Assembly: GCA_028694105.1 (NCBI GenBank)
Contig: JAQUUC010000001.1
Span: 1-64,000 of the forward strand
DNA: 64,000 nucleotides
Origin: Hespellia sp.
GTDB taxonomy: Bacteria > Bacillota > Clostridia > Lachnospirales > Lachnospiraceae
Direction of reading: 5' to 3'
Made by a program: the position numbers and the translations under genes. Under the pieces are notes generated by a model. The model was not told the origin of the DNA, did no database searches, and saw only the letters and a list, made by a program, of their open reading frames with translations. Position 1 is the first letter of the stretch. Every line of letters begins with the position of its first letter. This document shows, one piece after another, positions 1 to 64,000 of this stretch.

Positions 1-88
<88 letters not shown>

Positions 89-359
89 AGTGTTTGTAAT
101 CCATTGTTCAAGATCAACTACTAGCTCGAACTATAAATAGTTCAATTCATTAATCTGTCCCGTTATTACTGTTGATACCAAAATCTTGCTTGGAGATCTT
201 GGCGGGTGTCAAATCTTTCAATTTGACTGTTCTTTAAAAATTTTCTCTTATAGAAATTTTCAAGGTTGTTTGTCTATTGTTTAATTATCAAGGTTCTGCC
301 TGAAACCCTTGTATTTACTGGATTTCTTTGTTTTCGCTGTTCTTTGCGACAACTCATTC
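89..359 (-). other. rRNA leader between promoter P3 and 16S
   Basis: This stretch has no credible gene on either strand; the small ORF at 309-497 is a chance frame. On the minus strand it is the transcribed leader of the rRNA operon. It contains wording typical of clostridial rRNA spacers (GAACCTTGATAATTAAACA and, shortly after, CAACCTTGAAAATTT) and several short inverted repeats that could form the RNase III processing stem with sequence downstream of 16S, which lies outside the window. A boxA-like TTCTTTAAAAA is present but on the plus strand, so it is not in the rRNA transcript. Confidence 0.6.
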
Positions 360-389
360 ATAATATCATGTAAGTCATGTATCTGTCAA
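360..389 (-). promoter_or_regulatory. rRNA promoter P3 (proximal)
   Basis: On the minus strand TTGACA (389-384) and TATTAT (365-360) are separated by 18 nt. The initially transcribed region carries GTTGTCGCAAAGAACAGC, a small hairpin resembling those after the two upstream promoters. A perfect -35 box and repetition of the module three times make an rRNA promoter array very likely. Confidence 0.8.
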
Positions 390-446
390 GAACTTTTTTA
401 CATTTTATTTTTTCATTTGTTGTCTGTCTTTTGCGACAGCTCTAAT

Positions 447-476
447 AGATTATCACATTATGACCTTATTTGTCAA
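447..476 (-). promoter_or_regulatory. rRNA promoter P2 (middle)
   Basis: On the minus strand TTGACA (476-471) is followed after 18 nt by TAATCT (452-447). Immediately downstream lies CTGTCGCAAAAGACAG, a perfect 5-bp hairpin that is a variant of the one after P3. The shared spacer length and shared downstream element show that P2 and P3 are copies of one module. Confidence 0.75.
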
Positions 477-577
477 CACATTTTCGAATCAATTTGAATA
501 TAATTTTCATTGTGAATCACACGGCAATAGTCATGCTGCGAAAGCTATTTAAATCCGCCATTTTGTGACGGACTTAA

Positions 578-607
578 ATAATATCACATCTCTCATTCTG
601 CTGTCAA
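578..607 (-). promoter_or_regulatory. rRNA promoter P1 (distal)
   Basis: On the minus strand TTGACA (607-602) is followed after 18 nt by TATTAT (583-578). Downstream, TCCGTCACAAAATGGCGGA can pair into a hairpin like those of P2 and P3. The promoter starts only 8 nt beyond the stop codon of radA, which is read in the same direction, so radA transcription may run into the rRNA operon. Confidence 0.75.
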
Positions 608-614
608 TGCTTTT

Positions 615-1967
615 CTATATTAAGTTCATCGCTTCATTGATATTAGATACACCCGCGATCTCTATTCCTTTGATATTCTTCACTGCTTCTTTTGATACCG
701 CCGGCATAATCACCGTACGAAAGCCCAGTTTCTTGGCTTCCGCAACACGCTGCTCCGGCATGCTTACCGCACGTACCTCACCGCTGAGGCCCACTTCGCC
801 AAAAACAATTGTCTTTTCATTAATGGCACGGTTCTTGTAACTGGAAATAATCGCCATCACAATTCCCAGATCGATTGCAGGTTCATTCATTTTGATACCG
901 CCCGCTATATTGACATAAGCATCAGAATTGGACAGATGAAGCCCTACCCGTTTCTCCAGCACCGCCATCAGGATATTGACACGGTTATAGTCCGTTCCGG
1001 TCGCGGTACGTCTTGGCATTCCGAAATTACTTGAGCACACAAGTGCCTGAATCTCGATCAATATCGGACGCGTTCCTTCCATAGAACATGCCACAACCGA
1101 CCCGGACGCATTTTCCGGCCGGCCGCTCAGCATAAACTCTGACGGGTTCTCCACTTCAGTCAATCCATTTTGCCGCATCTCGAATACACCGATTTCATTG
1201 GTGGAGCCAAAGCGATTCTTCACCCCTCTTAAAATACGATAGGACGCATGCCGGTCTCCCTCAAAATACAGTACTGTATCCACCATATGTTCCAATACTC
1301 TTGGGCCCGCCACTGTACCGTCCTTCGTTACATGACCAACCACAAAAATCGTAATTCCCAGTCCTTTTGCCAGCTGCATCAGTACATTGGTAGATTCCCG
1401 GACCTGCGAGACACTTCCCGGTGCGGAACTGACTTCTTCATTATACATTGTCTGAATCGAATCAATAACCACCACTTCCGGTCTGCGTTTTTCAATGACA
1501 TTTCGAATTGTATCAAGATTCGTTTCGCACAGTAACAGCAGTTTTTCCGTAAATTCACCCATACGGTTTGCTCTAAGCTTAATCTGGGCAAGGGACTCCT
1601 CTCCCGATATATATAATACTTCTTTCTTTGTCGCCAGTTTCTGGCACACCTGCAGCAGCAGAGTTGATTTACCGATTCCGGGATCACCGCCAACCAAAAC
1701 CAGTGATCCCGGTACGATGCCGCCTCCGAGCACACGGTCCAGTTCTTTAATCGTTGTCTGGATTCTGCTTTGATCTTCCGAGCTGACCTTCGTAAGTGGA
1801 ATGACCTCCGCATCGCGTGCCGCCTTTACCGTCGTACTTTTCGAGGTACTGATCTGCTCTTCCACAAATGTATTCCATTCTTTACACATGGGGCACTGCC
1901 CAAGCCACTTGTTCTCTTCATGTCCGCAATTCTGACAGAAAAAAACACTTTTCTTTCCTTTTGCCAT
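615..1967 (-). CDS. radA: DNA repair protein RadA
   Basis: RadA is a RecA-like ATPase that helps process recombination intermediates. The 450-residue product has the full family layout: an N-terminal C4 zinc finger (CQNCG then CPMC), a Walker A box (GGDPGIGKST) near residue 95, the RadA-specific KNRFG motif (KNRFGSTNEIG), and a Lon-protease-like C-terminal domain. I start it at the ATG beginning MAKGKKSVFF, because that is where RadA proteins begin and a GGAG lies 12 nt upstream; the 40 extra residues of the ORF track are upstream sequence. It is the last gene of the GntR-clpC-unknown-radA unit, matching the frequent clpC-radA linkage in Firmicutes. Confidence 0.96.
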   Translation of the reverse strand: MAKGKKSVFFCQNCGHEENKWLGQCPMCKEWNTFVEEQISTSKSTTVKAARDAEVIPLTKVSSEDQSRIQTTIKELDRVLGGGIVPGSLVLVGGDPGIGKSTLLLQVCQKLATKKEVLYISGEESLAQIKLRANRMGEFTEKLLLLCETNLDTIRNVIEKRRPEVVVIDSIQTMYNEEVSSAPGSVSQVRESTNVLMQLAKGLGITIFVVGHVTKDGTVAGPRVLEHMVDTVLYFEGDRHASYRILRGVKNRFGSTNEIGVFEMRQNGLTEVENPSEFMLSGRPENASGSVVACSMEGTRPILIEIQALVCSSNFGMPRRTATGTDYNRVNILMAVLEKRVGLHLSNSDAYVNIAGGIKMNEPAIDLGIVMAIISSYKNRAINEKTIVFGEVGLSGEVRAVSMPEQRVAEAKKLGFRTVIMPAVSKEAVKNIKGIEIAGVSNINEAMNLI

Positions 1968-2107
1968 TGTTTTTCTTTTCTCCTTAAGGCAGCCGAAAGA
2001 ACCTGCCACAGACAGCTTCTTCGGACGCATAGCGACACAGGACGAGCACAGATACAATACATCCGGTGCCCGTCCCATCTTCTTCAAAACTCGTTCAGTC
2101 TGTTAAC

Positions 2108-2521
2108 TTAGCTTTTTAAAATTCTTACTCCTGCGCTTTCGCCTTCATTCAATTCCGTGCTGACACTCAGCTTGCCGCTTAAGTTCGTTGTCATTTTCCC
2201 AGCGGTCTCGCCATTGATATATACTTCATACTCACTGTCCGGCTCCAGTTCTAATGTAAATTGTACATCATTTGCCGCTGATACCTGAAAAACAATCTCT
2301 CCCGCGGTTGCCCTGAAATTCTCAACTGCTGTTCCCGGCACCGATTCGTATACGAACATACCGTTCTTCTCCAGTTTCGTGATCTCTGCGAATGTCTTTA
2401 CTTTGTAGATATCCCCTTCAAATTCAAAATTATCCATCTTTGTCTTGGATGGTAATGTATAATCCCCAAAACTTAATGTTCCATTCCCCTCTGCACGTAA
2501 TAATTCTTTGACTACTGACAT
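2108..2521 (-). CDS. Conserved small protein of unknown function between clpC and radA
   Basis: A 137-residue acidic protein without signal peptide or membrane segment. It starts MSVVKELLRAEGNGTLSFG and is rich in alternating beta-strand patterns (for example FTLELEPDSEYEVYING), which suggests a beta-sandwich fold. The start is supported by AGGAGG 6 nt upstream (CCTAGGAGGAAACGAAG then ATG). It lies 77 nt after clpC and 140 nt before radA in the same direction, so it is probably cotranscribed with stress and repair genes. I do not recognise a characterised family; similar proteins in Lachnospiraceae may carry uninformative names. No catalytic motif is visible, so no function is assigned. Confidence 0.75.
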   Translation of the reverse strand: MSVVKELLRAEGNGTLSFGDYTLPSKTKMDNFEFEGDIYKVKTFAEITKLEKNGMFVYESVPGTAVENFRATAGEIVFQVSAANDVQFTLELEPDSEYEVYINGETAGKMTTNLSGKLSVSTELNEGESAGVRILKS

Positions 2522-2598
2522 CTTCGTTTCCTCCTAGGTATATCTTAATTACTATCATTGGTTCTTGTTAATAGTATAACTGATTCTTTTCTTATTTT

Positions 2599-5043
2599 CT
2601 ACTGCTTTATTGTCTTTACATAAAATTTAATTTCTTTTTTAGAAACTCCGGCCTCCACCGTTGAGTTTCTCGTAATCTCACCATTTAGAACCGCTTCTGC
2701 CATCTTGTCTTCCAGCTCTGTCTGCAGAGCACGTCTCAACGGTCTTGCACCGTATTTTACATCGGTTCCTTTCTCGACAATCAGCTTTTTGGCCGAATCA
2801 CGAATTGTCAGGGAAATTCCCATCTGATTTTTCACACGCTTTGTGAATTCTCTGCACATCAGCCCCACAATCTGTTTCATTTCCGGTGTTCCCAAAGAAT
2901 GAAATACAATAATTTCATCGATTCTGTTCAGGAACTCCGGTTTGAACAGCATCTTCACTTCATCCATCACATTCTGTTTCATCCGCTTGTAATCATCTTT
3001 TGCATCTTCTTTTGCCGCAAAGCCTAATTTTTTCGGATCTACAATCGCCTTTGCCCCTGCATTGGATGTCATGATAATCACCGTGTTGCGAAAATCCACT
3101 TTGCGGCCCTGAGAATCTGTAATATGTCCATCATCCAGAACCTGCAGCAAAATGTTAAATACATCCGGATGTGCCTTTTCAATCTCGTCAAACAAAATCA
3201 CCGAATATGGATGTGTTCGTACCTGATCGCTGAGCTGTCCGCCTTCTTCGTGTCCCACATATCCCGGTGGCGATCCAATCATCTTGGATACGCTGTGCTT
3301 TTCCATGTATTCCGACATATCCACACGAATCATAGCTTCTTCATTTCCAAACATGGCTTCTGCAAGTGTCTTGGAAAGTTCCGTTTTACCCACACCGGTC
3401 GGTCCCAAGAATAAGAAGGAACCAATTGGGCGTTTCGGGTCTTTCAGGCCGACTCTGCCTCTCTTTACCGCCTTCGCAACGGCTTTGACCGCCTCATCCT
3501 GACCGATGACTCTCTTGTGCAGTATATCTTCCAGCTTCTGCAGTCTTGAATTCTCTGATTCCGTAAGCTGCTGGAGTGGAACTTTTGTCCACACAGACAC
3601 AACATCCGCAATATCTTCTGCCGTCACTTTGACTGCCTGACGTTTGCTCTTCTTCTGGAATCTGCTTCTCACACTTGCAAGGCTCTTTGCAACTGCTTTC
3701 TGCTCTTTGTCCAGAAGCGATGCCTCTTCAAAATTCGCGTTCGCAATCTGCGCTTCCTTCTGAACAATCAGCTCACGCAGCGATTTCTCAAGGCGCGACA
3801 GATTTTCCGGAACCTTATAGCCCCGAAGTCCCACACGGGAACACGCTTCATCCAGCACATCAATTGCTTTGTCCGGAAGATTCCGGTCATTGATATAACG
3901 CTCCGACAATGTCACCGCCATCTGCAGTGCCTCGTCTTCAATCTCCACTTTATGATGTTCTTCGTATTTTTTCTTGATTCCCTGCAGAATCAGCAGACAC
4001 TGCTGCTGGGTCGGTTCTTCCACTGTAATCGGCTGAAAACGGCGCTCGAGTGCCGCGTCCTTCTCGATATATTTCCGGTATTCCGCAATCGTAGTTGCTC
4101 CAATCAGCTGCAGCTCGCCTCTCGCCAGAGATGGTTTTAAAATACTGGACGCATCAATCGCGCCTTCTGCGCCTCCCGCACCAATGATTGTATGGAGTTC
4201 ATCCAAAAACAGAATGATATCAGAGTCTGACTGAACCTCCGAAATCAGCCCCTTCATCCGTTCCTCGAACTCTCCGCGATATTTCGAGCCCGCAATCATG
4301 CCGGGCAGATCAAGTGTGTAGATTTTTTTGCTGCGCATACTCTCCGGCACAACGCCTTCCACGATCCGCTGGGCAAGACCTTCAATAATCGCAGTCTTTC
4401 CCACTCCGGGTTCGCCGACCAGACATGGGTTATTTTTCGTTCTGCGGCTCAGCACCTGCATCAGACGGTCAATCTCCTCCTGTCTGCCCACAACTGGATC
4501 TAATCGCCCTTTTTTGGCATCCTCCGTCAGATTATTGCAGTATTGACGTACCGTCTCACCTGCACCTTCCGCATCCCCCTGAAGCTCGGTCTGATACTCT
4601 TTCACATCCGCCCCGATTGCATTCAGAATGGAAACGTACAATTTCTGCAGATCGATATTCAGCGTGATTAATATTCTGGCTGCCACACAATCCACATCAT
4701 GGATCATTGCCAGAAGCATATGCTCCGTTCCGATTGCATCCGAATGAAGCACCGAAGCTTCCTTTTCACTATTATCTAATAAGTAGTCCAGTCTCGGACT
4801 GTTTTCCGGCTTTTCCTTGTAGATTACATCTGTTGCCGGCGAAATGAGTTCATCCATCAGCTGCAGCAGACGGTTCTCCTCCACACCCATCATCGCAAGC
4901 ACCTGCCCTGCCACGCCTGTATATTCTTTTCTCAGTCCAAGCAGTAAATGCTCCGTTCCAATATAAGGATGGTCAAGTTCTCTTGCAACCGTCCTTGCGT
5001 ACTTCATTGCTTTCTCAGCCTGTTTTGTGTATTGATTCTGCAT
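2599..5043 (-). CDS. clpC: ATP-dependent Clp protease ATP-binding subunit ClpC
   Basis: ClpC is the Hsp100 unfoldase that feeds substrates to the ClpP protease. The 814-residue protein shows two Clp-N repeats (about 1-145), a first AAA+ module with Walker [10 protein letters not shown] near residue 210 and [13 protein letters not shown], a UVR-like coiled segment (about 415-450) typical of ClpC rather than ClpB, and a second AAA+ module with GPTGVGKTE near 545 followed by a Clp-D2-small domain. The length is normal for ClpC. The start has AGGAGG 5 nt upstream. In Bacilli the operon would be ctsR-mcsA-mcsB-clpC; here a GntR-type regulator replaces these, ending 26 nt upstream. Confidence 0.97.
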
Positions 5044-5069
5044 GATATCCTCCTGTCTTACCTGTTGTC

Positions 5070-5435
5070 TTACTTATAATCCTCATAAATCTCATCGACC
5101 AGCTCATGAATCTGAGCTCTGCCGATGTTCTTACAGCTCGCTTTTGCCAGAACAACCCTGAGCTGTGCTTTTACATTTTGCAATTCCTGCAGCTGGTTCC
5201 GGTCAATTGCAATAACCGCCCCTCTTCGTCCGAGCTGGATAAAACCTTCCTGCTTCAGTACGGTATAGGCTTTATTAACCGTATGCATATTAATTCCGAT
5301 CATATCCGCCATCTGTCTGACCGACGGCAGAGAATCACCTTCCAGAATTGTCGATGTTGCAATCCCCATGATAATCTGATTCCTCAATTGAATATAAAGT
5401 GCTTCTTCGCTATTCACATCTATCTCTATCAGCAT
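5070..5435 (-). CDS. GntR family (YtrA type) transcriptional regulator
   Basis: A 121-residue protein with an N-terminal winged helix-turn-helix of the GntR class (ALYIQLRNQIIMGIA, then SVRQMADMIGINMHTVNKAY) and only a short C-terminal helical tail, the layout of the YtrA subfamily. Such proteins dimerise through the tail and usually repress their own operon. It is the first gene of the clpC unit, 26 nt before clpC, and is divergent from rfbD across 146 nt. The natural inference is that it takes the place of CtsR in controlling clpC, but the signal is unknown and I could not identify its operator with confidence. Confidence 0.9.
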   Translation of the reverse strand: MLIEIDVNSEEALYIQLRNQIIMGIATSTILEGDSLPSVRQMADMIGINMHTVNKAYTVLKQEGFIQLGRRGAVIAIDRNQLQELQNVKAQLRVVLAKASCKNIGRAQIHELVDEIYEDYK

Positions 5436-5532
5436 ATTTCCACCCTCTTTTGTATATTTTCAGCCATGTACTGACACATCATCAGAAAACTGATTTTGTT
5501 CTATAGAGAGTATATCATCTTTTTCTGTATTA

Positions 5533-5541
5533 TGCTATAAT
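5533..5541 (+). promoter_or_regulatory. Extended -10 promoter for rfbD-symporter unit
   Basis: TGCTATAAT, an extended -10 element, lies about 40 nt upstream of the rfbD-like start codon on the plus strand. The matching -35 region is poor, as is common for extended -10 promoters. The same 146-nt gap must also hold the promoter of the divergent GntR-clpC unit, which I could not pin down. Confidence 0.55.
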
Positions 5542-5581
5542 AGAAAACGCTTTTAGGAATTAGAAACTGAGGAGGAAGAAT

Positions 5582-6427
5582 ATGTTAAAAGTATGGATTA
5601 ACGGAGCAGGTGGCCAGTTAGGCCAGGCTCTGAATGATGTGATTGATCATATGGAATTTGAAATTTTCAATTCAGATGTCAATGAACTTGATATCACAAA
5701 TGTCGATGATGTCCTTAGCTTCGGAAAAATCAACCGTCCGGACATCATCATCAACTGCGCCGGATTCACCGATGTGGATGCGTGCGAGAAGGACCCGAAG
5801 ACCGCATACCGCGTCAATGCACTTGGAGCCCGCAACTTAAGTATCGTTGCCGGACAGATTGGTGCCAAGATGGTACAGCTTTCTACAGACGATGTGTTTG
5901 ATGGCAAAAGCGATTCCCCCTATAAGGAATTCGATTTCGCAACACCGTGCTCTGTATATGGCAAATCAAAACTTGCCGGTGAGAATTATGTGAAAGAATT
6001 TACAAGCAAGCATTTTATTATTCGAAGTAACTGGGTGTACGGAAAGCGTGCGAACTTCGTCCGCGACTTTATCAAACTGTCCCAGACACAGAAGTTGATT
6101 TCCATCGCTTCTGATCAGTACGGTTCACCGACCAGTGCAAATGAACTTGCCAAATTCATCTTATATATTATAGAAACGAATGAATACGGAACTTATCACG
6201 CGACCTGCACCGGAAGCTGCAGTCGTTATGCATTTGCCAAAGAGATTGCACGTCTGACGAACAATGACGTACACATCGAAGCTGCGCCATCGGCTGAGGC
6301 TCACTTAACTTCAATCAGACCGGCTTACGCTGTCCTTGACAATTTCATTCTGAGTATCGATGATGTCTACACATTTCCTGACTGGAAGGATGCTTTAGCT
6401 ACTTATGTAAAGGAAATGGAGGATTAA
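5582..6427 (+). CDS. rfbD: RmlD-family NAD(P)-dependent sugar-nucleotide reductase (dTDP-4-dehydrorhamnose reductase type)
   Basis: A 281-residue short-chain reductase of the extended/RmlD class. It has the nucleotide-binding glycine motif GAGGQLG at the N-terminus, the NCAGFTDVDACE segment and TDDVFDG characteristic of RmlD, and the catalytic YGKSK (YxxxK). RmlD reduces dTDP-4-dehydro-L-rhamnose to dTDP-L-rhamnose. The other rhamnose genes (rfbA, rfbB, rfbC) are absent here, so the substrate is inferred from family only; related proteins also act on other 4-keto sugars. The start has GGAGG 6 nt upstream. It is followed after 3 nt by the symporter gene and is surely cotranscribed with it. Confidence 0.85.
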   Translation: MLKVWINGAGGQLGQALNDVIDHMEFEIFNSDVNELDITNVDDVLSFGKINRPDIIINCAGFTDVDACEKDPKTAYRVNALGARNLSIVAGQIGAKMVQLSTDDVFDGKSDSPYKEFDFATPCSVYGKSKLAGENYVKEFTSKHFIIRSNWVYGKRANFVRDFIKLSQTQKLISIASDQYGSPTSANELAKFILYIIETNEYGTYHATCTGSCSRYAFAKEIARLTNNDVHIEAAPSAEAHLTSIRPAYAVLDNFILSIDDVYTFPDWKDALATYVKEMED

Positions 6428-6430
6428 TAT

Positions 6431-7726
6431 ATGGCAGAAAACACAAACCAGAAAAAGAAACTCGGACTTACTACTAAGATTTTTATCGGACTGATTGCTG
6501 GTGCTCTGCTCGGCGTTATTTTAAATATATTTGTACCATCCGGATACGTCAAAGATACCATTATCATCGAAGGGGTCTTTTATATTATCGGTCAGGGCTT
6601 TATCCGCCTGATGCAGATGCTTGTCGTACCACTCGTATTCTGTTCGCTCGTATGCGGAAGCATGTCGATTGGTGATACGAAGAAATTGGGGAATGTCGGT
6701 GTCCGCACCTTGATTTTCTATTTATTCACAACCGCACTTGCAATTACGGTTGCCCTTTTGGTCGGTAATCTGATCAACCCGGGGATCGGGCTGGATATGT
6801 CCGCAGTCCAGCAGGCAAGTACGGAGATTGCAACACAGGAAGCAGCAAGTTTTGCGGATACGATTCTGAATATCATTCCCACGAACATTTTCAACGGATT
6901 ATCCAGTGGAACCATGCTGCAGATTATTTTCTTCGCGCTGTTCCTCGGAATTATTTTAGCAAAACTTGGAGACAGAGCAGGTATTGTCAGCAACTTTTTC
7001 AGTCAGTTCAACGACATCATGATGGAGATGACAATGATGGTTATGGCGGTCGCTCCGTTCGGTGTATTCTGTCTGATTGCCAGAACATTTTCAACACTTG
7101 GCTTTAGCGCGTTTATCCCGATGCTAAAATATATGGGTGCCGTACTGCTCGCCCTTGCAATCCAGTGTTTCATCGTATATCTGGGACTGCTCAAAGTATT
7201 TACCGGATTGAATCCATTCATCTTTATCCGGAATTTCTTCCCGGTCATGGCTTTTGGATTCTCTACCGCTACTTCAAATGCTACCATTCCATTATCGATT
7301 GAAACGCTTGCAGCGAAGATGGGTGTTTCGAAGAAAATTTCTTCATTCACGATTCCGCTCGGTGCCACAATCAACATGGATGGAACTGCCATCATGCAGG
7401 GTGTCGCCGTCGTCTTCGCCGCGCAGGCATTTGGCATTGATTTAACTATGGTAGACTACATTACAGTCATTGGCACTGCGACACTTGCCTCCATCGGTAC
7501 GGCGGGAATTCCGAGTGTCGGTCTGATCACGCTGACCATGGTATTTAACGCAGTCGGTCTTCCGGTTCAGGCAATCGCACTGATTATGGGTATCGACCGA
7601 ATTCTTGACATGACAAGAACGGCAGTCAACATTACCGGTGATGCTGTGTGCACCACAATCGTAGCAAACATGAATAAATCACTTGACCGCGAAGTTTTTA
7701 GGCTCTCACGTCAGAAAACAAAATAA
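6431..7726 (+). CDS. Dicarboxylate/amino acid:cation symporter (DAACS family)
   Basis: A 431-residue integral membrane protein of the GltP/SstT/DctA family, which takes up glutamate, aspartate, serine or C4-dicarboxylates with protons or sodium. Family hallmarks are the early VVPLVFCSLVCGS helix, the serine/threonine-rich re-entrant hairpin (GFSTATSNATIPLS) and the cation/substrate motif ATINMDGTA, followed by a second hairpin (ATLASIGTAGIPS) and a conserved helix with DRILDMTRTAVN. The sequence does not settle the substrate. It follows the reductase gene after 3 nt; no functional link between the two is obvious. No plus-strand terminator with a clear U-run follows it. Confidence 0.9.
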   Translation: MAENTNQKKKLGLTTKIFIGLIAGALLGVILNIFVPSGYVKDTIIIEGVFYIIGQGFIRLMQMLVVPLVFCSLVCGSMSIGDTKKLGNVGVRTLIFYLFTTALAITVALLVGNLINPGIGLDMSAVQQASTEIATQEAASFADTILNIIPTNIFNGLSSGTMLQIIFFALFLGIILAKLGDRAGIVSNFFSQFNDIMMEMTMMVMAVAPFGVFCLIARTFSTLGFSAFIPMLKYMGAVLLALAIQCFIVYLGLLKVFTGLNPFIFIRNFFPVMAFGFSTATSNATIPLSIETLAAKMGVSKKISSFTIPLGATINMDGTAIMQGVAVVFAAQAFGIDLTMVDYITVIGTATLASIGTAGIPSVGLITLTMVFNAVGLPVQAIALIMGIDRILDMTRTAVNITGDAVCTTIVANMNKSLDREVFRLSRQKTK

Positions 7727-7756
7727 AGGGGCTGTAAAAGAAGCCTCCTAAAAGAG

Positions 7757-7798
7757 AAAAATCGCCAGACATCATGCATTTGCACGGTGTCTGGCGAT
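7757..7798 (-). terminator. Terminator of the pyrimidine/purine operon
   Basis: An 11-bp perfect stem (ATCGCCAGACA pairing with TGTCTGGCGAT) is followed on the minus strand by TTTTTCTCTTTT. This is a strong intrinsic terminator 28 nt past the stop codon of the HPt gene. The hairpin is nested inside outer arms GCTGTAAAA (7731-7739) and TTTTACAGC (7815-7823). Confidence 0.88.
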
Positions 7799-7825
7799 TC
7801 CTATTGAACGACTTTTTTACAGCAA

Positions 7826-8176
7826 TCAGGCTTTGGATGCTTCAATCGCATCAATCACTTCATCGTATTCTATTTCCAAATCTGAGAATAACTCTTTCGC
7901 ATGTTCGACATCCCCGGCGCGCAGCAGCTCTACTACAGCATAGAGATGTTGATAGAACTGGTTCATGCTGAGGTTTCCCGTAATTCCTTTTAGTGCATGC
8001 GCATGGCAGAATGCAGATTCAATATCGCCATTTTTCATGTCTTCTCTGCATTCCTGAAAATTGGGATCCTCTACAAATTTAAACAAGAACTTACTGTACA
8101 AATCCTCTCTTCCAGAAAAACGTTTTATACCTTCCAAAACATCAATTCCAACTGCATATAACACATCAACCTTCAT
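7826..8176 (-). CDS. Stand-alone HPt (histidine phosphotransfer) domain protein
   Basis: A 116-residue single-domain protein. The phosphoacceptor motif HAHALKGITGNL matches HPt proteins (HxLKG), and the rest is a four-helix bundle, so the expected role is shuttling phosphate between a hybrid histidine kinase and a receiver. The ORF-track start overlaps purD; I use the ATG at 8176 (MKVDVLYAVG) because GAGG lies 10 nt upstream and this leaves a 19-nt gap after purD. It is the last gene before the operon terminator. No kinase or receiver lies in the window. A paralogue with nearly the same motif is at 33974-34321. Confidence 0.85.
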   Translation of the reverse strand: MKVDVLYAVGIDVLEGIKRFSGREDLYSKFLFKFVEDPNFQECREDMKNGDIESAFCHAHALKGITGNLSMNQFYQHLYAVVELLRAGDVEHAKELFSDLEIEYDEVIDAIEASKA

Positions 8177-8195
8177 TTGTGATTTTCCTCTTGTT

Positions 8196-9467
8196 CTACG
8201 CTTCGTCAATTGCCTTCCCGATATCATTTCTCATATATTTGTTATCAAACTGAACCCATTTTGTCGCTGCATATGCATTCGCTCTCGCCTCTTTGAGTGT
8301 TGCGCCCTTTGCCGTCACGCCGAGAACACGTCCGCCGTTTGTCACAATCTGATCTCCATCGAATTTTGTCCCTGCATGAAAACAGTAATATCCGTCGTGT
8401 TTGTCAAATTCTTCTAATCCACTGATTGGAAGTCCTTTGTCATAGGAAACCGGATATCCGTCTGATGCAAGCACGACGCATACCGCCGCATTATCCTCAA
8501 ACTGAAGATCAATCTGATCCAGCGTTCCGTCAATGCAGGCCTCCACAACTTCCACCAGATCATTCTTCATACGAGGAAGAACTACCTGAGCCTCCGGGTC
8601 ACCAAATCGCGCATTATATTCCAGTACCTTCGGTCCATCGCTTGTCAGCATCAGTCCAAAGAAAATAATTCCCTTGAATTCTCTTCCTTCCGCCGCCATT
8701 GCATCCACCGTTGCCTGATATACATACTTCTCACAGAATTCTTCTACTTCTTTTGTGTAGAACGGACTCGGAGAGAATGTTCCCATTCCACCGGTATTCA
8801 GCCCCTGATCCCCATCTTTTGCACGCTTGTGATCCTGTGCGGATGTCATGGTCTTGATTGTTTTTCCGTCTACAAATGAAAGGACAGATACTTCACGTCC
8901 CGTCATGAATTCTTCGACTACCATCGTGTTGCCGGCGCTGCCGAACTTCTTATCCTGCATGATAGACTGAACGCCTTCCCTTGCCTCTTCCAGTGTGTTG
9001 CAGATAAGCACACCTTTTCCAAGTGCAAGTCCGTCTGCTTTTAATACGATTGGAAATTTCGCTGTCTCTAAGTATGCAAGTGCTTTTTCCGGATCATCGA
9101 AATTCTCATATCCCGCTGTCGGAATGTTGTATTTCTTCATCAAATCTTTTGAAAATGCTTTAGACCCCTCTAGGATCGCCGCATTTTTCCGAGGTCCGAA
9201 GGCGCGGATTCCCGCTGCTTCCAGCTCATCAATCAATCCGCCGACCAGTGGATCATCCATTCCCACAATGACAAGGTCAACCGCATGTTCCTTTGCAAAT
9301 GTAACAATCTTGTCAAATTCCATGGCCGTGATTGGAACACATTCCGCCAGTTCCGCAATTCCGGCATTTCCCGGTGCACAATAGATTTTATCTGCCTTCT
9401 CGCTCTTTGCAACGCTGTAAGCAATCGCGTGCTCTCTTCCGCCGCTTCCTACAATTAATACCTTCAT
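8196..9467 (-). CDS. purD: Phosphoribosylamine-glycine ligase
   Basis: PurD joins 5-phosphoribosylamine and glycine with ATP, the second step of purine synthesis. The 423-residue protein starts with the family signature MKVLIVGSGGREHAIAY and contains the ATP-grasp segments FPIVLKADGLALGKGV and RFGDPEAQVVLPR. The start is placed at the ATG with AAAGGAG 7 nt upstream; the ORF-track methionine is 8 codons too early and would touch purN. It lies 23 nt after purN and 19 nt before the HPt gene. Confidence 0.97.
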   Translation of the reverse strand: MKVLIVGSGGREHAIAYSVAKSEKADKIYCAPGNAGIAELAECVPITAMEFDKIVTFAKEHAVDLVIVGMDDPLVGGLIDELEAAGIRAFGPRKNAAILEGSKAFSKDLMKKYNIPTAGYENFDDPEKALAYLETAKFPIVLKADGLALGKGVLICNTLEEAREGVQSIMQDKKFGSAGNTMVVEEFMTGREVSVLSFVDGKTIKTMTSAQDHKRAKDGDQGLNTGGMGTFSPSPFYTKEVEEFCEKYVYQATVDAMAAEGREFKGIIFFGLMLTSDGPKVLEYNARFGDPEAQVVLPRMKNDLVEVVEACIDGTLDQIDLQFEDNAAVCVVLASDGYPVSYDKGLPISGLEEFDKHDGYYCFHAGTKFDGDQIVTNGGRVLGVTAKGATLKEARANAYAATKWVQFDNKYMRNDIGKAIDEA

Positions 9468-9490
9468 AGGTTTCTCCTTTTCGTATGTCA

Positions 9491-10114
9491 CTATTCTATG
9501 ATTGTCTTTCCGTCTGCCACTTTGACTCTGTCATTTGCGATCAGATCAATCGCCTGTGGCAGAATCTTCCATTCCGCCTGTTCCATCACGCGTCTCTGCA
9601 ATACCTCCGGTGTGTCACCGTCCTCCACATATACAGCCTTCTGCAGAATGATCGGACCGGTATCCGTTCCTTCATCCACAAAATGAACGGTTGCACCCAC
9701 TACCTTGACACCGCGCTCTAACGCTTTCTCATGAACCTTCAGCCCATAAAACCCTTTTCCGCAGAAAGACGGAATCAGAGAAGGATGAATATTAATCATT
9801 CGATTGCGGTATTTTGCTATCATCACCTCCGGAATCACTACAAGAAATCCGGCAAGGACGATCAGATCCGGCTGCAGCTCATCTACTGCCGCAAGAAATG
9901 ACTCATTGAATAAATCGCGGCTTTCAAAGTCCTTCGGAGAAATGCAGAGGCTTGAAATGCCTGCTTTCGCTGCGCGTTCCAGAGCATAGGCATTTTTGTT
10001 GTTGCTGATAACACCCACAATCTCGGTGTTTGTAATATTTCCTTTATGTACTTCATCTATAATAGCCTGTAAATTCGTTCCGCCTCCGGAAACCAGAACC
10101 ACAACTCTTAGCAT
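9491..10114 (-). CDS. purN: Phosphoribosylglycinamide formyltransferase
   Basis: PurN transfers a formyl group from 10-formyl-THF to GAR, the third step of purine synthesis. The 207-residue protein has the folate-enzyme fold with the N-terminal VSGGGTNLQAII loop, the catalytic INIHPSLIPSF segment (Asn, His) and the later ATVHFVDEGTDTGPII containing the catalytic Asp. The length is normal. Its start overlaps the end of purM by 7 nt, indicating translational coupling. Confidence 0.97.
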   Translation of the reverse strand: MLRVVVLVSGGGTNLQAIIDEVHKGNITNTEIVGVISNNKNAYALERAAKAGISSLCISPKDFESRDLFNESFLAAVDELQPDLIVLAGFLVVIPEVMIAKYRNRMINIHPSLIPSFCGKGFYGLKVHEKALERGVKVVGATVHFVDEGTDTGPIILQKAVYVEDGDTPEVLQRRVMEQAEWKILPQAIDLIANDRVKVADGKTIIE

Positions 10115-11133
10115 AAAGTAACTCCTTTGTCTCCGCTTTCGATATGTCCGACAACATAAGGCTCTTCGCCTGCCGCTTTGATTGCTGCCATTGTCTTATC
10201 AACATCAGCTTCCTCTACAGCGAGCACCATGCCAAGTCCCATGTTAAATGTATTGTACATTGCCTGTTCTTCGATATCGCCATCTTCTGCAAGCATCTTG
10301 AAAATCGGAGGAATCGGATAGCTGTCCTTCTTTACAACTGCATGTGTGCCTTCTTTTAACATACGGGGAATATTCTCATAGAAACCACCGCCCGTGATAT
10401 GGCTGCACGCAACCACGCGGACACCTGCATCTTTGATGCTGCGGAGAGCTTTTACATAAATCTTTGTCGGAGCAAGCAGTGCTTCGCCAAGTGTTGTTCC
10501 AAGACTGTCATAATAAGTCTCCAACGCTTCTTTTTTCATGTTGAATACTTTTCTTACAAGAGAAAATCCATTGCTATGTACACCGGAGGAAGCCATACCA
10601 ATCAGTACATTTCCTGCTTTTAATTCTTTTCCAGTGATTAAATCTTTCTCATCGACAACACCAACTGCGAAGCCCGCAAGATCATATTCCTCTATTGGAT
10701 AAAATCCCGGCATCTCTGCAGTCTCTCCGCCAATCAGTGCCGCGTTTGACTGCTTGCAGCCTTCTGCCACACCACTTACGATCGTCGCAATTTTTTCAGG
10801 CTCATTCTTGCCACATGCGATATAGTCGAGGAAGAATAAAGGTTCTCCGCCTGCACAGGCAATATCATTCACACACATTGCCACACAGTCGATACCGATT
10901 GTGTCATGCTTATCCAGTGTGAATGCTAATTTCAATTTCGTTCCGACTCCGTCTGTACCTGATACCAGTGTTGGTTTTTCCATATCCTTGAACTTCTCCA
11001 TTGAGAATGCTCCCGAAAAACCGCCAATGTTCGTCAGTACTTCTGATCTCATTGTCTCCTGTACGTGTTTTTTCATCAGCTCCACTGATTTGTAACCAGC
11101 CTCAATATCTACACCTGCGTTTTTGTAATCCAT
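10108..11133 (-). CDS. purM: Phosphoribosylformylglycinamidine cyclo-ligase
   Basis: PurM closes the imidazole ring to give AIR. The 341-residue protein begins with the typical MDYKNAGVDIEAGYK and shows SGTDGVGTKLKLA, the CVAMCVNDIACAGGEPLFFLDY signature in part, and GGETAEMPGFY, all conserved in the PurM/PurL superfamily. It is followed by purN with a 7-nt overlap and lies 63 nt after purE in the same operon. Confidence 0.97.
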   Translation of the reverse strand: MDYKNAGVDIEAGYKSVELMKKHVQETMRSEVLTNIGGFSGAFSMEKFKDMEKPTLVSGTDGVGTKLKLAFTLDKHDTIGIDCVAMCVNDIACAGGEPLFFLDYIACGKNEPEKIATIVSGVAEGCKQSNAALIGGETAEMPGFYPIEEYDLAGFAVGVVDEKDLITGKELKAGNVLIGMASSGVHSNGFSLVRKVFNMKKEALETYYDSLGTTLGEALLAPTKIYVKALRSIKDAGVRVVACSHITGGGFYENIPRMLKEGTHAVVKKDSYPIPPIFKMLAEDGDIEEQAMYNTFNMGLGMVLAVEEADVDKTMAAIKAAGEEPYVVGHIESGDKGVTLC

Positions 11134-11196
11134 AATCTTCTCCTATTCTTCTTCCCTGCTCTCTGGCAACGGCGTTTTTATTCTTTTGTTTTCTTA

Positions 11197-11709
11197 TTAC
11201 ATCTCTCTGATATATTCAGCGTGTCCGATTTTATCTAATTTCTCGGCTTTTCCCTGTACAGTTTCTTTCATTTCCTTCGAATGTGCTTTTAATCGCTCCA
11301 GTAATTCCGGATCAGACATTGCCAGCATTCTTGCTGCCAGAATCGCCGCATTCATACCGCCGTCAATTGCAACGGTGGCAACCGGAATTCCCGGTGGCAT
11401 CTGCACGATTGAATACAGTGCGTCTGTGCCCTCTAAATTTTTGCCTGACATTGGGATTCCAATGACCGGCATCGGGAAGATTGCTGCGCACATTCCCGGA
11501 AGATGTGCTGCCATTCCAGCCCCTGCAATGATCACTTTAAATCCTTTTGCCTCCGCACTTTTCGCATAATCGAAAAATACATCCGGCTCACGATGTGCCG
11601 AGATAATGGTCATCTCATAATCAATTCCCAACTTTTCCAGCATGTCTGCTGCTTTCCCCATGACCTTAAGGTCTGAGTCACTCCCCATAACAATTCCAAC
11701 TTTTGCCAT
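11197..11709 (-). CDS. purE: N5-carboxyaminoimidazole ribonucleotide mutase
   Basis: PurE class I converts N5-CAIR to CAIR. The 170-residue protein opens with VGIVMGSDSDLKVM and contains the active-site segments SAHREPD, AGAGMAAHLPGM and GIPMSG. It starts 22 nt after the M29 aminopeptidase gene, with no room for its own promoter, so the purine genes depend on transcription entering from the pyrimidine genes upstream. No purK is in the window; no purine riboswitch precedes it. Confidence 0.97.
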   Translation of the reverse strand: MAKVGIVMGSDSDLKVMGKAADMLEKLGIDYEMTIISAHREPDVFFDYAKSAEAKGFKVIIAGAGMAAHLPGMCAAIFPMPVIGIPMSGKNLEGTDALYSIVQMPPGIPVATVAIDGGMNAAILAARMLAMSDPELLERLKAHSKEMKETVQGKAEKLDKIGHAEYIREM

Positions 11710-11731
11710 GTGTTTTCCACCTTTCTGTACT

Positions 11732-13795
11732 TTATTTTATCAATTCATCAAATGGTTTATTCAGGATTTCTGTTCCATTTAGGACAAACCGTCCATCTTT
11801 CAATAGTATAATATCTTTTCCCTCTTTTGTCACTACACAGATTGATTCTAATTCCTCATACGGAATCGTAATATCTGTATGACATCCGAAATAAGCTTTT
11901 GAGACATCTTCTTTTCGCAGCGAGGAAATAGAATTGTCCTTCGCGATAATCTCTTTTCCATTCGGGTTGTACACACGAATATCCTCACTCCAGCTGTAAC
12001 ATGTATCTCCCACCGCAAAATGAGGTCCCATCTTCTCTGCAATCAGAATCGGCATCTTCTCTTCGATTCCATAATTCTTTGCAGTCACATAGGCTGTCGT
12101 ATTGGTCCCGATTGCAAACTCACCGATTGGAAGCGTCTCATGGCTGTGCAGAATATTATCACGGATGTAATCCCTGTTCTGCTGTTCTGTGTCAAAATTA
12201 GTACAGCTGTAATCTGTAATCTTTCCATCCTGAAATGTAATCTTCAGATTCTGATACTGCAGTTCATTTAAATATACCCGGCTGACGAAGAGAATACCAT
12301 CCGTCCCTTCAAGCACCGGTGAAGTGAATGCTTCCCCTACCGGGATATTGACATCAGCCACGCAGTTCTCGAACTTCGTCTCCTTCTCCGGATTGGACAG
12401 AGGCCGCAGCTGTACCTTCAGATTGGTTTTGTTGTCATCCTTTCCGAGAATGTGTACATATTCGCCCTGATCAAGCGCATCAATCAGGGTCTGCTGTACC
12501 TTCTCATACACCTTCGCATCCAGCGTATTGATACGGATGACCTCATCAAAAATCTCACCATATTTTTCGCCAATCTCCGGAACCGGATATGCAACAATGG
12601 TAAAGCTGCGTTCCTCCCCTTTGATATACTGGTTCGTCAGCTGTCCCGACTTGTTATCATACAGAACAGAAAGTTCCTTTTGTGCGTCGGTGAGACTGAC
12701 TGCTTCTGTCTTGTTGGCCGGAACAAACGGCCGCTCTCCAAATATCTCCATCACCGCCGGCCCTGCAAATCCTGCCGCAAGCTCCCTATACTGTTCAAAT
12801 GTATTCTTCGTCACTTCCAGCTTTCGCTCCACCAGCTTCTTGTCCAAAAACAGTCCCTGATCACTTCGATGATCATACTCATACTGCTTGTTCGCAATCG
12901 CTCCGCAATATCCGATTTTGTATTGTTCCCGCTTCGTGATCACACTGCTGGCCGCACGGTAAATCGTTGGTGCAAGCCCCATCTTTTTGAAATTCTCAAT
13001 GGCAAGTCTGATCACTTTTTCAAAGCCAAGACTGTAGCGGATATTAACCGTCGATTTCTTTGACAGGTCTTTTCCCGTGTTCACAAATCCAATACGGTAT
13101 CCTTCTGTATAGACATCCGCCATCTTCTGCAGAGTCTCCTGCGGAAGGCTTCGCAGATGCGCGGCTGTTCCCAGTTCGTTTTCTGTAATATATTCTCCGA
13201 ACCGGTAGAGATATGCATCATCATCCAAATCTGCATTCAAAATAATGTCTGTTGCAAAGGTGCACATTGGATCAATCTGTTCCAACACACGATCTGCCTG
13301 AAACACATCGCAATAGTCACTGACATACCAGTACAGAATATCCTTCACGGTTTTTTTCAGGGGCTTATCATCGCCCTCGAAGCAGGTATATATTTCCAAA
13401 AACAACTCGTTACAGATGGACAGATATTCGATATTCTCTTCAAATGCATACGGAATCTCGCTGCGGATCTCTGTGTATAAAAAACAGAGCAGCTGACCGT
13501 AAGATGGTCCGAGTTTTTGCACCGCCACAGAAGGGTTCGCATAACTCTTTTCATAATTAGATTCCAGAATATCCTCATACAGCTCCTGATTGACAGCCTT
13601 CTTTTGCGCGAGGCTAAGTGTCTCCCATTCCTGTCTGTTCAACAGCCGGTATATTTCATCTATTTTCAAAATAAACCGCGATACCTGTGTGAAATAATCC
13701 CGAAACTGCTCCCCGGCACTCTCTTCCGCCGGAATCTGACTGATTCGTTCCACCGTCAGGTCGTAACGCTCTTTAATTTCTTCTGTGAATTCCAT
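11732..13795 (-). CDS. M29-family aminopeptidase with long N-terminal extension
   Basis: A 687-residue protein. The last 370 residues match M29 metallo-aminopeptidases (AmpS/PepS type), with VNIPVGEAFTSPVLEGTDG, LPIGEFAIGTNTTAY, KMGPHFAVGDTCYSW and HTDITI, which supply metal ligands such as Glu, His and Asp. These enzymes remove N-terminal residues from peptides in the cytoplasm. The first 270 or so residues are an extra helical, acidic region not present in classical M29 enzymes of about 410 residues. It begins 1 nt after the stop of the small membrane protein gene and ends 22 nt before purE, so it is embedded in a nucleotide-synthesis operon, which is unusual. Confidence 0.85.
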   Translation of the reverse strand: MEFTEEIKERYDLTVERISQIPAEESAGEQFRDYFTQVSRFILKIDEIYRLLNRQEWETLSLAQKKAVNQELYEDILESNYEKSYANPSVAVQKLGPSYGQLLCFLYTEIRSEIPYAFEENIEYLSICNELFLEIYTCFEGDDKPLKKTVKDILYWYVSDYCDVFQADRVLEQIDPMCTFATDIILNADLDDDAYLYRFGEYITENELGTAAHLRSLPQETLQKMADVYTEGYRIGFVNTGKDLSKKSTVNIRYSLGFEKVIRLAIENFKKMGLAPTIYRAASSVITKREQYKIGYCGAIANKQYEYDHRSDQGLFLDKKLVERKLEVTKNTFEQYRELAAGFAGPAVMEIFGERPFVPANKTEAVSLTDAQKELSVLYDNKSGQLTNQYIKGEERSFTIVAYPVPEIGEKYGEIFDEVIRINTLDAKVYEKVQQTLIDALDQGEYVHILGKDDNKTNLKVQLRPLSNPEKETKFENCVADVNIPVGEAFTSPVLEGTDGILFVSRVYLNELQYQNLKITFQDGKITDYSCTNFDTEQQNRDYIRDNILHSHETLPIGEFAIGTNTTAYVTAKNYGIEEKMPILIAEKMGPHFAVGDTCYSWSEDIRVYNPNGKEIIAKDNSISSLRKEDVSKAYFGCHTDITIPYEELESICVVTKEGKDIILLKDGRFVLNGTEILNKPFDELIK

Positions 13796-13796
13796 G

Positions 13797-14234
13797 TTAG
13801 ATAAGACCTCCTACAAATATAATTCCCATGCCCAGAACAAGAAGACCATTACATATTCCCCCAATACGGCAGGTTATGTAATTCTTATCGCGTTCCCGCC
13901 GGCCCTTGATGGCTGCATAAATTCCATGTGCTGCAAGCAGAAATGCTATGATGCCGAAAGCTCCGATGATTCCACCGGCTTTTCCACCACATAAAAACGA
14001 AATCAAAATACAATACAGCAAGAGACCCGCCGAACCACCGGCATATCTGCAGGAGCGTATCCCCATAGTGGAATGTCTCCGCTTCACCTGCCCGAACCGT
14101 CTCTGGCCTTTTTTTCTCCGCTCCCGTTCTTTCTCACGTTCCCGTTCTTTTTTTTGATTAGTATATTCGTTCCTTGCCTCTTGAATTTTTTCTTTTATCT
14201 GATGATTTGTTTCTTGTATTTTTTCCTTTAACAT
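13797..14234 (-). CDS. Small membrane protein with charged coiled-coil N-terminus
   Basis: A 145-residue protein: a highly charged N-terminal third (KKEREREKERERRKKGQRR) likely to form a helix or coiled coil, then three hydrophobic segments (roughly residues 68-85, 88-108 and 125-145). It overlaps the end of the upstream VanZ-like gene by 77 nt and its stop is 1 nt from the peptidase start, so it is a real member of the operon. I do not assign a function; the topology suggests a small inner-membrane protein with a cytoplasmic basic arm. Confidence 0.7.
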   Translation of the reverse strand: MLKEKIQETNHQIKEKIQEARNEYTNQKKEREREKERERRKKGQRRFGQVKRRHSTMGIRSCRYAGGSAGLLLYCILISFLCGGKAGGIIGAFGIIAFLLAAHGIYAAIKGRRERDKNYITCRIGGICNGLLVLGMGIIFVGGLI

Positions 14235-14682
14235 GAGCTCTCCTCAAAGCATAAAAAATTGCAAATATGAGATGTCCGATGATGCCGCCAATCGTATTGA
14301 GCAGCAGATCATCCACATCAAAACTTCCCACCTTCGTAATCAACTGGAATATCTCGACACAAAGGCTCAGTCCGAACGTACACAGCAGTGAAGCAAAAAA
14401 GCTCTTATACCTGCTGGCCATCGGAACAAAAAATCCAAGTGGAATAAAAATCAGTATATTTCCCGCCAGATTTTCGAACACAGCAAACGTACCCAGTGTT
14501 GCCTGATTCTCCCAGAATCTGCGGATTTCTTTGAACAATACCAGATTATAACGATAGTTGCTCATCTCTCCGCTTCGTCCATACCAGTCTGAAAATATAA
14601 GAAAGTAAACCAGAAATACAAGGTAAGAGGCAAACAGAATCTTGCCCGCTATTCGCATTCTTTTTTCCTGATGCACCCTCAA
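14158..14682 (-). CDS. VanZ-like membrane protein
   Basis: A 174-residue polytopic membrane protein of the VanZ-like family. Visible are an N-terminal transmembrane helix (YLVFLVYFLIF), the conserved NLVLFKEI region, ENLAGNILIFIPLGFFVP, and the FQLITKVGSFDVDDLLLNTIGGIIGHLI signature in part. VanZ itself raises teicoplanin resistance, but most family members have no known role. Two starts are possible: TTG at 14682 overlapping the pyrE stop (GGAG 7 nt upstream), or ATG at 14658 (AGGA 7 nt upstream). The basic C-terminal tail overlaps the next gene. Confidence 0.88.
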   Translation of the reverse strand: MRVHQEKRMRIAGKILFASYLVFLVYFLIFSDWYGRSGEMSNYRYNLVLFKEIRRFWENQATLGTFAVFENLAGNILIFIPLGFFVPMASRYKSFFASLLCTFGLSLCVEIFQLITKVGSFDVDDLLLNTIGGIIGHLIFAIFYALRRAHVKGKNTRNKSSDKRKNSRGKERIY

Positions 14683-15359
14683 TTTCTCACTCCATATTGT
14701 TCATAATATGCGTCGATTGCATCCTTTAATGTATCATCAATCAACACATCTCCATTACATTCTTTGTTGTATAAATGTTCAACAACTTCTTCCATCGATA
14801 CAATTGCCTTTGCTTCAAATCCGTACTTCTCACGAATCTCATCCAGTGCACCCATCTTACCGCCAAGTCCTACTTCCATGCGGTTTAAAGAAACCATCAG
14901 TCCGAGAATCTGAACATCTCCCTGCGCCTGAATAATTGGGAAGGTCTCTTCGATTGATTTCCCCGATGTTGTCACATCTTCAATGATAACGACCTTGTCT
15001 CCATCTTTGATTTTGCTTCCGAGAAGGATGCCGGTGTCACCATGGTCTTTTACTTCCTTGCGGTTCGAACAGTAACGAATCTCTTTTCCGTACAATTTTG
15101 AAAATGCAATTGTCGTTGCAACGGAAAGTGGAATTCCCTTATATGCAGGACCGAACAGGACATCGAAGTCGCATCCGAAATTATCATGAATCGCTTTCGC
15201 ATAATATTCTCCGAGTCTCATGAGCTGTGATCCGGTCACATATGCTCCGGCATTCATAAAAAATGGTGATTTTCTGCCACTTTTCAACGTGAAATCTCCA
15301 AACTTTAATACATTGCTCTCTACCATAAATTCAATAAACTCACTTTTATAGCTTTCCAT
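14679..15359 (-). CDS. pyrE: Orotate phosphoribosyltransferase
   Basis: PyrE makes OMP from orotate and PRPP. The 226-residue protein has FTLKSGRKSPFFMNAG at the N-terminus, the FGPAYKGIPLS loop, the flexible catalytic-loop region, and the PRPP-binding motif VVIIEDVTTSGKSI. The start is the ATG of MESYKSEF, supported by AAGGAG 6 nt upstream, rather than the ORF-track methionine 7 codons earlier. It lies 25 nt after pyrD. Confidence 0.97.
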   Translation of the reverse strand: MESYKSEFIEFMVESNVLKFGDFTLKSGRKSPFFMNAGAYVTGSQLMRLGEYYAKAIHDNFGCDFDVLFGPAYKGIPLSVATTIAFSKLYGKEIRYCSNRKEVKDHGDTGILLGSKIKDGDKVVIIEDVTTSGKSIEETFPIIQAQGDVQILGLMVSLNRMEVGLGGKMGALDEIREKYGFEAKAIVSMEEVVEHLYNKECNGDVLIDDTLKDAIDAYYEQYGVRN

Positions 15360-15384
15360 TTTATTCTCCTTCTTATTCAAATTT

Positions 15385-16287
15385 TTATTTTACCAGCCCA
15401 ACCATCTCGCTCACTGACTCGAAATGATTCTGCTTCATATATTCCTCGATTCCATCTGCAATCTCCATTGTCACCGCAGGATGGAAGAAATTCGCTGTGC
15501 CGACTGATACCGCACTCGCTCCCGCAAGAATCATCTCGACTGCATCTGCCGTATTCGTAATTCCGCCCATGCCGATGATTGGAATCCGAACTGCATTTGC
15601 AGCTTCATATACCATACGGACTGCAATCGGATGAATCGCAGGGCCGGACACACCGCCGGTCTTATTCGCCAGAACGAATGCTCTCCGGTTGATATCGATC
15701 TTCATACCGGTCAGAGTATTGATCAGGGATACCGCGTCCGCACCGCCAGCTTCCACCGCTTTTGCCATCTCTGCAATGCTGGTCACATTCGGACTCAGTT
15801 TCATAATGACAGGCTGCTTTGCATATTTTTTCACTGCCTTTGTTATCTCTTCCGCCGCCTTTGGATTCTGCCCAAAAGCGATTCCTCCCTCTTTGACATT
15901 CGGGCAGGAAATGTTAATCTCCAGCATATCAATATCTTCCGATGCGAGACGTTCCACCACCTCACAGTAATCCTCGGTCGATTTTCCACAGACATTGACG
16001 ATAATCTTTGTGTCATATTTACGCAGGAACGGGATATCTCTCTCGCAGAATAAATCAATGCCAGGATTCTGCAGACCGACTGCATTCATCATTCCGCCAT
16101 AAATCTCTGCCACGCGGGGTGTCGGATTACCCTCCCACGGAATGTTCGCCACACCCTTCGTCGTCACAGCGCCAAGCCGGTTCAAATCCACGTACTCCTC
16201 AAACTCCGCTCCGGAGCCAAATGTGCCGGAAGCCACAGTAACCGGATTCTTCCATTCTACCCCTGCAATGTTCACTTTCATGTTCAT
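15385..16287 (-). CDS. pyrD: Dihydroorotate dehydrogenase B, catalytic subunit
   Basis: The 300-residue class 1B FMN enzyme oxidises dihydroorotate to orotate, passing electrons to PyrK. Signatures are NPVTVASGTFGSG, NISCPNVKEGG with the active-site region of class 1 enzymes, and IIGMGGITNTADAVEMILAGASAV near the C-terminus. Its ATG shares one nucleotide with the pyrK stop (TGATG), a sign of coupled translation of the two subunits. Confidence 0.97.
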   Translation of the reverse strand: MNMKVNIAGVEWKNPVTVASGTFGSGAEFEEYVDLNRLGAVTTKGVANIPWEGNPTPRVAEIYGGMMNAVGLQNPGIDLFCERDIPFLRKYDTKIIVNVCGKSTEDYCEVVERLASEDIDMLEINISCPNVKEGGIAFGQNPKAAEEITKAVKKYAKQPVIMKLSPNVTSIAEMAKAVEAGGADAVSLINTLTGMKIDINRRAFVLANKTGGVSGPAIHPIAVRMVYEAANAVRIPIIGMGGITNTADAVEMILAGASAVSVGTANFFHPAVTMEIADGIEEYMKQNHFESVSEMVGLVK

Positions 16288-17069
16288 CAGATCTCCACCT
16301 CCGTAGATAAGAATACCGGTCCGTCTTTACAGATACGTTTGTTATTCACATTGCTGTGATGATCTTTTTCTTTTGATTTACAGACACACGCAAGACATGC
16401 TCCGATTCCGCATGCCATACGTTCCTCCAGGGAAATGTAGCACTCTATATCCTTCTCTTCTGCAAACTGTTTGATTGCACGGAGCATCGGAGTCGGTCCA
16501 CATGCAAAAATCATATCTGCAGATAAATTGTGCTCAGCAACTGCATCCATGACATTTCCTTTGGTTCCCACACTTCCGTCTTCTGTGGAAATGTATACCT
16601 CGCCGTTTGCTTCAAACTGCTCCTTCAGGAATGTCTGGCTGTCCCGGTAGCCTGCCACAATCTGCTTCTTCCCGCACTTCATCTGCTTTGCGAGCTCGAG
16701 AATCGGAGGGACTCCGATTCCGCCGCCCATAAGAAATACACGCTTTCCCGCTGCTTTTTCAAATGGAAATCCATTGCCCAGAGGTCCGATCACAGGAAGT
16801 GTATCCCCCGCCTGCAGCTTTGAGAATTCTTCCGTTCCGGTGTTCTCTCCGGTCACACGGTATACAACTCTGAGTTTTTCATTCTCCGCATCAATTTCAC
16901 AGATACTGATTGGACGCGGAAGCAGCTTGCTTCCATCGTTCGTATACATCGAGATGAACTGTCCCGGCTTTGCGCTCTTTGCAGCTTCCGTCTGAATCCA
17001 CATGCTGAAGATTCCATCTGCCAGCATTTCCTGCGATGCAACAACTGCTATTTCCTTTTTTTTATTCAT
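16287..17069 (-). CDS. pyrK: Dihydroorotate dehydrogenase B, electron transfer subunit
   Basis: PyrK carries FAD and a [2Fe-2S] cluster and links PyrD to NAD. The 260-residue protein has the FAD-binding RPISICEI motif, the NAD-binding GGGIGVPPILELAKQ loop and a C-terminal cysteine cluster CGIGACLACVC followed by a fourth ligand Cys about 20 residues later (RICKDGPVF). It overlaps pyrD by one nucleotide. The 85-nt gap after pyrF contains a short tandem repeat. Confidence 0.97.
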   Translation of the reverse strand: MNKKKEIAVVASQEMLADGIFSMWIQTEAAKSAKPGQFISMYTNDGSKLLPRPISICEIDAENEKLRVVYRVTGENTGTEEFSKLQAGDTLPVIGPLGNGFPFEKAAGKRVFLMGGGIGVPPILELAKQMKCGKKQIVAGYRDSQTFLKEQFEANGEVYISTEDGSVGTKGNVMDAVAEHNLSADMIFACGPTPMLRAIKQFAEEKDIECYISLEERMACGIGACLACVCKSKEKDHHSNVNNKRICKDGPVFLSTEVEI

Positions 17070-17119
17070 CTGTTTTATTCGCTCCTATTTGTCATCTTTT
17101 TATTTCCTCAGGTCTTCGG

Positions 17120-17147
17120 CTTCCCCTGACTGAGCCTTCCCCTGACT
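17120..17147 (-). repeat. Short tandem repeat in the pyrF-pyrK gap
   Basis: CTTCCCCTGACT occurs twice with a 16-nt period (17120-17131 and 17136-17147) just after the pyrF stop codon. It looks like a small slippage duplication. No hairpin with a U-run is formed, so it is unlikely to be a terminator. Confidence 0.6.
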
Positions 17148-17154
17148 CTCGCAC

Positions 17155-18081
17155 TTATCTCGCCTCAAGTGCACCGCCAATGTCTGCGATCATTGCCTCA
17201 ACAGCTGCTCTGGATGCATCACCGAAGTTCTCTGCGCCAAACTTCTCATATGCTTCCTGTTTGTATGCCGCGATGATTCCACGGGAAGAATTGACAATCG
17301 CGCCAAGTCCGTCCTCATTGAAGAAATGTACCAGATCTTTTCCCTGACCGCCCTGTGCACCGTAACCGGGAACCAGAATGTATGATTTAGGCATAATCTT
17401 ACGAAGGACTTTTCCCATCTCCGGATAAGTCGCACCCACAACTGCACCTATGTAGCTGTAGTCTTCGCCCATACATTCTTCGCCCCACGCAGCCACCTTC
17501 TCGCCCACAAGCTCGTAGAGCGGTCTGCCGTCAATCAGCTGGTCCTGAAACTCTCCGCTGGAAGGATTCGAAGTCTTAACCAGAATGAACAGACCTTTAT
17601 TCTCTTCCTGACACACCTTGATAAACGGATTGACTCCGTCACTTCCGAGATATGGATTCACGGTTGCAAAATCTTCATCGAACGGCACATAAGACTGGCT
17701 TCCAACCTGCACTCTTCCAAGATGTCCGACCGCGTATGCCGCAGATGTCGATCCGATATCGCCCCGCTTGATGTCACCAATGACAACAAGATCTTTTTCT
17801 TTGCAGTAATCCACTGTCTTTTTAAATGCCATAAGACCCGGAATTCCGAACTGCTCATACATTGCGATCTGTGGTTTTACCGCCGGAATCAAATCACAGG
17901 TCTTATCTACGATTTCTTTATTGAACTGCCAGATTGCCTCCGCAGCTCCCTCCAGTGTCTCTCCATATTCTGCAAATGCTTTTTTCTGTACATGCTCCGG
18001 AATGTAGCCCAGCATCGGATCGAGTCCAACAACAATCGGTGCTCCCGTCTCTTTAATCTTATTCTCTAATTTGTTAATCAT
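17155..18081 (-). CDS. pyrF: Orotidine-5'-phosphate decarboxylase (long bacterial type)
   Basis: PyrF decarboxylates OMP to UMP. The 308-residue protein is the longer type 2 form, with VVGLDPMLGYIP at the N-terminus and the catalytic VIGDIKRGDIGST segment that carries the Lys/Asp network; VPGYGAQGGQGKD binds the phosphate. The start is the ATG of MINKLENK at 18081: a GGAGGG lies 7 nt upstream and overlaps the ORF-track methionine, which therefore cannot be the start. First gene of the long pyrimidine/purine operon. Confidence 0.96.
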   Translation of the reverse strand: MINKLENKIKETGAPIVVGLDPMLGYIPEHVQKKAFAEYGETLEGAAEAIWQFNKEIVDKTCDLIPAVKPQIAMYEQFGIPGLMAFKKTVDYCKEKDLVVIGDIKRGDIGSTSAAYAVGHLGRVQVGSQSYVPFDEDFATVNPYLGSDGVNPFIKVCQEENKGLFILVKTSNPSSGEFQDQLIDGRPLYELVGEKVAAWGEECMGEDYSYIGAVVGATYPEMGKVLRKIMPKSYILVPGYGAQGGQGKDLVHFFNEDGLGAIVNSSRGIIAAYKQEAYEKFGAENFGDASRAAVEAMIADIGGALEAR

Positions 18082-18114
18082 CTCTTCGCCCTCCATAAAA
18101 TTACATATGTAGCT

Positions 18115-18143
18115 AGTTTACCATATTTGACACAAAATTTAAA
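18115..18143 (-). promoter_or_regulatory. Putative promoter of the pyrF-HPt operon
   Basis: On the minus strand TTTAAA (18143-18138) and TAAACT (18120-18115) are 17 nt apart, with TGG before the -10 acting as an extended element. The promoter sits between the ctpA terminator and pyrF. No PyrR-type attenuator hairpins are visible in the short 34-nt leader. Confidence 0.5.
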
Positions 18144-18156
18144 CATACACATCGAC

Positions 18157-18189
18157 AAAAAATGGGATAGTTGTCATAAACTATCCCAT
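18157..18189 (-). terminator. Terminator of the cdaR-ftsEX-pcsB-ctpA unit
   Basis: A perfect 9-bp stem (ATGGGATAG with CTATCCCAT), a 10-nt loop and a run of six T on the minus strand directly follow ctpA. Strong intrinsic terminator. Confidence 0.9.
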
Positions 18190-18204
18190 CAAATCTGCCT
18201 ATAT

Positions 18205-19452
18205 TTATTGTTCTGTCTGCTGCATCTGTCCCGTCACAACTTCCACCGCCTTGTCGAGCTGGTTATCTGCGTCAGGATTTTCTGCATTTTCCTCATATTC
18301 CACTTCTACATCCGGGGCAATTCCCTTTTTGTTGACACTGCGTCCGTTCGGTGTGAAATACTCCGCCGTCGTAATTTTTAAATACGTTCCGTCCTGCAAA
18401 TTCAGGATGGGCTGTACCACGCCCTTTCCGTATGTTGTCGTTCCGACCACCGTACCGACTTCATAATCCTGCACCGCTCCGGTAAAAATTTCAGATGCGC
18501 TTGCGCTGTTCCCGTTCACAAGAATCGCGAGCGGTTTGTCGAACCCGCTGTCATTTTCACAGGTATAATCGGTTCGCTTACCGTTCTTATCCTCTGTGTA
18601 TACGATCGTTCCCTTCGGAAGCAGCAGCCGCAGCATATCGCAGGTAGTCTCTACATTTCCGCCCGGGTTGGAGCGAAGGTCAATGACAAGACCTGCCATT
18701 CCCTGATTTTGAAGGTCACTCAGAGCGGTCGAAAACTGATCGTAGGTCACCGTATCAAATTCACTGACACGGATGTATCCAACGTTATTTGCTCTCATCT
18801 CGTAATTCACGGTCTGCTGCTCAATCTTCGCTCTCGTTGCCGTCACATCCACCTGATCCAGCGAATCGCCGCGATACACATGAAGAACCACATCCGTTCC
18901 TTCCTCACCTTTGATCCAGCTCACAATCTCAGTCAGATCTTCGTCTTTGATTTCATGATCATCTACCTGATAAATGATATCGCCTTCTGTCAGTCCCGCT
19001 TTCTGCGCCGGTGAGTCATCATAGACATTCATGACGACCACATAGTCCGTGGTCGCATCCTGCGACAGAACCGCACCTACACCACTGTATTCTCCCGATG
19101 TACTCTCCTCGAGAATTTTCGATGCTTCCTCATCGTAATATACCGAATACGGATCATTCAACCCGCTGATATATCCTTCATAAATTCCATTCTGCAAATC
19201 TTCATCTGTCACATCGTACAGATAATAGCGGTCTATCAGTCCGCGAAGCAGATTCAGCTTCGTCTCAGTACTGCTCGTTAAGACCTCCTTGTTCGAAGAT
19301 CCCACACCGCCAAATATTTTAAAGTATCCGACAGTTCCAATCACAGCAACCAGAAGGAACATAACAAGGGCGCCCGTGAGCGCCCCTTTTAAAAATCTTC
19401 TGTCCTTCTTTGGTTGATCCATTTGATATAATTCTTCATTCTGATTTTCCAT
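18205..19452 (-). CDS. ctpA: S41-family carboxy-terminal processing peptidase
   Basis: A 415-residue membrane-anchored serine protease. One transmembrane segment near residues 25-48 (GALVMFLLVAVIGTVGYF) is followed by a PDZ domain (GVGAVLSQ through VDVTATRA) and the S41 catalytic domain with the Ser in NGNSASASEIF and the Lys in TTYGKGVVQ. C-terminal processing peptidases act outside the membrane on cell-wall and signalling proteins. It follows the PcsB-like gene by 19 nt, so it may process or recycle components of the same division machinery. Acidic C-terminal tail. Confidence 0.95.
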   Translation of the reverse strand: MENQNEELYQMDQPKKDRRFLKGALTGALVMFLLVAVIGTVGYFKIFGGVGSSNKEVLTSSTETKLNLLRGLIDRYYLYDVTDEDLQNGIYEGYISGLNDPYSVYYDEEASKILEESTSGEYSGVGAVLSQDATTDYVVVMNVYDDSPAQKAGLTEGDIIYQVDDHEIKDEDLTEIVSWIKGEEGTDVVLHVYRGDSLDQVDVTATRAKIEQQTVNYEMRANNVGYIRVSEFDTVTYDQFSTALSDLQNQGMAGLVIDLRSNPGGNVETTCDMLRLLLPKGTIVYTEDKNGKRTDYTCENDSGFDKPLAILVNGNSASASEIFTGAVQDYEVGTVVGTTTYGKGVVQPILNLQDGTYLKITTAEYFTPNGRSVNKKGIAPDVEVEYEENAENPDADNQLDKAVEVVTGQMQQTEQ

Positions 19453-19471
19453 TTTAAGTCCTGACTTTCTT

Positions 19472-20569
19472 TTATAAATATCCTCTTGGATCTACAGGTG
19501 ATCCATTCTTTTCCACCTGGAAATGTAAATGCGCTCCAAAGGAATGTCCTGTATTTCCAACCCTGCCAATCTGCTGGCCTTTTGCAACACTCTGTCCTGC
19601 GCTTACGCACACTGCGGAATGATGCATATATTTTGTGACCAGTCCGTTGCCGTGATCAATCACGACCCAGTTACCCGCGGTTCCTGCCCATCCTGCCATG
19701 ATCACCGTTCCGGCTGCGGCCGCATAGGTAGGCGTTCCTTCACCTGCCGCATAATCACGGCCGTAATGATAGGTTCTTCCATCCAGACTACGTGGTCCGA
19801 ATTCACTGGATATGTACGCTGACGGGCAGGGATTTGTGAAGTATCCATTGCCACTGACAACATTTCCGCCGCCCGGTGTAAATGTTCCCGAACCGGACGA
19901 AGCATTCGCCGCCACATTCGCCGCCTCCTGCTTTAATTTTTCAAGTGTCTCAGCATTGTCTCCGATTTCGCTCTCAATATCGGCAAGTTTCGTATTACTG
20001 TCATCCAGCAATGCCTGCACCTCATCATGCTTTGCCGCAAGCTCCTCCTGCATCACCGTAATCTCATCATACTCTGACTGAAGTGCCACTTCCTGCGCTT
20101 CAACTTTTTTGACTGTATTCTGATACTCAGTCAGCATCCCTCTGTCATACGAGGACACCTCCTGCACATACTCCGCATTGCTGATGAAATCAGCCATATT
20201 CTCTGACTTCATCAGAATCTCAAGGAACTGTGATTCTCCGGATTCATACATATATTTGATGCGAAGCTTCATGTCATCATACTGTTTTGTCTCAACAAGC
20301 TTTGCCTCAACGAGCTTATTCTGTGCTTCGTCAATCTCCGCCGCTTTTGTATTCAGTTTTTCCTGTGTTTCGCTCGCCTTTACCGCGATTGCATTAATCT
20401 GGTCCGTGAGCGAAGCCTTATCTGCTTCTGCCTTTTTCTTCTGTTCTTCCAGCTCCGCTGCTTTTTCCTCAGCGTCACTGATTGATGTGGCATTTGCACT
20501 TAACCCCATTGATATACTCAGCACCATGACCAGAACAATGCTCAGCACTCTCCTCTTTCGCTTAGTCAT
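19472..20569 (-). CDS. PcsB/EnvC-like peptidoglycan hydrolase with coiled coil and M23 domain
   Basis: A 365-residue secreted protein: signal peptide ending near ANA (residue 27), a long coiled-coil region (about 30-225) and a C-terminal M23 (LytM) metallopeptidase domain with the metal motifs HYGRD and HLHF, plus the intermediate KYMHHSA His. Position 10 nt after ftsX and the coiled-coil layout make it the FtsX-activated amidase activator or hydrolase (EnvC in E. coli, PcsB in streptococci). The zinc ligands are intact, so it may cut peptides itself. GGAG in its ribosome site overlaps the ftsX stop. Confidence 0.93.
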   Translation of the reverse strand: MTKRKRRVLSIVLVMVLSISMGLSANATSISDAEEKAAELEEQKKKAEADKASLTDQINAIAVKASETQEKLNTKAAEIDEAQNKLVEAKLVETKQYDDMKLRIKYMYESGESQFLEILMKSENMADFISNAEYVQEVSSYDRGMLTEYQNTVKKVEAQEVALQSEYDEITVMQEELAAKHDEVQALLDDSNTKLADIESEIGDNAETLEKLKQEAANVAANASSGSGTFTPGGGNVVSGNGYFTNPCPSAYISSEFGPRSLDGRTYHYGRDYAAGEGTPTYAAAAGTVIMAGWAGTAGNWVVIDHGNGLVTKYMHHSAVCVSAGQSVAKGQQIGRVGNTGHSFGAHLHFQVEKNGSPVDPRGYL

Positions 20570-20578
20570 ACTTTTCTC

Positions 20579-21529
20579 CTACGCTTTCAGATGCTTACGT
20601 ACAGTAAAGATACTTCCGATGAAACCAATACCGACTCCAAGCAGCAGTCCAATCGGCAGTAACTGTGTATAAACTCTGTCAACCGGCATAAATGTGATGA
20701 TATTGTTCAGCAGGCTGAATTTTGTCATAATAAAGGTAACGGCCTGACCATACAGGAAATATAAGAGCACCAGTGGAATGATTGCTCCAAACAGTCCAAT
20801 CAATACACCTTCAATGATAAACGGAGACCGAACGATAAAGTCCTTCGCTCCAATATATTTCATAATTGCAATCTCTTCCTTACGGACTGTAATTCCCATT
20901 GTAACAGTATTACTAATCAGGAAGACTGATACAACTAAAAGCACAAGAATAATTGCGATTGCAACATATCCTACCAGAACATTTACGCTGGACAGCGTAT
21001 TTGCAACAACATCTGACTTGTTAACCTTACGGACACCGTCCAGACCGGAGGCATACTCAACCAGATCCGACTGCGTCTCTGATAACGATGTGTCATTCAC
21101 ACTGATATTCTCATCCTTTGAAGAACTCTTCATATAGACCGAATAGTTATCCGACCCTGCAAGCGGGTTGTCATCTTTAAATCCTTCCGCTAATTCCGGG
21201 TTGTCGCTAAAGTACTGCTCTTTGTAGCTTTCCCATGCTTCATCTGCTGATACATATGTCACTTTCGAAACATCATTGCGGGCCTTTAAATCCTCGCCGA
21301 TTTTATCAATCTGGGCCTGCGTTGCATCCTCTTCAAAAAATACAGTGATCGCAACACCCTCCTCCGCTGATTTTACAATATACTGAAAGTTCACTACGAT
21401 TGCAAAAAACAATCCAAAAATAAAAATACACGCCGACATCGTCGCTAACGAAGCGAGTGAGAACATCTTATTTCTCCAGATATTCTTCACACCCTGTTTT
21501 CCTACGTATCCTACTGTACTAATCCTCAT
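20579..21529 (-). CDS. ftsX: Cell division protein FtsX
   Basis: A 316-residue ABC permease-like protein with one N-terminal transmembrane helix (SACIFIFGLFFAIVVNF), a large extracellular loop (about 60-185) that contacts the peptidoglycan hydrolase, and three C-terminal membrane helices of the FtsX/MacB fold including KEEIAIMKYIGAKDFIVRSPF. The start overlaps the end of ftsE by 11 nt. Together with FtsE it transmits ATP hydrolysis to the hydrolase encoded next. Confidence 0.96.
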   Translation of the reverse strand: MRISTVGYVGKQGVKNIWRNKMFSLASLATMSACIFIFGLFFAIVVNFQYIVKSAEEGVAITVFFEEDATQAQIDKIGEDLKARNDVSKVTYVSADEAWESYKEQYFSDNPELAEGFKDDNPLAGSDNYSVYMKSSSKDENISVNDTSLSETQSDLVEYASGLDGVRKVNKSDVVANTLSSVNVLVGYVAIAIILVLLVVSVFLISNTVTMGITVRKEEIAIMKYIGAKDFIVRSPFIIEGVLIGLFGAIIPLVLLYFLYGQAVTFIMTKFSLLNNIITFMPVDRVYTQLLPIGLLLGVGIGFIGSIFTVRKHLKA

Positions 21530-22205
21530 TTATATACCCACCTTTTTTTTCATCACTGACAATAACGCCCTGCTTCATTGTAATTACACGTTCATTCATC
21601 TCGTTTACGATTTCCTGGTTATGGGTAACAACTAAAACAGTCGTTCCTCTATCATTCGCTTCCTTCAGAAGACTCATAATCTCCCATGAGTTCGTCGGGT
21701 CAAGGTTACCGGTCGGCTCATCAGCCAGAAGAATTGCAGGTTCATTTACAATTGCTCTTGCAATTGCAACACGCTGCTGCTCTCCGCCGGAAAGCTCTTT
21801 TGGAAATGATTTGTATTTCTGAGCAAGCCCTACCAGAGAAAGTGCCGCCGGTACTTTCTTCTTGATCACACGTGTTGACTGCTCAGTAACACGAAGCGCA
21901 AATGCAATATTCTCATAGATATTGCGGTCTTTTAACAGACGGAAATCCTGAAATACAACCCCGAGTCCTTTTCGGAACTTCGGAATCTGTCTGTGCTTCA
22001 TTCTTGTGAGATTCTGTCCATTGACAATGATGGATCCTTTGGTCGGCTCTAATTCTTTCATAATCAGACGAACCAGTGTGGATTTACCAGATCCACTGTC
22101 TCCAACGATAAAAACGAATTCTCCCCGTTCGATTTTTACCGATACTCCGTTCAGGGCAGCATTACCCTTAGAGTATTCTTTTGTAACATCCTTTAATTCA
22201 ATCAT
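21519..22205 (-). CDS. ftsE: Cell division ATP-binding protein FtsE
   Basis: A 228-residue ABC ATPase with Walker A GDSGSGKST, signature LSGGEQQRVAIARA and Walker B ILLADEPTGNLDP, and the FtsE-typical FRKGLGVVFQDFRLL Q-loop region. It pairs with FtsX. It lies 25 nt after the CdaR-type regulator gene and is probably transcribed from the same promoter. Confidence 0.97.
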   Translation of the reverse strand: MIELKDVTKEYSKGNAALNGVSVKIERGEFVFIVGDSGSGKSTLVRLIMKELEPTKGSIIVNGQNLTRMKHRQIPKFRKGLGVVFQDFRLLKDRNIYENIAFALRVTEQSTRVIKKKVPAALSLVGLAQKYKSFPKELSGGEQQRVAIARAIVNEPAILLADEPTGNLDPTNSWEIMSLLKEANDRGTTVLVVTHNQEIVNEMNERVITMKQGVIVSDEKKGGYINED

Positions 22206-22230
22206 ATGCTCCTCCTACTTTGTATACCTC

Positions 22231-23319
22231 TTAGTATTCTAGTGTTTCCATATATTTCATATATTTCACTACCATAAGAGCTATCTTAAATGTGATAGCA
22301 TCCTCGAATACGCGCAAATCAAGACCCGTACTCTTTTGTAGCTTATCCAACCGATACACTAATGTGTTTCGGTGAATATATAATTGTCTGGACGTCTCTG
22401 ACACATTCAAATTATTTTCAAAAAATTTATTAATTGTCGCAAGTGTCTCCTCGTCAAATTCGTCCGGTGATTTCCCCTCAAAGATTTCTTTGATGAACAT
22501 CTTGCAGAGCGGTATCGGCAGCTGATAGATCAAACGGCCGATTCCCAGCGCACTGTATGCCATGATGCGCTTCTCATTAAAGAAAATCTTACCGACATCA
22601 AGTGCCAGCTTCGCTTCTTTGTATGACTTCGATACCTCTTTAATATCTCCGACCACTGTTCCATATGCAATATGGGCTTCTTCCTTCTCTTCTGTTCTTA
22701 GAAGGTCATCCATCTTCTGTGCAAACTTCTCTAATTCTTTCGGCCCGTCTTTTTCAGCGAGTTCTTTCACAACGATAATATTCTTCTCGTCAACCGCGGT
22801 TACGAAGTCCTTGCTTTTATTTCCCAGGAGGCTCCGGATGTGTTCCAGCGATACGCTGTCTTTTTCATGAGTTGTCTCAATCAGGAAAATTACACGCCGC
22901 ACTTCGGTGTCAATATGTAATTTTTTGGCACGGTTATAAATATCCACCAGCAGCAGATTATCCAGCAGCAGGTTCTTGATAAAATTATCTTTATCAAAAC
23001 GCTCCTTATATGCAACTAAAAGGCTTTGAATCTGGAACGCAGCCATCTTCCCCACCATATATACATCGTCGCTGTCTCCACTGACCATCACCACATACTC
23101 CAGCTGCTGTTCATCAAACACCTTAAAGAACTGACTGCCGGCTATCACCTGGCTGTCAGCCGGTGATTCAACAAATGCTGACACCAGACTTTCATAATTG
23201 TCTGCCTCCTCCATGGTACCTGCCAATAATTTGCCTTCCATGTCCAAGACACCAAAATCAATTCTGGAAATGCTCTTCAATCCTTCAATCGTATTTTGAA
23301 GTATCTGATTAGAAATCAT
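22231..23319 (-). CDS. CdaR/PucR-type transcriptional regulator
   Basis: A 362-residue regulator whose C-terminal end has the PucR-type helix-turn-helix (NNLNVSETSRQLYIHRNTLVYRL, shown in part), preceded by a GGDEF-like CdaR middle region and an N-terminal sensory part (SRIDFGVLDMEGKLLAG). CdaR proteins activate sugar-diacid genes in E. coli, but no such genes are nearby; here it heads the ftsEX operon. The start is the ATG at 23319 (MISNQILQ), with GGAGGG 6 nt upstream. The effector is unknown. Confidence 0.9.
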   Translation of the reverse strand: MISNQILQNTIEGLKSISRIDFGVLDMEGKLLAGTMEEADNYESLVSAFVESPADSQVIAGSQFFKVFDEQQLEYVVMVSGDSDDVYMVGKMAAFQIQSLLVAYKERFDKDNFIKNLLLDNLLLVDIYNRAKKLHIDTEVRRVIFLIETTHEKDSVSLEHIRSLLGNKSKDFVTAVDEKNIIVVKELAEKDGPKELEKFAQKMDDLLRTEEKEEAHIAYGTVVGDIKEVSKSYKEAKLALDVGKIFFNEKRIMAYSALGIGRLIYQLPIPLCKMFIKEIFEGKSPDEFDEETLATINKFFENNLNVSETSRQLYIHRNTLVYRLDKLQKSTGLDLRVFEDAITFKIALMVVKYMKYMETLEY

Positions 23320-23527
23320 ACTTTTCCCTCCGCTCACTCTATCTTGTGTACATTTTTCACAAGTCTTTTCCTGTCGATAAACGCATAAAACGTCACACTC
23401 ATTTTATATCTTAATGCAAAACGCCAAAAAAATAAAGAGTAAATAGGTTTTTTTAATGCAATTTCTCATATTTTTCACAGTTATTTTAGATTTTTGCGCT
23501 ATACAATCTCCACAAAAGCAGTATTTT

Positions 23528-24196
23528 CTATGATTCTCTCTGATCCTGTACAACTTTTCGACGAAACAGAAGCTTCATGAGCAAAGCCTGCAGCCCCCGT
23601 CCTGATCTGGTATCACTTCCGATTACACCGCTGCTCATACCAACCCACAGCTTTGCGTTCATCCATGCACGATTATCACTTGCAAAAAACTCACGGACAG
23701 GTGTTGATAAAAAACCAAGCACACACTCCACGCCTGCGGCATTAATATGATTCACAACCGATTCCTCCGACAAGGTCTGCTCCGAGAGTATGCCCTCTCC
23801 CATAATCTGCATTCCATGATAACGTTTGCGGACATAATCAGACACCTTCTGCAGCTCATCTTCTGAATCTGCCAAAAGATACACTTTGGTCCTTCTTTTT
23901 TCCAATTGTCTGGCAAGACTCTTCCAGAACAAGCCTTCTTCAATCTCTTTTAATGCAGATTCACTCTCGATTCCGGCAGCCTTTAAGATTTCCGGATCGC
24001 CCGGAACCACAATATCAAACTGCTGGATTGCATCCTGGAGCTTTGGCTGTTCCTCCGCCTGAAGCAGAGTATCCATGGACACCACCTCAATCAGATTCAA
24101 CGACTCCGACTGAAAGTACTGCTGAATCTTTTTCATGGTATATGCGGTCTTGCTGTTACTTATCTGTATATTCAAAATCTGAATTGTATCATTCAT
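23528..24196 (-). CDS. WecG/TagA/CpsF-like protein, probably degenerate
   Basis: A 222-residue cytoplasmic protein. The order of elements (FDIVVPGDPEILKAAG early, RRTKVYLLADSEDELQKVSDYV in the middle, GVECVLGFLSTPVREFF late, followed by LWVGMSSGVIG) parallels the WecG/TagA/CpsF glycosyltransferase fold, in which one expects a GxPKQE motif. That motif is replaced by GFLSTPVREF, so catalytic activity is doubtful. The start is the ATG at 24196, placed by AGGTGA 5 nt upstream. It follows the SASP gene by 62 nt. Assignment is by pattern only. Confidence 0.55.
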   Translation of the reverse strand: MNDTIQILNIQISNSKTAYTMKKIQQYFQSESLNLIEVVSMDTLLQAEEQPKLQDAIQQFDIVVPGDPEILKAAGIESESALKEIEEGLFWKSLARQLEKRRTKVYLLADSEDELQKVSDYVRKRYHGMQIMGEGILSEQTLSEESVVNHINAAGVECVLGFLSTPVREFFASDNRAWMNAKLWVGMSSGVIGSDTRSGRGLQALLMKLLFRRKVVQDQRES

Positions 24197-24258
24197 TTCA
24201 ATCACCTGTTTTTCCTCAGTCGTGTTATTGTAACAAATATGCTCTGATTTTTCAACCT

Positions 24259-24450
24259 TTACTTTCCGTCCTGCCGGTATCTGCGCTTCGTCACCAGTCC
24301 GCCTATTCTTCCTGTCTCCTTGGAAGTCAGCGACTTCCAGCCCTCCTGAAGGACCTTGTCAAGCAGCCCCAGTTCTTCTGCAATTTCATATTTTGCACGC
24401 TCATGTTCCTCTAACTTATCCAGACAGATTTCTTTTTTCTTCTTTTCCAT
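24259..24450 (-). CDS. Alpha/beta-type small acid-soluble spore protein
   Basis: A 63-residue protein whose core AKYEIAEELGLLDKVLQEG and GRIGGLVTKRR match the two conserved blocks of alpha/beta SASPs, which coat DNA in dormant spores. I start it at MEKKKKEICL because AAAGGAG lies 8 nt upstream; the longer ORF-track start runs into the preceding terminator. The Lys-rich start and the block TSKETGRIGG instead of the more common ARENGSVGGE type make it an SspF-like variant. It shows that the organism can sporulate or descends from spore-formers. Confidence 0.85.
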   Translation of the reverse strand: MEKKKKEICLDKLEEHERAKYEIAEELGLLDKVLQEGWKSLTSKETGRIGGLVTKRRYRQDGK

Positions 24451-24476
24451 TTTGTTTGCTCCTTTGGCTTTTTTCA

Positions 24477-24506
24477 AAGTATTTCCAAAAGAAAAGGAGG
24501 TATTCA
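24477..24506 (-). promoter_or_regulatory. Possible sigma-G (forespore) promoter of the SASP gene
   Basis: On the minus strand TGAATA (24506-24501) and AATACTT (24483-24477) are 17 nt apart, close to the forespore sigma-G pattern TGAATA then CATACTA. The -35 lies inside the 3' arm of the upstream terminator hairpin. Inference from a consensus match only. Confidence 0.4.
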
Positions 24507-24522
24507 TCCCGTGAACACCTCC
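24486..24522 (-). terminator. Terminator of the PadR-DUF1700-DUF4097-PspC operon
   Basis: GGAGGTGTTCA pairs with TGAATACCTCC (11 bp with one G-T pair, 5-nt loop), followed on the minus strand by TTTTCTTTT. It lies just after the PspC gene. Confidence 0.85.
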
Positions 24523-24554
24523 AACAAACTTCTTCATATTAAAACAGTACTTCT

Positions 24555-24752
24555 TTACTCTACGATACTCGGCTCATCCGGAATAATGATCGCTGCAATG
24601 ATATATGCAAGGATTCCCGGTCCCACGCAGGCTATCAGTACCCATGCCAGTCGTACCAGAGTTGGATCAATATTGAAATATTCTCCCACACCTCCACATA
24701 CACCACAGATAGTTCGATTTGTTTGTGAACGATATAATTTCTTTCCACTCAT
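24555..24752 (-). CDS. PspC domain protein
   Basis: A 65-residue membrane protein that is almost entirely a PspC domain: KLYRSQTNRTICGVCGG, GEYFNIDPTLVRLAWVL and one transmembrane helix ending IIAAIIIPDE. PspC-type proteins sense or respond to envelope stress and may act as toxins or regulators. Last gene of a four-gene PadR operon, 18 nt after the DUF4097 gene. Confidence 0.92.
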   Translation of the reverse strand: MSGKKLYRSQTNRTICGVCGGVGEYFNIDPTLVRLAWVLIACVGPGILAYIIAAIIIPDEPSIVE

Positions 24753-24770
24753 AATAGTTTCTCCTTTCTG

Positions 24771-25514
24771 TTATTCAAATGATATACTTACTTCTCCAGC
24801 ACCACATTCAATATCGATGTTATTGGTGGTGTTATTATCAATGGTTCGATCCGATACGATACCGGAATAAGAGTTGTCTCCAATTTTCACTTGTCCGATA
24901 CCACATTCAATACTATAGTTGAAATTATCTTCTGCTTCAGATGTAACATATACCACCTGTCCGGCGCCACATTCAATGCTCATATCCCGCGCAAGGACAT
25001 CCCCGATGGTAACTTCTCCCGCTCCGATGGAAATTGACATTTCATCAAAAACCTGATCCTGCGGCACATAGATAATTAATTGGCCAAGGTCATGTGCGTG
25101 CCATGTTCCTCTCTCGGCATCGATGTTGAGTTCCCCGTCGGACTGGTCAACAGAATAGTCGGTGCTGCCCGCCACACCGCTGGAATCAACCCGAATGGCT
25201 GATCCGGAATACGGTTTGATGACCAGACTTCCCGCTCCAAAATCCACATCCAGTTCTTTCACACCTTCATACGTTTCTGTATCTCTCAGGTCAGATGTTT
25301 TCACTTCTTCTCTTGCAATTTCTTTGGAGGCGTCCTCATCTCCATCAGAATTGTATCGGTAGTCTGTGCTGCTTTTCATTGAGATACTGTCACCAAATGC
25401 ATCCCTCACATTCGCCAGCGTAACCCCCATCACCAGACCTGCTGTACAAAACCCCAGACCGATCATTGCAATAACCGCACATACAATCCAGAATATTTTC
25501 CATCCTTTTTTCAT
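24771..25514 (-). CDS. DUF4097-type membrane-anchored beta-helix protein
   Basis: A 247-residue protein with an N-terminal transmembrane helix (IFWIVCAVIAMIGLGFCTAGLVMG in part) and an extracytoplasmic beta-strand repeat region (VDFGAGSLVIKP, ISIGAGEVTIGD, IECGAGQVVYV, IECGIGQVKIG, IECGAGEVSISF), in which G-A/I-G turns recur about every 25-30 residues. This matches the adhesin-like beta-helix of DUF4097/LiaF-type proteins found beside PspC and DUF1700. It probably takes part in envelope-stress sensing. 2 nt separate it from the DUF1700 gene. Confidence 0.88.
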   Translation of the reverse strand: MKKGWKIFWIVCAVIAMIGLGFCTAGLVMGVTLANVRDAFGDSISMKSSTDYRYNSDGDEDASKEIAREEVKTSDLRDTETYEGVKELDVDFGAGSLVIKPYSGSAIRVDSSGVAGSTDYSVDQSDGELNIDAERGTWHAHDLGQLIIYVPQDQVFDEMSISIGAGEVTIGDVLARDMSIECGAGQVVYVTSEAEDNFNYSIECGIGQVKIGDNSYSGIVSDRTIDNNTTNNIDIECGAGEVSISFE

Positions 25515-25516
25515 AT

Positions 25517-26215
25517 TCAGCCCTCCTCTTTTTTATCTGCTTTTCCATAAATCGGACGACGAATCAGGTTTACAATTCCGCGAATCATCGCCGGATAGAC
25601 AACCATACAAAGCTTGATACTTGCCACTGTCGCAATCAGTCCCAGTATAAAGATCAGAATTCCCGAACCGCTTGTCAAAAGCGCCACCGGAAGTGCGACC
25701 GCTATTTTTGTTAGACCTACAATAAAAATAACAAAACCGGTGATCATCAATGCAATGGAACCGATCACAAGACCGATAAAGAGTCCAAATGCGGCAAACA
25801 GCAATGCAACGGCTACGCCAAAGACACCGGCAAGCACCGGCCATACCACCGTGCAGGCTGCAATCGCAATCAGAATGATCAGAACGATCTTCAGCGGTTT
25901 GCTGGTCCATGCATTTGCCTGCCGGGAATTTCCCGCACCTGCATTTCGCTGCATCGGAGCATCCTTTTTCTCAAACCGGGTGTCTGTATAACCATTCTCA
26001 CTGTATTCACTGCTTGCGTCCTGACCTTTTACATCTGCCTTGATCGTTGCAGCGACTTTCTGCGGACTTACAAGCTCCGCAATCACCTTCTGCTCATTCT
26101 CTTCGCCTGCGTCATTAAAATAATCAAAATAAAATGTCAACGCTTCCGAGCGTTCTTCCTGTGGCATATCCTGCAGCAGTTTCTCTAATTCACTCATAAA
26201 CTCTATTCTATTCAC
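25517..26215 (-). CDS. DUF1700 family membrane protein
   Basis: A 232-residue protein with the DUF1700 N-terminal motif (EFMSELEKLLQDMPQEERSEAL and YFNDAGEENE, pieces of a helical cytoplasmic domain) and four or so hydrophobic segments in the second half. DUF1700 proteins are regularly encoded between PadR regulators and DUF4097 proteins and are thought to be part of the same membrane stress circuit. Its ATG overlaps the PadR stop (ATGA). Confidence 0.9.
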   Translation of the reverse strand: MNRIEFMSELEKLLQDMPQEERSEALTFYFDYFNDAGEENEQKVIAELVSPQKVAATIKADVKGQDASSEYSENGYTDTRFEKKDAPMQRNAGAGNSRQANAWTSKPLKIVLIILIAIAACTVVWPVLAGVFGVAVALLFAAFGLFIGLVIGSIALMITGFVIFIVGLTKIAVALPVALLTSGSGILIFILGLIATVASIKLCMVVYPAMIRGIVNLIRRPIYGKADKKEEG

Positions 26216-26535
26216 GAAGCGTCACCTCCCTCAAATAATTCACTGATTTTTTTCGAATAATTCTTCCATTCCACTCTGTACAAATTCAATTGCGCCATTC
26301 CCTTTTCTGTCACCTTATAATATCTTCGGTTCCTGCCGTCAAACTGCATGTCATATACTTCCAGACACTCATCCTTCTGAAGCCTTCGGAGCACCGGGTA
26401 AAGCGTTGACTCCGATACATCAATCGCTTTTCGTACATCCTGCGTGATTTTATATCCGTAGGTGCCCTCTGCCTCTCTTGACACGACCGCGAGTACAATC
26501 GCATCCAACAGTGCTGCCCCTGTATTAAATATCAT
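26212..26535 (-). CDS. PadR family transcriptional regulator
   Basis: A 107-residue winged-helix protein: LLDAIVLAVVSREAEGTYGYKI, ESTLYPVLRRLQKDE and the wing GRNRRYYKVTEKG are standard PadR features. I start it at the second ATG (MIFNTG), because AAGGAG is only 1 nt from the first ATG but 7 nt from the second. First gene of the operon; it probably represses the operon through the dyad in its own promoter. Confidence 0.93.
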   Translation of the reverse strand: MIFNTGAALLDAIVLAVVSREAEGTYGYKITQDVRKAIDVSESTLYPVLRRLQKDECLEVYDMQFDGRNRRYYKVTEKGMAQLNLYRVEWKNYSKKISELFEGGDAS

Positions 26536-26575
26536 ATGCATACTCCTTTCTGTCTAATACTATTTCGTTTTCTAT

Positions 26576-26621
26576 ACTATACAACGTATAATATTGTTTG
26601 TCAATACAGTATTATACTTTT
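26576..26621 (-). promoter_or_regulatory. Promoter and candidate PadR operator
   Basis: TTGACA (26604-26599) and TATAGT (26581-26576) are exactly 17 nt apart on the minus strand, a near-consensus promoter. An inverted repeat GTATAATA...TATTATAC, extending imperfectly inwards, is centred on the -35 box, and a smaller GTATAGTATA lies at the -10. Repeats placed over the core promoter are typical of PadR autorepression. Confidence 0.75.
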
Positions 26622-26725
26622 TTTAAATAAAAAAGAGATGCACCGGACCTGTACCTGCATGCGTCACAAAAAAACAGACACGAATCATGTAAACAGTTTA
26701 CACAGATTCATGCCCGTTATTCTTA

Positions 26726-27880
26726 TCATGTATCGTCCGCAACAAGTGCTGCACTCCGCTCGTCAATCTTCTCCTGCACCCTTGTCTTTTCGTCTCCCTC
26801 CAAAATCGCTGGCTGATAATTATTGTAGCCGGAGGCCGAGGACACACTGCATGGTATCGTCTGATACACATCATCCTGCGCTACCTCATCCCCCGTCACT
26901 GTAAATGTCTGCTGGAAAATCATCGTATCATAATCGGAAGGATTATCATTTCCGCCAAAGCAGAAATTGCCCAGACTATACGCAATATACCTGCCCTTAT
27001 ACTTCTCCACTCCCTGCAATACATGCGGATGATGCCCGATCACAAGCGTTGCCCCCTGATCAATGGCAGCATGTGCAAGTTCCACCTGCACCTCATTAGG
27101 CTTCGTATCTTTCTCCACTCCCCAGTGGAAATTCACGATAATTACAACCGCACCATCTTCCTGCACTTTCTTTATGTTCTTTTTCATATCAGTGACACAA
27201 TCTGCGCCATCGTTTAATTCATATACCCCAACCAGTCCTACTTTCACACCTTTTACATCTGCAACCACGGTATCGTCATATCCGAAATATGTAATTCCTG
27301 CACTTTTTAGATTCGTCTTCGTATCTTCATAGCTTTGTTCTCCGTAATCCCTGCTGTGATTGTTGGCCAGATTCACAGCATCAATTCCACCTGCTGTCAG
27401 AATCTCCGTATAGGACGGATCACCTTTGAACGCATATGTTTTATCGGCACGGGCCGTCTCCGTTGTTAATGTTCCTTCAAAATTGGCAACGGTCAAATCA
27501 TCCGCCTCAAAAAGCGATTTCACATTCGCCATGAAATAGGATGCATCCTGACTATTATAATAAGCCGTAAAGGATGTATTCTGATTAAAGGATTCGTCCG
27601 TTCCCAATGTACAATCACCCACACTGTTGATCGTGATTGAAACCGGGTCCGGTATCGCAGCTGCTGCAGCTGCCTCTGCCGCCGCTTTTTCTGCAGCTTT
27701 TTTATTCGCCTGAACACCTTTGACAATCTTGACAGGTATCCAGATGATCACAAAAAGCACACACGCCATAGCAAGCAATACGACTGCGCGTCTTACGTGC
27801 AGCTTTATCCGATGCAATTTTCTGCGTCTCTCCCATTCTTTTCTGGACATCCGCCTTCTTTTGTTATTTTCCCCCGCCAT
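26726..27880 (-). CDS. CapA family protein (poly-gamma-glutamate synthesis type)
   Basis: A 384-residue membrane-anchored protein: very basic N-terminus, one transmembrane helix (VVLLAMACVLFVIIWIPV), an Ala-rich linker, then a metallophosphoesterase-like CapA domain with VGDCTLGTD, NFEGTLTTE, NLANNHSRDYG, FHWGVEKDTKPN and GHHPHVLQGVE. CapA/PgsA proteins take part in polyglutamate capsule export, but the other cap genes are missing and many stand-alone members have no known substrate. After the stop codon there is a 15-nt palindrome (TGTAAACTGTTTACA at 26688-26702) and a weak hairpin followed by TTTTTT, which may serve as terminator. It follows the GGDEF gene by 35 nt. Confidence 0.9.
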   Translation of the reverse strand: MAGENNKRRRMSRKEWERRRKLHRIKLHVRRAVVLLAMACVLFVIIWIPVKIVKGVQANKKAAEKAAAEAAAAAAIPDPVSITINSVGDCTLGTDESFNQNTSFTAYYNSQDASYFMANVKSLFEADDLTVANFEGTLTTETARADKTYAFKGDPSYTEILTAGGIDAVNLANNHSRDYGEQSYEDTKTNLKSAGITYFGYDDTVVADVKGVKVGLVGVYELNDGADCVTDMKKNIKKVQEDGAVVIIVNFHWGVEKDTKPNEVQVELAHAAIDQGATLVIGHHPHVLQGVEKYKGRYIAYSLGNFCFGGNDNPSDYDTMIFQQTFTVTGDEVAQDDVYQTIPCSVSSASGYNNYQPAILEGDEKTRVQEKIDERSAALVADDT

Positions 27881-27915
27881 AAGTTTTATCCTCTTCTCAA
27901 ATTGTAATTACTCTC

Positions 27916-28962
27916 TTACATAAATCCACTATATCGAACGTCTCTCCGGAATGATATGATTCCTGATTTTTCATTAAAACGATCCGTCGCTTTGCGCAGA
28001 TATTCGATTATCTGTAACACTTCCTTCTCATCCTCTGCCATATGAACAATTACAAATTCATCACCGGCATATCGTGCAGCAATTCCATCTTCCAGTGCCA
28101 CACTTCGCAGAATCTCTCCAACAAATGTGATCGCCTCATCTCCCACCTGATGCCCGAAACGGTCATTGATGCTTTTAAACTGGTCAATATCCAGCATAAT
28201 TCCCGACAGCGTCTTTTTCGTTGTCTTCTTGGACTGAATCAAAATGTAATTGCTCAGATACTGTCCGGTAAATAATCCGGAAAGCGCATCAATGTACGAC
28301 GCCTCATTCTGCACATTTACATAAAGCGACACCAGACCAATTGCAACGCCGAGCCATACAAGAGATACTCCATAAAACAGATACTGCAGTATACTTCCTA
28401 TGAAAACCGGAAGCATAAAAATAACCGCCGGAAGAAACAGGTATCGCCCTACTTTTTTCCGATATAGGTAAATCAGGGCAACCCCATAGATCAGATAGCA
28501 GTATGTAATAACATACGGAATGATATACAAGCTTGTACGACTGTAAACATTCCCAGCAGAAATCCGGTAAAATACCGGTGTAAACCAGTTCACAATACTT
28601 GCTGCCACCACAATCACAGCAGGGATTGCCACAAACGGATATATTTTCTTTATCCTCGCTGTATCTTCAAAAAGCTTATAATCTGCATACACCGTCCAGA
28701 CAAAGGAAAAAGTAATATTAACAGAATAGAGAAGACTATTTAAAAAGAATGATAATACACGATACCCCGGAAGCATCTGACCGTCTATGATAAAGGCTGC
28801 CGTCTCAGCAACACAGAGCAAAATAGTCAGCGTCACCATTGTATAATATATTTTCTCATCCAAAAGACCATAACGTGTTGTTCTGTGCTGACTAATCAGT
28901 ACAATAACCATCAACAGAACAGCTGAACAGTTCGCAATCAAAATTGATTGTAAATTTATCAC
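27916..28962 (-). CDS. GGDEF protein with membrane sensor and truncated C-terminus
   Basis: A 348-residue protein with about seven hydrophobic helices (1-220), then a GGDEF domain: DALSGLFTGQYL, MLDIDQFKSINDRFGHQVGDEAI and the signature RYAGDEFVIV (AGDEF). It should make or bind cyclic di-GMP. The domain stops early: after FNEKSGI the frame reads ISFRRDVRYSGFM and ends, whereas GGDEF domains continue with a beta strand and a final helix (typically ending in MYxxK). Reading one frame over gives YHSGETFDIVDLCKR, which looks like the missing part, so a frameshift or deletion is likely. Activity is uncertain. Confidence 0.8.
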   Translation of the reverse strand: MINLQSILIANCSAVLLMVIVLISQHRTTRYGLLDEKIYYTMVTLTILLCVAETAAFIIDGQMLPGYRVLSFFLNSLLYSVNITFSFVWTVYADYKLFEDTARIKKIYPFVAIPAVIVVAASIVNWFTPVFYRISAGNVYSRTSLYIIPYVITYCYLIYGVALIYLYRKKVGRYLFLPAVIFMLPVFIGSILQYLFYGVSLVWLGVAIGLVSLYVNVQNEASYIDALSGLFTGQYLSNYILIQSKKTTKKTLSGIMLDIDQFKSINDRFGHQVGDEAITFVGEILRSVALEDGIAARYAGDEFVIVHMAEDEKEVLQIIEYLRKATDRFNEKSGIISFRRDVRYSGFM

Positions 28963-29033
28963 AGGATTTCCTCCTCAGGTCTTACATCTTTGAACCACAA
29001 GCCACACATTCTTGTTTTCTTATTCTGGTTTTA

Positions 29034-29062
29034 ATTATAGATGTATTTCAGGCTGGATTCAA
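29034..29062 (-). promoter_or_regulatory. Promoter of the GGDEF-capA unit
   Basis: TTGAAT (29062-29057), 17 nt, TATAAT (29039-29034) on the minus strand, about 75 nt before the GGDEF start. Strong sigma-A match. Confidence 0.75.
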
Positions 29063-29108
29063 GCGATTTTAGAATTTACTTATAAAGTATTTTGCAATAG
29101 AATACGCC

Positions 29109-29137
29109 AAAAAACGCCACTACTTTCGCAGTGACGT
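29109..29137 (-). terminator. Terminator of the small secreted protein gene
   Basis: On the minus strand ACGTCACTGC and GTAGTGGCGT pair around a GAAA tetraloop, followed by TTTTT. A textbook intrinsic terminator about 20 nt past the stop codon. Confidence 0.88.
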
Positions 29138-29157
29138 CCAGACGGTCGCTTTATTTT

Positions 29158-29493
29158 TTACTTGAAATAAATTTGCTCCTCTAATAATCCGCTCGGCTTT
29201 TCTAACCCACTACACTCAAGAATATATTCTTTCTTGGCATCCTGATTTCTTATCTTTACATACATTTTTTCATCATTAACTTCAAGCACATTACCTTCGA
29301 TTCTAGATAGATGCTGGCCATTGCTATTTGCAGTTTTATCATTTTGGCTTTTTTCTCCGTCTTGAATATTCACACCCACTGTTTGCACCTTCGTCACTTC
29401 CATATCTTGTTTATCATTATAATGCATACTCACTAAGATAGCACATATAACGCCTGCAAACATTAAAATAGCACATATCATTTTCCTCATCAT
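29158..29493 (-). CDS. Small secreted or membrane-anchored protein of unknown function
   Basis: A 111-residue protein with an N-terminal hydrophobic segment (MICAILMFAGVICAILVSM) acting as signal anchor, then a polar, Lys/Asn-rich linker and a C-terminal part with strand-like patterns (GNVLEVNDEKMYVKIRN). The start at 29493 is chosen because GGAG lies 10 nt upstream; the longer ORF-track version has no ribosome site. It is monocistronic, with its own terminator. I see no known family and do not assign a function. Confidence 0.65.
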   Translation of the reverse strand: MMRKMICAILMFAGVICAILVSMHYNDKQDMEVTKVQTVGVNIQDGEKSQNDKTANSNGQHLSRIEGNVLEVNDEKMYVKIRNQDAKKEYILECSGLEKPSGLLEEQIYFK

Positions 29494-29630
29494 GTTAACG
29501 TCACTCCATACCTTTTTCTTGATAATACTTCCATGTTCATATCTAGTGTACCGTAGCAAAAAAGAGCAAATACAGTTGCAAATATCTTTGTAACAATTGC
29601 AAATTCAGTAAAAAATAAAAAAGGGGCTGT

Positions 29631-29656
29631 AAAAATCTAGACGCGTCTAGATTTTT
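29631..29656. repeat. 26-bp perfect palindrome, copy 1
   Basis: AAAAA and TTTTT flank the core TCTAGACGCGTCTAGA, giving a perfect 26-bp palindrome without a central loop. The inner 20 bp (AATCTAGACGCGTCTAGATT) are identical to copy 2, 86 bp away. It is preceded by AAGGGGCTGTAAAA, a string also found at 7726-7739. On either strand it could act as a terminator because A/T runs flank it, but the missing loop and the exact duplication also fit a protein binding site. Confidence 0.85.
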
Positions 29657-29716
29657 CATTTTCCTAAATCTTTAAATCCCCTTAAAATCAAGGTTTTTGT
29701 GTGGATTCTTCTGTCA

Positions 29717-29742
29717 AATAATCTAGACGCGTCTAGATTATT
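29717..29742. repeat. 26-bp perfect palindrome, copy 2, overlapping the DUF1016 stop codon
   Basis: AATAA and TTATT flank the same 16-bp core TCTAGACGCGTCTAGA. The TAA stop of the DUF1016 nuclease gene lies inside the palindrome. The core is richer in GC than the surrounding AT-rich DNA, and identity with copy 1 over 20 bp points to selection or recent duplication. Confidence 0.85.
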
Positions 29743-30766
29743 CATCTTCACGTCCCATTATTTGATCCACCAAATATTTTAATTCCTCTTTATTTGGCAG
29801 GTACAGTTCATATCTTGATACAAACAAATTACTATCCATCCCATAAGTAGCATATTTAACAAGTAATTCATCCTTTTCTCTAGAAAGAATTATGCCCACT
29901 GGTGGGTTATCATCTTCTTCATTTTCTTCTTCGGCTATATACCCTAAATACATATTCATCTGTCCCACATCTTCGTGCTGAATTGCTTCAACTTTTAAAT
30001 CAATCAATACAAAACATTTCAAAATACGATGATAGAACACTAGATCACAACGATAATGCCGATTGTTAATCGTCATGTTATATTGTCTTCCAACAAAAGT
30101 AAATCCTTTTCCTAATTCCAACAAAAATTTTTGAAGATTATCAATAATTCTTGTCTCTAATTCGCTCTCGTTATAATCTGAATTTTCTGGTATTTTCAAA
30201 AACTCTAATGTATAAGTTTCTTTTATGATATCTTCCGGTCTTTGGATTTCCACTCCGTTTTGAGACAACGCTAAAATGCCTTTTTTATCTCTGCTGGCCG
30301 CCAATCTCAAAAACAGTGAACTCTTCTTTTGTCTCTGTAGTGTTCTCACACTCCATTTTTCTACGATACTCTGCTTTTGATAAAAGCTTCGCTCTAGCGG
30401 ATCTTCGATTCGAATTAATTCACAAATGTGTGACCACGTCAACTTATCTTTCAATTCCTCAATTCCGTCCGGATAAGATATATAAAATTGACGCATATTA
30501 TATAAATTTGGTCTACTATATCCTTTTCCCAAACGTAAAGTTAAATCCTTTGCCAACTCCTTTAACAGCGAAAGTCCATATTCTGCTTTACTTTGTCCTA
30601 CCTGCTCATACTCGACAATATATTTTCCTGTATCCCAGTATGTTTCCATCTGGCTTTTACTCACAGCTTTTGCAGCTTCTTCCACGCCCTGTTCAACCCT
30701 TTTGGAAATCACATTAACTAATTTTTCATACTCGTTTGTATAATCCGGTCTTGTAATTTCTTTCAT
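29738..30766 (-). CDS. DUF1016/YhcG family PD-(D/E)XK nuclease-like protein
   Basis: A 342-residue protein with the two-part DUF1016 layout: a helical N-terminal domain (YWDTGKYIVEYEQ, LGKGYSRPNLYNMRQFY, LTWSHICELIRIEDP) and a C-terminal PD-(D/E)XK-type nuclease domain in which RCDLVFYHRILKCFVLIDLK supplies the D...(D)xK pattern. Members such as YhcG occur as lone genes in variable regions and beside restriction systems; their biological role is not settled. The start is the ATG at 30766 with GGGAG 5 nt upstream. The gene and its flanks are clearly more AT-rich than neighbours, and it is bordered by two palindromes, so horizontal gain is likely. Confidence 0.9.
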   Translation of the reverse strand: MKEITRPDYTNEYEKLVNVISKRVEQGVEEAAKAVSKSQMETYWDTGKYIVEYEQVGQSKAEYGLSLLKELAKDLTLRLGKGYSRPNLYNMRQFYISYPDGIEELKDKLTWSHICELIRIEDPLERSFYQKQSIVEKWSVRTLQRQKKSSLFLRLAASRDKKGILALSQNGVEIQRPEDIIKETYTLEFLKIPENSDYNESELETRIIDNLQKFLLELGKGFTFVGRQYNMTINNRHYRCDLVFYHRILKCFVLIDLKVEAIQHEDVGQMNMYLGYIAEEENEEDDNPPVGIILSREKDELLVKYATYGMDSNLFVSRYELYLPNKEELKYLVDQIMGREDE

Positions 30767-30960
30767 TTTGACTCCCTTTCCAACTTCACGGATCAAATCT
30801 ATGAACCCATCTATCCTACACGATATTATAACTTATTATACTAGACAATACTATAAATTTTTTGTAATATTCCAGCGTTAAATTGGATGTTCCTTTTATA
30901 AAGAATAATCACTCATTATAATTGCCTTGCTATCTTTTTCCCTTGTAATCTGAAAGATTG

Positions 30961-30991
30961 AAAAAACCGCCATTACGCATGTAATGACGGT
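30961..30991 (-). terminator. Terminator of the rpsF-ssb-rpsR operon
   Basis: ACCGTCATTAC pairs with GTAATGGCGGT around ATGC (one G-T pair) and is followed by TTTTTT on the minus strand, about 50 nt past rpsR. The 170 nt further left, up to the DUF1016 ribosome site, are AT-rich and hold no gene I can support. Confidence 0.9.
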
Positions 30992-31043
30992 TCTAGATGT
31001 TTTTATAAAGTCATGTTGTCCGCAGACATCCTATGTCTAAGAC

Positions 31044-31301
31044 TTAGTCTTGTACATATGGCATAAGTGCGATATGACGTGCTCTCTTAATTGCTACTGT
31101 AAGAGCTCTCTGATGCTTTGCACAGTTTCCTGTGATTCTTCTAGGAAGAATTTTGCCTCTTTCAGAAATATACTTTCTTAATTTAGCTACATCTTTGTAA
31201 TCAATTTCGTTATTCTCTTTACCACAGAATACACAAACTTTTTTTCTTCTACGTACTGGGCCTCTTCTTTTGAATCCGCCTTCTCTTTTTTCGTAAGCCA
31301 T
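31044..31301 (-). CDS. rpsR: 30S ribosomal protein S18
   Basis: An 85-residue basic protein with the S18 core [19 protein letters not shown] and [31 protein letters not shown]. It carries the CxxC pair CVFC and a later Cys (GNC), so it is the zinc-type (C+) form. It binds S6 in the platform of the small subunit. Last gene of rpsF-ssb-rpsR, separated from ssb by 138 nt of structured sequence. Confidence 0.98.
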
Positions 31302-31344
31302 TTCATTTACCTCCTAATTTAATTTAGGGAGTAGATATCACATT

Positions 31345-31440
31345 GAGGTTCTTCGAGACTAGGCTCGAAAAGACCTCGCCAAGTTCCGAAGAACAACCTT
31401 CACACTAGCTTCGGGAATACCTCAGCAAGTGTTCTAGGTT
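31345..31440 (-). ncRNA. Structured RNA element between ssb and rpsR
   Basis: Read on the minus strand, three hairpins follow each other right after the ssb stop: (1) AACCT..ACACT pairing with AGTGT..AGGTT (31395-31440); (2) GTTC-TTCG-GAAC, a cUUCGg tetraloop hairpin (31383-31394); (3) GAGGT..TTCGAG pairing with CTCGAA..ACCTC (31345-31377). Two imperfect copies of an ACTTG(C/G)(T/-)GAGGT...GAGC/AAGCTAG string occur. None ends in a U-run, so this is not a terminator. It may set rpsR output, bind S18/S6, or be an mRNA processing site. Structure was found by eye. Confidence 0.55.
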
Positions 31441-31883
31441 TAGTTAAATGGAAGTTCCTCATCAATTCCGTCTGGAATGTTCATGAATCCATCACCTGCA
31501 TCAGCACTTGGAGCCGGTGCCGGAGCACTGCTCTGGAAGCTTCCGCGGTTCGCATCGCTGGCCGCTTTACTTTCAGCAAATTCCTGCTCTTCTACTACAA
31601 CTTCAGTTGTATATACCTTCACGCCATCTTTATTCGTATAGCTTCCTGTCTGGATACGTCCACAGATTGTGACACGCATTCCCTGACGGAAATACTTCTC
31701 TGTAAATTCAGCAGACTTGCCGAATACAACACAGTTAATAAAATCTGCTGTTGCTTCTCCGTCGCGCTTGAATCTACGATCAACAGCTAATGTATATCTG
31801 GCAATTGCCAAAGCGTTCTCGCCTTGTGAATATCTTACTTCCGGGTCTCTTGTCAATCTTCCCATTAATACTACTTTATTCAT
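31440..31883 (-). CDS. ssb: Single-stranded DNA-binding protein
   Basis: A 147-residue SSB: OB-fold start MNKVVLMGRLTRDPEVRYSQ, the FINCVVFGKSAEFTEKYFRQGM core, a Pro/Ala-rich disordered linker and the acidic tip DEELPFN, which recruits partner proteins. It lies 12 nt after rpsF, the classical rpsF-ssb-rpsR order. Confidence 0.98.
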   Translation of the reverse strand: MNKVVLMGRLTRDPEVRYSQGENALAIARYTLAVDRRFKRDGEATADFINCVVFGKSAEFTEKYFRQGMRVTICGRIQTGSYTNKDGVKVYTTEVVVEEQEFAESKAASDANRGSFQSSAPAPAPSADAGDGFMNIPDGIDEELPFN

Positions 31884-31895
31884 ATAAGCCTCTTT

Positions 31896-32183
31896 CTAAG
31901 CTTCCTGTCTAACAACTAAAAATCTAAGTACATTGTCCATGATACGGATACGTTGTTCAACTTCCGCAGGACATGTAGAATCAGATTCGAAGTGGATGAA
32001 GTAGTAAAAGCCTTCTTTCATCTTCTGAATTTCGTAAGCTAATCTTTTCTTACCCCATTCATCGACGTCAGTTACATTGCCACCGAAACGAGTAACTAAA
32101 TCTTTTACTTTTTCGATTACTTCTGCTCTAGCGTCATCTTCGATTTTAGCACTGACAACAACAGCTAATTCATATTTGTTCAT
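31896..32183 (-). CDS. rpsF: 30S ribosomal protein S6
   Basis: A 95-residue protein with the S6 features MNKYELAVVVSAKIEDDAR, WGKKRLAYEIQKMKEGFYYFIHF and a C-terminal strand ending NVLRFLVVRQ. AAGGAGG lies 9 nt before the ATG. First gene of the operon and the partner of S18. Confidence 0.98.
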   Translation of the reverse strand: MNKYELAVVVSAKIEDDARAEVIEKVKDLVTRFGGNVTDVDEWGKKRLAYEIQKMKEGFYYFIHFESDSTCPAEVEQRIRIMDNVLRFLVVRQEA

Positions 32184-32276
32184 GTCTTGGTACCTCCTTA
32201 TGGTCTCTGGCCCCCGGTCAATGCCGGGAACAAGGAATTTTAGTGTCTACCGGACTGTTCCGATGAGTACACCGCG
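32184..32276 (-). promoter_or_regulatory. Leader of rpsF, candidate S6:S18 autoregulatory RNA
   Basis: The leader between the rpsF promoter and its ribosome site contains a hairpin, GTGTAC...ATCGGA-ACAG-TCCGGT...ACAC (32243-32272), and a second small one (CCCGG...CCGGG). S6:S18 complexes are known to bind a CCG-containing hairpin in rpsF leaders of many bacteria, and the position fits. I could not confirm the consensus by covariance. Confidence 0.5.
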
Positions 32277-32283
32277 AGTTATA

Positions 32284-32312
32284 ATATTACCATAAGGCTT
32301 GTATTTTTTCAA
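32284..32312 (-). promoter_or_regulatory. Promoter of the rpsF operon
   Basis: TTGAAA (32312-32307), 17 nt, TAATAT (32289-32284) on the minus strand, with TGG before the -10. The -35 box overlaps the stop codon of the DUF951 gene. Confidence 0.7.
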
Positions 32313-32494
32313 GACTTTTTTCGAATTTCTTTTGTGTTTTTTTCCACAAGCTTTCTTGCGATCATAATCTGATGACCACATCCGGTACATTTCAGACGGA
32401 AATCTGCTCCCACACGCAAAACCTCCCATTCCCGGCTCCCGCATGGATGGGGTTTTCTCATTGTAATTACATCGCCCACATCATATTTATCCAT
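32309..32494 (-). CDS. DUF951 family protein
   Basis: A 61-residue protein with the DUF951 wording: VGDVITMRKPHPCGSREWEVLRVGADFRLKC in part and CTGCGHQIMI, giving a CxxC pair plus an upstream HPC that may bind zinc. The function of this widespread Firmicutes family is unknown. It often precedes rpsF or other translation genes. GAGG lies 5 nt before the ATG; 8 nt separate it from the sortase gene. Confidence 0.9.
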   Translation of the reverse strand: MDKYDVGDVITMRKPHPCGSREWEVLRVGADFRLKCTGCGHQIMIARKLVEKNTKEIRKKS

Positions 32495-32502
32495 ATCTTC
32501 CT

Positions 32503-33306
32503 CTATTCCGCTGAGACTGCCTCTTCTTTGATCTTCACACCATTTAATAAGAACCTCTGGTCCTTGGCAAAATCAGTACACGTTGACAGTACAACAATCT
32601 GGTTCTGCGCGGTTATCTCCACGTCAGTCTGATACAGTGCACTCGCCCTGATTAAATTGATGCGATTTAAAAAGGCCGCATCATCTGCAAAATCCACACT
32701 ATAGATTTCCGAGTCATCCTGCACATACTCTGCCGCGAACACCTGATAAGTGCTAACCTTGCCATCCGGCGTGTAAATGTAAAAATACGGATACTGTTTG
32801 CAGAAATCCTCTGATTCATATTCAATCATTTTTGTAAACATGTCTCCGCCATAATGCATATTGTGACCATAGACAACGGTTTCTCTGTCCGTAAAATCTC
32901 CATGGTTATAAATATTCACAAAAATGGTTCCCAGCTTATTATCATCTTCCGTAAAGCTCTGTGTCAGATACTGGCTGTTATCTTCTCCCTGCACAATCGG
33001 ATAATTGATAATCGACGGTTCATCAAAGCGAATCCATCCAACCGTATCCGGATTTAATTTTAATAATTCATCAAAATCGACCGAAAAAGCTGTCGGAGTG
33101 TCATTGTCTTTCTCCTGTTTGATTGCAACATCCTGAATTTTTTTATATCCAGCCTTCCCCTGCACATATGGGAGCAATGATTTAATAAGCATTACTGCCG
33201 AAAACAAAAATACGATAATTGCTATAATCAGAATCAAATTACTGATCAGGTTCTTTTTCTTTTTTCTTCTTCCTCTGTGATAACGTTTATTTCTTTCATT
33301 CTTCAA
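32503..33306 (-). CDS. srtB: Class B sortase
   Basis: A 267-residue transpeptidase that attaches proteins with a C-terminal sorting motif to the cell wall. A basic N-terminus and one transmembrane helix (LILIIAIIVFLFSAVMLI) precede the catalytic domain with His in YGHNMHYGG, Cys in LSTCTD and Arg in DQRFLLNG. The first codon is TTG with a weak ribosome site; no better in-frame start is available upstream. Two proteins with TG-type anchors are encoded close by (34485-36461 and 37292-43132), the likely substrates. It sits in an HPt-LUD-sortase-DUF951 unit. Confidence 0.93.
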   Translation of the reverse strand: MKNERNKRYHRGRRKKKKNLISNLILIIAIIVFLFSAVMLIKSLLPYVQGKAGYKKIQDVAIKQEKDNDTPTAFSVDFDELLKLNPDTVGWIRFDEPSIINYPIVQGEDNSQYLTQSFTEDDNKLGTIFVNIYNHGDFTDRETVVYGHNMHYGGDMFTKMIEYESEDFCKQYPYFYIYTPDGKVSTYQVFAAEYVQDDSEIYSVDFADDAAFLNRINLIRASALYQTDVEITAQNQIVVLSTCTDFAKDQRFLLNGVKIKEEAVSAE

Positions 33307-33323
33307 TTGTCATGTCCAACTCT

Positions 33324-33959
33324 CTAAAATCCTAAATTTTCATTTACAAGAATCACTTTAAAACGGTTCTTTACCCTGGAAAATCTCGTTGTCAAAATCT
33401 GGCAGCAGATACAGTCTGCACTCTTACAATTAAAACACGAACCATTCGAAACACACGGGGTGTTTATCCCAAATCTCTGCGCATTGATCGGTGCAGCTTC
33501 ATTTCTTGCACGCTGAACTGCATCCTGCTCTGTCTTGACTACTTTATTCATTCCGACAATCAGAAGAACATTTGCCGGTCCAAATGCATATGCGGAGACA
33601 CGGTTTGAATTACCATCTATGTTTACCATGATTCCGTCTTCTGTCATCGCATTCGCGCTGCCAAGGAAAAAGTCACAGTCGAAGGTCTTACGGTACACTT
33701 CACGTACCTCTTCCGGCGTCTTCGCTTCATCGCGGTTATATACCGTATAATCACCGGCAATCAGTGCATCTGTCAGTCCAATCTCTGCGGCTGATTTTGC
33801 TCCGCCCCAACTGACTGAACTTCCTTCCGGAATTAATTCCAGTGCTTTTGCAAGCGCCTCTTCCTTCGTATGTACATAGTAGGCTTCCATATTTCTGGAC
33901 TCGAGCCCCTTCACGACGCTTGCCGCCAGCACATCATTTCTCATTGTTCTTACATCCAT
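33324..33959 (-). CDS. LUD domain protein (LutC/YkgG-like)
   Basis: A 211-residue protein of the LUD domain superfamily (LutC, YkgG), with GSSVSWGGAKSAAEIGL, DCDFFLGSANAMTEDGIMVNIDGNSNRVSAY in part and GPANVLLIVGMNKVV. Family members in LutABC act in lactate oxidation, while stand-alone LUD proteins are largely uncharacterised. A C-terminal Cys cluster (CVSNGSCFNCKSADCICC) suggests metal or FeS binding. The start has GGAG 8 nt upstream. Confidence 0.9.
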   Translation of the reverse strand: MDVRTMRNDVLAASVVKGLESRNMEAYYVHTKEEALAKALELIPEGSSVSWGGAKSAAEIGLTDALIAGDYTVYNRDEAKTPEEVREVYRKTFDCDFFLGSANAMTEDGIMVNIDGNSNRVSAYAFGPANVLLIVGMNKVVKTEQDAVQRARNEAAPINAQRFGINTPCVSNGSCFNCKSADCICCQILTTRFSRVKNRFKVILVNENLGF

Positions 33960-33973
33960 CCCACTCGCTCCTT

Positions 33974-34321
33974 CTATCCTTCTAATAACCGATTCACTCG
34001 TCCCTGCTCATCTAAGATTGCCTGATACTGTGCCTCCACATGGCTGTAGTCATCCACTCGCAAAGCCTCAACCAAAACAGAAATCGCCTCAAAAAGAGGG
34101 GTCAGTCCTAAATTGCCCGCAACTCCTTTTAAAGCATGCGCATGTTCAAATGCGGCATGGTAATCCTTCGCCTCAATCGCCGTCCTAAGTTCTGCAAATC
34201 CCGCATCTTCCGAAAATTGCGCAAGGCACATCTCAAATAACTCCTCATCATTAACCAACCGTTCCATGGTCGCATCTACATCAGCGCCATATGCTCTGCA
34301 TCTATCTAATAATTCACTCAT
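33974..34321 (-). CDS. Stand-alone HPt domain protein, second copy
   Basis: A 115-residue HPt protein with the phosphoacceptor motif HAHALKGVAGNLG, close to that of the copy at 7826-8176 (HAHALKGITGNLS). N-terminus MSELLDRCRAYGADV, followed by helices typical of the four-helix bundle. The start at 34321 is set by GGAG 8 nt upstream, removing 28 ORF-track residues. It begins the HPt-LUD-sortase-DUF951 unit under its own promoter. No histidine kinase or receiver is nearby. Confidence 0.88.
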   Translation of the reverse strand: MSELLDRCRAYGADVDATMERLVNDEELFEMCLAQFSEDAGFAELRTAIEAKDYHAAFEHAHALKGVAGNLGLTPLFEAISVLVEALRVDDYSHVEAQYQAILDEQGRVNRLLEG

Positions 34322-34364
34322 CTGCCTCACTCCTTTTCCTTTTTCAATGCTGTACTTATTTCCT

Positions 34365-34393
34365 ATTATATCCGCTTTTATTTTATTATTCAA
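34365..34393 (-). promoter_or_regulatory. Promoter of the HPt-LUD-srtB-DUF951 unit
   Basis: TTGAAT (34393-34388), 17 nt, TATAAT (34370-34365) on the minus strand, about 44 nt upstream of the HPt start. Confidence 0.75.
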
Positions 34394-34422
34394 CCTCACA
34401 TGCAAAAGTTTTGTACGCTGCG

Positions 34423-34475
34423 GCGAAAAATGGGAGCGAAAAATGGGAGTGGCAAGTCCTATCTGCCGCTCCCAT
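34423..34475 (-). terminator. Terminator of the surface protein gene, with duplicated 3' arm
   Basis: ATGGGAGCGGCA pairs with TGCCACTCCCAT (one mismatch) and is followed by TTTTT on the minus strand. The 13-bp unit GCGAAAAATGGGA (plus strand) is present twice in tandem (34423-34435, 34436-34448), so the terminator's 3' arm and U-run are duplicated. Confidence 0.88.
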
Positions 34476-34484
34476 CTGATTTGT

Positions 34485-36461
34485 TTACTTACATGCTTTT
34501 TTTCTTTTCAAACTGATTACAATTGCTCCACCAGATAAGATCAGTAAACTGATCAGCAGCGTAACGTTTGATGTATCACCAGTTTTCGGGGTCTTTACTG
34601 CATCTTTTCCGGTGCCCTTCTTTGCCGGTTCATTCGGTTTAGCCACAGCCGTCTTTGCAGTAATCGTAAATGTCGTGTCCGCGAAAAGACCGTCTTTATA
34701 CTGGAATCTCAAAGTATGCTTTCCTGCTGATAAAGTATCCAAATAGCTGGCTTTCAGTGTTAAAATTGTGCTTTCAGATTGTAAGCTGTAATTACTTTTA
34801 TCAACCAACTTGCCATCGACATAGATACCTGTTAAATCTTCTAATTTCCCTGAACAGGTTATTGTCATATCTTTCCCGTCACTCACTTGGTGCGCAGAAC
34901 CAGCACCAGATGTAATTACCGGGTTTTCTGGTTTCACAACAACAGGGATTTCAGCAGTTTCTCTTTGACCGCAAACCGTACACTCCCTGTGTTTGCTCCC
35001 TTTCGCAGTTTCTGTGGCTTCTGTGTCAACAACCCAGTCACCAAAGGTATGGTCTGCTTTATCCATTTTTTCGCCGTCATTTGCAGTACACTCGTGCCAA
35101 TGACTTGCCACGTCTTTAGACCACTCCGTGGAAGCTGTATGTGTATGTGCCTTATATGTTACTTCTGTATCAGCAGATTCCCATGTACCACCGGTTTCCT
35201 CAAGACTGTCATTAAGAGTTGGCTCAACACTCAATGCCTGCTCTTTTCCCTTTACCTTAATTACACTGTCTGCTCCGCTGAATGTAACTGTAGTTCCAGA
35301 CATACCCTTTTTTCCACTGCTTACTGAAGTTACCGTCCCGGCAACTGACAATGCTGCGTTTGTTCCAATGCCCGAGTAGAATCCAGTAACGGTTACATTC
35401 GCAGTATCAGTGATTGTGATGGCCTGCGGACTAAAAATCCCTGCATCTTGTGGACTGTTCGCTGTTACCATTCCATGAATCGTAATACCCTGAGTGGCAT
35501 TGATACCGCAATATCTATTTCCTGTGGTGGTGACATTCGCATCTTTTCCAACGGTAAGTGTTGCCGGTGTATAGATACCATTGTCAGCAGAACTGGTGGA
35601 TTCGACTGTGCCGTTAATGGTCATATCACCATTTGACCGCAATCCTGCATAATAACCATTTGCTGTTACTTTAGCCGTCTCATCTACAAGCAATGTTTTC
35701 ATTGTGTAAATAGCGTTGTTCGCACTTGAAGTTGCTGTTATCTCACTACCGTATAAAGACATATCCCCTTTACTATATAATGCTGGAAAAGAACTTTTCG
35801 CACTCACTTTAGAGTTTTCTTTAATACTTAACTTCCCATATACGACAAGAGCATTCATTCTCTCACCAGTGGCAATCGCTTTCACTTCACTATCTGTGAT
35901 TGTTAAATCACCTGCTGAAAGTCCGAAATAAGAAGCTGTAATGTCTATCTTGGCCTTGTTTTTGATTGTAATATTTTCATTATCATTAACGGTAATGCCG
36001 CCTTGCGATGTATTTCCTGTAATGGTAACTCCGTCAATCGTAAGATTTCCATTAATACCAAGTGCATCGTGAGGACCAGTCACTTCCAGACTTCCCCCGC
36101 CGCTTAAAGATACGTCTCCTGACAAATTGGTGGAAATTCCCACGCCCCCAGAGGCAATTGTATTTTTCCCAGTCAAAACAATCTGCAGACCAGCACTGTG
36201 GTTCTGAATCATAATCCCCTGATTGGAGCTGGTTCCTTTTGTAATCTGTGCATTTGTTAATGTAAGTGTGTTTGTATCGGCATTATACTCTGCCGTACCC
36301 TCACCACATGATACCGTGCTGTTTCCGGGCGTCATCATATTTACACCATTGACCCATACTTCTGGATCTGCTGCCAAAACCTTTGCAGCAGGCATGAATG
36401 ACACCATCATCATCATAGCCAGCAGACCTGCACTACACCGTTTTATAAATGCTTTTTTCAT
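34485..36461 (-). CDS. Sortase-anchored surface protein with beta-helix repeats
   Basis: A 658-residue secreted protein. The signal peptide ends near VLAA (residue 31). Residues 35-420 consist of about ten beta-strand repeats of 35-40 residues (variants of GNLTIDGVTITG, GDMSLYGSEITATSS, GDMTINGTVESTSS), typical of a right-handed parallel beta-helix or carbohydrate-binding repeat domain. Then come a His/Cys-rich segment (HWHECTANDGEKMDKADH, GSKHRECTVCG) common in clostridial surface proteins, an Ig-like domain, and a wall-anchor tail: TPKTGD, a hydrophobic helix and KRKKACK. TPKTG resembles the SPKTG/PPKTG signals used by clostridial sortase B. The ligand is unknown. Confidence 0.88.
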   Translation of the reverse strand: MKKAFIKRCSAGLLAMMMMVSFMPAAKVLAADPEVWVNGVNMMTPGNSTVSCGEGTAEYNADTNTLTLTNAQITKGTSSNQGIMIQNHSAGLQIVLTGKNTIASGGVGISTNLSGDVSLSGGGSLEVTGPHDALGINGNLTIDGVTITGNTSQGGITVNDNENITIKNKAKIDITASYFGLSAGDLTITDSEVKAIATGERMNALVVYGKLSIKENSKVSAKSSFPALYSKGDMSLYGSEITATSSANNAIYTMKTLLVDETAKVTANGYYAGLRSNGDMTINGTVESTSSADNGIYTPATLTVGKDANVTTTGNRYCGINATQGITIHGMVTANSPQDAGIFSPQAITITDTANVTVTGFYSGIGTNAALSVAGTVTSVSSGKKGMSGTTVTFSGADSVIKVKGKEQALSVEPTLNDSLEETGGTWESADTEVTYKAHTHTASTEWSKDVASHWHECTANDGEKMDKADHTFGDWVVDTEATETAKGSKHRECTVCGQRETAEIPVVVKPENPVITSGAGSAHQVSDGKDMTITCSGKLEDLTGIYVDGKLVDKSNYSLQSESTILTLKASYLDTLSAGKHTLRFQYKDGLFADTTFTITAKTAVAKPNEPAKKGTGKDAVKTPKTGDTSNVTLLISLLILSGGAIVISLKRKKACK

Positions 36462-36513
36462 TTTCTTGTTTCCATCCCTTTCCTATATAATTCGTATTAA
36501 TTTGCACATTAAA

Positions 36514-36542
36514 TATACACCGTACATCGATGTACAAGTCAA
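36514..36542 (-). promoter_or_regulatory. Promoter of the surface protein gene with internal palindrome
   Basis: TTGACT (36542-36537), 17 nt, TGTATA (36519-36514) on the minus strand. The spacer contains the perfect palindrome GTACATCGATGTAC (36522-36535), a probable operator. Confidence 0.6.
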
Positions 36543-36646
36543 GCAAAATAAAAAAACAAGCCTATAGCATATTTCATAATTATAAGTTACAATGAAAGAA
36601 ACAAAGCAACGGTTTTTCTCACACTTCACAGGGAGGAGCGATTATT

Positions 36647-37249
36647 ATGAGTACACGGTTTATTACTATTGGAAGACAATTCGGCAGTAATGGGCGCCTG
36701 ATCGGTCACGAGCTTGCCGGAAGACTCGGCATCAACTGCTATGATAAGTCTCTCATCAAGCTTGCCGCCGAACACACCGACATTCCTTACGAGGATCTCA
36801 AATTAGTGGACGAGCGCAAAGAAAGCGGCTGGAAATATCTGGTTGACGAAGATGAAAATCTCGCAAAGCAGTACCGCTATGAGCACATCGACGAAGTTCT
36901 GTTTCAGCTACAGTCCAAAATTATCAAAGATCTGGCATCCAGCGAAGACTGTATCTTCGTCGGTCGCTGCGCGGACTATGTCCTGAAGGAGCAGCCGCAC
37001 GGCAGGCACGTCTTCTTATACGCTCCGGATGAAGTGCGCATCCGCACAGCAATGGAACGCTATCAGGTCGATGCGAAGAAAGCGGCCTCTCTGATGAAGA
37101 AGGTTGACAAAGACCGCAGCTATTATTACAACTATTACACCGATCAGGACTGGAATGACTGGAACAGCTATGATATGGCAATCGACACAAACGCCTTTGC
37201 AGTAGAGGAGATTGTTGATATTCTGGAACTGGTTTATAAAAAGTTATAA
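36647..37249 (+). CDS. Cytidylate kinase-like family protein
   Basis: A 200-residue P-loop-like protein of the cytidylate-kinase-like group: FITIGRQFGSNGRLIGHELAGRL corresponds to the nucleotide-binding start (GRxxGSGG pattern), followed by CYDKSLIKLAAE, EDCIFVGRCADYVL and a C-terminal region with DKDRSYYYNYYTDQDW. Such stand-alone proteins are common in gut Clostridia; the real phosphate acceptor is unknown because the canonical cmk is normally a different gene. AGGGAGGAG lies upstream of the ATG. Convergent with the rhamnosidase gene over a shared terminator. Confidence 0.9.
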   Translation: MSTRFITIGRQFGSNGRLIGHELAGRLGINCYDKSLIKLAAEHTDIPYEDLKLVDERKESGWKYLVDEDENLAKQYRYEHIDEVLFQLQSKIIKDLASSEDCIFVGRCADYVLKEQPHGRHVFLYAPDEVRIRTAMERYQVDAKKAASLMKKVDKDRSYYYNYYTDQDWNDWNSYDMAIDTNAFAVEEIVDILELVYKKL

Positions 37250-37280
37250 CAAAAATGCTTGCCACTGGCAAGCATTTTTG
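37250..37280. terminator. Bidirectional terminator
   Basis: CAAAAATGCTTGCC and GGCAAGCATTTTTG form a perfect 14-bp stem with a 3-nt loop; U-runs are produced in both directions. It serves the convergent cytidylate-kinase-like and rhamnosidase genes. Confidence 0.95.
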
Positions 37281-37291
37281 TTTGAATTGAA

Positions 37292-40200
37292 TTATCTACT
37301 TCTTCGAAGTTTCTTGACTGTCAATGTTACGACTGTTCCTGCCGAAAGGGTGAGCAGGATGCCAAACAGAAGCAGACCTATTCCTCCTTCATCTCCGGTC
37401 TTTACCTTGTTTGTATTATGATTCTTTGTACCACTGCCACTATTTCCTCCGGTATTATTTCCTGAATTACCGTTTCCACCCGGAGTCTCTCCCGGCTTCG
37501 TATCTGAACCCGGTTTCTTGTCCTGATAGTTGGCTGTTATGGTGACATCCTGTGCCGGCATTGTAAATACAGTGGACTCCTTCGAGGCATCTTCAAAAAT
37601 CACACGGTCATCATCTGAAGTCCATCCACGGAATTCTTTACCTTCAGCTGCTTTATTTGCAGTGATTGCGATACTTTCTCCTGCTGCCGCTGTCTGCTTA
37701 TTCGCTGTTCCATCTGTAACAGTGATGTTATACAGCTTCGCATTTATGCTGAGTGCGCCTTTTTCATAAACTACCGTGTAATTACCGCCCGCATCTACAT
37801 TCGAAATATCTATAACATAGCTTCCGGCCTTTGAAGTGTCTGGGATTACTGGGTTGCCTGCGGCATCAAGATACTGCATCGTAACAGATGCAACAAGCGC
37901 ATCCTCACCAATGAGACCATCTACTGTATAATCCTCGCCTAAAACCGGTGCTTCCAAGGATGGCAGTTCTTCCGTCGTTTCTATCGTCTTATCGAGTGTT
38001 TTTACTGTAATTTCTTTTGGACTGATTGTAAAGGAACCTGACCAGCTACCGACATAATTTTCCTTGTCCTGCGGCTCTATTGTTACTGTATAAGTGCCTG
38101 AATCTACAGGTGCTGTCTGATCCGGTGTACTGTAAGTAACAGTAAATCCTCCTGCGTATGCTTCCTGACTTCCCGGGACACTCGCTTCCGGTTCTGCCAA
38201 GCCTTCATAAGGTGCCTGTGTATACTGGGTATCCTCTGCTGTGCTCCGGATAGTTACCGGTGTTTTGCCAGTAAGGTTGACCCTAACACTGATCGCAATG
38301 TCCTCATAGTTTTTCATGACTGCTGTGACTGGTATTACTGCAGTTTTCTCCTCCGGAGCTGTTAATTTTGCAGTAAATGTCAGCAGACTGGTTTCTGGAT
38401 CAATCGCAGGTGCCGGTTCATCCAATATCTCGTCTTCATCCTGAATCTCGCCTATTGTATAGCTTTCAGCTAAGCCATAGTCTTGAATCAGTGAGCCCAG
38501 ATCTACCGAACCATTCCGGTCAAGAGTCACATTGATATCTACTTCTTTTTCTTCTATCTGCGGTGCCGCAGCCTTCTTAACTTCTACTGTATAGGTGAAC
38601 ACTAATTTTTTACCATTCTCCTCAACAGTTTTTTCATCCCCCGCAAGCGCAGATGCGAAATGGAAACCGTCTGGTGCCGTAAATGTCAATTTTGCTGAAT
38701 AGTTACCGACATCCAGATTCGTACTGTTTATATCCACTGCCTCACCTTCGCTGTCAAAAGCAGTCCATGTTCCCGTAATAACATCTCTGGTATCCAGCTC
38801 GGCATTCACATCTGAAAAATCTGCCAGTTTGTTTCCATACAGAACGCTGGCTTCCGGTGCTTTGTATTCCGGTGACAGAGCTGCTGCGGTGATTTCCTGT
38901 TCGCTATTATATACCTCTAATTCTGTGAGCTGCATGTAATAGAAATTATTGTCAGATGCTTTTGGATTTAAATTCTTGACATCAATTTTAACATATCTTG
39001 CCTTTACCGGTTCAAAAGTAAAATACACTGGTCCATAGCTTGGAATTGGATAATTCTCTTCACTGTGTACCGTTGTCCATGTAGTTCCATCCGTTGAGAC
39101 CTGAATATCAAAGGTCTTCGGGAAGCTGTAGCAGGAATTTGCCACATCCGGAAGCTGTGTCGAGCCATACATGGTTACAGAGTTGATTTCCTTTTCATCG
39201 CCCAGATCAACAGACACCCATTCCTGATGATCACTCTCTTTTTTCTCTCCTGAACTGCAATAACCTGCATATTCCTTATTGTTTATATTTTTTCGGTCAC
39301 CATCTGTAAGTTTGTTGATATTCCATCCCCAGTAGTCATCATTATTACTGCTATTTGCTTTTGTTTCAGCTCTCAGGGCATAATTTTCAAAGGTGTTGGC
39401 ATCTAAATCTTCTTTTGCCTTCGTAAGTGCTGCCGTTAACTGATCTAACTCCTCATTGGTCAAATCAACATTGGTGCTTCCAGCTACAGCCGCCTGATAT
39501 GCATCGTTATAATTATTTACATATAATTTCGGATGAGCTGTTGGATTCGCTGTTTCCGAAGCGGCAATGGCTTCTTTCAGTGCGATCCTGCTCTGATTAA
39601 TGTGATTTTTAAGTTCCGCGCTGGCTGCTGCCAGTTCTTTCGTCATGGAATCAATGGTCTCCTGCTGCGCCTCCGCATCATCCCGGACTGCAATCGCACG
39701 GTCTAACACTTCACTAAAAGTATTCCATGCTTCTTGATCATAGTCAATCTGCTTTAATGCACTGGCATTATTGATTGCCACCCGCAAATCAATTTTATCC
39801 GGAGCTGCCGGAGCAACTGTTGCTGAAAACGTATAATTTCCAGAACCAGCCACGATCGTAACTTTACCGTCCTTGGCATCCACGGAATGAACACCCGGCG
39901 TCTCAGTCGTGACAGGTTTTCCATCTGATGTCACTGCGTCTGCAGAAGTTCCCGGCAGGACAATCGTTGCTGTGGCTCCCACCGGTACACTTATATCATA
40001 GGCTGACTGACTGCCTTCCAGCGTCCAGTTGCTTTTTACATTTCCACGTACCGTTTCAACGGAAGTATTTGCATAGGTAAGTCCACCACCCACATTCGGC
40101 TCCAGTGTGAACGCCTGATATCCATCGCTAATATCTTTGATTCCGCCGATTCCGCTATAGAACCATTCATCGTATGTACCAAGGAAATAATGACCCAGTG

Positions 40201-43132
40201 ATCTGGATGTCGTTTCCCACATTTCCCACAGAGATGTTCCATTATTCGACATGAATCCCCAGCTTGGATATGTTACCTGCTGTGCAATCTTATATGCAAC
40301 ATCGGCATAACCGTTATCTGTCAGAACTGGCAGGATTAGCTTTGTGCCCACACAGCCCGTATCAAGATGAAATTCTTTATCACGGATGTCTTTTACAAGA
40401 TTTGTAACGACAGCCTCCTTATACTCCTCTGGAACCAGACCATAAGCCAGTGGAACCAGCTGTGAGGTCTGACGGTATTCGCTTCTGGTACCTGCCTGTG
40501 ACCAGGTCAGCGTACGGTAAATCTGCTTCTCAGAATCATAAAATTTGTCATTAAACGCTGTATAAATATTGGCCATAGCGTCTGAATACTGCGCGGCATC
40601 TTCTGTTTTTCCCAACCGTTCTGCCAGTTGTTTCATCACATCCAAAAGATGGTAGGCAAAACCTGTACCACATATTCCGGATCCCTCACTCGGGCTCTCG
40701 CTATAGTCTGCATTCTCATTGTCCTGACCCATCGGAGATACCCAGTCGGCAAGCTGACCGTCTGACCAGGTCCATCCATTTTTCTCACTCTCCGCAATAT
40801 CCTTGAGCGCAAGTACTCTCATCGCTTCATATTGCTCGCTGAGGTAACTTTCATTTCCGTAGACTTTTATCATCTCGTCCACGCCGAATACGAAGATCGA
40901 ATTCCACACCACTGAGTTGTCATTTCCCCAGCCGGTAGTCGGCACCATATTCGGGACATTTCCAAGCTCATTCTGGCAGTCTTCCATTGTCTCGATAAAC
41001 TGGGTGAGCATTCTCTCATAATCGTAATTATAATTCATTGTCTGAAGAGCTACATTTGCATCTCCGAGCCATCCATTCTTTTCCCATACAGGAGTGTCCG
41101 TTGGTTTTCCCTGCATGTTGTTGTTCATTGTCGTCATCATCATCTGATGCATCGAATTCAGCAAAGTATCTGAAGTCTCAAAGCTTCCCGTAACATCCTG
41201 ATCATTGCTTACCCGGTAGCAGACAAGATCGTCTCCCGTTAATTCTCCTCTGTATCCATCAATCTGTACATACTGATATCCCTTATAACTGAACTTTGGT
41301 TCGAAGGTTTCCACGTCCTGTCCGCCCTTGCAGATATAGTTGTCCTGCTGGTTATAAGCTCTCGGCCACCATCCGCTGTTTACGCCGTCCTTACCGCCTA
41401 ACTTCTCAACCTGTCCGTCATCTTTAAGTTTTTCACCATAGGTGACTGTTACCTTGTCACCTTCTTGTGCATCTTTTATATCCAGTTTGATCCAGCCTGC
41501 GAGCATCTCCGGAACACTGAGTACGTAAGATCCGTTCTCCAGCTTTGTAATCTGAGAATTATCCAGCGTAATACTCTTGGTACGACGGATCGGATCCATT
41601 AACTGTGCCTTCAGGGTGCCCTCAGGCGCTTCCATATTCTGTGCATATCCCCAAGACTGTTCGTCGTATCCAGCCTCATCGTATCCAGTTAATTCTTTTC
41701 TTGCATCGTAGGTCTCTCCATAGTAAATGCTGTTCGATGTGATCGGACCATTTTTGGTTCCTCGCCAGGTCTCATCCGTCACAACCGATTCTTTGGTTCC
41801 ATCCTCATATTCTATCTCAAGTTCCATTCTGAGTTTCGGATCGTCCCTCCATGCTGCATCCTGCCAATTCCATACCGAACACGTCTCATTATAGAAGCTG
41901 TTTCCCAACTCCACTCCGATGGCGTTGTCTCCGTCTTTGATTAACGATGTAACATCAAATACGCGGTAGAGTACGGTCTGGGTGTACTGTGTATTGGCAC
42001 AGTTCATGACAGAATCATCCGGAAGCTGTCCGTTGATTTTCAGTTCAAAGAATCCCGGTCCACTGATATAGGCACGTGCGTTCTTTATCGCCTGAGATGT
42101 TTTAAATTCTTTTCTCAGCACGGTAGCACGAAATGTCGCATCATCTGTTGGGCTTACCTGCGTTCCCCACGGGCCGATACCATAAGTTCCGTATTGTGTT
42201 GGCTTGTCCCATGAAGCATCGTCTATGTCCTTTTGCTCCCAGCCCTCTACTTCTGACTGATTGACTTTCCAGTTCTCGTCTGTCACGACGGTATCTATCG
42301 AGCCATCACTGTAGACGATTTCTATTTTTCCCAATAAACCAGAGTAACCCCTGGAGGTGTTGGTGGCTGACACTGCAATACTGTTATCTCCAGCTTCGAT
42401 GTACGAAGTAACATCATACAGGATACCGTTCTTCCAGGCATCCTCTCCGCCATTTTCTCCCACTTTATCTCCATTTATATAGGCAGTATACTCATCGTCC
42501 GCAGTAATTCCCAGATAGACATTACTGATCTGTTTCTCTGTATCTGCTGTAAAATTCTGTCTGAAATACTGTGTTCCGGCCTCTAAGTTGCTGCTCATGT
42601 CTGTGCTGCTTTCATTCGGTGCTTTCCATATCCATTTTGCACCCTCAAAGGTCATCTCACTGCTGCTTACACCAATCCAGTCCCCTTTCCATTCCTCCTG
42701 TGAAAAGATTCCTGTAACAAAGCTGGAAACTTCACTCCAGCCGGTAGCCTGACCAGCCTCATCCCAGGACTGTACTGTCCAGAAATATTCTGTACGGGAA
42801 CTTAAATCTTCCCCCTGGTACACGATATCATAATTCTTGCTTCCTTCTGTTTTTCCCGAATCCCAAAGATCGCCTTTATGTGCCTCGGCACCCCCACGGG
42901 TCGAGGATACAATGATCTGATAAGCTGACTGGCTTTTGTCATACCCATCCGAATTCAGCTTCCAGCTGAAAGCAGGATTCGGATCATCCACACCAAGTGG
43001 TTCTGTCATGTTTTCCACTTTGGGCTGACTGATCCCCATCTGCTCTCCCTGCGCTTTTACACTTGATACAGGCAGCATGCTTACTGCGGTAACAAATGCC
43101 AGCAACAACGTCAAATACCTCTTTTTTTTCAA
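37292..43132 (-). CDS. Giant cell-wall-anchored GH78 alpha-L-rhamnosidase
   Basis: A 1,946-residue exo-enzyme removing terminal L-rhamnose. Numbering of the ORF track: signal peptide (to about 33), Fn3-like domain (38-150), beta-sandwich modules (150-340), rhamnosidase N-domain (340-500), a jelly roll (510-640), (alpha/alpha)6 catalytic domain (650-1010) with TDTPVWEKNGWLGDA and YPSWGFMSNNGTSLWEMWE, a C-terminal beta domain (to 1110), FIVAR-like helices (1120-1255), an F5/8-type carbohydrate-binding domain (1255-1415), Ig/MBG-like repeats, an InlB-type repeat (about 1810-1885), a Gly/Asn linker and the anchor KVKTGDEGG plus helix and KKLRRSR. GGAGG precedes TTG at 43132 by 7 nt, so translation begins there, not at the upstream GTG of the ORF track. 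Confidence 0.92.
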   Translation of the reverse strand: MKKKRYLTLLLAFVTAVSMLPVSSVKAQGEQMGISQPKVENMTEPLGVDDPNPAFSWKLNSDGYDKSQSAYQIIVSSTRGGAEAHKGDLWDSGKTEGSKNYDIVYQGEDLSSRTEYFWTVQSWDEAGQATGWSEVSSFVTGIFSQEEWKGDWIGVSSSEMTFEGAKWIWKAPNESSTDMSSNLEAGTQYFRQNFTADTEKQISNVYLGITADDEYTAYINGDKVGENGGEDAWKNGILYDVTSYIEAGDNSIAVSATNTSRGYSGLLGKIEIVYSDGSIDTVVTDENWKVNQSEVEGWEQKDIDDASWDKPTQYGTYGIGPWGTQVSPTDDATFRATVLRKEFKTSQAIKNARAYISGPGFFELKINGQLPDDSVMNCANTQYTQTVLYRVFDVTSLIKDGDNAIGVELGNSFYNETCSVWNWQDAAWRDDPKLRMELEIEYEDGTKESVVTDETWRGTKNGPITSNSIYYGETYDARKELTGYDEAGYDEQSWGYAQNMEAPEGTLKAQLMDPIRRTKSITLDNSQITKLENGSYVLSVPEMLAGWIKLDIKDAQEGDKVTVTYGEKLKDDGQVEKLGGKDGVNSGWWPRAYNQQDNYICKGGQDVETFEPKFSYKGYQYVQIDGYRGELTGDDLVCYRVSNDQDVTGSFETSDTLLNSMHQMMMTTMNNNMQGKPTDTPVWEKNGWLGDANVALQTMNYNYDYERMLTQFIETMEDCQNELGNVPNMVPTTGWGNDNSVVWNSIFVFGVDEMIKVYGNESYLSEQYEAMRVLALKDIAESEKNGWTWSDGQLADWVSPMGQDNENADYSESPSEGSGICGTGFAYHLLDVMKQLAERLGKTEDAAQYSDAMANIYTAFNDKFYDSEKQIYRTLTWSQAGTRSEYRQTSQLVPLAYGLVPEEYKEAVVTNLVKDIRDKEFHLDTGCVGTKLILPVLTDNGYADVAYKIAQQVTYPSWGFMSNNGTSLWEMWETTSRSLGHYFLGTYDEWFYSGIGGIKDISDGYQAFTLEPNVGGGLTYANTSVETVRGNVKSNWTLEGSQSAYDISVPVGATATIVLPGTSADAVTSDGKPVTTETPGVHSVDAKDGKVTIVAGSGNYTFSATVAPAAPDKIDLRVAINNASALKQIDYDQEAWNTFSEVLDRAIAVRDDAEAQQETIDSMTKELAAASAELKNHINQSRIALKEAIAASETANPTAHPKLYVNNYNDAYQAAVAGSTNVDLTNEELDQLTAALTKAKEDLDANTFENYALRAETKANSSNNDDYWGWNINKLTDGDRKNINNKEYAGYCSSGEKKESDHQEWVSVDLGDEKEINSVTMYGSTQLPDVANSCYSFPKTFDIQVSTDGTTWTTVHSEENYPIPSYGPVYFTFEPVKARYVKIDVKNLNPKASDNNFYYMQLTELEVYNSEQEITAAALSPEYKAPEASVLYGNKLADFSDVNAELDTRDVITGTWTAFDSEGEAVDINSTNLDVGNYSAKLTFTAPDGFHFASALAGDEKTVEENGKKLVFTYTVEVKKAAAPQIEEKEVDINVTLDRNGSVDLGSLIQDYGLAESYTIGEIQDEDEILDEPAPAIDPETSLLTFTAKLTAPEEKTAVIPVTAVMKNYEDIAISVRVNLTGKTPVTIRSTAEDTQYTQAPYEGLAEPEASVPGSQEAYAGGFTVTYSTPDQTAPVDSGTYTVTIEPQDKENYVGSWSGSFTISPKEITVKTLDKTIETTEELPSLEAPVLGEDYTVDGLIGEDALVASVTMQYLDAAGNPVIPDTSKAGSYVIDISNVDAGGNYTVVYEKGALSINAKLYNITVTDGTANKQTAAAGESIAITANKAAEGKEFRGWTSDDDRVIFEDASKESTVFTMPAQDVTITANYQDKKPGSDTKPGETPGGNGNSGNNTGGNSGSGTKNHNTNKVKTGDEGGIGLLLFGILLTLSAGTVVTLTVKKLRRSR

Positions 43133-43165
43133 TGCTATACCTCCACTCACTCTTCTCTCAATATT

Positions 43166-43222
43166 TTACATTAATGTAATTATTCAAAGTATAAGCTATG
43201 GTACGCAAGAATACCTATGGTA
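43166..43222 (-). promoter_or_regulatory. Rhamnosidase promoter region with direct repeat and palindrome
   Basis: A -10-like TATACT (43193-43188) has no good -35; instead two copies of TACCATAG (43222-43215 and 43203-43196, 19-nt period) cover the -35 area, as expected for an activator-dependent promoter. Downstream lies the perfect palindrome TTACATTAATGTAA (43166-43179). I see no terminator between dctP and this promoter. Confidence 0.5.
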
Positions 43223-43257
43223 ATATTATTGGATTCTGGGTATTTTTTTAATAAATC

Positions 43258-44280
43258 TTATTCTGTATAAAGATCAAATAACGTTTGTCCTACCTGATTT
43301 CGAATTTCTTCATATAAATCAGCGGACTCTTCTCTCATCTCCTCCTTTAAGTCGTCGGAGAGGGTCACGATTTCTGTCCCTGATTCTTCTATGCTCTCAA
43401 GCCGGTCTGTCACACGTTCATCCGCCTGCTCTCTGGCATATGTTACGGCAGTCTCGCAGGCCTGTTCTAAAATTTCCTGCTGCTTTTGCGTGATGTCCTT
43501 AAAAAGATCTGCATTCATAATCAGTGTAATATAATGTGGTAAATGATTTGTTTCGATTACATAGTTCTGCTGTTCATAGAGCTTTCCCGAAACGATGACC
43601 TCTACCGGATTTTCTTCCGCATCAATTGTTTTCTGCTGAAGTCCGATATACACCTCACTAAATGCCATCGGTGTCGGATTCGCTCCAAGCGTCTGCCAGA
43701 AGGCAAGATGATTTGCATTTTCCATGGTTCGTATTTTGAGCCCCGTAAAATCCGAGATTTGTTCAATTTTCTTATTTGCCGTCATCACACGGAAACCCTG
43801 ATCCGCAATTCCCAGAAGGTGATACCCACCGTCTTCATAGACCGTTTCAATCTGCTCATAAAAAAGCTCATCATCCACGGCATCCCGCGCCTGCTCAATC
43901 GTATCAAAGACACACGGTGTATCAAATACCGCCGTTTGGGACATGTAGCTCACCTGCGGCGCTGTGTTCTGCACCACAAATGGAATGTCTCCTTCCTTAC
44001 AGCAGTCAAGCAGCTCTGAGTCATTGCCGATGGTTGAATTTGGATAGATTTCAATCTGCATTTCCCCATCACTTAAGCGGTCTGTTTCCTCCGCAAATTT
44101 CTCAGCAAACACCTGTGTTACCGTATCCTCCGGGCTGCTTGTCCCCAGCTGCCAGACATAAGTTTTCTCTTTCGTTTCCGTCTCTTTCTGCACGCATCCG
44201 GTCAGGGCAAGCAGCATAGTTCCTGCAAGCAGTGCCGCCCAAATACGCTGGTTCCATTTTCTATTCCTTCTTTTTCTCAT
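43258..44280 (-). CDS. dctP: TRAP transporter substrate-binding protein
   Basis: A 340-residue lipoprotein: signal peptide with lipobox LLALTGC, then a DctP-type binding domain (TYVWQLGTSSPEDTVTQVFAEKFAE, GLKIRTMENANHLAFWQTLGANPTPMAFSEVYIGLQQKTIDAEENP in parts). The Arg in LKIRTMEN normally holds the carboxylate of the ligand, so an organic or sugar acid is expected. Encoded last, 12 nt after dctM, in the eleven-gene operon; GGAGG precedes the ATG. No terminator follows in the 107 nt before the rhamnosidase promoter. Confidence 0.95.
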   Translation of the reverse strand: MRKRRNRKWNQRIWAALLAGTMLLALTGCVQKETETKEKTYVWQLGTSSPEDTVTQVFAEKFAEETDRLSDGEMQIEIYPNSTIGNDSELLDCCKEGDIPFVVQNTAPQVSYMSQTAVFDTPCVFDTIEQARDAVDDELFYEQIETVYEDGGYHLLGIADQGFRVMTANKKIEQISDFTGLKIRTMENANHLAFWQTLGANPTPMAFSEVYIGLQQKTIDAEENPVEVIVSGKLYEQQNYVIETNHLPHYITLIMNADLFKDITQKQQEILEQACETAVTYAREQADERVTDRLESIEESGTEIVTLSDDLKEEMREESADLYEEIRNQVGQTLFDLYTE

Positions 44281-44292
44281 GTCATTTCCTCC

Positions 44293-45579
44293 TTACAGTG
44301 TCAGACTGATTGCCGGAATAAATGTAATCATAAGCAATGCAACCAGAAATAGAAGAATCATCGGTAACGCTTTCTTTGCAATATCCATAACCGGAATTTC
44401 TGCAAGTGAGCTCGCAACAAACAGATTGACCCCGATTGGCGGTGTCACAAAACCAATTGCCAGATTCACGACCATTACAATACCAAACTGAATCGGGTCC
44501 ATTCCGATTTCCACGATAATCGGAAGAAGAATCGGTGTTGTAATCAGGATGGCAGGACTGGTATCCATGACCATTCCAACAAACAGCAGGAACAGATTGA
44601 TTACAAGTAAAATAACAATCGGCTGTGTAAATGTATTCAAAATCCATCCACTGACTCCCTGCGGTACTTTTAAAAGTGTCAGCGTTCTCGAAAATGCAGT
44701 CGAGGAGATCAGAATAAACATCAGCGGTCCATATGTATGTACTGCCTCCGAACAAATAGCAAGGATATCTTTGACTTTTAACGATTTGTAAATCACAATA
44801 CTGACAAAGAGTGCATAGAACACGGAAATAACCGCTGCTTCCGTAGGTGATGCAATTCCGCCGTAGATACAGCCCAAAATGATAACCGGTGTCATCAGTG
44901 CCCAGATTCCCTCTTTCATCAGTTTGAGAAAACCACGTTCTCGCAGCATCCCAACAACCGCATCAATCTGTTCTTTGTCTTCTCCATATTTCCAGCAATG
45001 ATACTGTGCGTATCCCATGAGAAGAACTGCAATTAATATGCCCGGTATAATCCCGGCTTTGAACAGATTTCCGACGGATTCTCCGGAAGCCATAGAATAT
45101 AGAATAAACGGAATACTCGGCGGTATAATAACTCCAAGGCCTCCCGCCACGGCTACGATTGCTGTCGAAAACTTTTTGTCATATCCAAGATTTGACAAAA
45201 TGGGAATCGTCATGCTGCCCACCGCCGCTACCGTTGCAGGCGCGGAACCTGAGATTGCTCCGTAAAACAGGCAGGTAATAATAACTGCGCATGGAACGCC
45301 GGCTCTGAATTTCCCAAAAAAATAGGTGAAGATGTCAAAGAGCTTTCGCGACACGCCGCCTCTTGCCATAATAATCCCGGAGAGAACGAACATCGGGATC
45401 GCCAGCAATGGAAAGCTGTCGAGTCCACTCAGCATGGAGCGCACGATATAATATACGCTGACCGGAAATTCCTGATCCAGTATTCCCGGCAGAGTTGACA
45501 CAATTCCAAGTGAGCTGCCGATCGGGATCGATATCACAAGAAGGACTAGAAATGCTATAAACACAATTGCTATCTGCAT
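44293..45579 (-). CDS. dctM: TRAP transporter large permease
   Basis: A 428-residue membrane protein of the DctM family with about 12 helices, including SIPIGSSLGIVSTLPG, MFVLSGIIMARGGVSRKLFD, ISGSAPATVAAVGSMTIP, ALLMGYAQYHCWKYG and VMDTSPAILITTPILLPI with GFVTPPIGVNLFVAS near the C-terminus. It is the ion-coupled translocating subunit. Overlaps dctQ by 10 nt. Confidence 0.97.
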   Translation of the reverse strand: MQIAIVFIAFLVLLVISIPIGSSLGIVSTLPGILDQEFPVSVYYIVRSMLSGLDSFPLLAIPMFVLSGIIMARGGVSRKLFDIFTYFFGKFRAGVPCAVIITCLFYGAISGSAPATVAAVGSMTIPILSNLGYDKKFSTAIVAVAGGLGVIIPPSIPFILYSMASGESVGNLFKAGIIPGILIAVLLMGYAQYHCWKYGEDKEQIDAVVGMLRERGFLKLMKEGIWALMTPVIILGCIYGGIASPTEAAVISVFYALFVSIVIYKSLKVKDILAICSEAVHTYGPLMFILISSTAFSRTLTLLKVPQGVSGWILNTFTQPIVILLVINLFLLFVGMVMDTSPAILITTPILLPIIVEIGMDPIQFGIVMVVNLAIGFVTPPIGVNLFVASSLAEIPVMDIAKKALPMILLFLVALLMITFIPAISLTL

Positions 45580-46061
45580 GATGTATCCTCCTTTATTTTC
45601 CGAATCTCCAAAAACATTTTCTGTATCAGCCGGATTTCAGCAAGCAGAAATCCGACGAGTGGTGCCAATTGAAGTATCCACATTGGCATCTGCATTGCCG
45701 TGCTGACCTGACCGCTTGCAAACACAATGACAAGACTTCTTCCTGCCGTCGGTATCAGATACAGAAAGAAAAGAAATTCAATTGCATAGTCAATGAAAAA
45801 TACGATTGATTTTGCTTTTGGTTTCATTTTTTCTGTCAGTTGTTCCAGCCGTATCGCAATAGATCTTTCGACTGCAAAGCTGATACTCAGAAATCCACTC
45901 CACACAAACAGATAACGTGTGAGTTCTTCCGTCCATGACATAGAAGCATTAAAAATATATCTCATACAGATTTGAAAACCCATCACCAGCGTCATGATAA
46001 TCAGGAAAAAAATCATCATCGCTTCTTCAAAGTTCTCATTGATCCACTTTATTTTTTTCAT
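45570..46061 (-). CDS. dctQ: TRAP transporter small permease
   Basis: A 163-residue protein with four helices and the DctQ motif MSWTEELTRYLFVWSGFLS. GGAGG 5 nt upstream places the start at MKKIKWINEN; the ORF-track start lies inside the MFS gene. It joins DctM to form the membrane part of the TRAP transporter. Confidence 0.95.
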   Translation of the reverse strand: MKKIKWINENFEEAMMIFFLIIMTLVMGFQICMRYIFNASMSWTEELTRYLFVWSGFLSISFAVERSIAIRLEQLTEKMKPKAKSIVFFIDYAIEFLFFLYLIPTAGRSLVIVFASGQVSTAMQMPMWILQLAPLVGFLLAEIRLIQKMFLEIRKIKEDTSCR

Positions 46062-46071
46062 GGGCACCTCC

Positions 46072-47286
46072 CTACTCGGCTGCACAATTCACCATATGAC
46101 TGTATCTTAGATTTACAAACAGTGCCAGAATCACACCTGCAACTGTAATTACAATATTCAGAAGAATCACGGCTCCCGCACCGTTCGAGGCCCCCAGAGT
46201 ACCCGCAAGTGTCAGTATCGTATAATTTGACAGACTCGAAGCAATCATGATAATGCTGGTGATCGTTCCCTTGATCTGTGGGAACAGGTCATTTACCGTT
46301 GCCGTTGCAAGCTGAAGGACTCCTCCTGCTGCGAAATAACCGATTACAAACGCTCCGACCAGACAGACTGCCGGCGTGCGAATCAAATAAACCAGCGTCA
46401 GCATTACAACGGATACCATCGGATAAATAAGCAGGAAGCGCACTTCCTTGATTTTATTGACCAGAATCGCCGTCACAAAGATTGCAACAATGGTTCCTGC
46501 AGAATAATAAGTCTGCATCATACCTGGATCCGACATCTTTGCCACTTCTTTGCCAAAGGTCTGTGCACAGTTGAGCCAAAGCTGAAATGTTGCCGTGCAG
46601 GTAAACCCGATCAGTATGAGTGCGATGCTTTCCGGCGAAAATTTTGCACTTTTCAGACTTTGAAGAAACGAAGGCTGTGCCCCGCCTTGCTGTTTCTTTT
46701 GTGGCAGTGGAATCTGAGTCACCATAATTCCAATGACAAAGATTGCTCCCGCCGCTGCATACATCAGCACGTTATAAGAAAGGTTATTTGCTGCAATTGC
46801 GCCTAACATAAACGGAATCAGAAGCTGTGCCCCGGATAGAAATAATTTGGTCAGCATCGTTGCAAGACCGGATCTGGGTTCAAGTAATTCAACACACGCT
46901 GGAATCACACCTGTATCCAGAAATGAATTTGCTGCACCGCCGAAAATAGCTGCAATGTATGCCGTCTGCATATTCGGTGACCATGCAATTCCGACAAAAA
47001 ACAAGATATAAAGACCAATTCCAATTAACGAGGAGCATCTTCTCCCCATCCGGTCTGATATCGGACCGGAAAACGGAAGCGAGATTAATCGTCCCAGTCC
47101 CAGTGCTGCCGCAACCATTGTGACCTGTTCCAGTCCTGAGCCCCATCGTCCGGACAGAAATTCCTTGATTGCCTGCTGCCCAAGAAGGGACGCACCGATT
47201 CCATGAATAAAATAGTTCAGATATAGTACAAGTGCACTCCCATAATAAGACTGTCTGCTTCTCTCATTCTTCTTTTTTTCACTCAT
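46072..47286 (-). CDS. Major facilitator superfamily transporter
   Basis: A 404-residue protein with 12 predicted helices and the MFS loop motif GPISDRMGRRCSS between helices 2 and 3. The start is MSEKKKNERS at 47286 with GGAG 6 nt upstream, overlapping the aroD stop by 8 nt. Placed between a 3-dehydroquinate dehydratase and a TRAP system it is most likely an uptake or exchange carrier for the same acid (shikimate and quinate carriers exist in this superfamily), but the substrate is inferred from context. Confidence 0.92.
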   Translation of the reverse strand: MSEKKKNERSRQSYYGSALVLYLNYFIHGIGASLLGQQAIKEFLSGRWGSGLEQVTMVAAALGLGRLISLPFSGPISDRMGRRCSSLIGIGLYILFFVGIAWSPNMQTAYIAAIFGGAANSFLDTGVIPACVELLEPRSGLATMLTKLFLSGAQLLIPFMLGAIAANNLSYNVLMYAAAGAIFVIGIMVTQIPLPQKKQQGGAQPSFLQSLKSAKFSPESIALILIGFTCTATFQLWLNCAQTFGKEVAKMSDPGMMQTYYSAGTIVAIFVTAILVNKIKEVRFLLIYPMVSVVMLTLVYLIRTPAVCLVGAFVIGYFAAGGVLQLATATVNDLFPQIKGTITSIIMIASSLSNYTILTLAGTLGASNGAGAVILLNIVITVAGVILALFVNLRYSHMVNCAAE

Positions 47287-48052
47287 TTTCCTCTCCTTGT
47301 CTTGTATGTAAAATGTCCAGCATAACTTCCACATCCTTCAAATGCATCTGTCCCGGTGCGGAACTTCTGACTGTGCTGCCAAATGTAAGTGCTGAACCAA
47401 AGATTTCGCCGCTCACCCGGCTGATTTTACCCAGATCATTCATTGACATTGTAATCAGTGGTCCGTCTGCATGCACGTTCGCATACTGATTGGTTGCCGA
47501 TAAGAGTGTCAGTACATCCTCTGCGTTGTGCGGCATCACTGCAATTTTCGGAACATCTGCTCCCAGCTCGCGCATCCTGCAAAGGCGCTCCACAATCACC
47601 TGTTCATTTGGTGTGCCCTCAAAATCATGATTGGAAATGACCACGACACAATGGTGTTCATGTGCAAGCTGACTGAGACTCTGACAGACCTCATCTCCCA
47701 TAAATAATTCGATATCAATCATATCCACGACTTCTCTGCGAATCACATACTCATTGATTGCCATATATTCTTCCTGCGTAATGACGTTGTCGCACCCTTC
47801 CGTCCGAAAGGTAAACAGAATGGGAAGCTGCTCCAGTATCTCACGCATATTTTTCGCGATTTGAATGACATCATTCAAATGGTGGACTTCCACAAAATGA
47901 TCCACACGCCACTCTACAAGATCTGCTCCGCCTTCTTTGGCAAGCTTTGCTTCTTTCAGGATTTCCGTTTCTGTTTTTCCCGTGATTGGCACACATATCT
48001 TCGGTTTTCCAGCACCCAGTTCCATCTCTCTTATCATTATCGATTTTCTCAT
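47279..48052 (-). CDS. aroD: 3-dehydroquinate dehydratase, type I
   Basis: A 257-residue TIM-barrel enzyme that dehydrates 3-dehydroquinate to 3-dehydroshikimate through a Schiff base. Seen are KICVPITGKTETEIL, ADLVEWRVDHF, the catalytic His in VISNHDFEGTP and the Schiff-base Lys in VPKIAVMPHN, followed by SGEIFGSALTFGS and SSAPGQM. The length is standard. The ATG overlaps the stop of the flavin oxidoreductase (ATGA). Its place inside a transport and oxidoreductase operon, away from other aro genes, suggests a catabolic rather than biosynthetic role. Confidence 0.95.
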   Translation of the reverse strand: MRKSIMIREMELGAGKPKICVPITGKTETEILKEAKLAKEGGADLVEWRVDHFVEVHHLNDVIQIAKNMREILEQLPILFTFRTEGCDNVITQEEYMAINEYVIRREVVDMIDIELFMGDEVCQSLSQLAHEHHCVVVISNHDFEGTPNEQVIVERLCRMRELGADVPKIAVMPHNAEDVLTLLSATNQYANVHADGPLITMSMNDLGKISRVSGEIFGSALTFGSTVRSSAPGQMHLKDVEVMLDILHTRQGEENE

Positions 48053-50076
48053 GCCGTTCCTCCATACTGGTTATTTGCCAGATATCCATGTTTTTTTAGA
48101 ATGTTCTGTATATTTCTTCCCTCGCTTACACCTTCAATGATGCGGCGGGCACGGACACTGTCTCCTACATTCACTACTTCCACTCTGTCATCGGCAAAGG
48201 CTTCTTCTAATTCCGCTAATACCGGACTTTTTGCTTTCATTCCCAGACAGACAAAGCCATAATCAAAGGTGTATTCTTTCCGGTCTCCGTCCGGAGTCTT
48301 TACGGTGAATCGATCACGTTCCACCTTGGAAAGCGCCGTTTTGGTAAGCTCGGTAACTTTATACTTTTTACTGATTTCTTTCATGCGAAGCTTACTGACC
48401 GGATCTAAATCTTTGCCAATCTGATCCATCATCTCAATGATTGTCACACTTGCTCCGCGCGGTGCAAAGAATTCAACTACATCCAGACCAACTGCGCCTC
48501 CGCCTACCACGATGACCTTTTTCCCCGCCATATCCTGCGGATACTCTGGAATTTTTTGAATCATGCCGAGAATCGAGGATACCTTTCCCTCCTGATTGTC
48601 GATCCATTCTTGTAATCCCTCAATCGGTGGCAGCAGCGGTTTCGACCCTGTTGCGTTCACGATCAGATTCGGCTTCAGGCTTTTTACGAACCGCACCGTT
48701 GCATCCACTTCTGTAAATGCATACAGATTCGGCAGCCGTTTTGCACGCTCCTTCTGGTATGTCACGAAATCACCGATTCTCCACTTGTCCGGAATCTTGC
48801 TGATTTCATTTGCCAGGCCACCCAGCTCTTTTCCCTTCTCAATCAAAAAGGTCTGACATCCTGCCTCTGCCGCTGTGCAGGCAGCTTCCATTCCTGCTGT
48901 GCCGCCTCCGATCACAACCACATTACATGGTTTTACTACCTTCTGTGTTCCTTCCCACTGATTGACACAAGGATTGACCGTACACCGGATTGGTGTATTC
49001 TGTGCAAGTCTGTGCCCTGCACATCCAATGTTGCAGGAAATGCATTTGCGCAGCATCGCTTCTTCTCCAAATTCGACTTTGTTGACCCAGTTCGGATCTG
49101 CGATCAGGCCACGTCCCATTCCAATAAAATCAGCATCTTCGTTTTCCAGAATCTCTTCTGCACGTTTTGGCGAGCGTATATTTCCGGTCGTAATCGTTGG
49201 CTTATGAAATTTATCTCTGACAGCTTTTGACATATAAGAACGCCATCCGTCTTTTAACTGGCAGCTGTCGATCTGATACTGCAGCGAGCTGTTTAATCCC
49301 GCCGACACATCGATCAGATCAATCTCTTCTTCAAAATAAGACAGCAATTCCAGCGTATCCTCCAGCGTATTTCCGCCTTCGACCATTTCGTCCGCACTGA
49401 TTCTGCAGAATACCGGAAAGAATGGTCCTACTTCTTTTCGAACTTCTTCTAAAACCATCTTTGCAAATCTTGCCCTGTTCTCTGCGCTGCCGCCAAATTC
49501 ATCCGTTCTTTTGTTCATGGTAGGTGACAGGAACTGACTGATCAGATATCCGTGGCCTGCATGAATTTCAACCGCGTCAAATCCAGCCGTCTGTGCACGT
49601 TTTGCCGCCTCACCGTATTTTTTTGCGATTGCTGCAATTTCTTCTTTTGTCAGCGGTCGCGGCAGCGATCCGCCCGGCTTTGATGGAAGATCCGATGCTG
49701 ATACCGTCTGCATTCCGATTCTGCTGTCCATCGCTGAAGCTCCCGCATGATTGATCTGAATGGCAATACAGGTTCCATACTGGTGTACTGTCTCACACAG
49801 TTTGTATAATCTCGGAATGTAATTATCATGATCAATTCGAATCTGTGTCGTTCCATTCGAGCCAAGAGGGAAATCCACACATGCATTTTCTACGATGATC
49901 ATACCGACCCCGCCCTGTGCACGCTGCTCGTAATAGTTCATGTGAAGGAAGCTCATCTCTCCATTCTGTTCCCCGTAATTGGTTCCCATCGGAGCCATTG
50001 AAATTCTGTTTTTTACCGTCATACGTCGGATGGTCAACGGTTCAAATAGTTTTGGATATTTCTCGTGTTTCATCAT
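48049..50076 (-). CDS. Old Yellow Enzyme-type NADH:flavin oxidoreductase with FeS and FAD domains (2,4-dienoyl-CoA reductase/BaiCD-like)
   Basis: A 675-residue three-domain reductase. Residues 1-340 form the FMN-binding OYE barrel (EPLTIRRMTVKNRISMAPMG, EIHAGHGYLISQFLSP, NKRTDEFGGSAENRARF). Residues 346-371 supply the 4Fe-4S cysteines (CISCNIGC ... RCTVNPC). From about 386 come FAD and NADH domains (VVVIGGGTAGMEAAC, KKVIVVGGGAVGLDVVEFFA). Enzymes of this class reduce C=C bonds conjugated with a carbonyl (enoyl-CoA, bile-acid enones, flavonoids). Here the next gene is aroD, whose product 3-dehydroshikimate is such an enone. The start is the first ATG, 7 nt after GGAG. Confidence 0.93.
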   Translation of the reverse strand: MMKHEKYPKLFEPLTIRRMTVKNRISMAPMGTNYGEQNGEMSFLHMNYYEQRAQGGVGMIIVENACVDFPLGSNGTTQIRIDHDNYIPRLYKLCETVHQYGTCIAIQINHAGASAMDSRIGMQTVSASDLPSKPGGSLPRPLTKEEIAAIAKKYGEAAKRAQTAGFDAVEIHAGHGYLISQFLSPTMNKRTDEFGGSAENRARFAKMVLEEVRKEVGPFFPVFCRISADEMVEGGNTLEDTLELLSYFEEEIDLIDVSAGLNSSLQYQIDSCQLKDGWRSYMSKAVRDKFHKPTITTGNIRSPKRAEEILENEDADFIGMGRGLIADPNWVNKVEFGEEAMLRKCISCNIGCAGHRLAQNTPIRCTVNPCVNQWEGTQKVVKPCNVVVIGGGTAGMEAACTAAEAGCQTFLIEKGKELGGLANEISKIPDKWRIGDFVTYQKERAKRLPNLYAFTEVDATVRFVKSLKPNLIVNATGSKPLLPPIEGLQEWIDNQEGKVSSILGMIQKIPEYPQDMAGKKVIVVGGGAVGLDVVEFFAPRGASVTIIEMMDQIGKDLDPVSKLRMKEISKKYKVTELTKTALSKVERDRFTVKTPDGDRKEYTFDYGFVCLGMKAKSPVLAELEEAFADDRVEVVNVGDSVRARRIIEGVSEGRNIQNILKKHGYLANNQYGGTA

Positions 50077-50099
50077 CACGTCACTCCTTCCCCTACATT

Positions 50100-50927
50100 C
50101 TACGCGCCCATCTGTTTCTCTTCTTTGGCACCGTAGGAATAGATATTATAATGTTCTAAAAGAGAAAGTCCCTTTCTTATATCTGTCTCGAAATCATCAA
50201 ATGTATTTGCTTCATAGGAAATGTAGCCCTTATAAGAAATCTCTTTCAGTGTTTCAAATAATGTTCCATAATCAAATCCGTCACCCAGCATTGGAACGCG
50301 TCTCTTTGGAAATGGAAGCAGCGGATTATCTACATGTACATGTTTGATAAAATCTGCATACTCGATAATATCTGAATAATCATGTCCGCCTGCGATGAAC
50401 CATCTGAAATCAAGCAGCGTCTTTAAATTTTTACATCCCAGCTTCTTTGCATATGCATAAGCCTCCGGAATACTTAAGACAGAATTACAGATTGCTTCTG
50501 CCAGTGGTTCCATCATAATCGTGATGTTATATTCCTGCGCGATTTCACAGAGTGTCACGATCAGCTGATCGTTTTTCTTTCTTGCCGTTTCTTTTTCCAC
50601 GCCGTCCGGAAGACTTCTTGTTTTCCCATTTCCATATACAAAATATCTTCCGCCCATCTGTGCTGTTCTCTCTACTGCTTTTCTCAGATAGTCGCGGTAA
50701 AACGGAAAATCAAAGCTGTCATCTGCGATTACCACATCCAGTGGAAGTGGATTATCAAATACTTCACTCGCAAGACCGCTATCTTGAAGCATTTGTTTTG
50801 CCTTGCGAAACTCAAAGTCATCAAACGACATGATTTCTTTAATATGAAGTTCGATTGCGTCATAACCTGCTGCTGCAATTGCATCAGCTTCCTTAACAAA
50901 GCCAAAATGGCTGGTTTTCATCTTCAT
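50100..50927 (-). CDS. AP-endonuclease-2-type TIM-barrel isomerase/epimerase/dehydratase
   Basis: A 275-residue xylose-isomerase-like TIM barrel. The four usual metal ligands can be seen: Glu in IMMEPLAEAI, Asp in KTLLDFRWFIAGG, His in KHVHVDNPLLP and Glu in YISYEANTFDD. The superfamily includes sugar epimerases (IolO, hydroxypyruvate isomerase, tagatose epimerases), inosose dehydratase and 3-dehydroshikimate dehydratase, so the fold alone does not decide the reaction. In this operon either an epimerase after ring opening or a dehydroshikimate dehydratase would make sense. It lies 23 nt before the flavin oxidoreductase and 13 nt after the dehydrogenase. Confidence 0.88.
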   Translation of the reverse strand: MKMKTSHFGFVKEADAIAAAGYDAIELHIKEIMSFDDFEFRKAKQMLQDSGLASEVFDNPLPLDVVIADDSFDFPFYRDYLRKAVERTAQMGGRYFVYGNGKTRSLPDGVEKETARKKNDQLIVTLCEIAQEYNITIMMEPLAEAICNSVLSIPEAYAYAKKLGCKNLKTLLDFRWFIAGGHDYSDIIEYADFIKHVHVDNPLLPFPKRRVPMLGDGFDYGTLFETLKEISYKGYISYEANTFDDFETDIRKGLSLLEHYNIYSYGAKEEKQMGA

Positions 50928-50940
50928 ACGTCCACCTCTT

Positions 50941-51984
50941 TTATTCGTTTACTAAAATGACTTTTACTTCCTTGGAATGTCCGGATACAAGATCTTCGAA
51001 TTTCTCCTGTACTTCATTCATCGGCGCAACCGTCGTAATCAGTTTCTTCAGATCAATTTTTCCTTCTTCGATCATTTTTGGAATCTCATATAACTCATCC
51101 ACATAACAGTAGCTTCCCTTTAATTTCATCTCGTGTGCAACTGCATATTTATATTCGAATCCGTCCATATGTTCCGTTGCCATTCCGATCATCGCAACCT
51201 CTCCGCCATTTTTTACCATCTTCATACTGGTATTTAAGCTGATTGCAATTCCAACGCAGTCTGCGCCTGCATCTGCCCCTTTTCCATTTGTAATTTCCAT
51301 CACACGTGCAACCGGGTCTTCATTTTTACTGTTGATGGTATAAGAAGCACCACATTCTTTTGCTGTTTCAAGTCTCTGGTCATTCAAATCAATACTGATG
51401 ACATCTTTTGCACCAAGATATTTCAAGCACTGCAGTGCCAGCAGTCCGATTGGTCCGGCTCCGAAGACCGTAACGACCTTATCTTTTACATCGCTGAGCA
51501 TCTTGACACCGCGCAGTGCGACAGAAGTTGGCTCGAACATCGAACCTTCCTCAAAGCTGATCTGATCTGAGATTGGAATCAGTTTGTCTGCAGGTACGAC
51601 TACATAATCTGCCATTGCTCCATCATATCCGCCTGCCGGCATCGTTGTTCCGGGAATGAATCTCTCTTCACAAAGGTTTGGGAGACCCGCTTCACAGTCT
51701 GGACATTTCTCGCACTGAATATTCGGATATACCACAACTCTGCCGCCAACAGGAACGGATGGATTTGTCACGCCCTCTCCGTACTGGTCTACCACTCCGG
51801 AAAATTCATGTCCCATCACAAGCGGTGCGACACGCATTGCACTCGTTCCCTTGAAGCCGCCTGTATCTGAACCACAGATGGAAACTGCTTTTACCCGGAT
51901 TCTCACCTCATTTTTTCCGGGCTGTGGAATCTCTCTCTCCTGTTCCTCGATTGTAAATGGTGCTACATAACAATATGCTTTCAT
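50941..51984 (-). CDS. Zinc-dependent medium-chain alcohol/polyol dehydrogenase (second copy)
   Basis: A 347-residue MDR dehydrogenase: VSICGSDTGGFKG with the catalytic zinc Cys, GHEFSGVVDQYGEGV, structural-zinc cysteines CEKCPDCEAGLPNLC, and the NAD-binding loop GAGPIGLLALQCL. It oxidises a secondary alcohol to a ketone on a polyol or cyclitol-like substrate. AGGAG 8 nt upstream sets the start at MKAYCYVAPF. It is a diverged paralogue of the preceding gene (same zinc and Rossmann motifs), which suggests two oxidations of one substrate at different carbons. Confidence 0.95.
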   Translation of the reverse strand: MKAYCYVAPFTIEEQEREIPQPGKNEVRIRVKAVSICGSDTGGFKGTSAMRVAPLVMGHEFSGVVDQYGEGVTNPSVPVGGRVVVYPNIQCEKCPDCEAGLPNLCEERFIPGTTMPAGGYDGAMADYVVVPADKLIPISDQISFEEGSMFEPTSVALRGVKMLSDVKDKVVTVFGAGPIGLLALQCLKYLGAKDVISIDLNDQRLETAKECGASYTINSKNEDPVARVMEITNGKGADAGADCVGIAISLNTSMKMVKNGGEVAMIGMATEHMDGFEYKYAVAHEMKLKGSYCYVDELYEIPKMIEEGKIDLKKLITTVAPMNEVQEKFEDLVSGHSKEVKVILVNE

Positions 51985-52003
51985 AATATGATCTCCTCTC
52001 GTT

Positions 52004-53044
52004 TTATAATTCAATCTGCACTTTGATTTCCTCATTGTCAGGGGTATTTAATACATCAAAGGCTGCTTTTCCGTTTTCCAGTGTGTAGGTAGACGTAATC
52101 AGATCTTCAACGACCAGCTTTTCATCCGCCAGCATCTGAGCTGCTTCTGTCATTTCTGTTGTAAACATGTAGCTTCCCACAAATTTCAGTCCTCTGCCAA
52201 CGATTTCCATTGGATCGATTTCCACGTTTTTGTGAGTAAGAGCCACCAGTACGCTGGTTCCACCGTTTTTCACCATGTCAAACGACTGGTTGATCAGAAA
52301 TTCTCCCGCTGCATTAATCACGCGGTCAGCGCCGTAACCATCGGTCAGTTTCTTGACTGCGAGAACCGCATCTTCCTGTTTGGAATTGATGATATAATCT
52401 GCTCCGCACTCTTTCGCTTTTGCGAGACGTTTATCAATGATATCTGACACAATGACTTTTTCAATTCCAAGTGCTTTTAAGAATTTTACAATCAAAAGTC
52501 CGATTGGTCCGGCACCGAGTACGACGGTAGATTTCTCATCCCGGCTCATCTCCTTTTTTGCACATGCGAGTGTTACGCCGCATGGTTCTAACAGTGCTGC
52601 CGCTTCATATGATACATTGTCTGCCACCGGAACGACCATCCAGTCCGGAACAGTCACATACTCTCTCATCGCGCCATCTGTCTGTGTTCCGCCAATCGCG
52701 GTTCCCATACTCTTACGATTGCCGCAGAGGTTTCCCTCTCCTCTTTTGCAGAAATAACAGTCATTGCAGAGCACCATCGGATTTACGGTAACTCTCTGTC
52801 CCGCCTTCAGCGTTGTCACACCTTCGCCAACCTGTGTGATATCTCCCGAGAACTCATGTCCCAGCACCAGCGGAGGGGCAAAACGATCGGAAGCAAAACG
52901 ATACGCCCCCAGATCCGAACCACAGATCGATACTTTTTTTATCTTGATCTGCACTTCTCCTTTTTGTGGAATCGGAATCTGTCTTGTCTCTACTTCCAGC
53001 TTTCCGGGTCCCTGATATACTAAAGCTTTCATTGTATCCGCCAT
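52004..53044 (-). CDS. Zinc-dependent medium-chain alcohol/polyol dehydrogenase (first copy)
   Basis: A 346-residue MDR dehydrogenase with VSICGSDLGAYRF, GHEFSGDITQVGEGV, four structural-zinc cysteines (CNDCYFCKRGEGNLC), and GAGPIGLLIVKFL. The start is ATG at 53044 (MADTMKALVYQ), 9 nt after AAAGGAG; the 55-residue extension in the ORF track overlaps a hairpin-rich gap and the creatininase stop and is not coding. NAD is the likely acceptor because an acidic residue (VSDI) ends the second Rossmann strand. Confidence 0.95.
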   Translation of the reverse strand: MADTMKALVYQGPGKLEVETRQIPIPQKGEVQIKIKKVSICGSDLGAYRFASDRFAPPLVLGHEFSGDITQVGEGVTTLKAGQRVTVNPMVLCNDCYFCKRGEGNLCGNRKSMGTAIGGTQTDGAMREYVTVPDWMVVPVADNVSYEAAALLEPCGVTLACAKKEMSRDEKSTVVLGAGPIGLLIVKFLKALGIEKVIVSDIIDKRLAKAKECGADYIINSKQEDAVLAVKKLTDGYGADRVINAAGEFLINQSFDMVKNGGTSVLVALTHKNVEIDPMEIVGRGLKFVGSYMFTTEMTEAAQMLADEKLVVEDLITSTYTLENGKAAFDVLNTPDNEEIKVQIEL

Positions 53045-53086
53045 CTTTTTCTTCTCCTTTTTTTCGAACTCCCACACAGCCCTCTC

Positions 53087-53170
53087 TAAGTTCCCGGAAT
53101 CTTCCGGCAATTTAGAGAATGCTGTATGAGCATTGATTTTTGTGCGGTCTCCTATAGTAAGAGACCGCAC
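53087..53170 (-). other. Intercistronic hairpins in the catabolic operon
   Basis: The 148-nt gap between the creatininase-like and dehydrogenase genes holds a perfect 10-bp stem, GTGCGGTCTC and GAGACCGCAC with a 9-nt loop (53142-53170), and a second structure in which TCTCTAA pairs with TTAGAGA around CCGGAAGATTCCGG (53087-53120 approx.). Neither is followed by a U-run. They may stabilise or process the mRNA and set different levels for upstream and downstream enzymes. Confidence 0.65.
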
Positions 53171-53192
53171 ATCTGTGTCCTGCAAATGTATC

Positions 53193-54155
53193 TTAGCAAG
53201 GCCATGCAATTGTATAGATATGTTTTCCGCCTTTTGTAGGTCCTTTTAAAAGCTTTTCGATTTCTTCCGGATCTCTCTGGCTCATGTATTTTGCATCCGG
53301 CAATACGCCAACCGGGCATGCTTCCAAAATGTCATGGTGTAACTGAACAAGATAATCACATACTTTTTCAATACAGTCTGTCGCTTTCTTCGGATCTGCC
53401 TCTGTTGCATGTCCAAGAACGCCCTGAGGTGCTGTCACGCACTCAATACCTGCATTACCGACCACACAGTGTCCAGGGATTGGATTTCCATAAATGTCTC
53501 CGCCACGGTCCACATGTCCTGCCGGAAGAATTCCATGTACATCTGTATCTTCTGCATGTTCCATATCACAGTACTCTGGGAATAATGCAAGCGAGATACT
53601 CTGTTCCGCTTCACATGCATGCTGGAATGGTCTTGTAAATGGACCACCATGTTCTTTGTCCATCAATGTCTGTGCCATAACACGTGGGAAATCTACGAAA
53701 TAGATCATAGCCGGAACCTGATATTTCTTGCCCCATTCCTGAATTGCTACCGGCAGAGAATACTCCTGTCCATGCATACTGATAAAAATAATCTTACGGA
53801 AGCCTGTGTTCCAGAATCCAGTGATAAGTGCTCTTAAATAAGCACAAAATACATCATCTGGAAGTGGAATCGTACATGGCTGACCGATGTGATGGAATGG
53901 ATGTGAGCCATACCACACTGGTTCTGCTACTGTACAGCCAACCTTCTCTGCTACCATCTCTGCCACACGCGATACAATAAATGTATCCTCTCCGATTGGA
54001 CCTGAATTACCGTGATTTTCTGTAGATCCTACCGGGATGATGATAATATCATCCTTTTCCAGTCTCTCTTCTACATCTTTCTTTGTCATTGTCTGATAGT
54101 ACATTTTCTTTGCAGATTCCATCTGCCCTTCGTTTGGAAAATTCCAATTACCCAT
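53193..54155 (-). CDS. Creatininase-family hydrolase
   Basis: A 320-residue protein of the creatininase fold: IIIPVGSTENHGNSGPIGEDTF holds the metal Glu/His/Asp set, ISMHGQEYSLPV corresponds to the NxHGGN region, and HACEAEQSISLALFPE to HAGExETS. The family includes creatinine amidohydrolase, MftE-type peptidases and, in Thermotoga, the IolN hydrolase that opens a 1,3-diketo cyclitol ring. Gly-Gly-Asn in the second motif is changed to Gly-Gln-Glu, so the substrate is probably not creatinine. Beside two polyol dehydrogenases and a TIM-barrel enzyme, a diketone-cleaving role is the best guess. Confidence 0.85.
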   Translation of the reverse strand: MGNWNFPNEGQMESAKKMYYQTMTKKDVEERLEKDDIIIIPVGSTENHGNSGPIGEDTFIVSRVAEMVAEKVGCTVAEPVWYGSHPFHHIGQPCTIPLPDDVFCAYLRALITGFWNTGFRKIIFISMHGQEYSLPVAIQEWGKKYQVPAMIYFVDFPRVMAQTLMDKEHGGPFTRPFQHACEAEQSISLALFPEYCDMEHAEDTDVHGILPAGHVDRGGDIYGNPIPGHCVVGNAGIECVTAPQGVLGHATEADPKKATDCIEKVCDYLVQLHHDILEACPVGVLPDAKYMSQRDPEEIEKLLKGPTKGGKHIYTIAWPC

Positions 54156-54235
54156 AGTGATTACCTCCTTAAGTTCACTGTTTACTTGTTCTTTTATATG
54201 ATAATGGTGTTACCCATTGATCACTCGTTCTTTTG

Positions 54236-55144
54236 TTACTTTGCAGATAATGCCCGAATCCTCTGCTGATAGCTGTCAATGCCTTCTCCCTTTACAAGCT
54301 TTACGATTTTCGCTCCGGCATCCATGATTTTTTCGAAATCCATTCCGGTCTCTATCCCCATCGAGTCGAGCATAAACAGCACATCCTCTGTGGAAATATT
54401 ACCGGTTGCTCCCTTTATGTAAGGACATCCGCCAAGTCCTGCCAGCGACGTATCAATTCGGGTGATGCCTGCCTCCATTGCCGCTACCACATTTGCAAGT
54501 TCCATGCCTCTCGTGTTGTGCATGTGAAGCATCCACTCCATATCCGGAAATGCGTCCCGAAGTGCCATTGTTCTTTCATAAACCATCTTCGGCGTTCCCA
54601 GCCCTGCTGAATCAGAAAGCGAGACCTGTGTTGCACCTGCATCCTGAAATACTTTCACGATTTCTTTGATAAAATCAAATGGTATAACGCCTTCCCACTG
54701 TGATGCGAATGGAAGTGAGATTGAACCGGCAAATCCCATATGATTGTCTCTCGCAACCTGCCCGGACTCTGCAAATGTCTTCATCGCCTCCAGCGGAGAA
54801 CATCCTGCACCTGCTTTGTTGTGCTCCATGCTCGCGGACACATTTAACTTGATTTTCTGGCAGCCACATGCGGCTGCGCGCCTTACATCATCCGGAAAAT
54901 ATACAAGACCTCTGTATTCCACGCCCTCTTTTTTATGGAGCTTTTCAAACACCTGATCTGTGTCCTTCATCTTGTACATGGTTTCATAGGTTGAGAACGC
55001 TCCGACCTCTACCGACTGACATCCGGCATCTACAACCTCCTCGATGATTCTTACTTTTTCCTCCACCGGATAAATCTCCGGTGCCGTTTGGAATCCGTCT
55101 CTTGTGACTACTTCACAGAGCGTCACCTTTTTTGGTAAATTCAT
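54236..55144 (-). CDS. HMG-CoA lyase-like aldolase
   Basis: A 302-residue TIM-barrel lyase of the DRE-TIM group. CEVVTRDGFQ carries the Arg-Asp pair, LHMHNTRGMELANVVAAMEAG the metal-binding HxHN, and GLGGCPYIKGATGNISTEDV in parts the catalytic Cys loop specific to HMG-CoA lyase. It should split a 3-hydroxy-3-substituted acid or thioester into two smaller acids. No CoA transferase or CoA ligase lies in the operon, so the natural substrate may be a free acid or a CoA ester made elsewhere. First structural gene of the operon, 87 nt after the regulator. Confidence 0.93.
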   Translation of the reverse strand: MNLPKKVTLCEVVTRDGFQTAPEIYPVEEKVRIIEEVVDAGCQSVEVGAFSTYETMYKMKDTDQVFEKLHKKEGVEYRGLVYFPDDVRRAAACGCQKIKLNVSASMEHNKAGAGCSPLEAMKTFAESGQVARDNHMGFAGSISLPFASQWEGVIPFDFIKEIVKVFQDAGATQVSLSDSAGLGTPKMVYERTMALRDAFPDMEWMLHMHNTRGMELANVVAAMEAGITRIDTSLAGLGGCPYIKGATGNISTEDVLFMLDSMGIETGMDFEKIMDAGAKIVKLVKGEGIDSYQQRIRALSAK

Positions 55145-55182
55145 GTTCCACCCTTTCCTTTCTAGTGATTTTATGTGATACT

Positions 55183-55198
55183 AAGTGATGCATCACTT
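55183..55198. promoter_or_regulatory. Candidate operator of the GntR regulator, operon site
   Basis: A perfect 16-bp palindrome AAGTGATGCATCACTT sits between a -35-like TTCAGA and a -10-like TTAGTA (17-nt spacing, minus strand) in front of the HMG-CoA-lyase-like gene. Its core TGATGCATCA recurs at the regulator's own promoter (55903-55912). Confidence 0.65.
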
Positions 55199-55231
55199 GT
55201 CTCTGAAAATATGTTCAGATAGTTTTTTCGC

Positions 55232-55864
55232 TTACACGCCTATCTGAACATAACCTTCCTTCATGCGTTCAATCGCTGCATCCAAGTGTTCCTGCATGCA
55301 CGACAGTGCTTCCTCATACTTCTGCGCTTCTACAAGATCAAGGAATCTTTCGTGCTCCTCTATCGGAATACTGCTATGCTTTTTCACGATTTTCTTAGAG
55401 CCCATCCGGTATTGATTTCGAATACTCTGATAAAAATCAGAAAGCTGCCTGTTCTGTAATAAATCAACCAGATAAATATGAAATTGTGCATCCACCTCGG
55501 TATATCGAGAAATATCACCCTGCTCCATGGCCTTCTTCTGTCTGATAATGTAGGCCCGAAGAATCATGATATCGTCTGTGCCAATCTTGTCAATGATTTG
55601 GGGCAGCACATACTGTTCTACACATTCACGGCTTTGATAAATATTCTGAATTGCTTTCATGTCGATCTTGACCACCGAGAAACCCACATTCGGAATCACT
55701 TCCAACACACCTTCGCTCTGCAGTTCTACCAGTGCTTCACGAACCGGTGTATAGCTCAGTCCCAATTCACCTGCACTCTTACGGACACTGAGAATCGTTC
55801 CCGGTTCTGCATCCATCACCTGCTGCTTCAGTGCTTTATATGCCTGTTTTTTTAATGTCGTCAT
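55232..55864 (-). CDS. GntR family regulator, FadR/FCD type
   Basis: A 210-residue regulator: winged helix-turn-helix (YKALKQQVMDAEPGTILSVRKSAGELGLSYTPVREALVELQSEG in parts) and a helical FCD effector domain (ECVEQYVLPQIIDKIG, EVDAQFHIYLVDLLQN, EEHERFLDLVEAQKYEEAL) whose Asp and His residues usually bind a metal that contacts an acid ligand. FCD regulators commonly respond to organic or sugar acids, in line with the TRAP and dehydrogenase genes downstream. It is read in the same direction as the operon and probably controls it and itself through TGATGCATCA. The ribosome site (GGAG 14 nt upstream) is loosely spaced. Confidence 0.92.
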   Translation of the reverse strand: MTTLKKQAYKALKQQVMDAEPGTILSVRKSAGELGLSYTPVREALVELQSEGVLEVIPNVGFSVVKIDMKAIQNIYQSRECVEQYVLPQIIDKIGTDDIMILRAYIIRQKKAMEQGDISRYTEVDAQFHIYLVDLLQNRQLSDFYQSIRNQYRMGSKKIVKKHSSIPIEEHERFLDLVEAQKYEEALSCMQEHLDAAIERMKEGYVQIGV

Positions 55865-55902
55865 TGAATTGTTCAGGACTCCTTTCTCTCACTGATTTCT
55901 TG

Positions 55903-55941
55903 TGATGCATCAATCATATCACTCCTTTTACTATTTGTAAA
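55903..55941 (-). promoter_or_regulatory. Promoter of the GntR gene with overlapping operator
   Basis: TTTACA (55941-55936), 17 nt, TATGAT (55918-55913) on the minus strand, immediately followed by TGATGCATCA (55912-55903) at the expected transcription start. The same 10-mer lies in the operon promoter, fitting negative autoregulation. Confidence 0.7.
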
Positions 55942-56086
55942 TATTACAATTTTCATAAAGAATGGCAAACTTTTTTGTGCATTTTTACCAAGGCTTCATC
56001 ATTAAAACTCATAAATAAATAGTATTCCTTCATTATTCTGTTATAATGAGAGTAACAAGTAAATCATAGAAACGGAGGTTGGTATT

Positions 56087-57019
56087 ATGCTACATGAAGT
56101 GAGTTTTCCTTCCTACAACAAAAGAGATGAGGTACAGGGCTGGATTTACGTTCCGGCTGCAAAACCAAAAGGAATTGTTCAGGTTGTGCATGGCTTCGGA
56201 GAACATTCCAGAAGGTATCTGCATATGATTGTTGCATTTATGGACGCGGGTTATATTGTAGCGGCGGATGATCATGTGGGACACGGAAAAACAGCAATGG
56301 CGAATAACACTTGGGGCGATTGGGGAAATGCAGGATTTCACACGATGATGGAAGACGAACACAGTTTGAAAAATCTGGTGTGCAGGAAATATCCGAATCT
56401 TCCATATTTCCTTTTTGGACACAGTATGGGTTCGTTCATTGTGAGAGATTTCATTTCCAAGTACGGGAATGAATTGGCAGGCGCGACCATCTGTGGTACG
56501 ACCGGTACATTTCGGCATGCAGCGGAGACCGGAGTACAGCTGGAGAAAGCAATTGCCGAGGGACACGGACAGGAATCCACATCCGAATACGCAGGTGCAC
56601 TGATGGGCTGGATGTGTGAGCGCTGCGATGATGTCAGTATTGGAAATGAGTGGATCTGTGCAGATGCTTATGTACAGAGAGATCATGCGGACGATCCATT
56701 TGACGCATTTACGAAGCCGACATCCAATCAGGCAATCTACTATTTTATCCATATGATGGAGGATATCAAAGGAACGCAGTGGGCGAAGAGGGTGCCGACA
56801 GATCTTCCAATCTATAACATTGCGGGAGATCAGGACCCGGTTGGCGAATACGGAAAGGGTGTCTATGAAGTGAGTAACTGGCTTGTGGAGACGGGACATA
56901 ACGTACAGACAAAAGTGTACTCCGGCTATCGTCATGAGATTCATAACTATAGCGCAATCAAGGCTGAAGTTGAAGCTGGAATTGTAAATTTCATGGATCA
57001 GGTGTTATTGGATTTGTAA
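56087..57019 (+). CDS. Alpha/beta hydrolase, serine aminopeptidase S33/monoacylglycerol lipase type
   Basis: A 310-residue cytoplasmic hydrolase. Oxyanion region VVHGFGEHSRRY, nucleophile elbow FGHSMGSF, acid NIAGDQDPVGEYG and catalytic His in YRHEIHNY give a complete Ser-Asp-His triad of the lysophospholipase/MGL group. GGAGG lies 8 nt before the ATG. It is divergent from the GntR regulator of the catabolic operon; the shared upstream region has no second TGATGCATCA near its start, so common control is not shown. It could be an esterase releasing an acid from an ester, but the substrate is unknown. Confidence 0.9.
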   Translation: MLHEVSFPSYNKRDEVQGWIYVPAAKPKGIVQVVHGFGEHSRRYLHMIVAFMDAGYIVAADDHVGHGKTAMANNTWGDWGNAGFHTMMEDEHSLKNLVCRKYPNLPYFLFGHSMGSFIVRDFISKYGNELAGATICGTTGTFRHAAETGVQLEKAIAEGHGQESTSEYAGALMGWMCERCDDVSIGNEWICADAYVQRDHADDPFDAFTKPTSNQAIYYFIHMMEDIKGTQWAKRVPTDLPIYNIAGDQDPVGEYGKGVYEVSNWLVETGHNVQTKVYSGYRHEIHNYSAIKAEVEAGIVNFMDQVLLDL

Positions 57020-57043
57020 TTCGCAAAAAAGAATCCGGAAGGT

Positions 57044-57078
57044 AGCTGCCGTACCGGGCGTATCTGAGTACGACAGCT
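57044..57078. terminator. Inverted repeat after the alpha/beta hydrolase gene
   Basis: AGCTGCCGTAC and GTACGACAGCT pair over 11 positions with one mismatch. The following plus-strand sequence is TCTTTACGG, a poor U-run, so terminator function is uncertain. The 210 nt between the hydrolase and tRNA-Cys otherwise contain only the tRNA promoter. Confidence 0.45.
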
Positions 57079-57156
57079 TCTTTACGGTGATTGAGAGTTC
57101 TCATGGGGAATAGAAATGCCGGCCAGAAAAAAGTCTGAAAAAAATAAATTTTTATA

Positions 57157-57185
57157 TTGACTCGGATATGGATGTTTGATATAAT
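57157..57185 (+). promoter_or_regulatory. tRNA-Cys promoter
   Basis: TTGACT (57157-57162), 17 nt, TATAAT (57180-57185), about 40 nt before the mature tRNA. Strong sigma-A match. Confidence 0.88.
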
Positions 57186-57232
57186 TGCAATTGTGTCGAG
57201 CGGAGAGTCTTCGATACACGGCAATAAAATAT

Positions 57233-57304
57233 GGCGCAGTAGCCAAGTGGTAAGGCAATGGTCTGCAACACCAGTATGCACCAGTTCAAATCTGGTCTGC
57301 GCCT
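57233..57304 (+). tRNA. tRNA-Cys (GCA)
   Basis: The cloverleaf can be drawn by eye: acceptor GGCGCAG with CTGCGCC, D arm GCC-AAGTGGTAA-GGC, anticodon loop CTGCAAC with anticodon GCA, and T arm CCAG-TTCAAAT-CTGG. The discriminator base is T as expected for tRNA-Cys. CCA is not encoded. The T loop reads TTCAAAT rather than TTCGAAT, an allowed variant. Confidence 0.97.
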
Positions 57305-57313
57305 TAGTTGAAA

Positions 57314-57357
57314 AACTCCAAAATCCTTTGAAACATAAAGGACTTTGGAGTTTTTTC
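57314..57357 (+). terminator. Terminator after tRNA-Cys
   Basis: AACTCCAAAATCCTTT pairs with AAAGGACTTTGGAGTT (one A-C mismatch) followed by TTTTCTTTTT on the plus strand, 10 nt after the tRNA. Confidence 0.9.
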
Positions 57358-57418
57358 TTTTTAAGTAAAAGTTATATCGGCAGCCAGCCTCTCATCTATT
57401 TACATTGTATGCTATGAA

Positions 57419-60400
57419 TTAAACGCTGATTTCTTCATGTAAAGTAAAGGAATATATAAGCTTCTCTTTGACCTTTTTCCCAGTCATCTGTTCCAGTGCC
57501 TGCGCATAATAATCCAGCTGACCGTGATAGCGTTCTAAAAGTTCAGATGCTTTTCGCACCTGATCCGTCTTATAATCCAGAACCACCAGCTCGTTATCCT
57601 CCTCAAAATAGACATCGATAATTCCCTGTACCAGAATCATCTCATCACTCTTCTGCTCCGGATAGATTTCCTTTGCATCCACACCAAGGACAAAGGGCTG
57701 CTCCGCATGCAGCTGCCCCTTCCGCGCTGCCTGATGCATACGGACCCCGGAGTCACATTGCAGAAAATGCAGCATATCCTCCGCATTGATGCACTCCGCC
57801 ATCTCCTTCGTCATCTTTTCTTCCGCTTCAAATCTGGCAACCGCCGCCTTCACAGCCTCCACATCGTACACTTCTGAAAAATCAAGCAGCTCCAGAAACT
57901 TATGATAAGCAGTTCCTCTCGATGCTCCTTTTAATTCTGTCTCCTGCTGCAAGAATGCAGGCACAATCGCTGATGTCTCTTCACGGCGGTACATTTCCTC
58001 GCCGACCGTATCAGACGCTTCGCCCCCTGCTGCCGCCTCCATCTGACTGATTCGCTTCTTCAGTTCTGAAACGGTGAATTTCATTTTCAGCTGTTCTTCA
58101 GACTGGTATGCATAGGTAAATCCTAATTCTTCCTCCAGCTTCTGCCGGATTTTCTCATCATAGGAAATGGAATCGTCCCAATTCAGCAATACCTGTTCCG
58201 CAATCGCATCGGCACTTGTCTCAATCACATCGGCGCTTTCCAGATCACTTGTATCTACCACTCTTGTCCTCAGTGGAATCTGGTCCGGTCTGCCCTGAAT
58301 GCATGGGATTACCCAGTCAAAATAAGTTCTTGCTTTCATCAGCGCAGAATAATCGATCTCCGGTGAATCCTCTTCCAACAGACGCATCGGATCCTTTACC
58401 GTTCCAATCATAATGAGCTTTTCTTTTGCTCTGGTCAATGCAACATAGAGGATTCGAAGCTCCTCACCGAGTGCTTCTATTTTCTTTTCTTCCTGAATCA
58501 CTTTCCGAAGCAGTGTCGGTGATTTTGTGCGGTACTGAAGGTCAATCGCGTCCACGCCGACACCCCATTTTGAGTGAATAAGCAGAGCGTCCGTCATATC
58601 CTTCATATTAAACTGCTTGCCCATGCCCGCCACGAAGACGATTGGAAATTCCAGCCCTTTACTTTTATGAATACTCATCAGGCGAACGACATCTGCACCA
58701 TCCTCGGTCAGCGACGCTTCACCGTAATCTACATCGTATTTTTTCAATTGTTCTATATACCGGATGAAATTAAACAGACCTTTATAGCTTGTCCCTTCAA
58801 ATGCAACCGCTTTTTCTACCAGCATGTCTACATTTGCCTTCCTCTGCTGTCCGCCCGGCATGGCAAGAATGTGATCCCCGTAGCCTGATTCATCGATGAT
58901 CTTCCACAGAAGTTCATGGATGGGGGTATACGGAACCATCTCACGGTATCGCTCTATCTGCCGCATCGTGCTTCTCAGCCTGCCAGTCCAGCCGTCATCA
59001 TCTTCTGCCCCGGCACGCGCATCTTCCCCGGCAAATCTCACCACAGCCTCATAGAACGGCAGCTCCGGATACGCAGTCCGTATCACTGCCAGCTCTCCCG
59101 CCTTCAGTCCGATCATCGGGGAGGTCAGAACCGCACTGAGTGGAAGATCCTGTCTCTGGTTATCCAATACACTTAAGTAGTTTAATAACAGGCTCACCTC
59201 ATAGGTGGCAAAATACCCTTCCGTCTTTCCCACATAAGCCGGAATGCCCTCTCGCGTCAGGATTTCTGCAAATTCCTCGCTCCATCCCTTCACGCTCCGG
59301 GTCAGAATTACGATATCTTTGTAGGAAGCTCTGCGGTACTCACCTGTCACTTTATCCCGCACCGTCTGCGTGCGCAGCAATTCTTTGATACGCTGTGCAA
59401 TCGCGTGTCCTTCCGTCTCTCTTGCCGGAACCTTCCTCTCGCCAGTTACTTCCCCCTTCTCAATCACCGGAATCGGGGAGGTGTCCACCAGAATCACTTC
59501 CGCGTCATTGATGTTCTGCTGATTTGCATCCCACTGCTCTTCATAATCCGCGCCGAGATACAGTGCCACAGATTTGTCGTAGGTAATGCCGCCCAGCTCC
59601 GCCCTCATAATCCGCTCAAAAATGTAGTTGACGCTGTTGAGTACCTGCGCTCTGCTCCGGAAATTTTTGTGCAGATCAATACGCTGCCGGTCACTGTCCG
59701 CCAACGTATAAGTGTGATATTTTTCCATGAACAGCTCCGGTCTCGACAGCCGGAAACTGTAGATGCTCTGCTTCACATCGCCTACCATGAACATGTTATT
59801 CTGCCCGCGGCTCACGCTCGATACGCTGGTCAGAATCGCCTCCTGAATCAGGTTACTGTCCTGATACTCGTCAATCATCACTTCCACAAACTGCTCCTGA
59901 TATTCCTTCGCTATCATGGACGGTACAAGCTCTCCGTCCTTTTCTTCTGTCAGAATCCGAAGTGCAAACTGCTCCATGTCTCCGAAATCGATCATCCCCT
60001 GCTTCAGCTTCTGTGCGGCAAACATTTCTCCATATCGGATGACAAGGTCTGCGAGTACGCGCACAGATTCCCCCGCATTTTTCATATTCTCCAATACTTC
60101 CTGCGGCGGAGCTGAAAAATAGGAATCGCTGATTTTCTTAACCGCAGCCTTTGCCGCGGCGCGAATGTTCTTGATCTGTTCCCTTTTCTCATCGGATACT
60201 GCGATGTCCTTTTTCGCGGACAGACGTTTCCACTCCAGATTCTGCGCTGCCTCATACATTTGCGCAAAGGTCACGGCCCTTTCCATCCGCCTCACAAATC
60301 CGAGGTCGGATTCCAGCATTTCCCGGTACATATACGGCCCATCCGTCTGATCGCAGACTTCAATCCCCGCTTCTAACATTCGGACCGTGTCGGTCAGATA

Positions 60401-61057
60401 TCGCGAGAGCATTTCCACCGTTCGTCTCATATAACGCGGTTCTAAGGCTTCCTCACCGGTCTGATATTCACTGACGCAGTCGCGAATCCACTGTTCCGGC
60501 CGCGGATAGCTTCTGGAATACTCGTACCACCTGAGGATCAATTCTTCAATCTTCTTATCATCACGCCCGGTTGCAAACCGTTCAATGAATGCGAGAAACT
60601 CGCCCTCTGCCGCATCGTACTTTTCTTCCAGAAGCTGCTCTACGATGTCATGACTCAGCAGCTTGCGCTCCCCTTCATCGCAGATGCGAAATCCCGGATC
60701 AAGGTCAATCACGTGAAAATGATCCCGGATAACGGAGAGGCAGAAGCTGTGAATCGTGGTGATCGAAGCGTTGTGGATCAAGGTTGCCTGTCTCTGCAGG
60801 TGTACATTCTCCGGATGCGCCTCCAGCTCCTTCTCAATGGCGAGACGGATTCTCTCTTTCATCTCCGCCGCCGCAGCCTCGGTAAATGTCACAATGAGAA
60901 GACGGTCCACATCAATGGGATCTTCCCCGGTCAGTCTCTGTATGATACGCTCCACGAGTACCGCAGTCTTCCCGGAACCGGCTGCTGCCGATACCAGAAT
61001 GTTGCGGTCACGGATATCAATGACTTTCTGTTGTTCTTCTGTCCAGTTCACTCCCAT
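57419..61057 (-). CDS. addA: ATP-dependent helicase/nuclease subunit A
   Basis: AddA is the UvrD-like helicase plus nuclease of the AddAB recombination complex that resects double-strand breaks. The 1,212-residue protein has Q motif WTEEQQKVID, Walker A AAAGSGKTAVL, motif II VMIDEYQDSN, motif VALTRAKEKL and the C-terminal RecB-type nuclease motif LVVLDYKTD. GGAGG 6 nt upstream sets the start at MGVNWTEEQ, 1 nt after the addB stop. The length is normal for the family. Confidence 0.97.
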   Translation of the reverse strand: MGVNWTEEQQKVIDIRDRNILVSAAAGSGKTAVLVERIIQRLTGEDPIDVDRLLIVTFTEAAAAEMKERIRLAIEKELEAHPENVHLQRQATLIHNASITTIHSFCLSVIRDHFHVIDLDPGFRICDEGERKLLSHDIVEQLLEEKYDAAEGEFLAFIERFATGRDDKKIEELILRWYEYSRSYPRPEQWIRDCVSEYQTGEEALEPRYMRRTVEMLSRYLTDTVRMLEAGIEVCDQTDGPYMYREMLESDLGFVRRMERAVTFAQMYEAAQNLEWKRLSAKKDIAVSDEKREQIKNIRAAAKAAVKKISDSYFSAPPQEVLENMKNAGESVRVLADLVIRYGEMFAAQKLKQGMIDFGDMEQFALRILTEEKDGELVPSMIAKEYQEQFVEVMIDEYQDSNLIQEAILTSVSSVSRGQNNMFMVGDVKQSIYSFRLSRPELFMEKYHTYTLADSDRQRIDLHKNFRSRAQVLNSVNYIFERIMRAELGGITYDKSVALYLGADYEEQWDANQQNINDAEVILVDTSPIPVIEKGEVTGERKVPARETEGHAIAQRIKELLRTQTVRDKVTGEYRRASYKDIVILTRSVKGWSEEFAEILTREGIPAYVGKTEGYFATYEVSLLLNYLSVLDNQRQDLPLSAVLTSPMIGLKAGELAVIRTAYPELPFYEAVVRFAGEDARAGAEDDDGWTGRLRSTMRQIERYREMVPYTPIHELLWKIIDESGYGDHILAMPGGQQRKANVDMLVEKAVAFEGTSYKGLFNFIRYIEQLKKYDVDYGEASLTEDGADVVRLMSIHKSKGLEFPIVFVAGMGKQFNMKDMTDALLIHSKWGVGVDAIDLQYRTKSPTLLRKVIQEEKKIEALGEELRILYVALTRAKEKLIMIGTVKDPMRLLEEDSPEIDYSALMKARTYFDWVIPCIQGRPDQIPLRTRVVDTSDLESADVIETSADAIAEQVLLNWDDSISYDEKIRQKLEEELGFTYAYQSEEQLKMKFTVSELKKRISQMEAAAGGEASDTVGEEMYRREETSAIVPAFLQQETELKGASRGTAYHKFLELLDFSEVYDVEAVKAAVARFEAEEKMTKEMAECINAEDMLHFLQCDSGVRMHQAARKGQLHAEQPFVLGVDAKEIYPEQKSDEMILVQGIIDVYFEEDNELVVLDYKTDQVRKASELLERYHGQLDYYAQALEQMTGKKVKEKLIYSFTLHEEISV

Positions 61058-61058
61058 G

Positions 61059-64000
61059 TTATGCCTCCTCCCCGTTTGTTTCATCTGTTTTTTTCGGCGA
61101 AACTGTCTGCTTCATTTTATATAGAGCCTCTTCGTCCGATAACGGTTCCAGCTCATTCTGTTCATATCCCAGTCTCGTATCAAACCCGCAGATATTCTTA
61201 AAGCTGCAATACTCACAGCTGCTCTGCCCGTTGTAGACTGACGGAACCGGGTCTGCCGCGCCGGACAGCATTTTCGCCTTCGCCTGATCCAGCACCTTGC
61301 CGGCATATGCAAAGATTCTCTCAAAGTTCTCTTCGCTGACCACCTTGGACGCACTGCCCAGATTCTGGTCCTTCTTTACCGATACCGGAATTACCAGTGA
61401 TTTCCCCTGCAAATTCTTATCGAGATGTTCAATGTTCTGCCGGTCTGCATTCACAAGCCCGTCCAGCTGCAGTGCCGATAATATCTCCCGTTCGATGGCT
61501 GCCACATCTGAAGCCTTCTCCACAATCGGGTCTTTGATACGGTAATAGAAGATGCCCGAAGGAATGATGTTCTTTCCCGGATGCTTCTTTGCCTCCATCT
61601 CCATCGCCTGCTTCATATAGACGGCAAGCTGCATCTGAAGACCGTAATACAGCTCCGACAAATCGAACGCCTTTACGCCGGTCTTATAATCAATGACCTT
61701 CACATATACCTTGTCATCCTCCTCGCAAATGTCAATCCGGTCTATCTTGCCGGCTCCGAAATTATACTCCTGCTCACTCGGTCTGAAATCCCCGCACTCC
61801 AGCTGTCTGGTCAGTGCCCACACGGTGCGGTTCATCAGCCGTTTGATCCTTGTAATCATATATTCATTCCGGGCATTGCTGTACAGAACGGTGTTGCCAT
61901 AGTCTGCAACACTCTCACTGACACTGCTTTCAACCAGTTCTTTTTTGAGCTCTTCGCCCACCTCTGTCCATTCCAGCTGCTGCATTTGCAGCTTCTTAGA
62001 ATATTTCTCAATGGCACTATGCGCAATGATTCCAAGATCTACGTTCTGGAATTCGTAGACTTCCCGTTCCTGCAAATGTAATCCATAGGAGAGGAAATGT
62101 GCATAAGCACAGGAAATGAATTTCTCCAGCCGTGTCACGCTGACCTTCGGCATCTCTCCATATAATTCCATTGCAGTCTTTTCGGTCAGATTTTCCCGCT
62201 CTTTTTGACAGAATGCTGTCTTCACCATCTCTTCCACTCTGCCGCGCAGCTGCGGATGACTGTGATACCAGCGATACAGCTCCTTCCACTCTTCACCGAT
62301 CCCCTTCTGTCTCTCCAAAAGTCCCCGGGTCAGATATTCCATACCGCCATCTGGTGTACTTTCGCGCTCTGCAAATGTAACTGCAGCTTCATCCACCACG
62401 GAAATGCCGGGGAACAGCTTCCTCACCTCTCCGACCAGATAGGCAGGACGCACCGCCTTCTCATCGGAGCCGAGACGACTGTAAGACAGATACAGATGCT
62501 CCGTCGGTTTCGTCATGCTGAGGTACAGGTAGAATTTCTGAATGTAAGCTTTTTCTTTTGGTCCCGGCGTCAGGCTCACCCCTTCCTCCAGCAGATGTTC
62601 CCGGTCCCGTTCAGAAAGCAGCCCGCCTTTTCCGAGCTGTCCCGGAATCAGGGTATCATTTGCCCCGATTAAAAAGAGCGCCTTAATATCTTTTAATCTC
62701 GTTCGCTCGATGTCCCCGATGACCACCTGATCCAGACTCGGCGGAATGACACCGACCTTTGCCTCCTCCAGTCCGGCATCTAAAAGCTCACAATATTCCG
62801 CTAAAGAAATATATTCATTTCCTAATAAACTAACAAATTTATCAAACAAGTCAATTACAATGCGATATACCTGCGAATATTCTTTTGCAAGTGCCAGTTC
62901 CCCTTCCTTCTGGAAACGCTCTTCCATCCGGGAAACCTTCTCCTGCATCTGTTCTTTCACCAGAAATTCGTACACTGCACCCGTCACGTCGCGCACGGTT
63001 TTCTTCCGCTGCTTCAATACAAATGCAAGCTCGTCAATCATTTCCACAAACCGAACACGGATTCCGTTCAGCTTCCCCAAGTCTTCCTCAGACATGCGTT
63101 TCGTTCTGCGAACCCAGACCGTCTGCCACTTCTTGTAACCGCGGATTCCGGTTGCGATGACATAATTCTCCAGCTCATCCATTTCCGCTCTGTCAAACGG
63201 TGTCAGTCCGGTACGCAGGAAGCGGAACACACTTTCATACGTATATCCCTGCTCCGCCATCGCGAGCAGACTGCGCACGTATTCCACAAAGGAATTGAGC
63301 AGCACGCTCTTCTTGTGATCCATAAAGACCGGAATATCGTAACGCTCGCATATCTTTTCCAGATGATTGGCATAGATATTCAGATCTCCGGTGATGACCG
63401 CAATCTCGCGATACCGGTATCCTTTTGTCCGCACCAGTTTACGGATTTCTCCCGCCACAAACTGCGCTTCCTCCTTTGGACTGGCGGCGCAGTGAATCTC
63501 AACCGCATTCTGCTTCCGGTCATATTTTCTGTTCGAATAGCGGAATAATTCAGATTCCAAAAAGGCCAGCGCCTCATTTGTCCGGAATCGGTACACCGGC
63601 TTGTCAAACAGCCGCACCGGTTCCTCAATGATCGTATGTGCTTCCTGCGCCACCCTGACCAGCGACGTTACCATCTGCTTGCTCAGTGCAAACATCTGAT
63701 AGGGATGCTGATATACAAACGGGTCCTCCGCCCCGTCTATGGTTACGGTAACGAGAATCTGATCACAGATTCCAAGCAGCCGCTGAATCAGCTTATTCTG
63801 GACCGGTGTGAATCCGGTAAAGCCATCCAGTGCAATCACACTGCCCTTTAGAATCCCGGACTGCTCCGCCACCTCGCAGAGTACATCCAGCAGCTCTTCC
63901 TTCGTGATGTACTTATCCTGAAGATATTTCATGAAGCCCTCGTAGACTACGCGGATATCCTGCAGCTTATAGGAAAGATACTGGTCCGGGTTCAGCTCCG
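61059..64000 (-). CDS. addB: ATP-dependent helicase/nuclease subunit B, 3' part
   Basis: The second subunit of AddAB. The frame is open to the window edge (it reads ELNPDQYLSYKLQDIRVVYE before the ORF-track methionine), so the gene is truncated at its 5' end; about 979 C-terminal residues are present of roughly 1,150. It includes an inactive helicase-like region (ALDGFTGFTPVQNKLI), the nuclease motif KVIDYKTG and the iron-sulfur cysteines near the C-terminus (CEYCSFKNIC), whose fourth Cys lies upstream in FISCAYAHF. addB-addA order and the 1-nt gap fit the usual operon. Confidence 0.96.
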   Translation of the reverse strand, partial: ELNPDQYLSYKLQDIRVVYEGFMKYLQDKYITKEELLDVLCEVAEQSGILKGSVIALDGFTGFTPVQNKLIQRLLGICDQILVTVTIDGAEDPFVYQHPYQMFALSKQMVTSLVRVAQEAHTIIEEPVRLFDKPVYRFRTNEALAFLESELFRYSNRKYDRKQNAVEIHCAASPKEEAQFVAGEIRKLVRTKGYRYREIAVITGDLNIYANHLEKICERYDIPVFMDHKKSVLLNSFVEYVRSLLAMAEQGYTYESVFRFLRTGLTPFDRAEMDELENYVIATGIRGYKKWQTVWVRRTKRMSEEDLGKLNGIRVRFVEMIDELAFVLKQRKKTVRDVTGAVYEFLVKEQMQEKVSRMEERFQKEGELALAKEYSQVYRIVIDLFDKFVSLLGNEYISLAEYCELLDAGLEEAKVGVIPPSLDQVVIGDIERTRLKDIKALFLIGANDTLIPGQLGKGGLLSERDREHLLEEGVSLTPGPKEKAYIQKFYLYLSMTKPTEHLYLSYSRLGSDEKAVRPAYLVGEVRKLFPGISVVDEAAVTFAERESTPDGGMEYLTRGLLERQKGIGEEWKELYRWYHSHPQLRGRVEEMVKTAFCQKERENLTEKTAMELYGEMPKVSVTRLEKFISCAYAHFLSYGLHLQEREVYEFQNVDLGIIAHSAIEKYSKKLQMQQLEWTEVGEELKKELVESSVSESVADYGNTVLYSNARNEYMITRIKRLMNRTVWALTRQLECGDFRPSEQEYNFGAGKIDRIDICEEDDKVYVKVIDYKTGVKAFDLSELYYGLQMQLAVYMKQAMEMEAKKHPGKNIIPSGIFYYRIKDPIVEKASDVAAIEREILSALQLDGLVNADRQNIEHLDKNLQGKSLVIPVSVKKDQNLGSASKVVSEENFERIFAYAGKVLDQAKAKMLSGAADPVPSVYNGQSSCEYCSFKNICGFDTRLGYEQNELEPLSDEEALYKMKQTVSPKKTDETNGEEA

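Follow-up and report, generated by a model that had tools for sequence, protein, structure and literature searches.

Gene content of the operon

Positions 1-64,000 of contig JAQUUC010000001.1 from the Hespellia sp. assembly GCA_028694105.1, a stretch of 64,000 nucleotides referred to below as the window, were found to carry a 12-gene operon on the minus strand, running from a GntR gene (55864) to a dctP gene (43258). The first gene encodes a GntR/FCD regulator (55232..55864; Pfam FCD 2.7e-18, GntR 9.5e-12) and the second an HMG-CoA-lyase-like (DRE-TIM) aldolase, hereafter HMGL (54236..55144; Pfam HMGL-like 8.8e-45). They are followed by a creatininase-fold hydrolase (53193..54155; Pfam creatininase family, E 5.8e-49), by two zinc-type alcohol dehydrogenases, MDR-a (52004..53044; ADH_N/ADH_zinc_N, Pfam E 9e-29) and MDR-b (50941..51984; Pfam E 7e-29), for which ATG 53044 and ATG 51984 were the better start codons, and by a xylose-isomerase-like TIM barrel of the AP_endonuc_2 type (50100..50927; Pfam 3.8e-28). 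Downstream lie a BaiCD/OYE-like flavoenzyme (48049..50079; 452 bits against BaiCD, under the cut-off of 825), which overlaps by 4 bases the gene of a type I 3-dehydroquinate dehydratase, AroD (47279..48052; TIGR01093 236.3 bits, cut-off 139.3), then an MFS transporter (46072..47286; Pfam MFS_1 4.5e-29) and the TRAP subunits DctQ (small; 45570..46085), DctM (large; 44293..45579) and DctP (solute-binding; 43258..44280; NCBIfam dctP 192 bits, cut-off 175).

A preliminary description of this DNA had been limited to positions 50100-54155, where it recognised a creatininase-like hydrolase, two MDR enzymes and a TIM barrel, and noted that a Gfo/Idh dehydrogenase was missing. All four reading frames were recovered by Pfam on the minus strand, and neither the ORF list nor Pfam revealed an IolG-type Gfo/Idh dehydrogenase in the operon; 15 Gfo/Idh matches occurred elsewhere in the genome. 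The GntR, HMGL, OYE, AroD, MFS and TRAP genes of the same operon fell outside that interval, including those pointing to the substrate and to the aldol step (AroD and HMGL). From MDR-a to DctP, genes either overlap or are separated by gaps of 12-20 bases, suggesting a single transcript. Gene order was the same in five further Lachnospiraceae assemblies (L043-L047), and a planctomycete (L085) kept its core, so that the arrangement is not due to chance; the position of the regulator was kept in L043-L046 and L085, and DctQ was kept with the cluster. Gene families, order and conservation were observed directly.

The closest solved structure to AroD was 3js3, a 3-dehydroquinate dehydratase, and the SNHD and PKIAV motifs were aligned. 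The MFS-AroD-TRAP block occurs a second time in this genome, on contig C69, where two AroE-type shikimate/quinate dehydrogenases lie next to it; identities to the C69 proteins were 59% for MFS, 48% for DctQ, 75% for DctM and 62% for DctP. Since the genome held only two AroD genes, one AroB and no AroQ, the operon AroD might also serve biosynthesis. Matches of the TRAP proteins among solved structures were general (sialate-type and others) and did not indicate a ligand.

The hydrolase and its relatives

The hydrolase scored 532.8 bits against the NCBIfam IolN model NF041098 (cut-off 245). Creatininase and MftE identities, which the preliminary description had set as the outcome speaking against its proposal, were ruled out by profile scores (TIGR04448, 82.7 bits against a cut-off of 235; TIGR03964, 49.2 against 172) and by the tree, in which all IolN-type rows were set apart from 25 creatininase-like outgroup rows (SH-aLRT 97). 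The AlphaFold model (pLDDT 85.5) had creatininases as best PDB matches. The metal set E46, H48, D57, H128 and E184 was conserved. The 'changed MHGQEY motif' of the preliminary description proved not to be peculiar to this protein: the loop reads HGQEY here, HGQ[ED]Y was common to the clade of the window hydrolase and to inositol-type IolN, and HGGN was found at this place in most creatininase-like paralogues.

Among 68 related loci, IolN proteins fell into two groups, the window clade with 44 members (SH-aLRT 100) and an inositol-type group with 24, for which loci with IolM above its cut-off served as the reference in place of Thermotoga maritima IolN. Model NF041098 failed to separate these two clades. 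On sequence grounds, the hydrolase belongs to the IolN family, in a clade separate from inositol-type IolN. The inositol-type group retained IolM/IolO-type partners, often with sugar ABC transporters. The window clade, found in at least Bacillota, Spirochaetota, Planctomycetota, Chloroflexota, Bacteroidota and Atribacterota, was associated with TRAP transporters, dehydroquinate dehydratases and either HMGL or an aldolase for 4-carboxy-4-hydroxy-2-oxoadipate (CHA) with two oxidoreductases. A dehydroquinate dehydratase adjoined IolN in 16 of 44 window-clade loci versus none of 24 inositol-type loci (Fisher p 5.6e-4, the rows not being independent), and 19 such genes were observed in window-clade loci where 0.24 were expected on the assumption of 1.3 such genes per 3.5 Mb. 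The adjoining genes belonged to both non-homologous types and to several phyla, with tandem AroQ pairs in spirochaetes. In locus L084 an AroQ gene stands next to a prephenate-dehydrogenase-like gene, so that biosynthesis may be the role of some of the flanking AroQ genes.

The likeness to an IolM-IolN-IolO series advanced in the preliminary description held for the hydrolase but not for its neighbors. MDR-a and MDR-b scored 183.7 and 179.6 bits against the IolM model NF041097 (cut-off 450), which inositol-type relatives exceeded with 510.9 and 524.9; the TIM barrel scored 46.4 bits against the IolO model NF041099 (cut-off 300), inositol-type relatives reaching 181-294 bits, likewise under the cut-off. 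These profile comparisons make the MDRs and the TIM barrel superfamily-level counterparts only of IolM and IolO. The barrel carries E140, D174, H196 and E246, and its AlphaFold model (pLDDT 94.5) was nearest to ketose 3-epimerases (TM 0.77-0.79).

Proposed hydrolytic opening of quinate and shikimate

Plant food is rich in shikimate and in quinate, the latter derived from the chlorogenic acid of coffee and fruit, and anaerobes are known to ferment both without an aromatic-ring intermediate. In the open literature, no genes were found assigned to this fermentation. The membership of the hydrolase in IolN and the genes around it favoured the earlier suggestion that a ring-opening module of the IolN type acts on another cyclic acid, and the operon probably serves for uptake of quinate and/or shikimate, or of the corresponding dehydro acids, and for their fermentation through hydrolytic opening of the ring. 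We infer the substrate, the order of steps and the products as follows. The TRAP and MFS transporters would bring the acid into the cell, where MDR-a and MDR-b, in either order, would oxidise the hydroxyls flanking C4; the first oxidation would yield 3-dehydroquinate and the second 3,5-didehydroquinate, which resembles the natural IolN substrate in being a 2-hydroxy-1,3-diketone. Its hydrolysis by the IolN homologue would open the ring to HOOC-CH2-C(OH)(COOH)-CH2-CO-CH2OH. Because this acid has the HMG skeleton, HMGL should cleave its tertiary alcohol by a retro-aldol reaction to oxaloacetate and hydroxyacetone. AroD would connect shikimate and 3-dehydroshikimate to dehydroquinate, and this hydration would have to precede the second oxidation because a shikimate-level diketone would aromatise to gallate. 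The roles of the remaining two enzymes are weakly constrained: the TIM barrel is probably an isomerase that turns a ketol, R-CO-CH2OH, into a 2-hydroxyaldehyde, R-CHOH-CHO, acting on hydroxyacetone to give lactaldehyde here and on the whole C7 ketol in relatives, and epimerisation of 5-keto-gluconate is not its likely role. The OYE-type flavoenzyme is a possible electron sink, perhaps through reduction of 3-dehydroshikimate.

The aldol step can be compared between the two types of loci. HMGL aligned to the human and Pseudomonas HMG-CoA lyases with intact TRDG, HMHNT and GGCPYxKGATGN motifs, scored 232.5 bits against PRK05692 (slightly under the cut-off of 246) and formed one clade with its L085 homologue. 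A search of 399 genomes of the phylum for further HMGL-carrying loci returned, besides the window's own, only distant HMGLs. RraA-type aldolases occurred in 24 relative loci, mostly with Ldh_2 and an aldehyde:ferredoxin oxidoreductase (AOR), and all nine tested passed the NCBIfam CHA aldolase cut-off (190-227 against 179). The predicted ring-opened acid is two oxidations short of CHA, as conversion of its CH2OH to COOH gives exactly this compound. RraA, Ldh_2 and AOR were in none of the HMGL-carrying loci and were all absent from the window's genome (99% complete), so that HMGL looks like a substitute for the aldol step. HMGL enzymes normally use CoA thioesters; Pfam and NCBIfam revealed neither a CoA ligase nor a CoA transferase among the operon genes. 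A dihydroxyacetone-kinase gene (DhaK) adjoins HMGL in L085, which fits a C3 ketol product, although it could instead signal release of dihydroxyacetone rather than hydroxyacetone.

Several known systems share parts of this scheme. As outlined in the articles citing it, the inositol pathway of T. maritima (IolG-IolM-IolN-IolO; Rodionova 2013, as cited in PMC5931981 and PMC12632266) has the same hydrolase family and metal site, and two successive ring oxidations, after which a 2-hydroxy-1,3-diketone is hydrolysed to yield an acid ending in CO-CH2OH, as proposed here; the operon differs from it in having no IolG, in scoring below the IolM and IolO cut-offs, in its separate IolN clade and in its additional AroD, HMGL, OYE and TRAP genes. 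Classical quinate/shikimate catabolism via protocatechuate (QuiA/QuiB/QuiC) likewise involves dehydroquinate and its dehydratase, but neither aromatisation nor an oxygenase forms part of the present scheme. With the end of the protocatechuate 4,5-cleavage/gallate pathway (LigK, RraA type) the relatives share CHA aldolase, into which the predicted C7 intermediate would feed as CHA; in contrast to that pathway, CHA would form anaerobically by ring hydrolysis instead of dioxygenase cleavage, and the window has HMGL in place of the aldolase. With HMG-CoA lyase (HMGCL, a DRE-TIM metallolyase), HMGL shares the family and the conserved catalytic motifs; its proposed substrate has the same carbon skeleton around the cleaved bond, but would be a free hydroxyketone acid instead of a CoA thioester.

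Alternative readings and significance

Support for the quinate reading was seen in IolN membership, with metal residues and the HGQ[ED]Y loop conserved, AroD in the operon and dehydroquinate dehydratases beside clade loci, the C69 duplicate near AroE-type genes, the CHA aldolase of relatives and its apparent replacement by HMGL where RraA, Ldh_2 and AOR are missing, DhaK in L085, and the presence in inositol-type relatives of IolM above and IolO near the cut-offs. Counted against it were the possibly biosynthetic AroD and AroQ, the ambiguity of DhaK, the usual CoA substrates of HMGL and the loosely constrained TIM barrel and OYE. The same hydrolytic chemistry on another ring, such as a cyclitol carboxylate or a hydroaromatic acid (e.g. 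reduced gallate, deoxy-inositol), AroD then having an analogue as its substrate, is unlikely: the retro-aldol and CHA logic needs only a ring in which CH2 flanks a tertiary carbinol acid and the transporters do not fix a ligand, but quinate is the simple natural acid fitting every gene and AroD is comfortably above its equivalog cut-off.

It is improbable that the operon encodes a Thermotoga-type inositol pathway whose partners have diverged, with the MDRs standing in for IolG and IolM, the TIM barrel acting as the IolO epimerase, and cleavage of the ring-opened sugar acid as the next step. The IolN equivalog model, well exceeded, does not split the clades, and retro-aldol cleavage of 5-ketogluconate would yield dihydroxyacetone, matching the L085 kinase; this pathway was disfavored by the IolM and IolO scores, set against inositol-type loci that meet or approach the cut-offs, by the lack of IolG, and by a context of AroD/AroQ, TRAP and CHA aldolase in place of sugar ABC transporters. 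There is similarly little probability that two modules share the operon, one with the hydrolase for a cyclitol and another, made up of AroD, OYE and transport genes, by which intermediates of the shikimate pathway would be reduced or salvaged. In Robinsoniella a boundary falls between the TIM barrel and OYE, the latter lying on the opposite strand, and the AroD-MFS-TRAP block is mobile, standing alone on C69; against this stand the dehydratases of both types beside this IolN clade in several phyla and the tight spacing from MDR-a to DctP. Very improbable is an aromatising route, in which AroD would give 3-dehydroshikimate, the TIM barrel would act as 3-dehydroshikimate dehydratase to form protocatechuate, and the hydrolase would belong elsewhere. 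Type I AroD beside an AP_endonuc_2 barrel would suit it, and the dehydratase AsbF was among the fold matches, but only at rank 38 (TM 0.69), behind the ketose 3-epimerases; the profile search gave the barrel no QuiC match, and the co-conservation of IolN, HMGL and two MDRs would be left unexplained.

The wider proposal, for which we claim somewhat less confidence than an even balance, is that of a new anaerobic pathway in which IolN-type hydrolysis of 3,5-didehydroquinate would be followed by CHA aldolase in many phyla or, in gut Lachnospiraceae, by an enzyme of the HMG-lyase type that would work without CoA and yield oxaloacetate and hydroxyacetone. Open literature on IolN, anaerobic quinate pathways and CHA from quinate yielded no description of it, though it may be described elsewhere. 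If true, the quinate reading would provide testable quinate/shikimate genes in cultured gut bacteria, explain the spread of this IolN clade over at least six phyla, and correct database annotation, the NCBI IolN model now labeling the whole window clade as an inositol enzyme.

Operon layout and identity of the hydrolase

The four open reading frames singled out in the preliminary description as an IolMNO-like module are present in the middle of a minus-strand operon: a creatininase-like hydrolase (54155-53193), two zinc-type alcohol dehydrogenases (MDR-a, 53044-52004; MDR-b, 51984-50941) and an AP_endonuc_2/xylose isomerase-like TIM barrel (50927-50100). They are preceded by a GntR/FCD regulator (55864-55232) and an HMG-CoA-lyase-like aldolase (HMGL, 55144-54236), and followed by a BaiCD/OYE-like flavoenzyme (50079-48049), a type I 3-dehydroquinate dehydratase (AroD, 48052-47279), an MFS gene (47286-46072) and TRAP DctQ/DctM/DctP genes (46085-43258). 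From MDR-a to DctP, genes are spaced by 12-20 bases or overlap (by 4 bases for the flavoenzyme gene and aroD); gaps at the operon front are wider, with 87 bases between GntR and HMGL, 80 between HMGL and hydrolase and about 150 between hydrolase and MDR-a. The nearest named genome is that of Hespellia stercorisuis DSM 15480 (hydrolase identity 99%).

The hydrolase scored 532.8 bits on NCBIfam's IolN model (NF041098, cut-off 245), versus 82.7 on the creatininase and 49.2 on the MftE model, and was placed deep inside IolN in a tree with 25 creatininase-like outgroups. Metal ligands E46, H48, D57, H128 and E184 were invariant in the hydrolase alignment, and the motif HGQ[ED]Y was common to this protein and inositol-type IolN, the outgroups mostly carrying HGGN. 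Given this score, tree position and residue conservation, the clustering with creatininase or MftE that the preliminary description had named as contrary to its proposal was not observed; judged from its sequence, the hydrolase is IolN-type. The best structural matches of its AlphaFold model (pLDDT 85.5) were creatininases.

Separation from inositol-type loci and a possible link to dehydroquinate

An inositol pathway was considered for the operon and is disfavoured: both MDRs (183.7 and 179.6 bits) stayed below the IolM cut-off of 450 and the TIM barrel (46.4 bits) below the IolO cut-off of 300, and the neighbours differ from those of inositol-type loci. Among 68 IolN loci retrieved from 84,980 species genomes, 24 fell in groups with other neighbours than the window clade, including sugar ABC transporters (11 of 24); two IolM homologues tested there exceeded the cut-off (510.9 and 524.9 bits), and the IolO homologues tested reached 181-294 bits. 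The remaining 44 loci and the window formed a single clade (SH-aLRT 100, stem 0.49), in which TRAP genes predominate (DctM in 30/44). Dehydroquinate dehydratases, whether AroD (type I) or the non-homologous AroQ (type II), adjoin the hydrolase in 16 of these 44 loci and in none of the other 24 (Fisher p 5.6e-4, the rows being related); 19 such genes were seen against 0.24 expected under an assumed gene density. Since those members of the clade (L043-L086) that were tested scored 431-546 bits on NF041098, as high as inositol-type IolN, public annotations probably misname the clade as 3-dehydro-scyllo-inosose hydrolase. Two loci, L102 (5743-7848) and L100, hold two IolN copies each, adjacent in L102, where one is strongly diverged.

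Some flanking AroQ genes may be biosynthetic, because that of locus L084 adjoins a TyrA-like gene; however, a biosynthetic gene lying nearby by chance would not be expected to form tandem pairs, as AroQ does in spirochaetes, or to sit within the operon, as in Lachnospiraceae. As only two dehydroquinate dehydratases, the window AroD and one on contig C69, were found in the window's genome, together with one AroB, either or both may have a biosynthetic role as well. The C69 gene belongs to a second hydroaromatic locus (6780-15592) with two AroE-type shikimate/quinate dehydrogenases, MFS, AroD, TRAP DctQMP and LysR. Its MFS-AroD-DctQ-DctM-DctP block is paralogous to that of the window (48-75% identity).

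In several loci, AroQ genes are followed by a TIM-barrel paralogue (L071 5683-7489, L079 11591-13376, L082 3599-5311, L081 3099-4451, L070 2591-4078), AroQ being in tandem pairs in L071, L079 and L082. In this paralogue, two of the four metal-binding residues are substituted (D174 to S/A, E246 to P/S).

A candidate route through CHA in relatives

An RraA-type aldolase occurs in 24 window-clade loci, in most cases accompanied by genes for an Ldh_2 dehydrogenase (23), AOR (aldehyde:ferredoxin oxidoreductase, 22; an aldehyde dehydrogenase in some loci) and a cupin (26). All nine aldolases tested passed the NCBIfam cut-off for 4-carboxy-4-hydroxy-2-oxoadipate (CHA) aldolase; no other observation bears as strongly on the identity of the substrate.

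AroD would join shikimate and 3-dehydroshikimate to dehydroquinate. Oxidation of 3-dehydroshikimate, reported as an enzymatic activity, yields gallate (PMC7752791), and the second oxidation would therefore take place at the quinate level, after hydration. The resulting 3,5-didehydroquinate would be hydrolysed at its 2-hydroxy-1,3-diketone to HOOC-CH2-C(OH)(COOH)-CH2-CO-CH2OH (C7H10O7), which the TIM barrel, acting on R-CO-CH2OH to give R-CHOH-CHO, would isomerise to a 2-hydroxyaldehyde. A member of the TIM barrel's Pfam family, hydroxypyruvate isomerase, offers a precedent for this isomerisation. AOR would then form the 2-hydroxyacid, Ldh_2 the 2-oxoacid CHA (C7H8O8), and CHA aldolase would release pyruvate and oxaloacetate. 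Every gene would receive a step in this route, the chemistry being our own derivation and not a computed result. The OYE-like flavoenzyme of the window's operon might, as a guess, act as an electron sink by reducing the 3-dehydroshikimate enone. Downstream in locus L056 lies a putative biotin-dependent decarboxylase-type gene set, assigned by eye.

The HMGL variant of the window

HMGL replaces the aldolase set in five Lachnospiraceae assemblies and one planctomycete, and RraA, AOR and Ldh_2 proteins are absent from the window's whole genome (99% complete). The window HMGL retains the catalytic motifs and forms one clade with its planctomycete counterpart versus other HMGLs, in a small tree with long branches. 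Because the ring-opened acid contains the HMG skeleton, we propose that HMGL may cleave it by retro-aldol reaction to oxaloacetate and hydroxyacetone, the latter being converted to lactaldehyde by the TIM barrel. This TIM barrel carries the E-D-H-E metal set, and its AlphaFold model (pLDDT 94.5) is closest to ketose 3-epimerases. The planctomycete locus L085 has a dihydroxyacetone kinase gene beside HMGL, consistent with a C3 ketol product, which could instead be dihydroxyacetone itself. Located between IolN and MDR-a (9505-11256), this gene spans two ORFs (one with Dak1 and the beginning of Dak2, the other short and downstream of it), owing to a frameshift or an assembly error.

Elsewhere in the window's genome, contig C82 (about 38000-65000) bears Gfo/Idh matches and xylose isomerase-like TIM barrels, at least five of each, packed densely together, perhaps a locus for keto-sugar or C-glycoside degradation.

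No description of the pathway was found in the open-access literature searched. Degradation of hydroaromatic acids by fermenting bacteria is known; a paper by Brune et al. (2002) on Propionivibrio limicola is listed among the references of PMC11966751. Gene families and order, their conservation, the split between the clades and the lack of the RraA/AOR/Ldh_2 tail are results of this analysis. For the window's operon, we infer a ring-opening role in quinate or shikimate degradation, with the order of reactions and the products proposed here.
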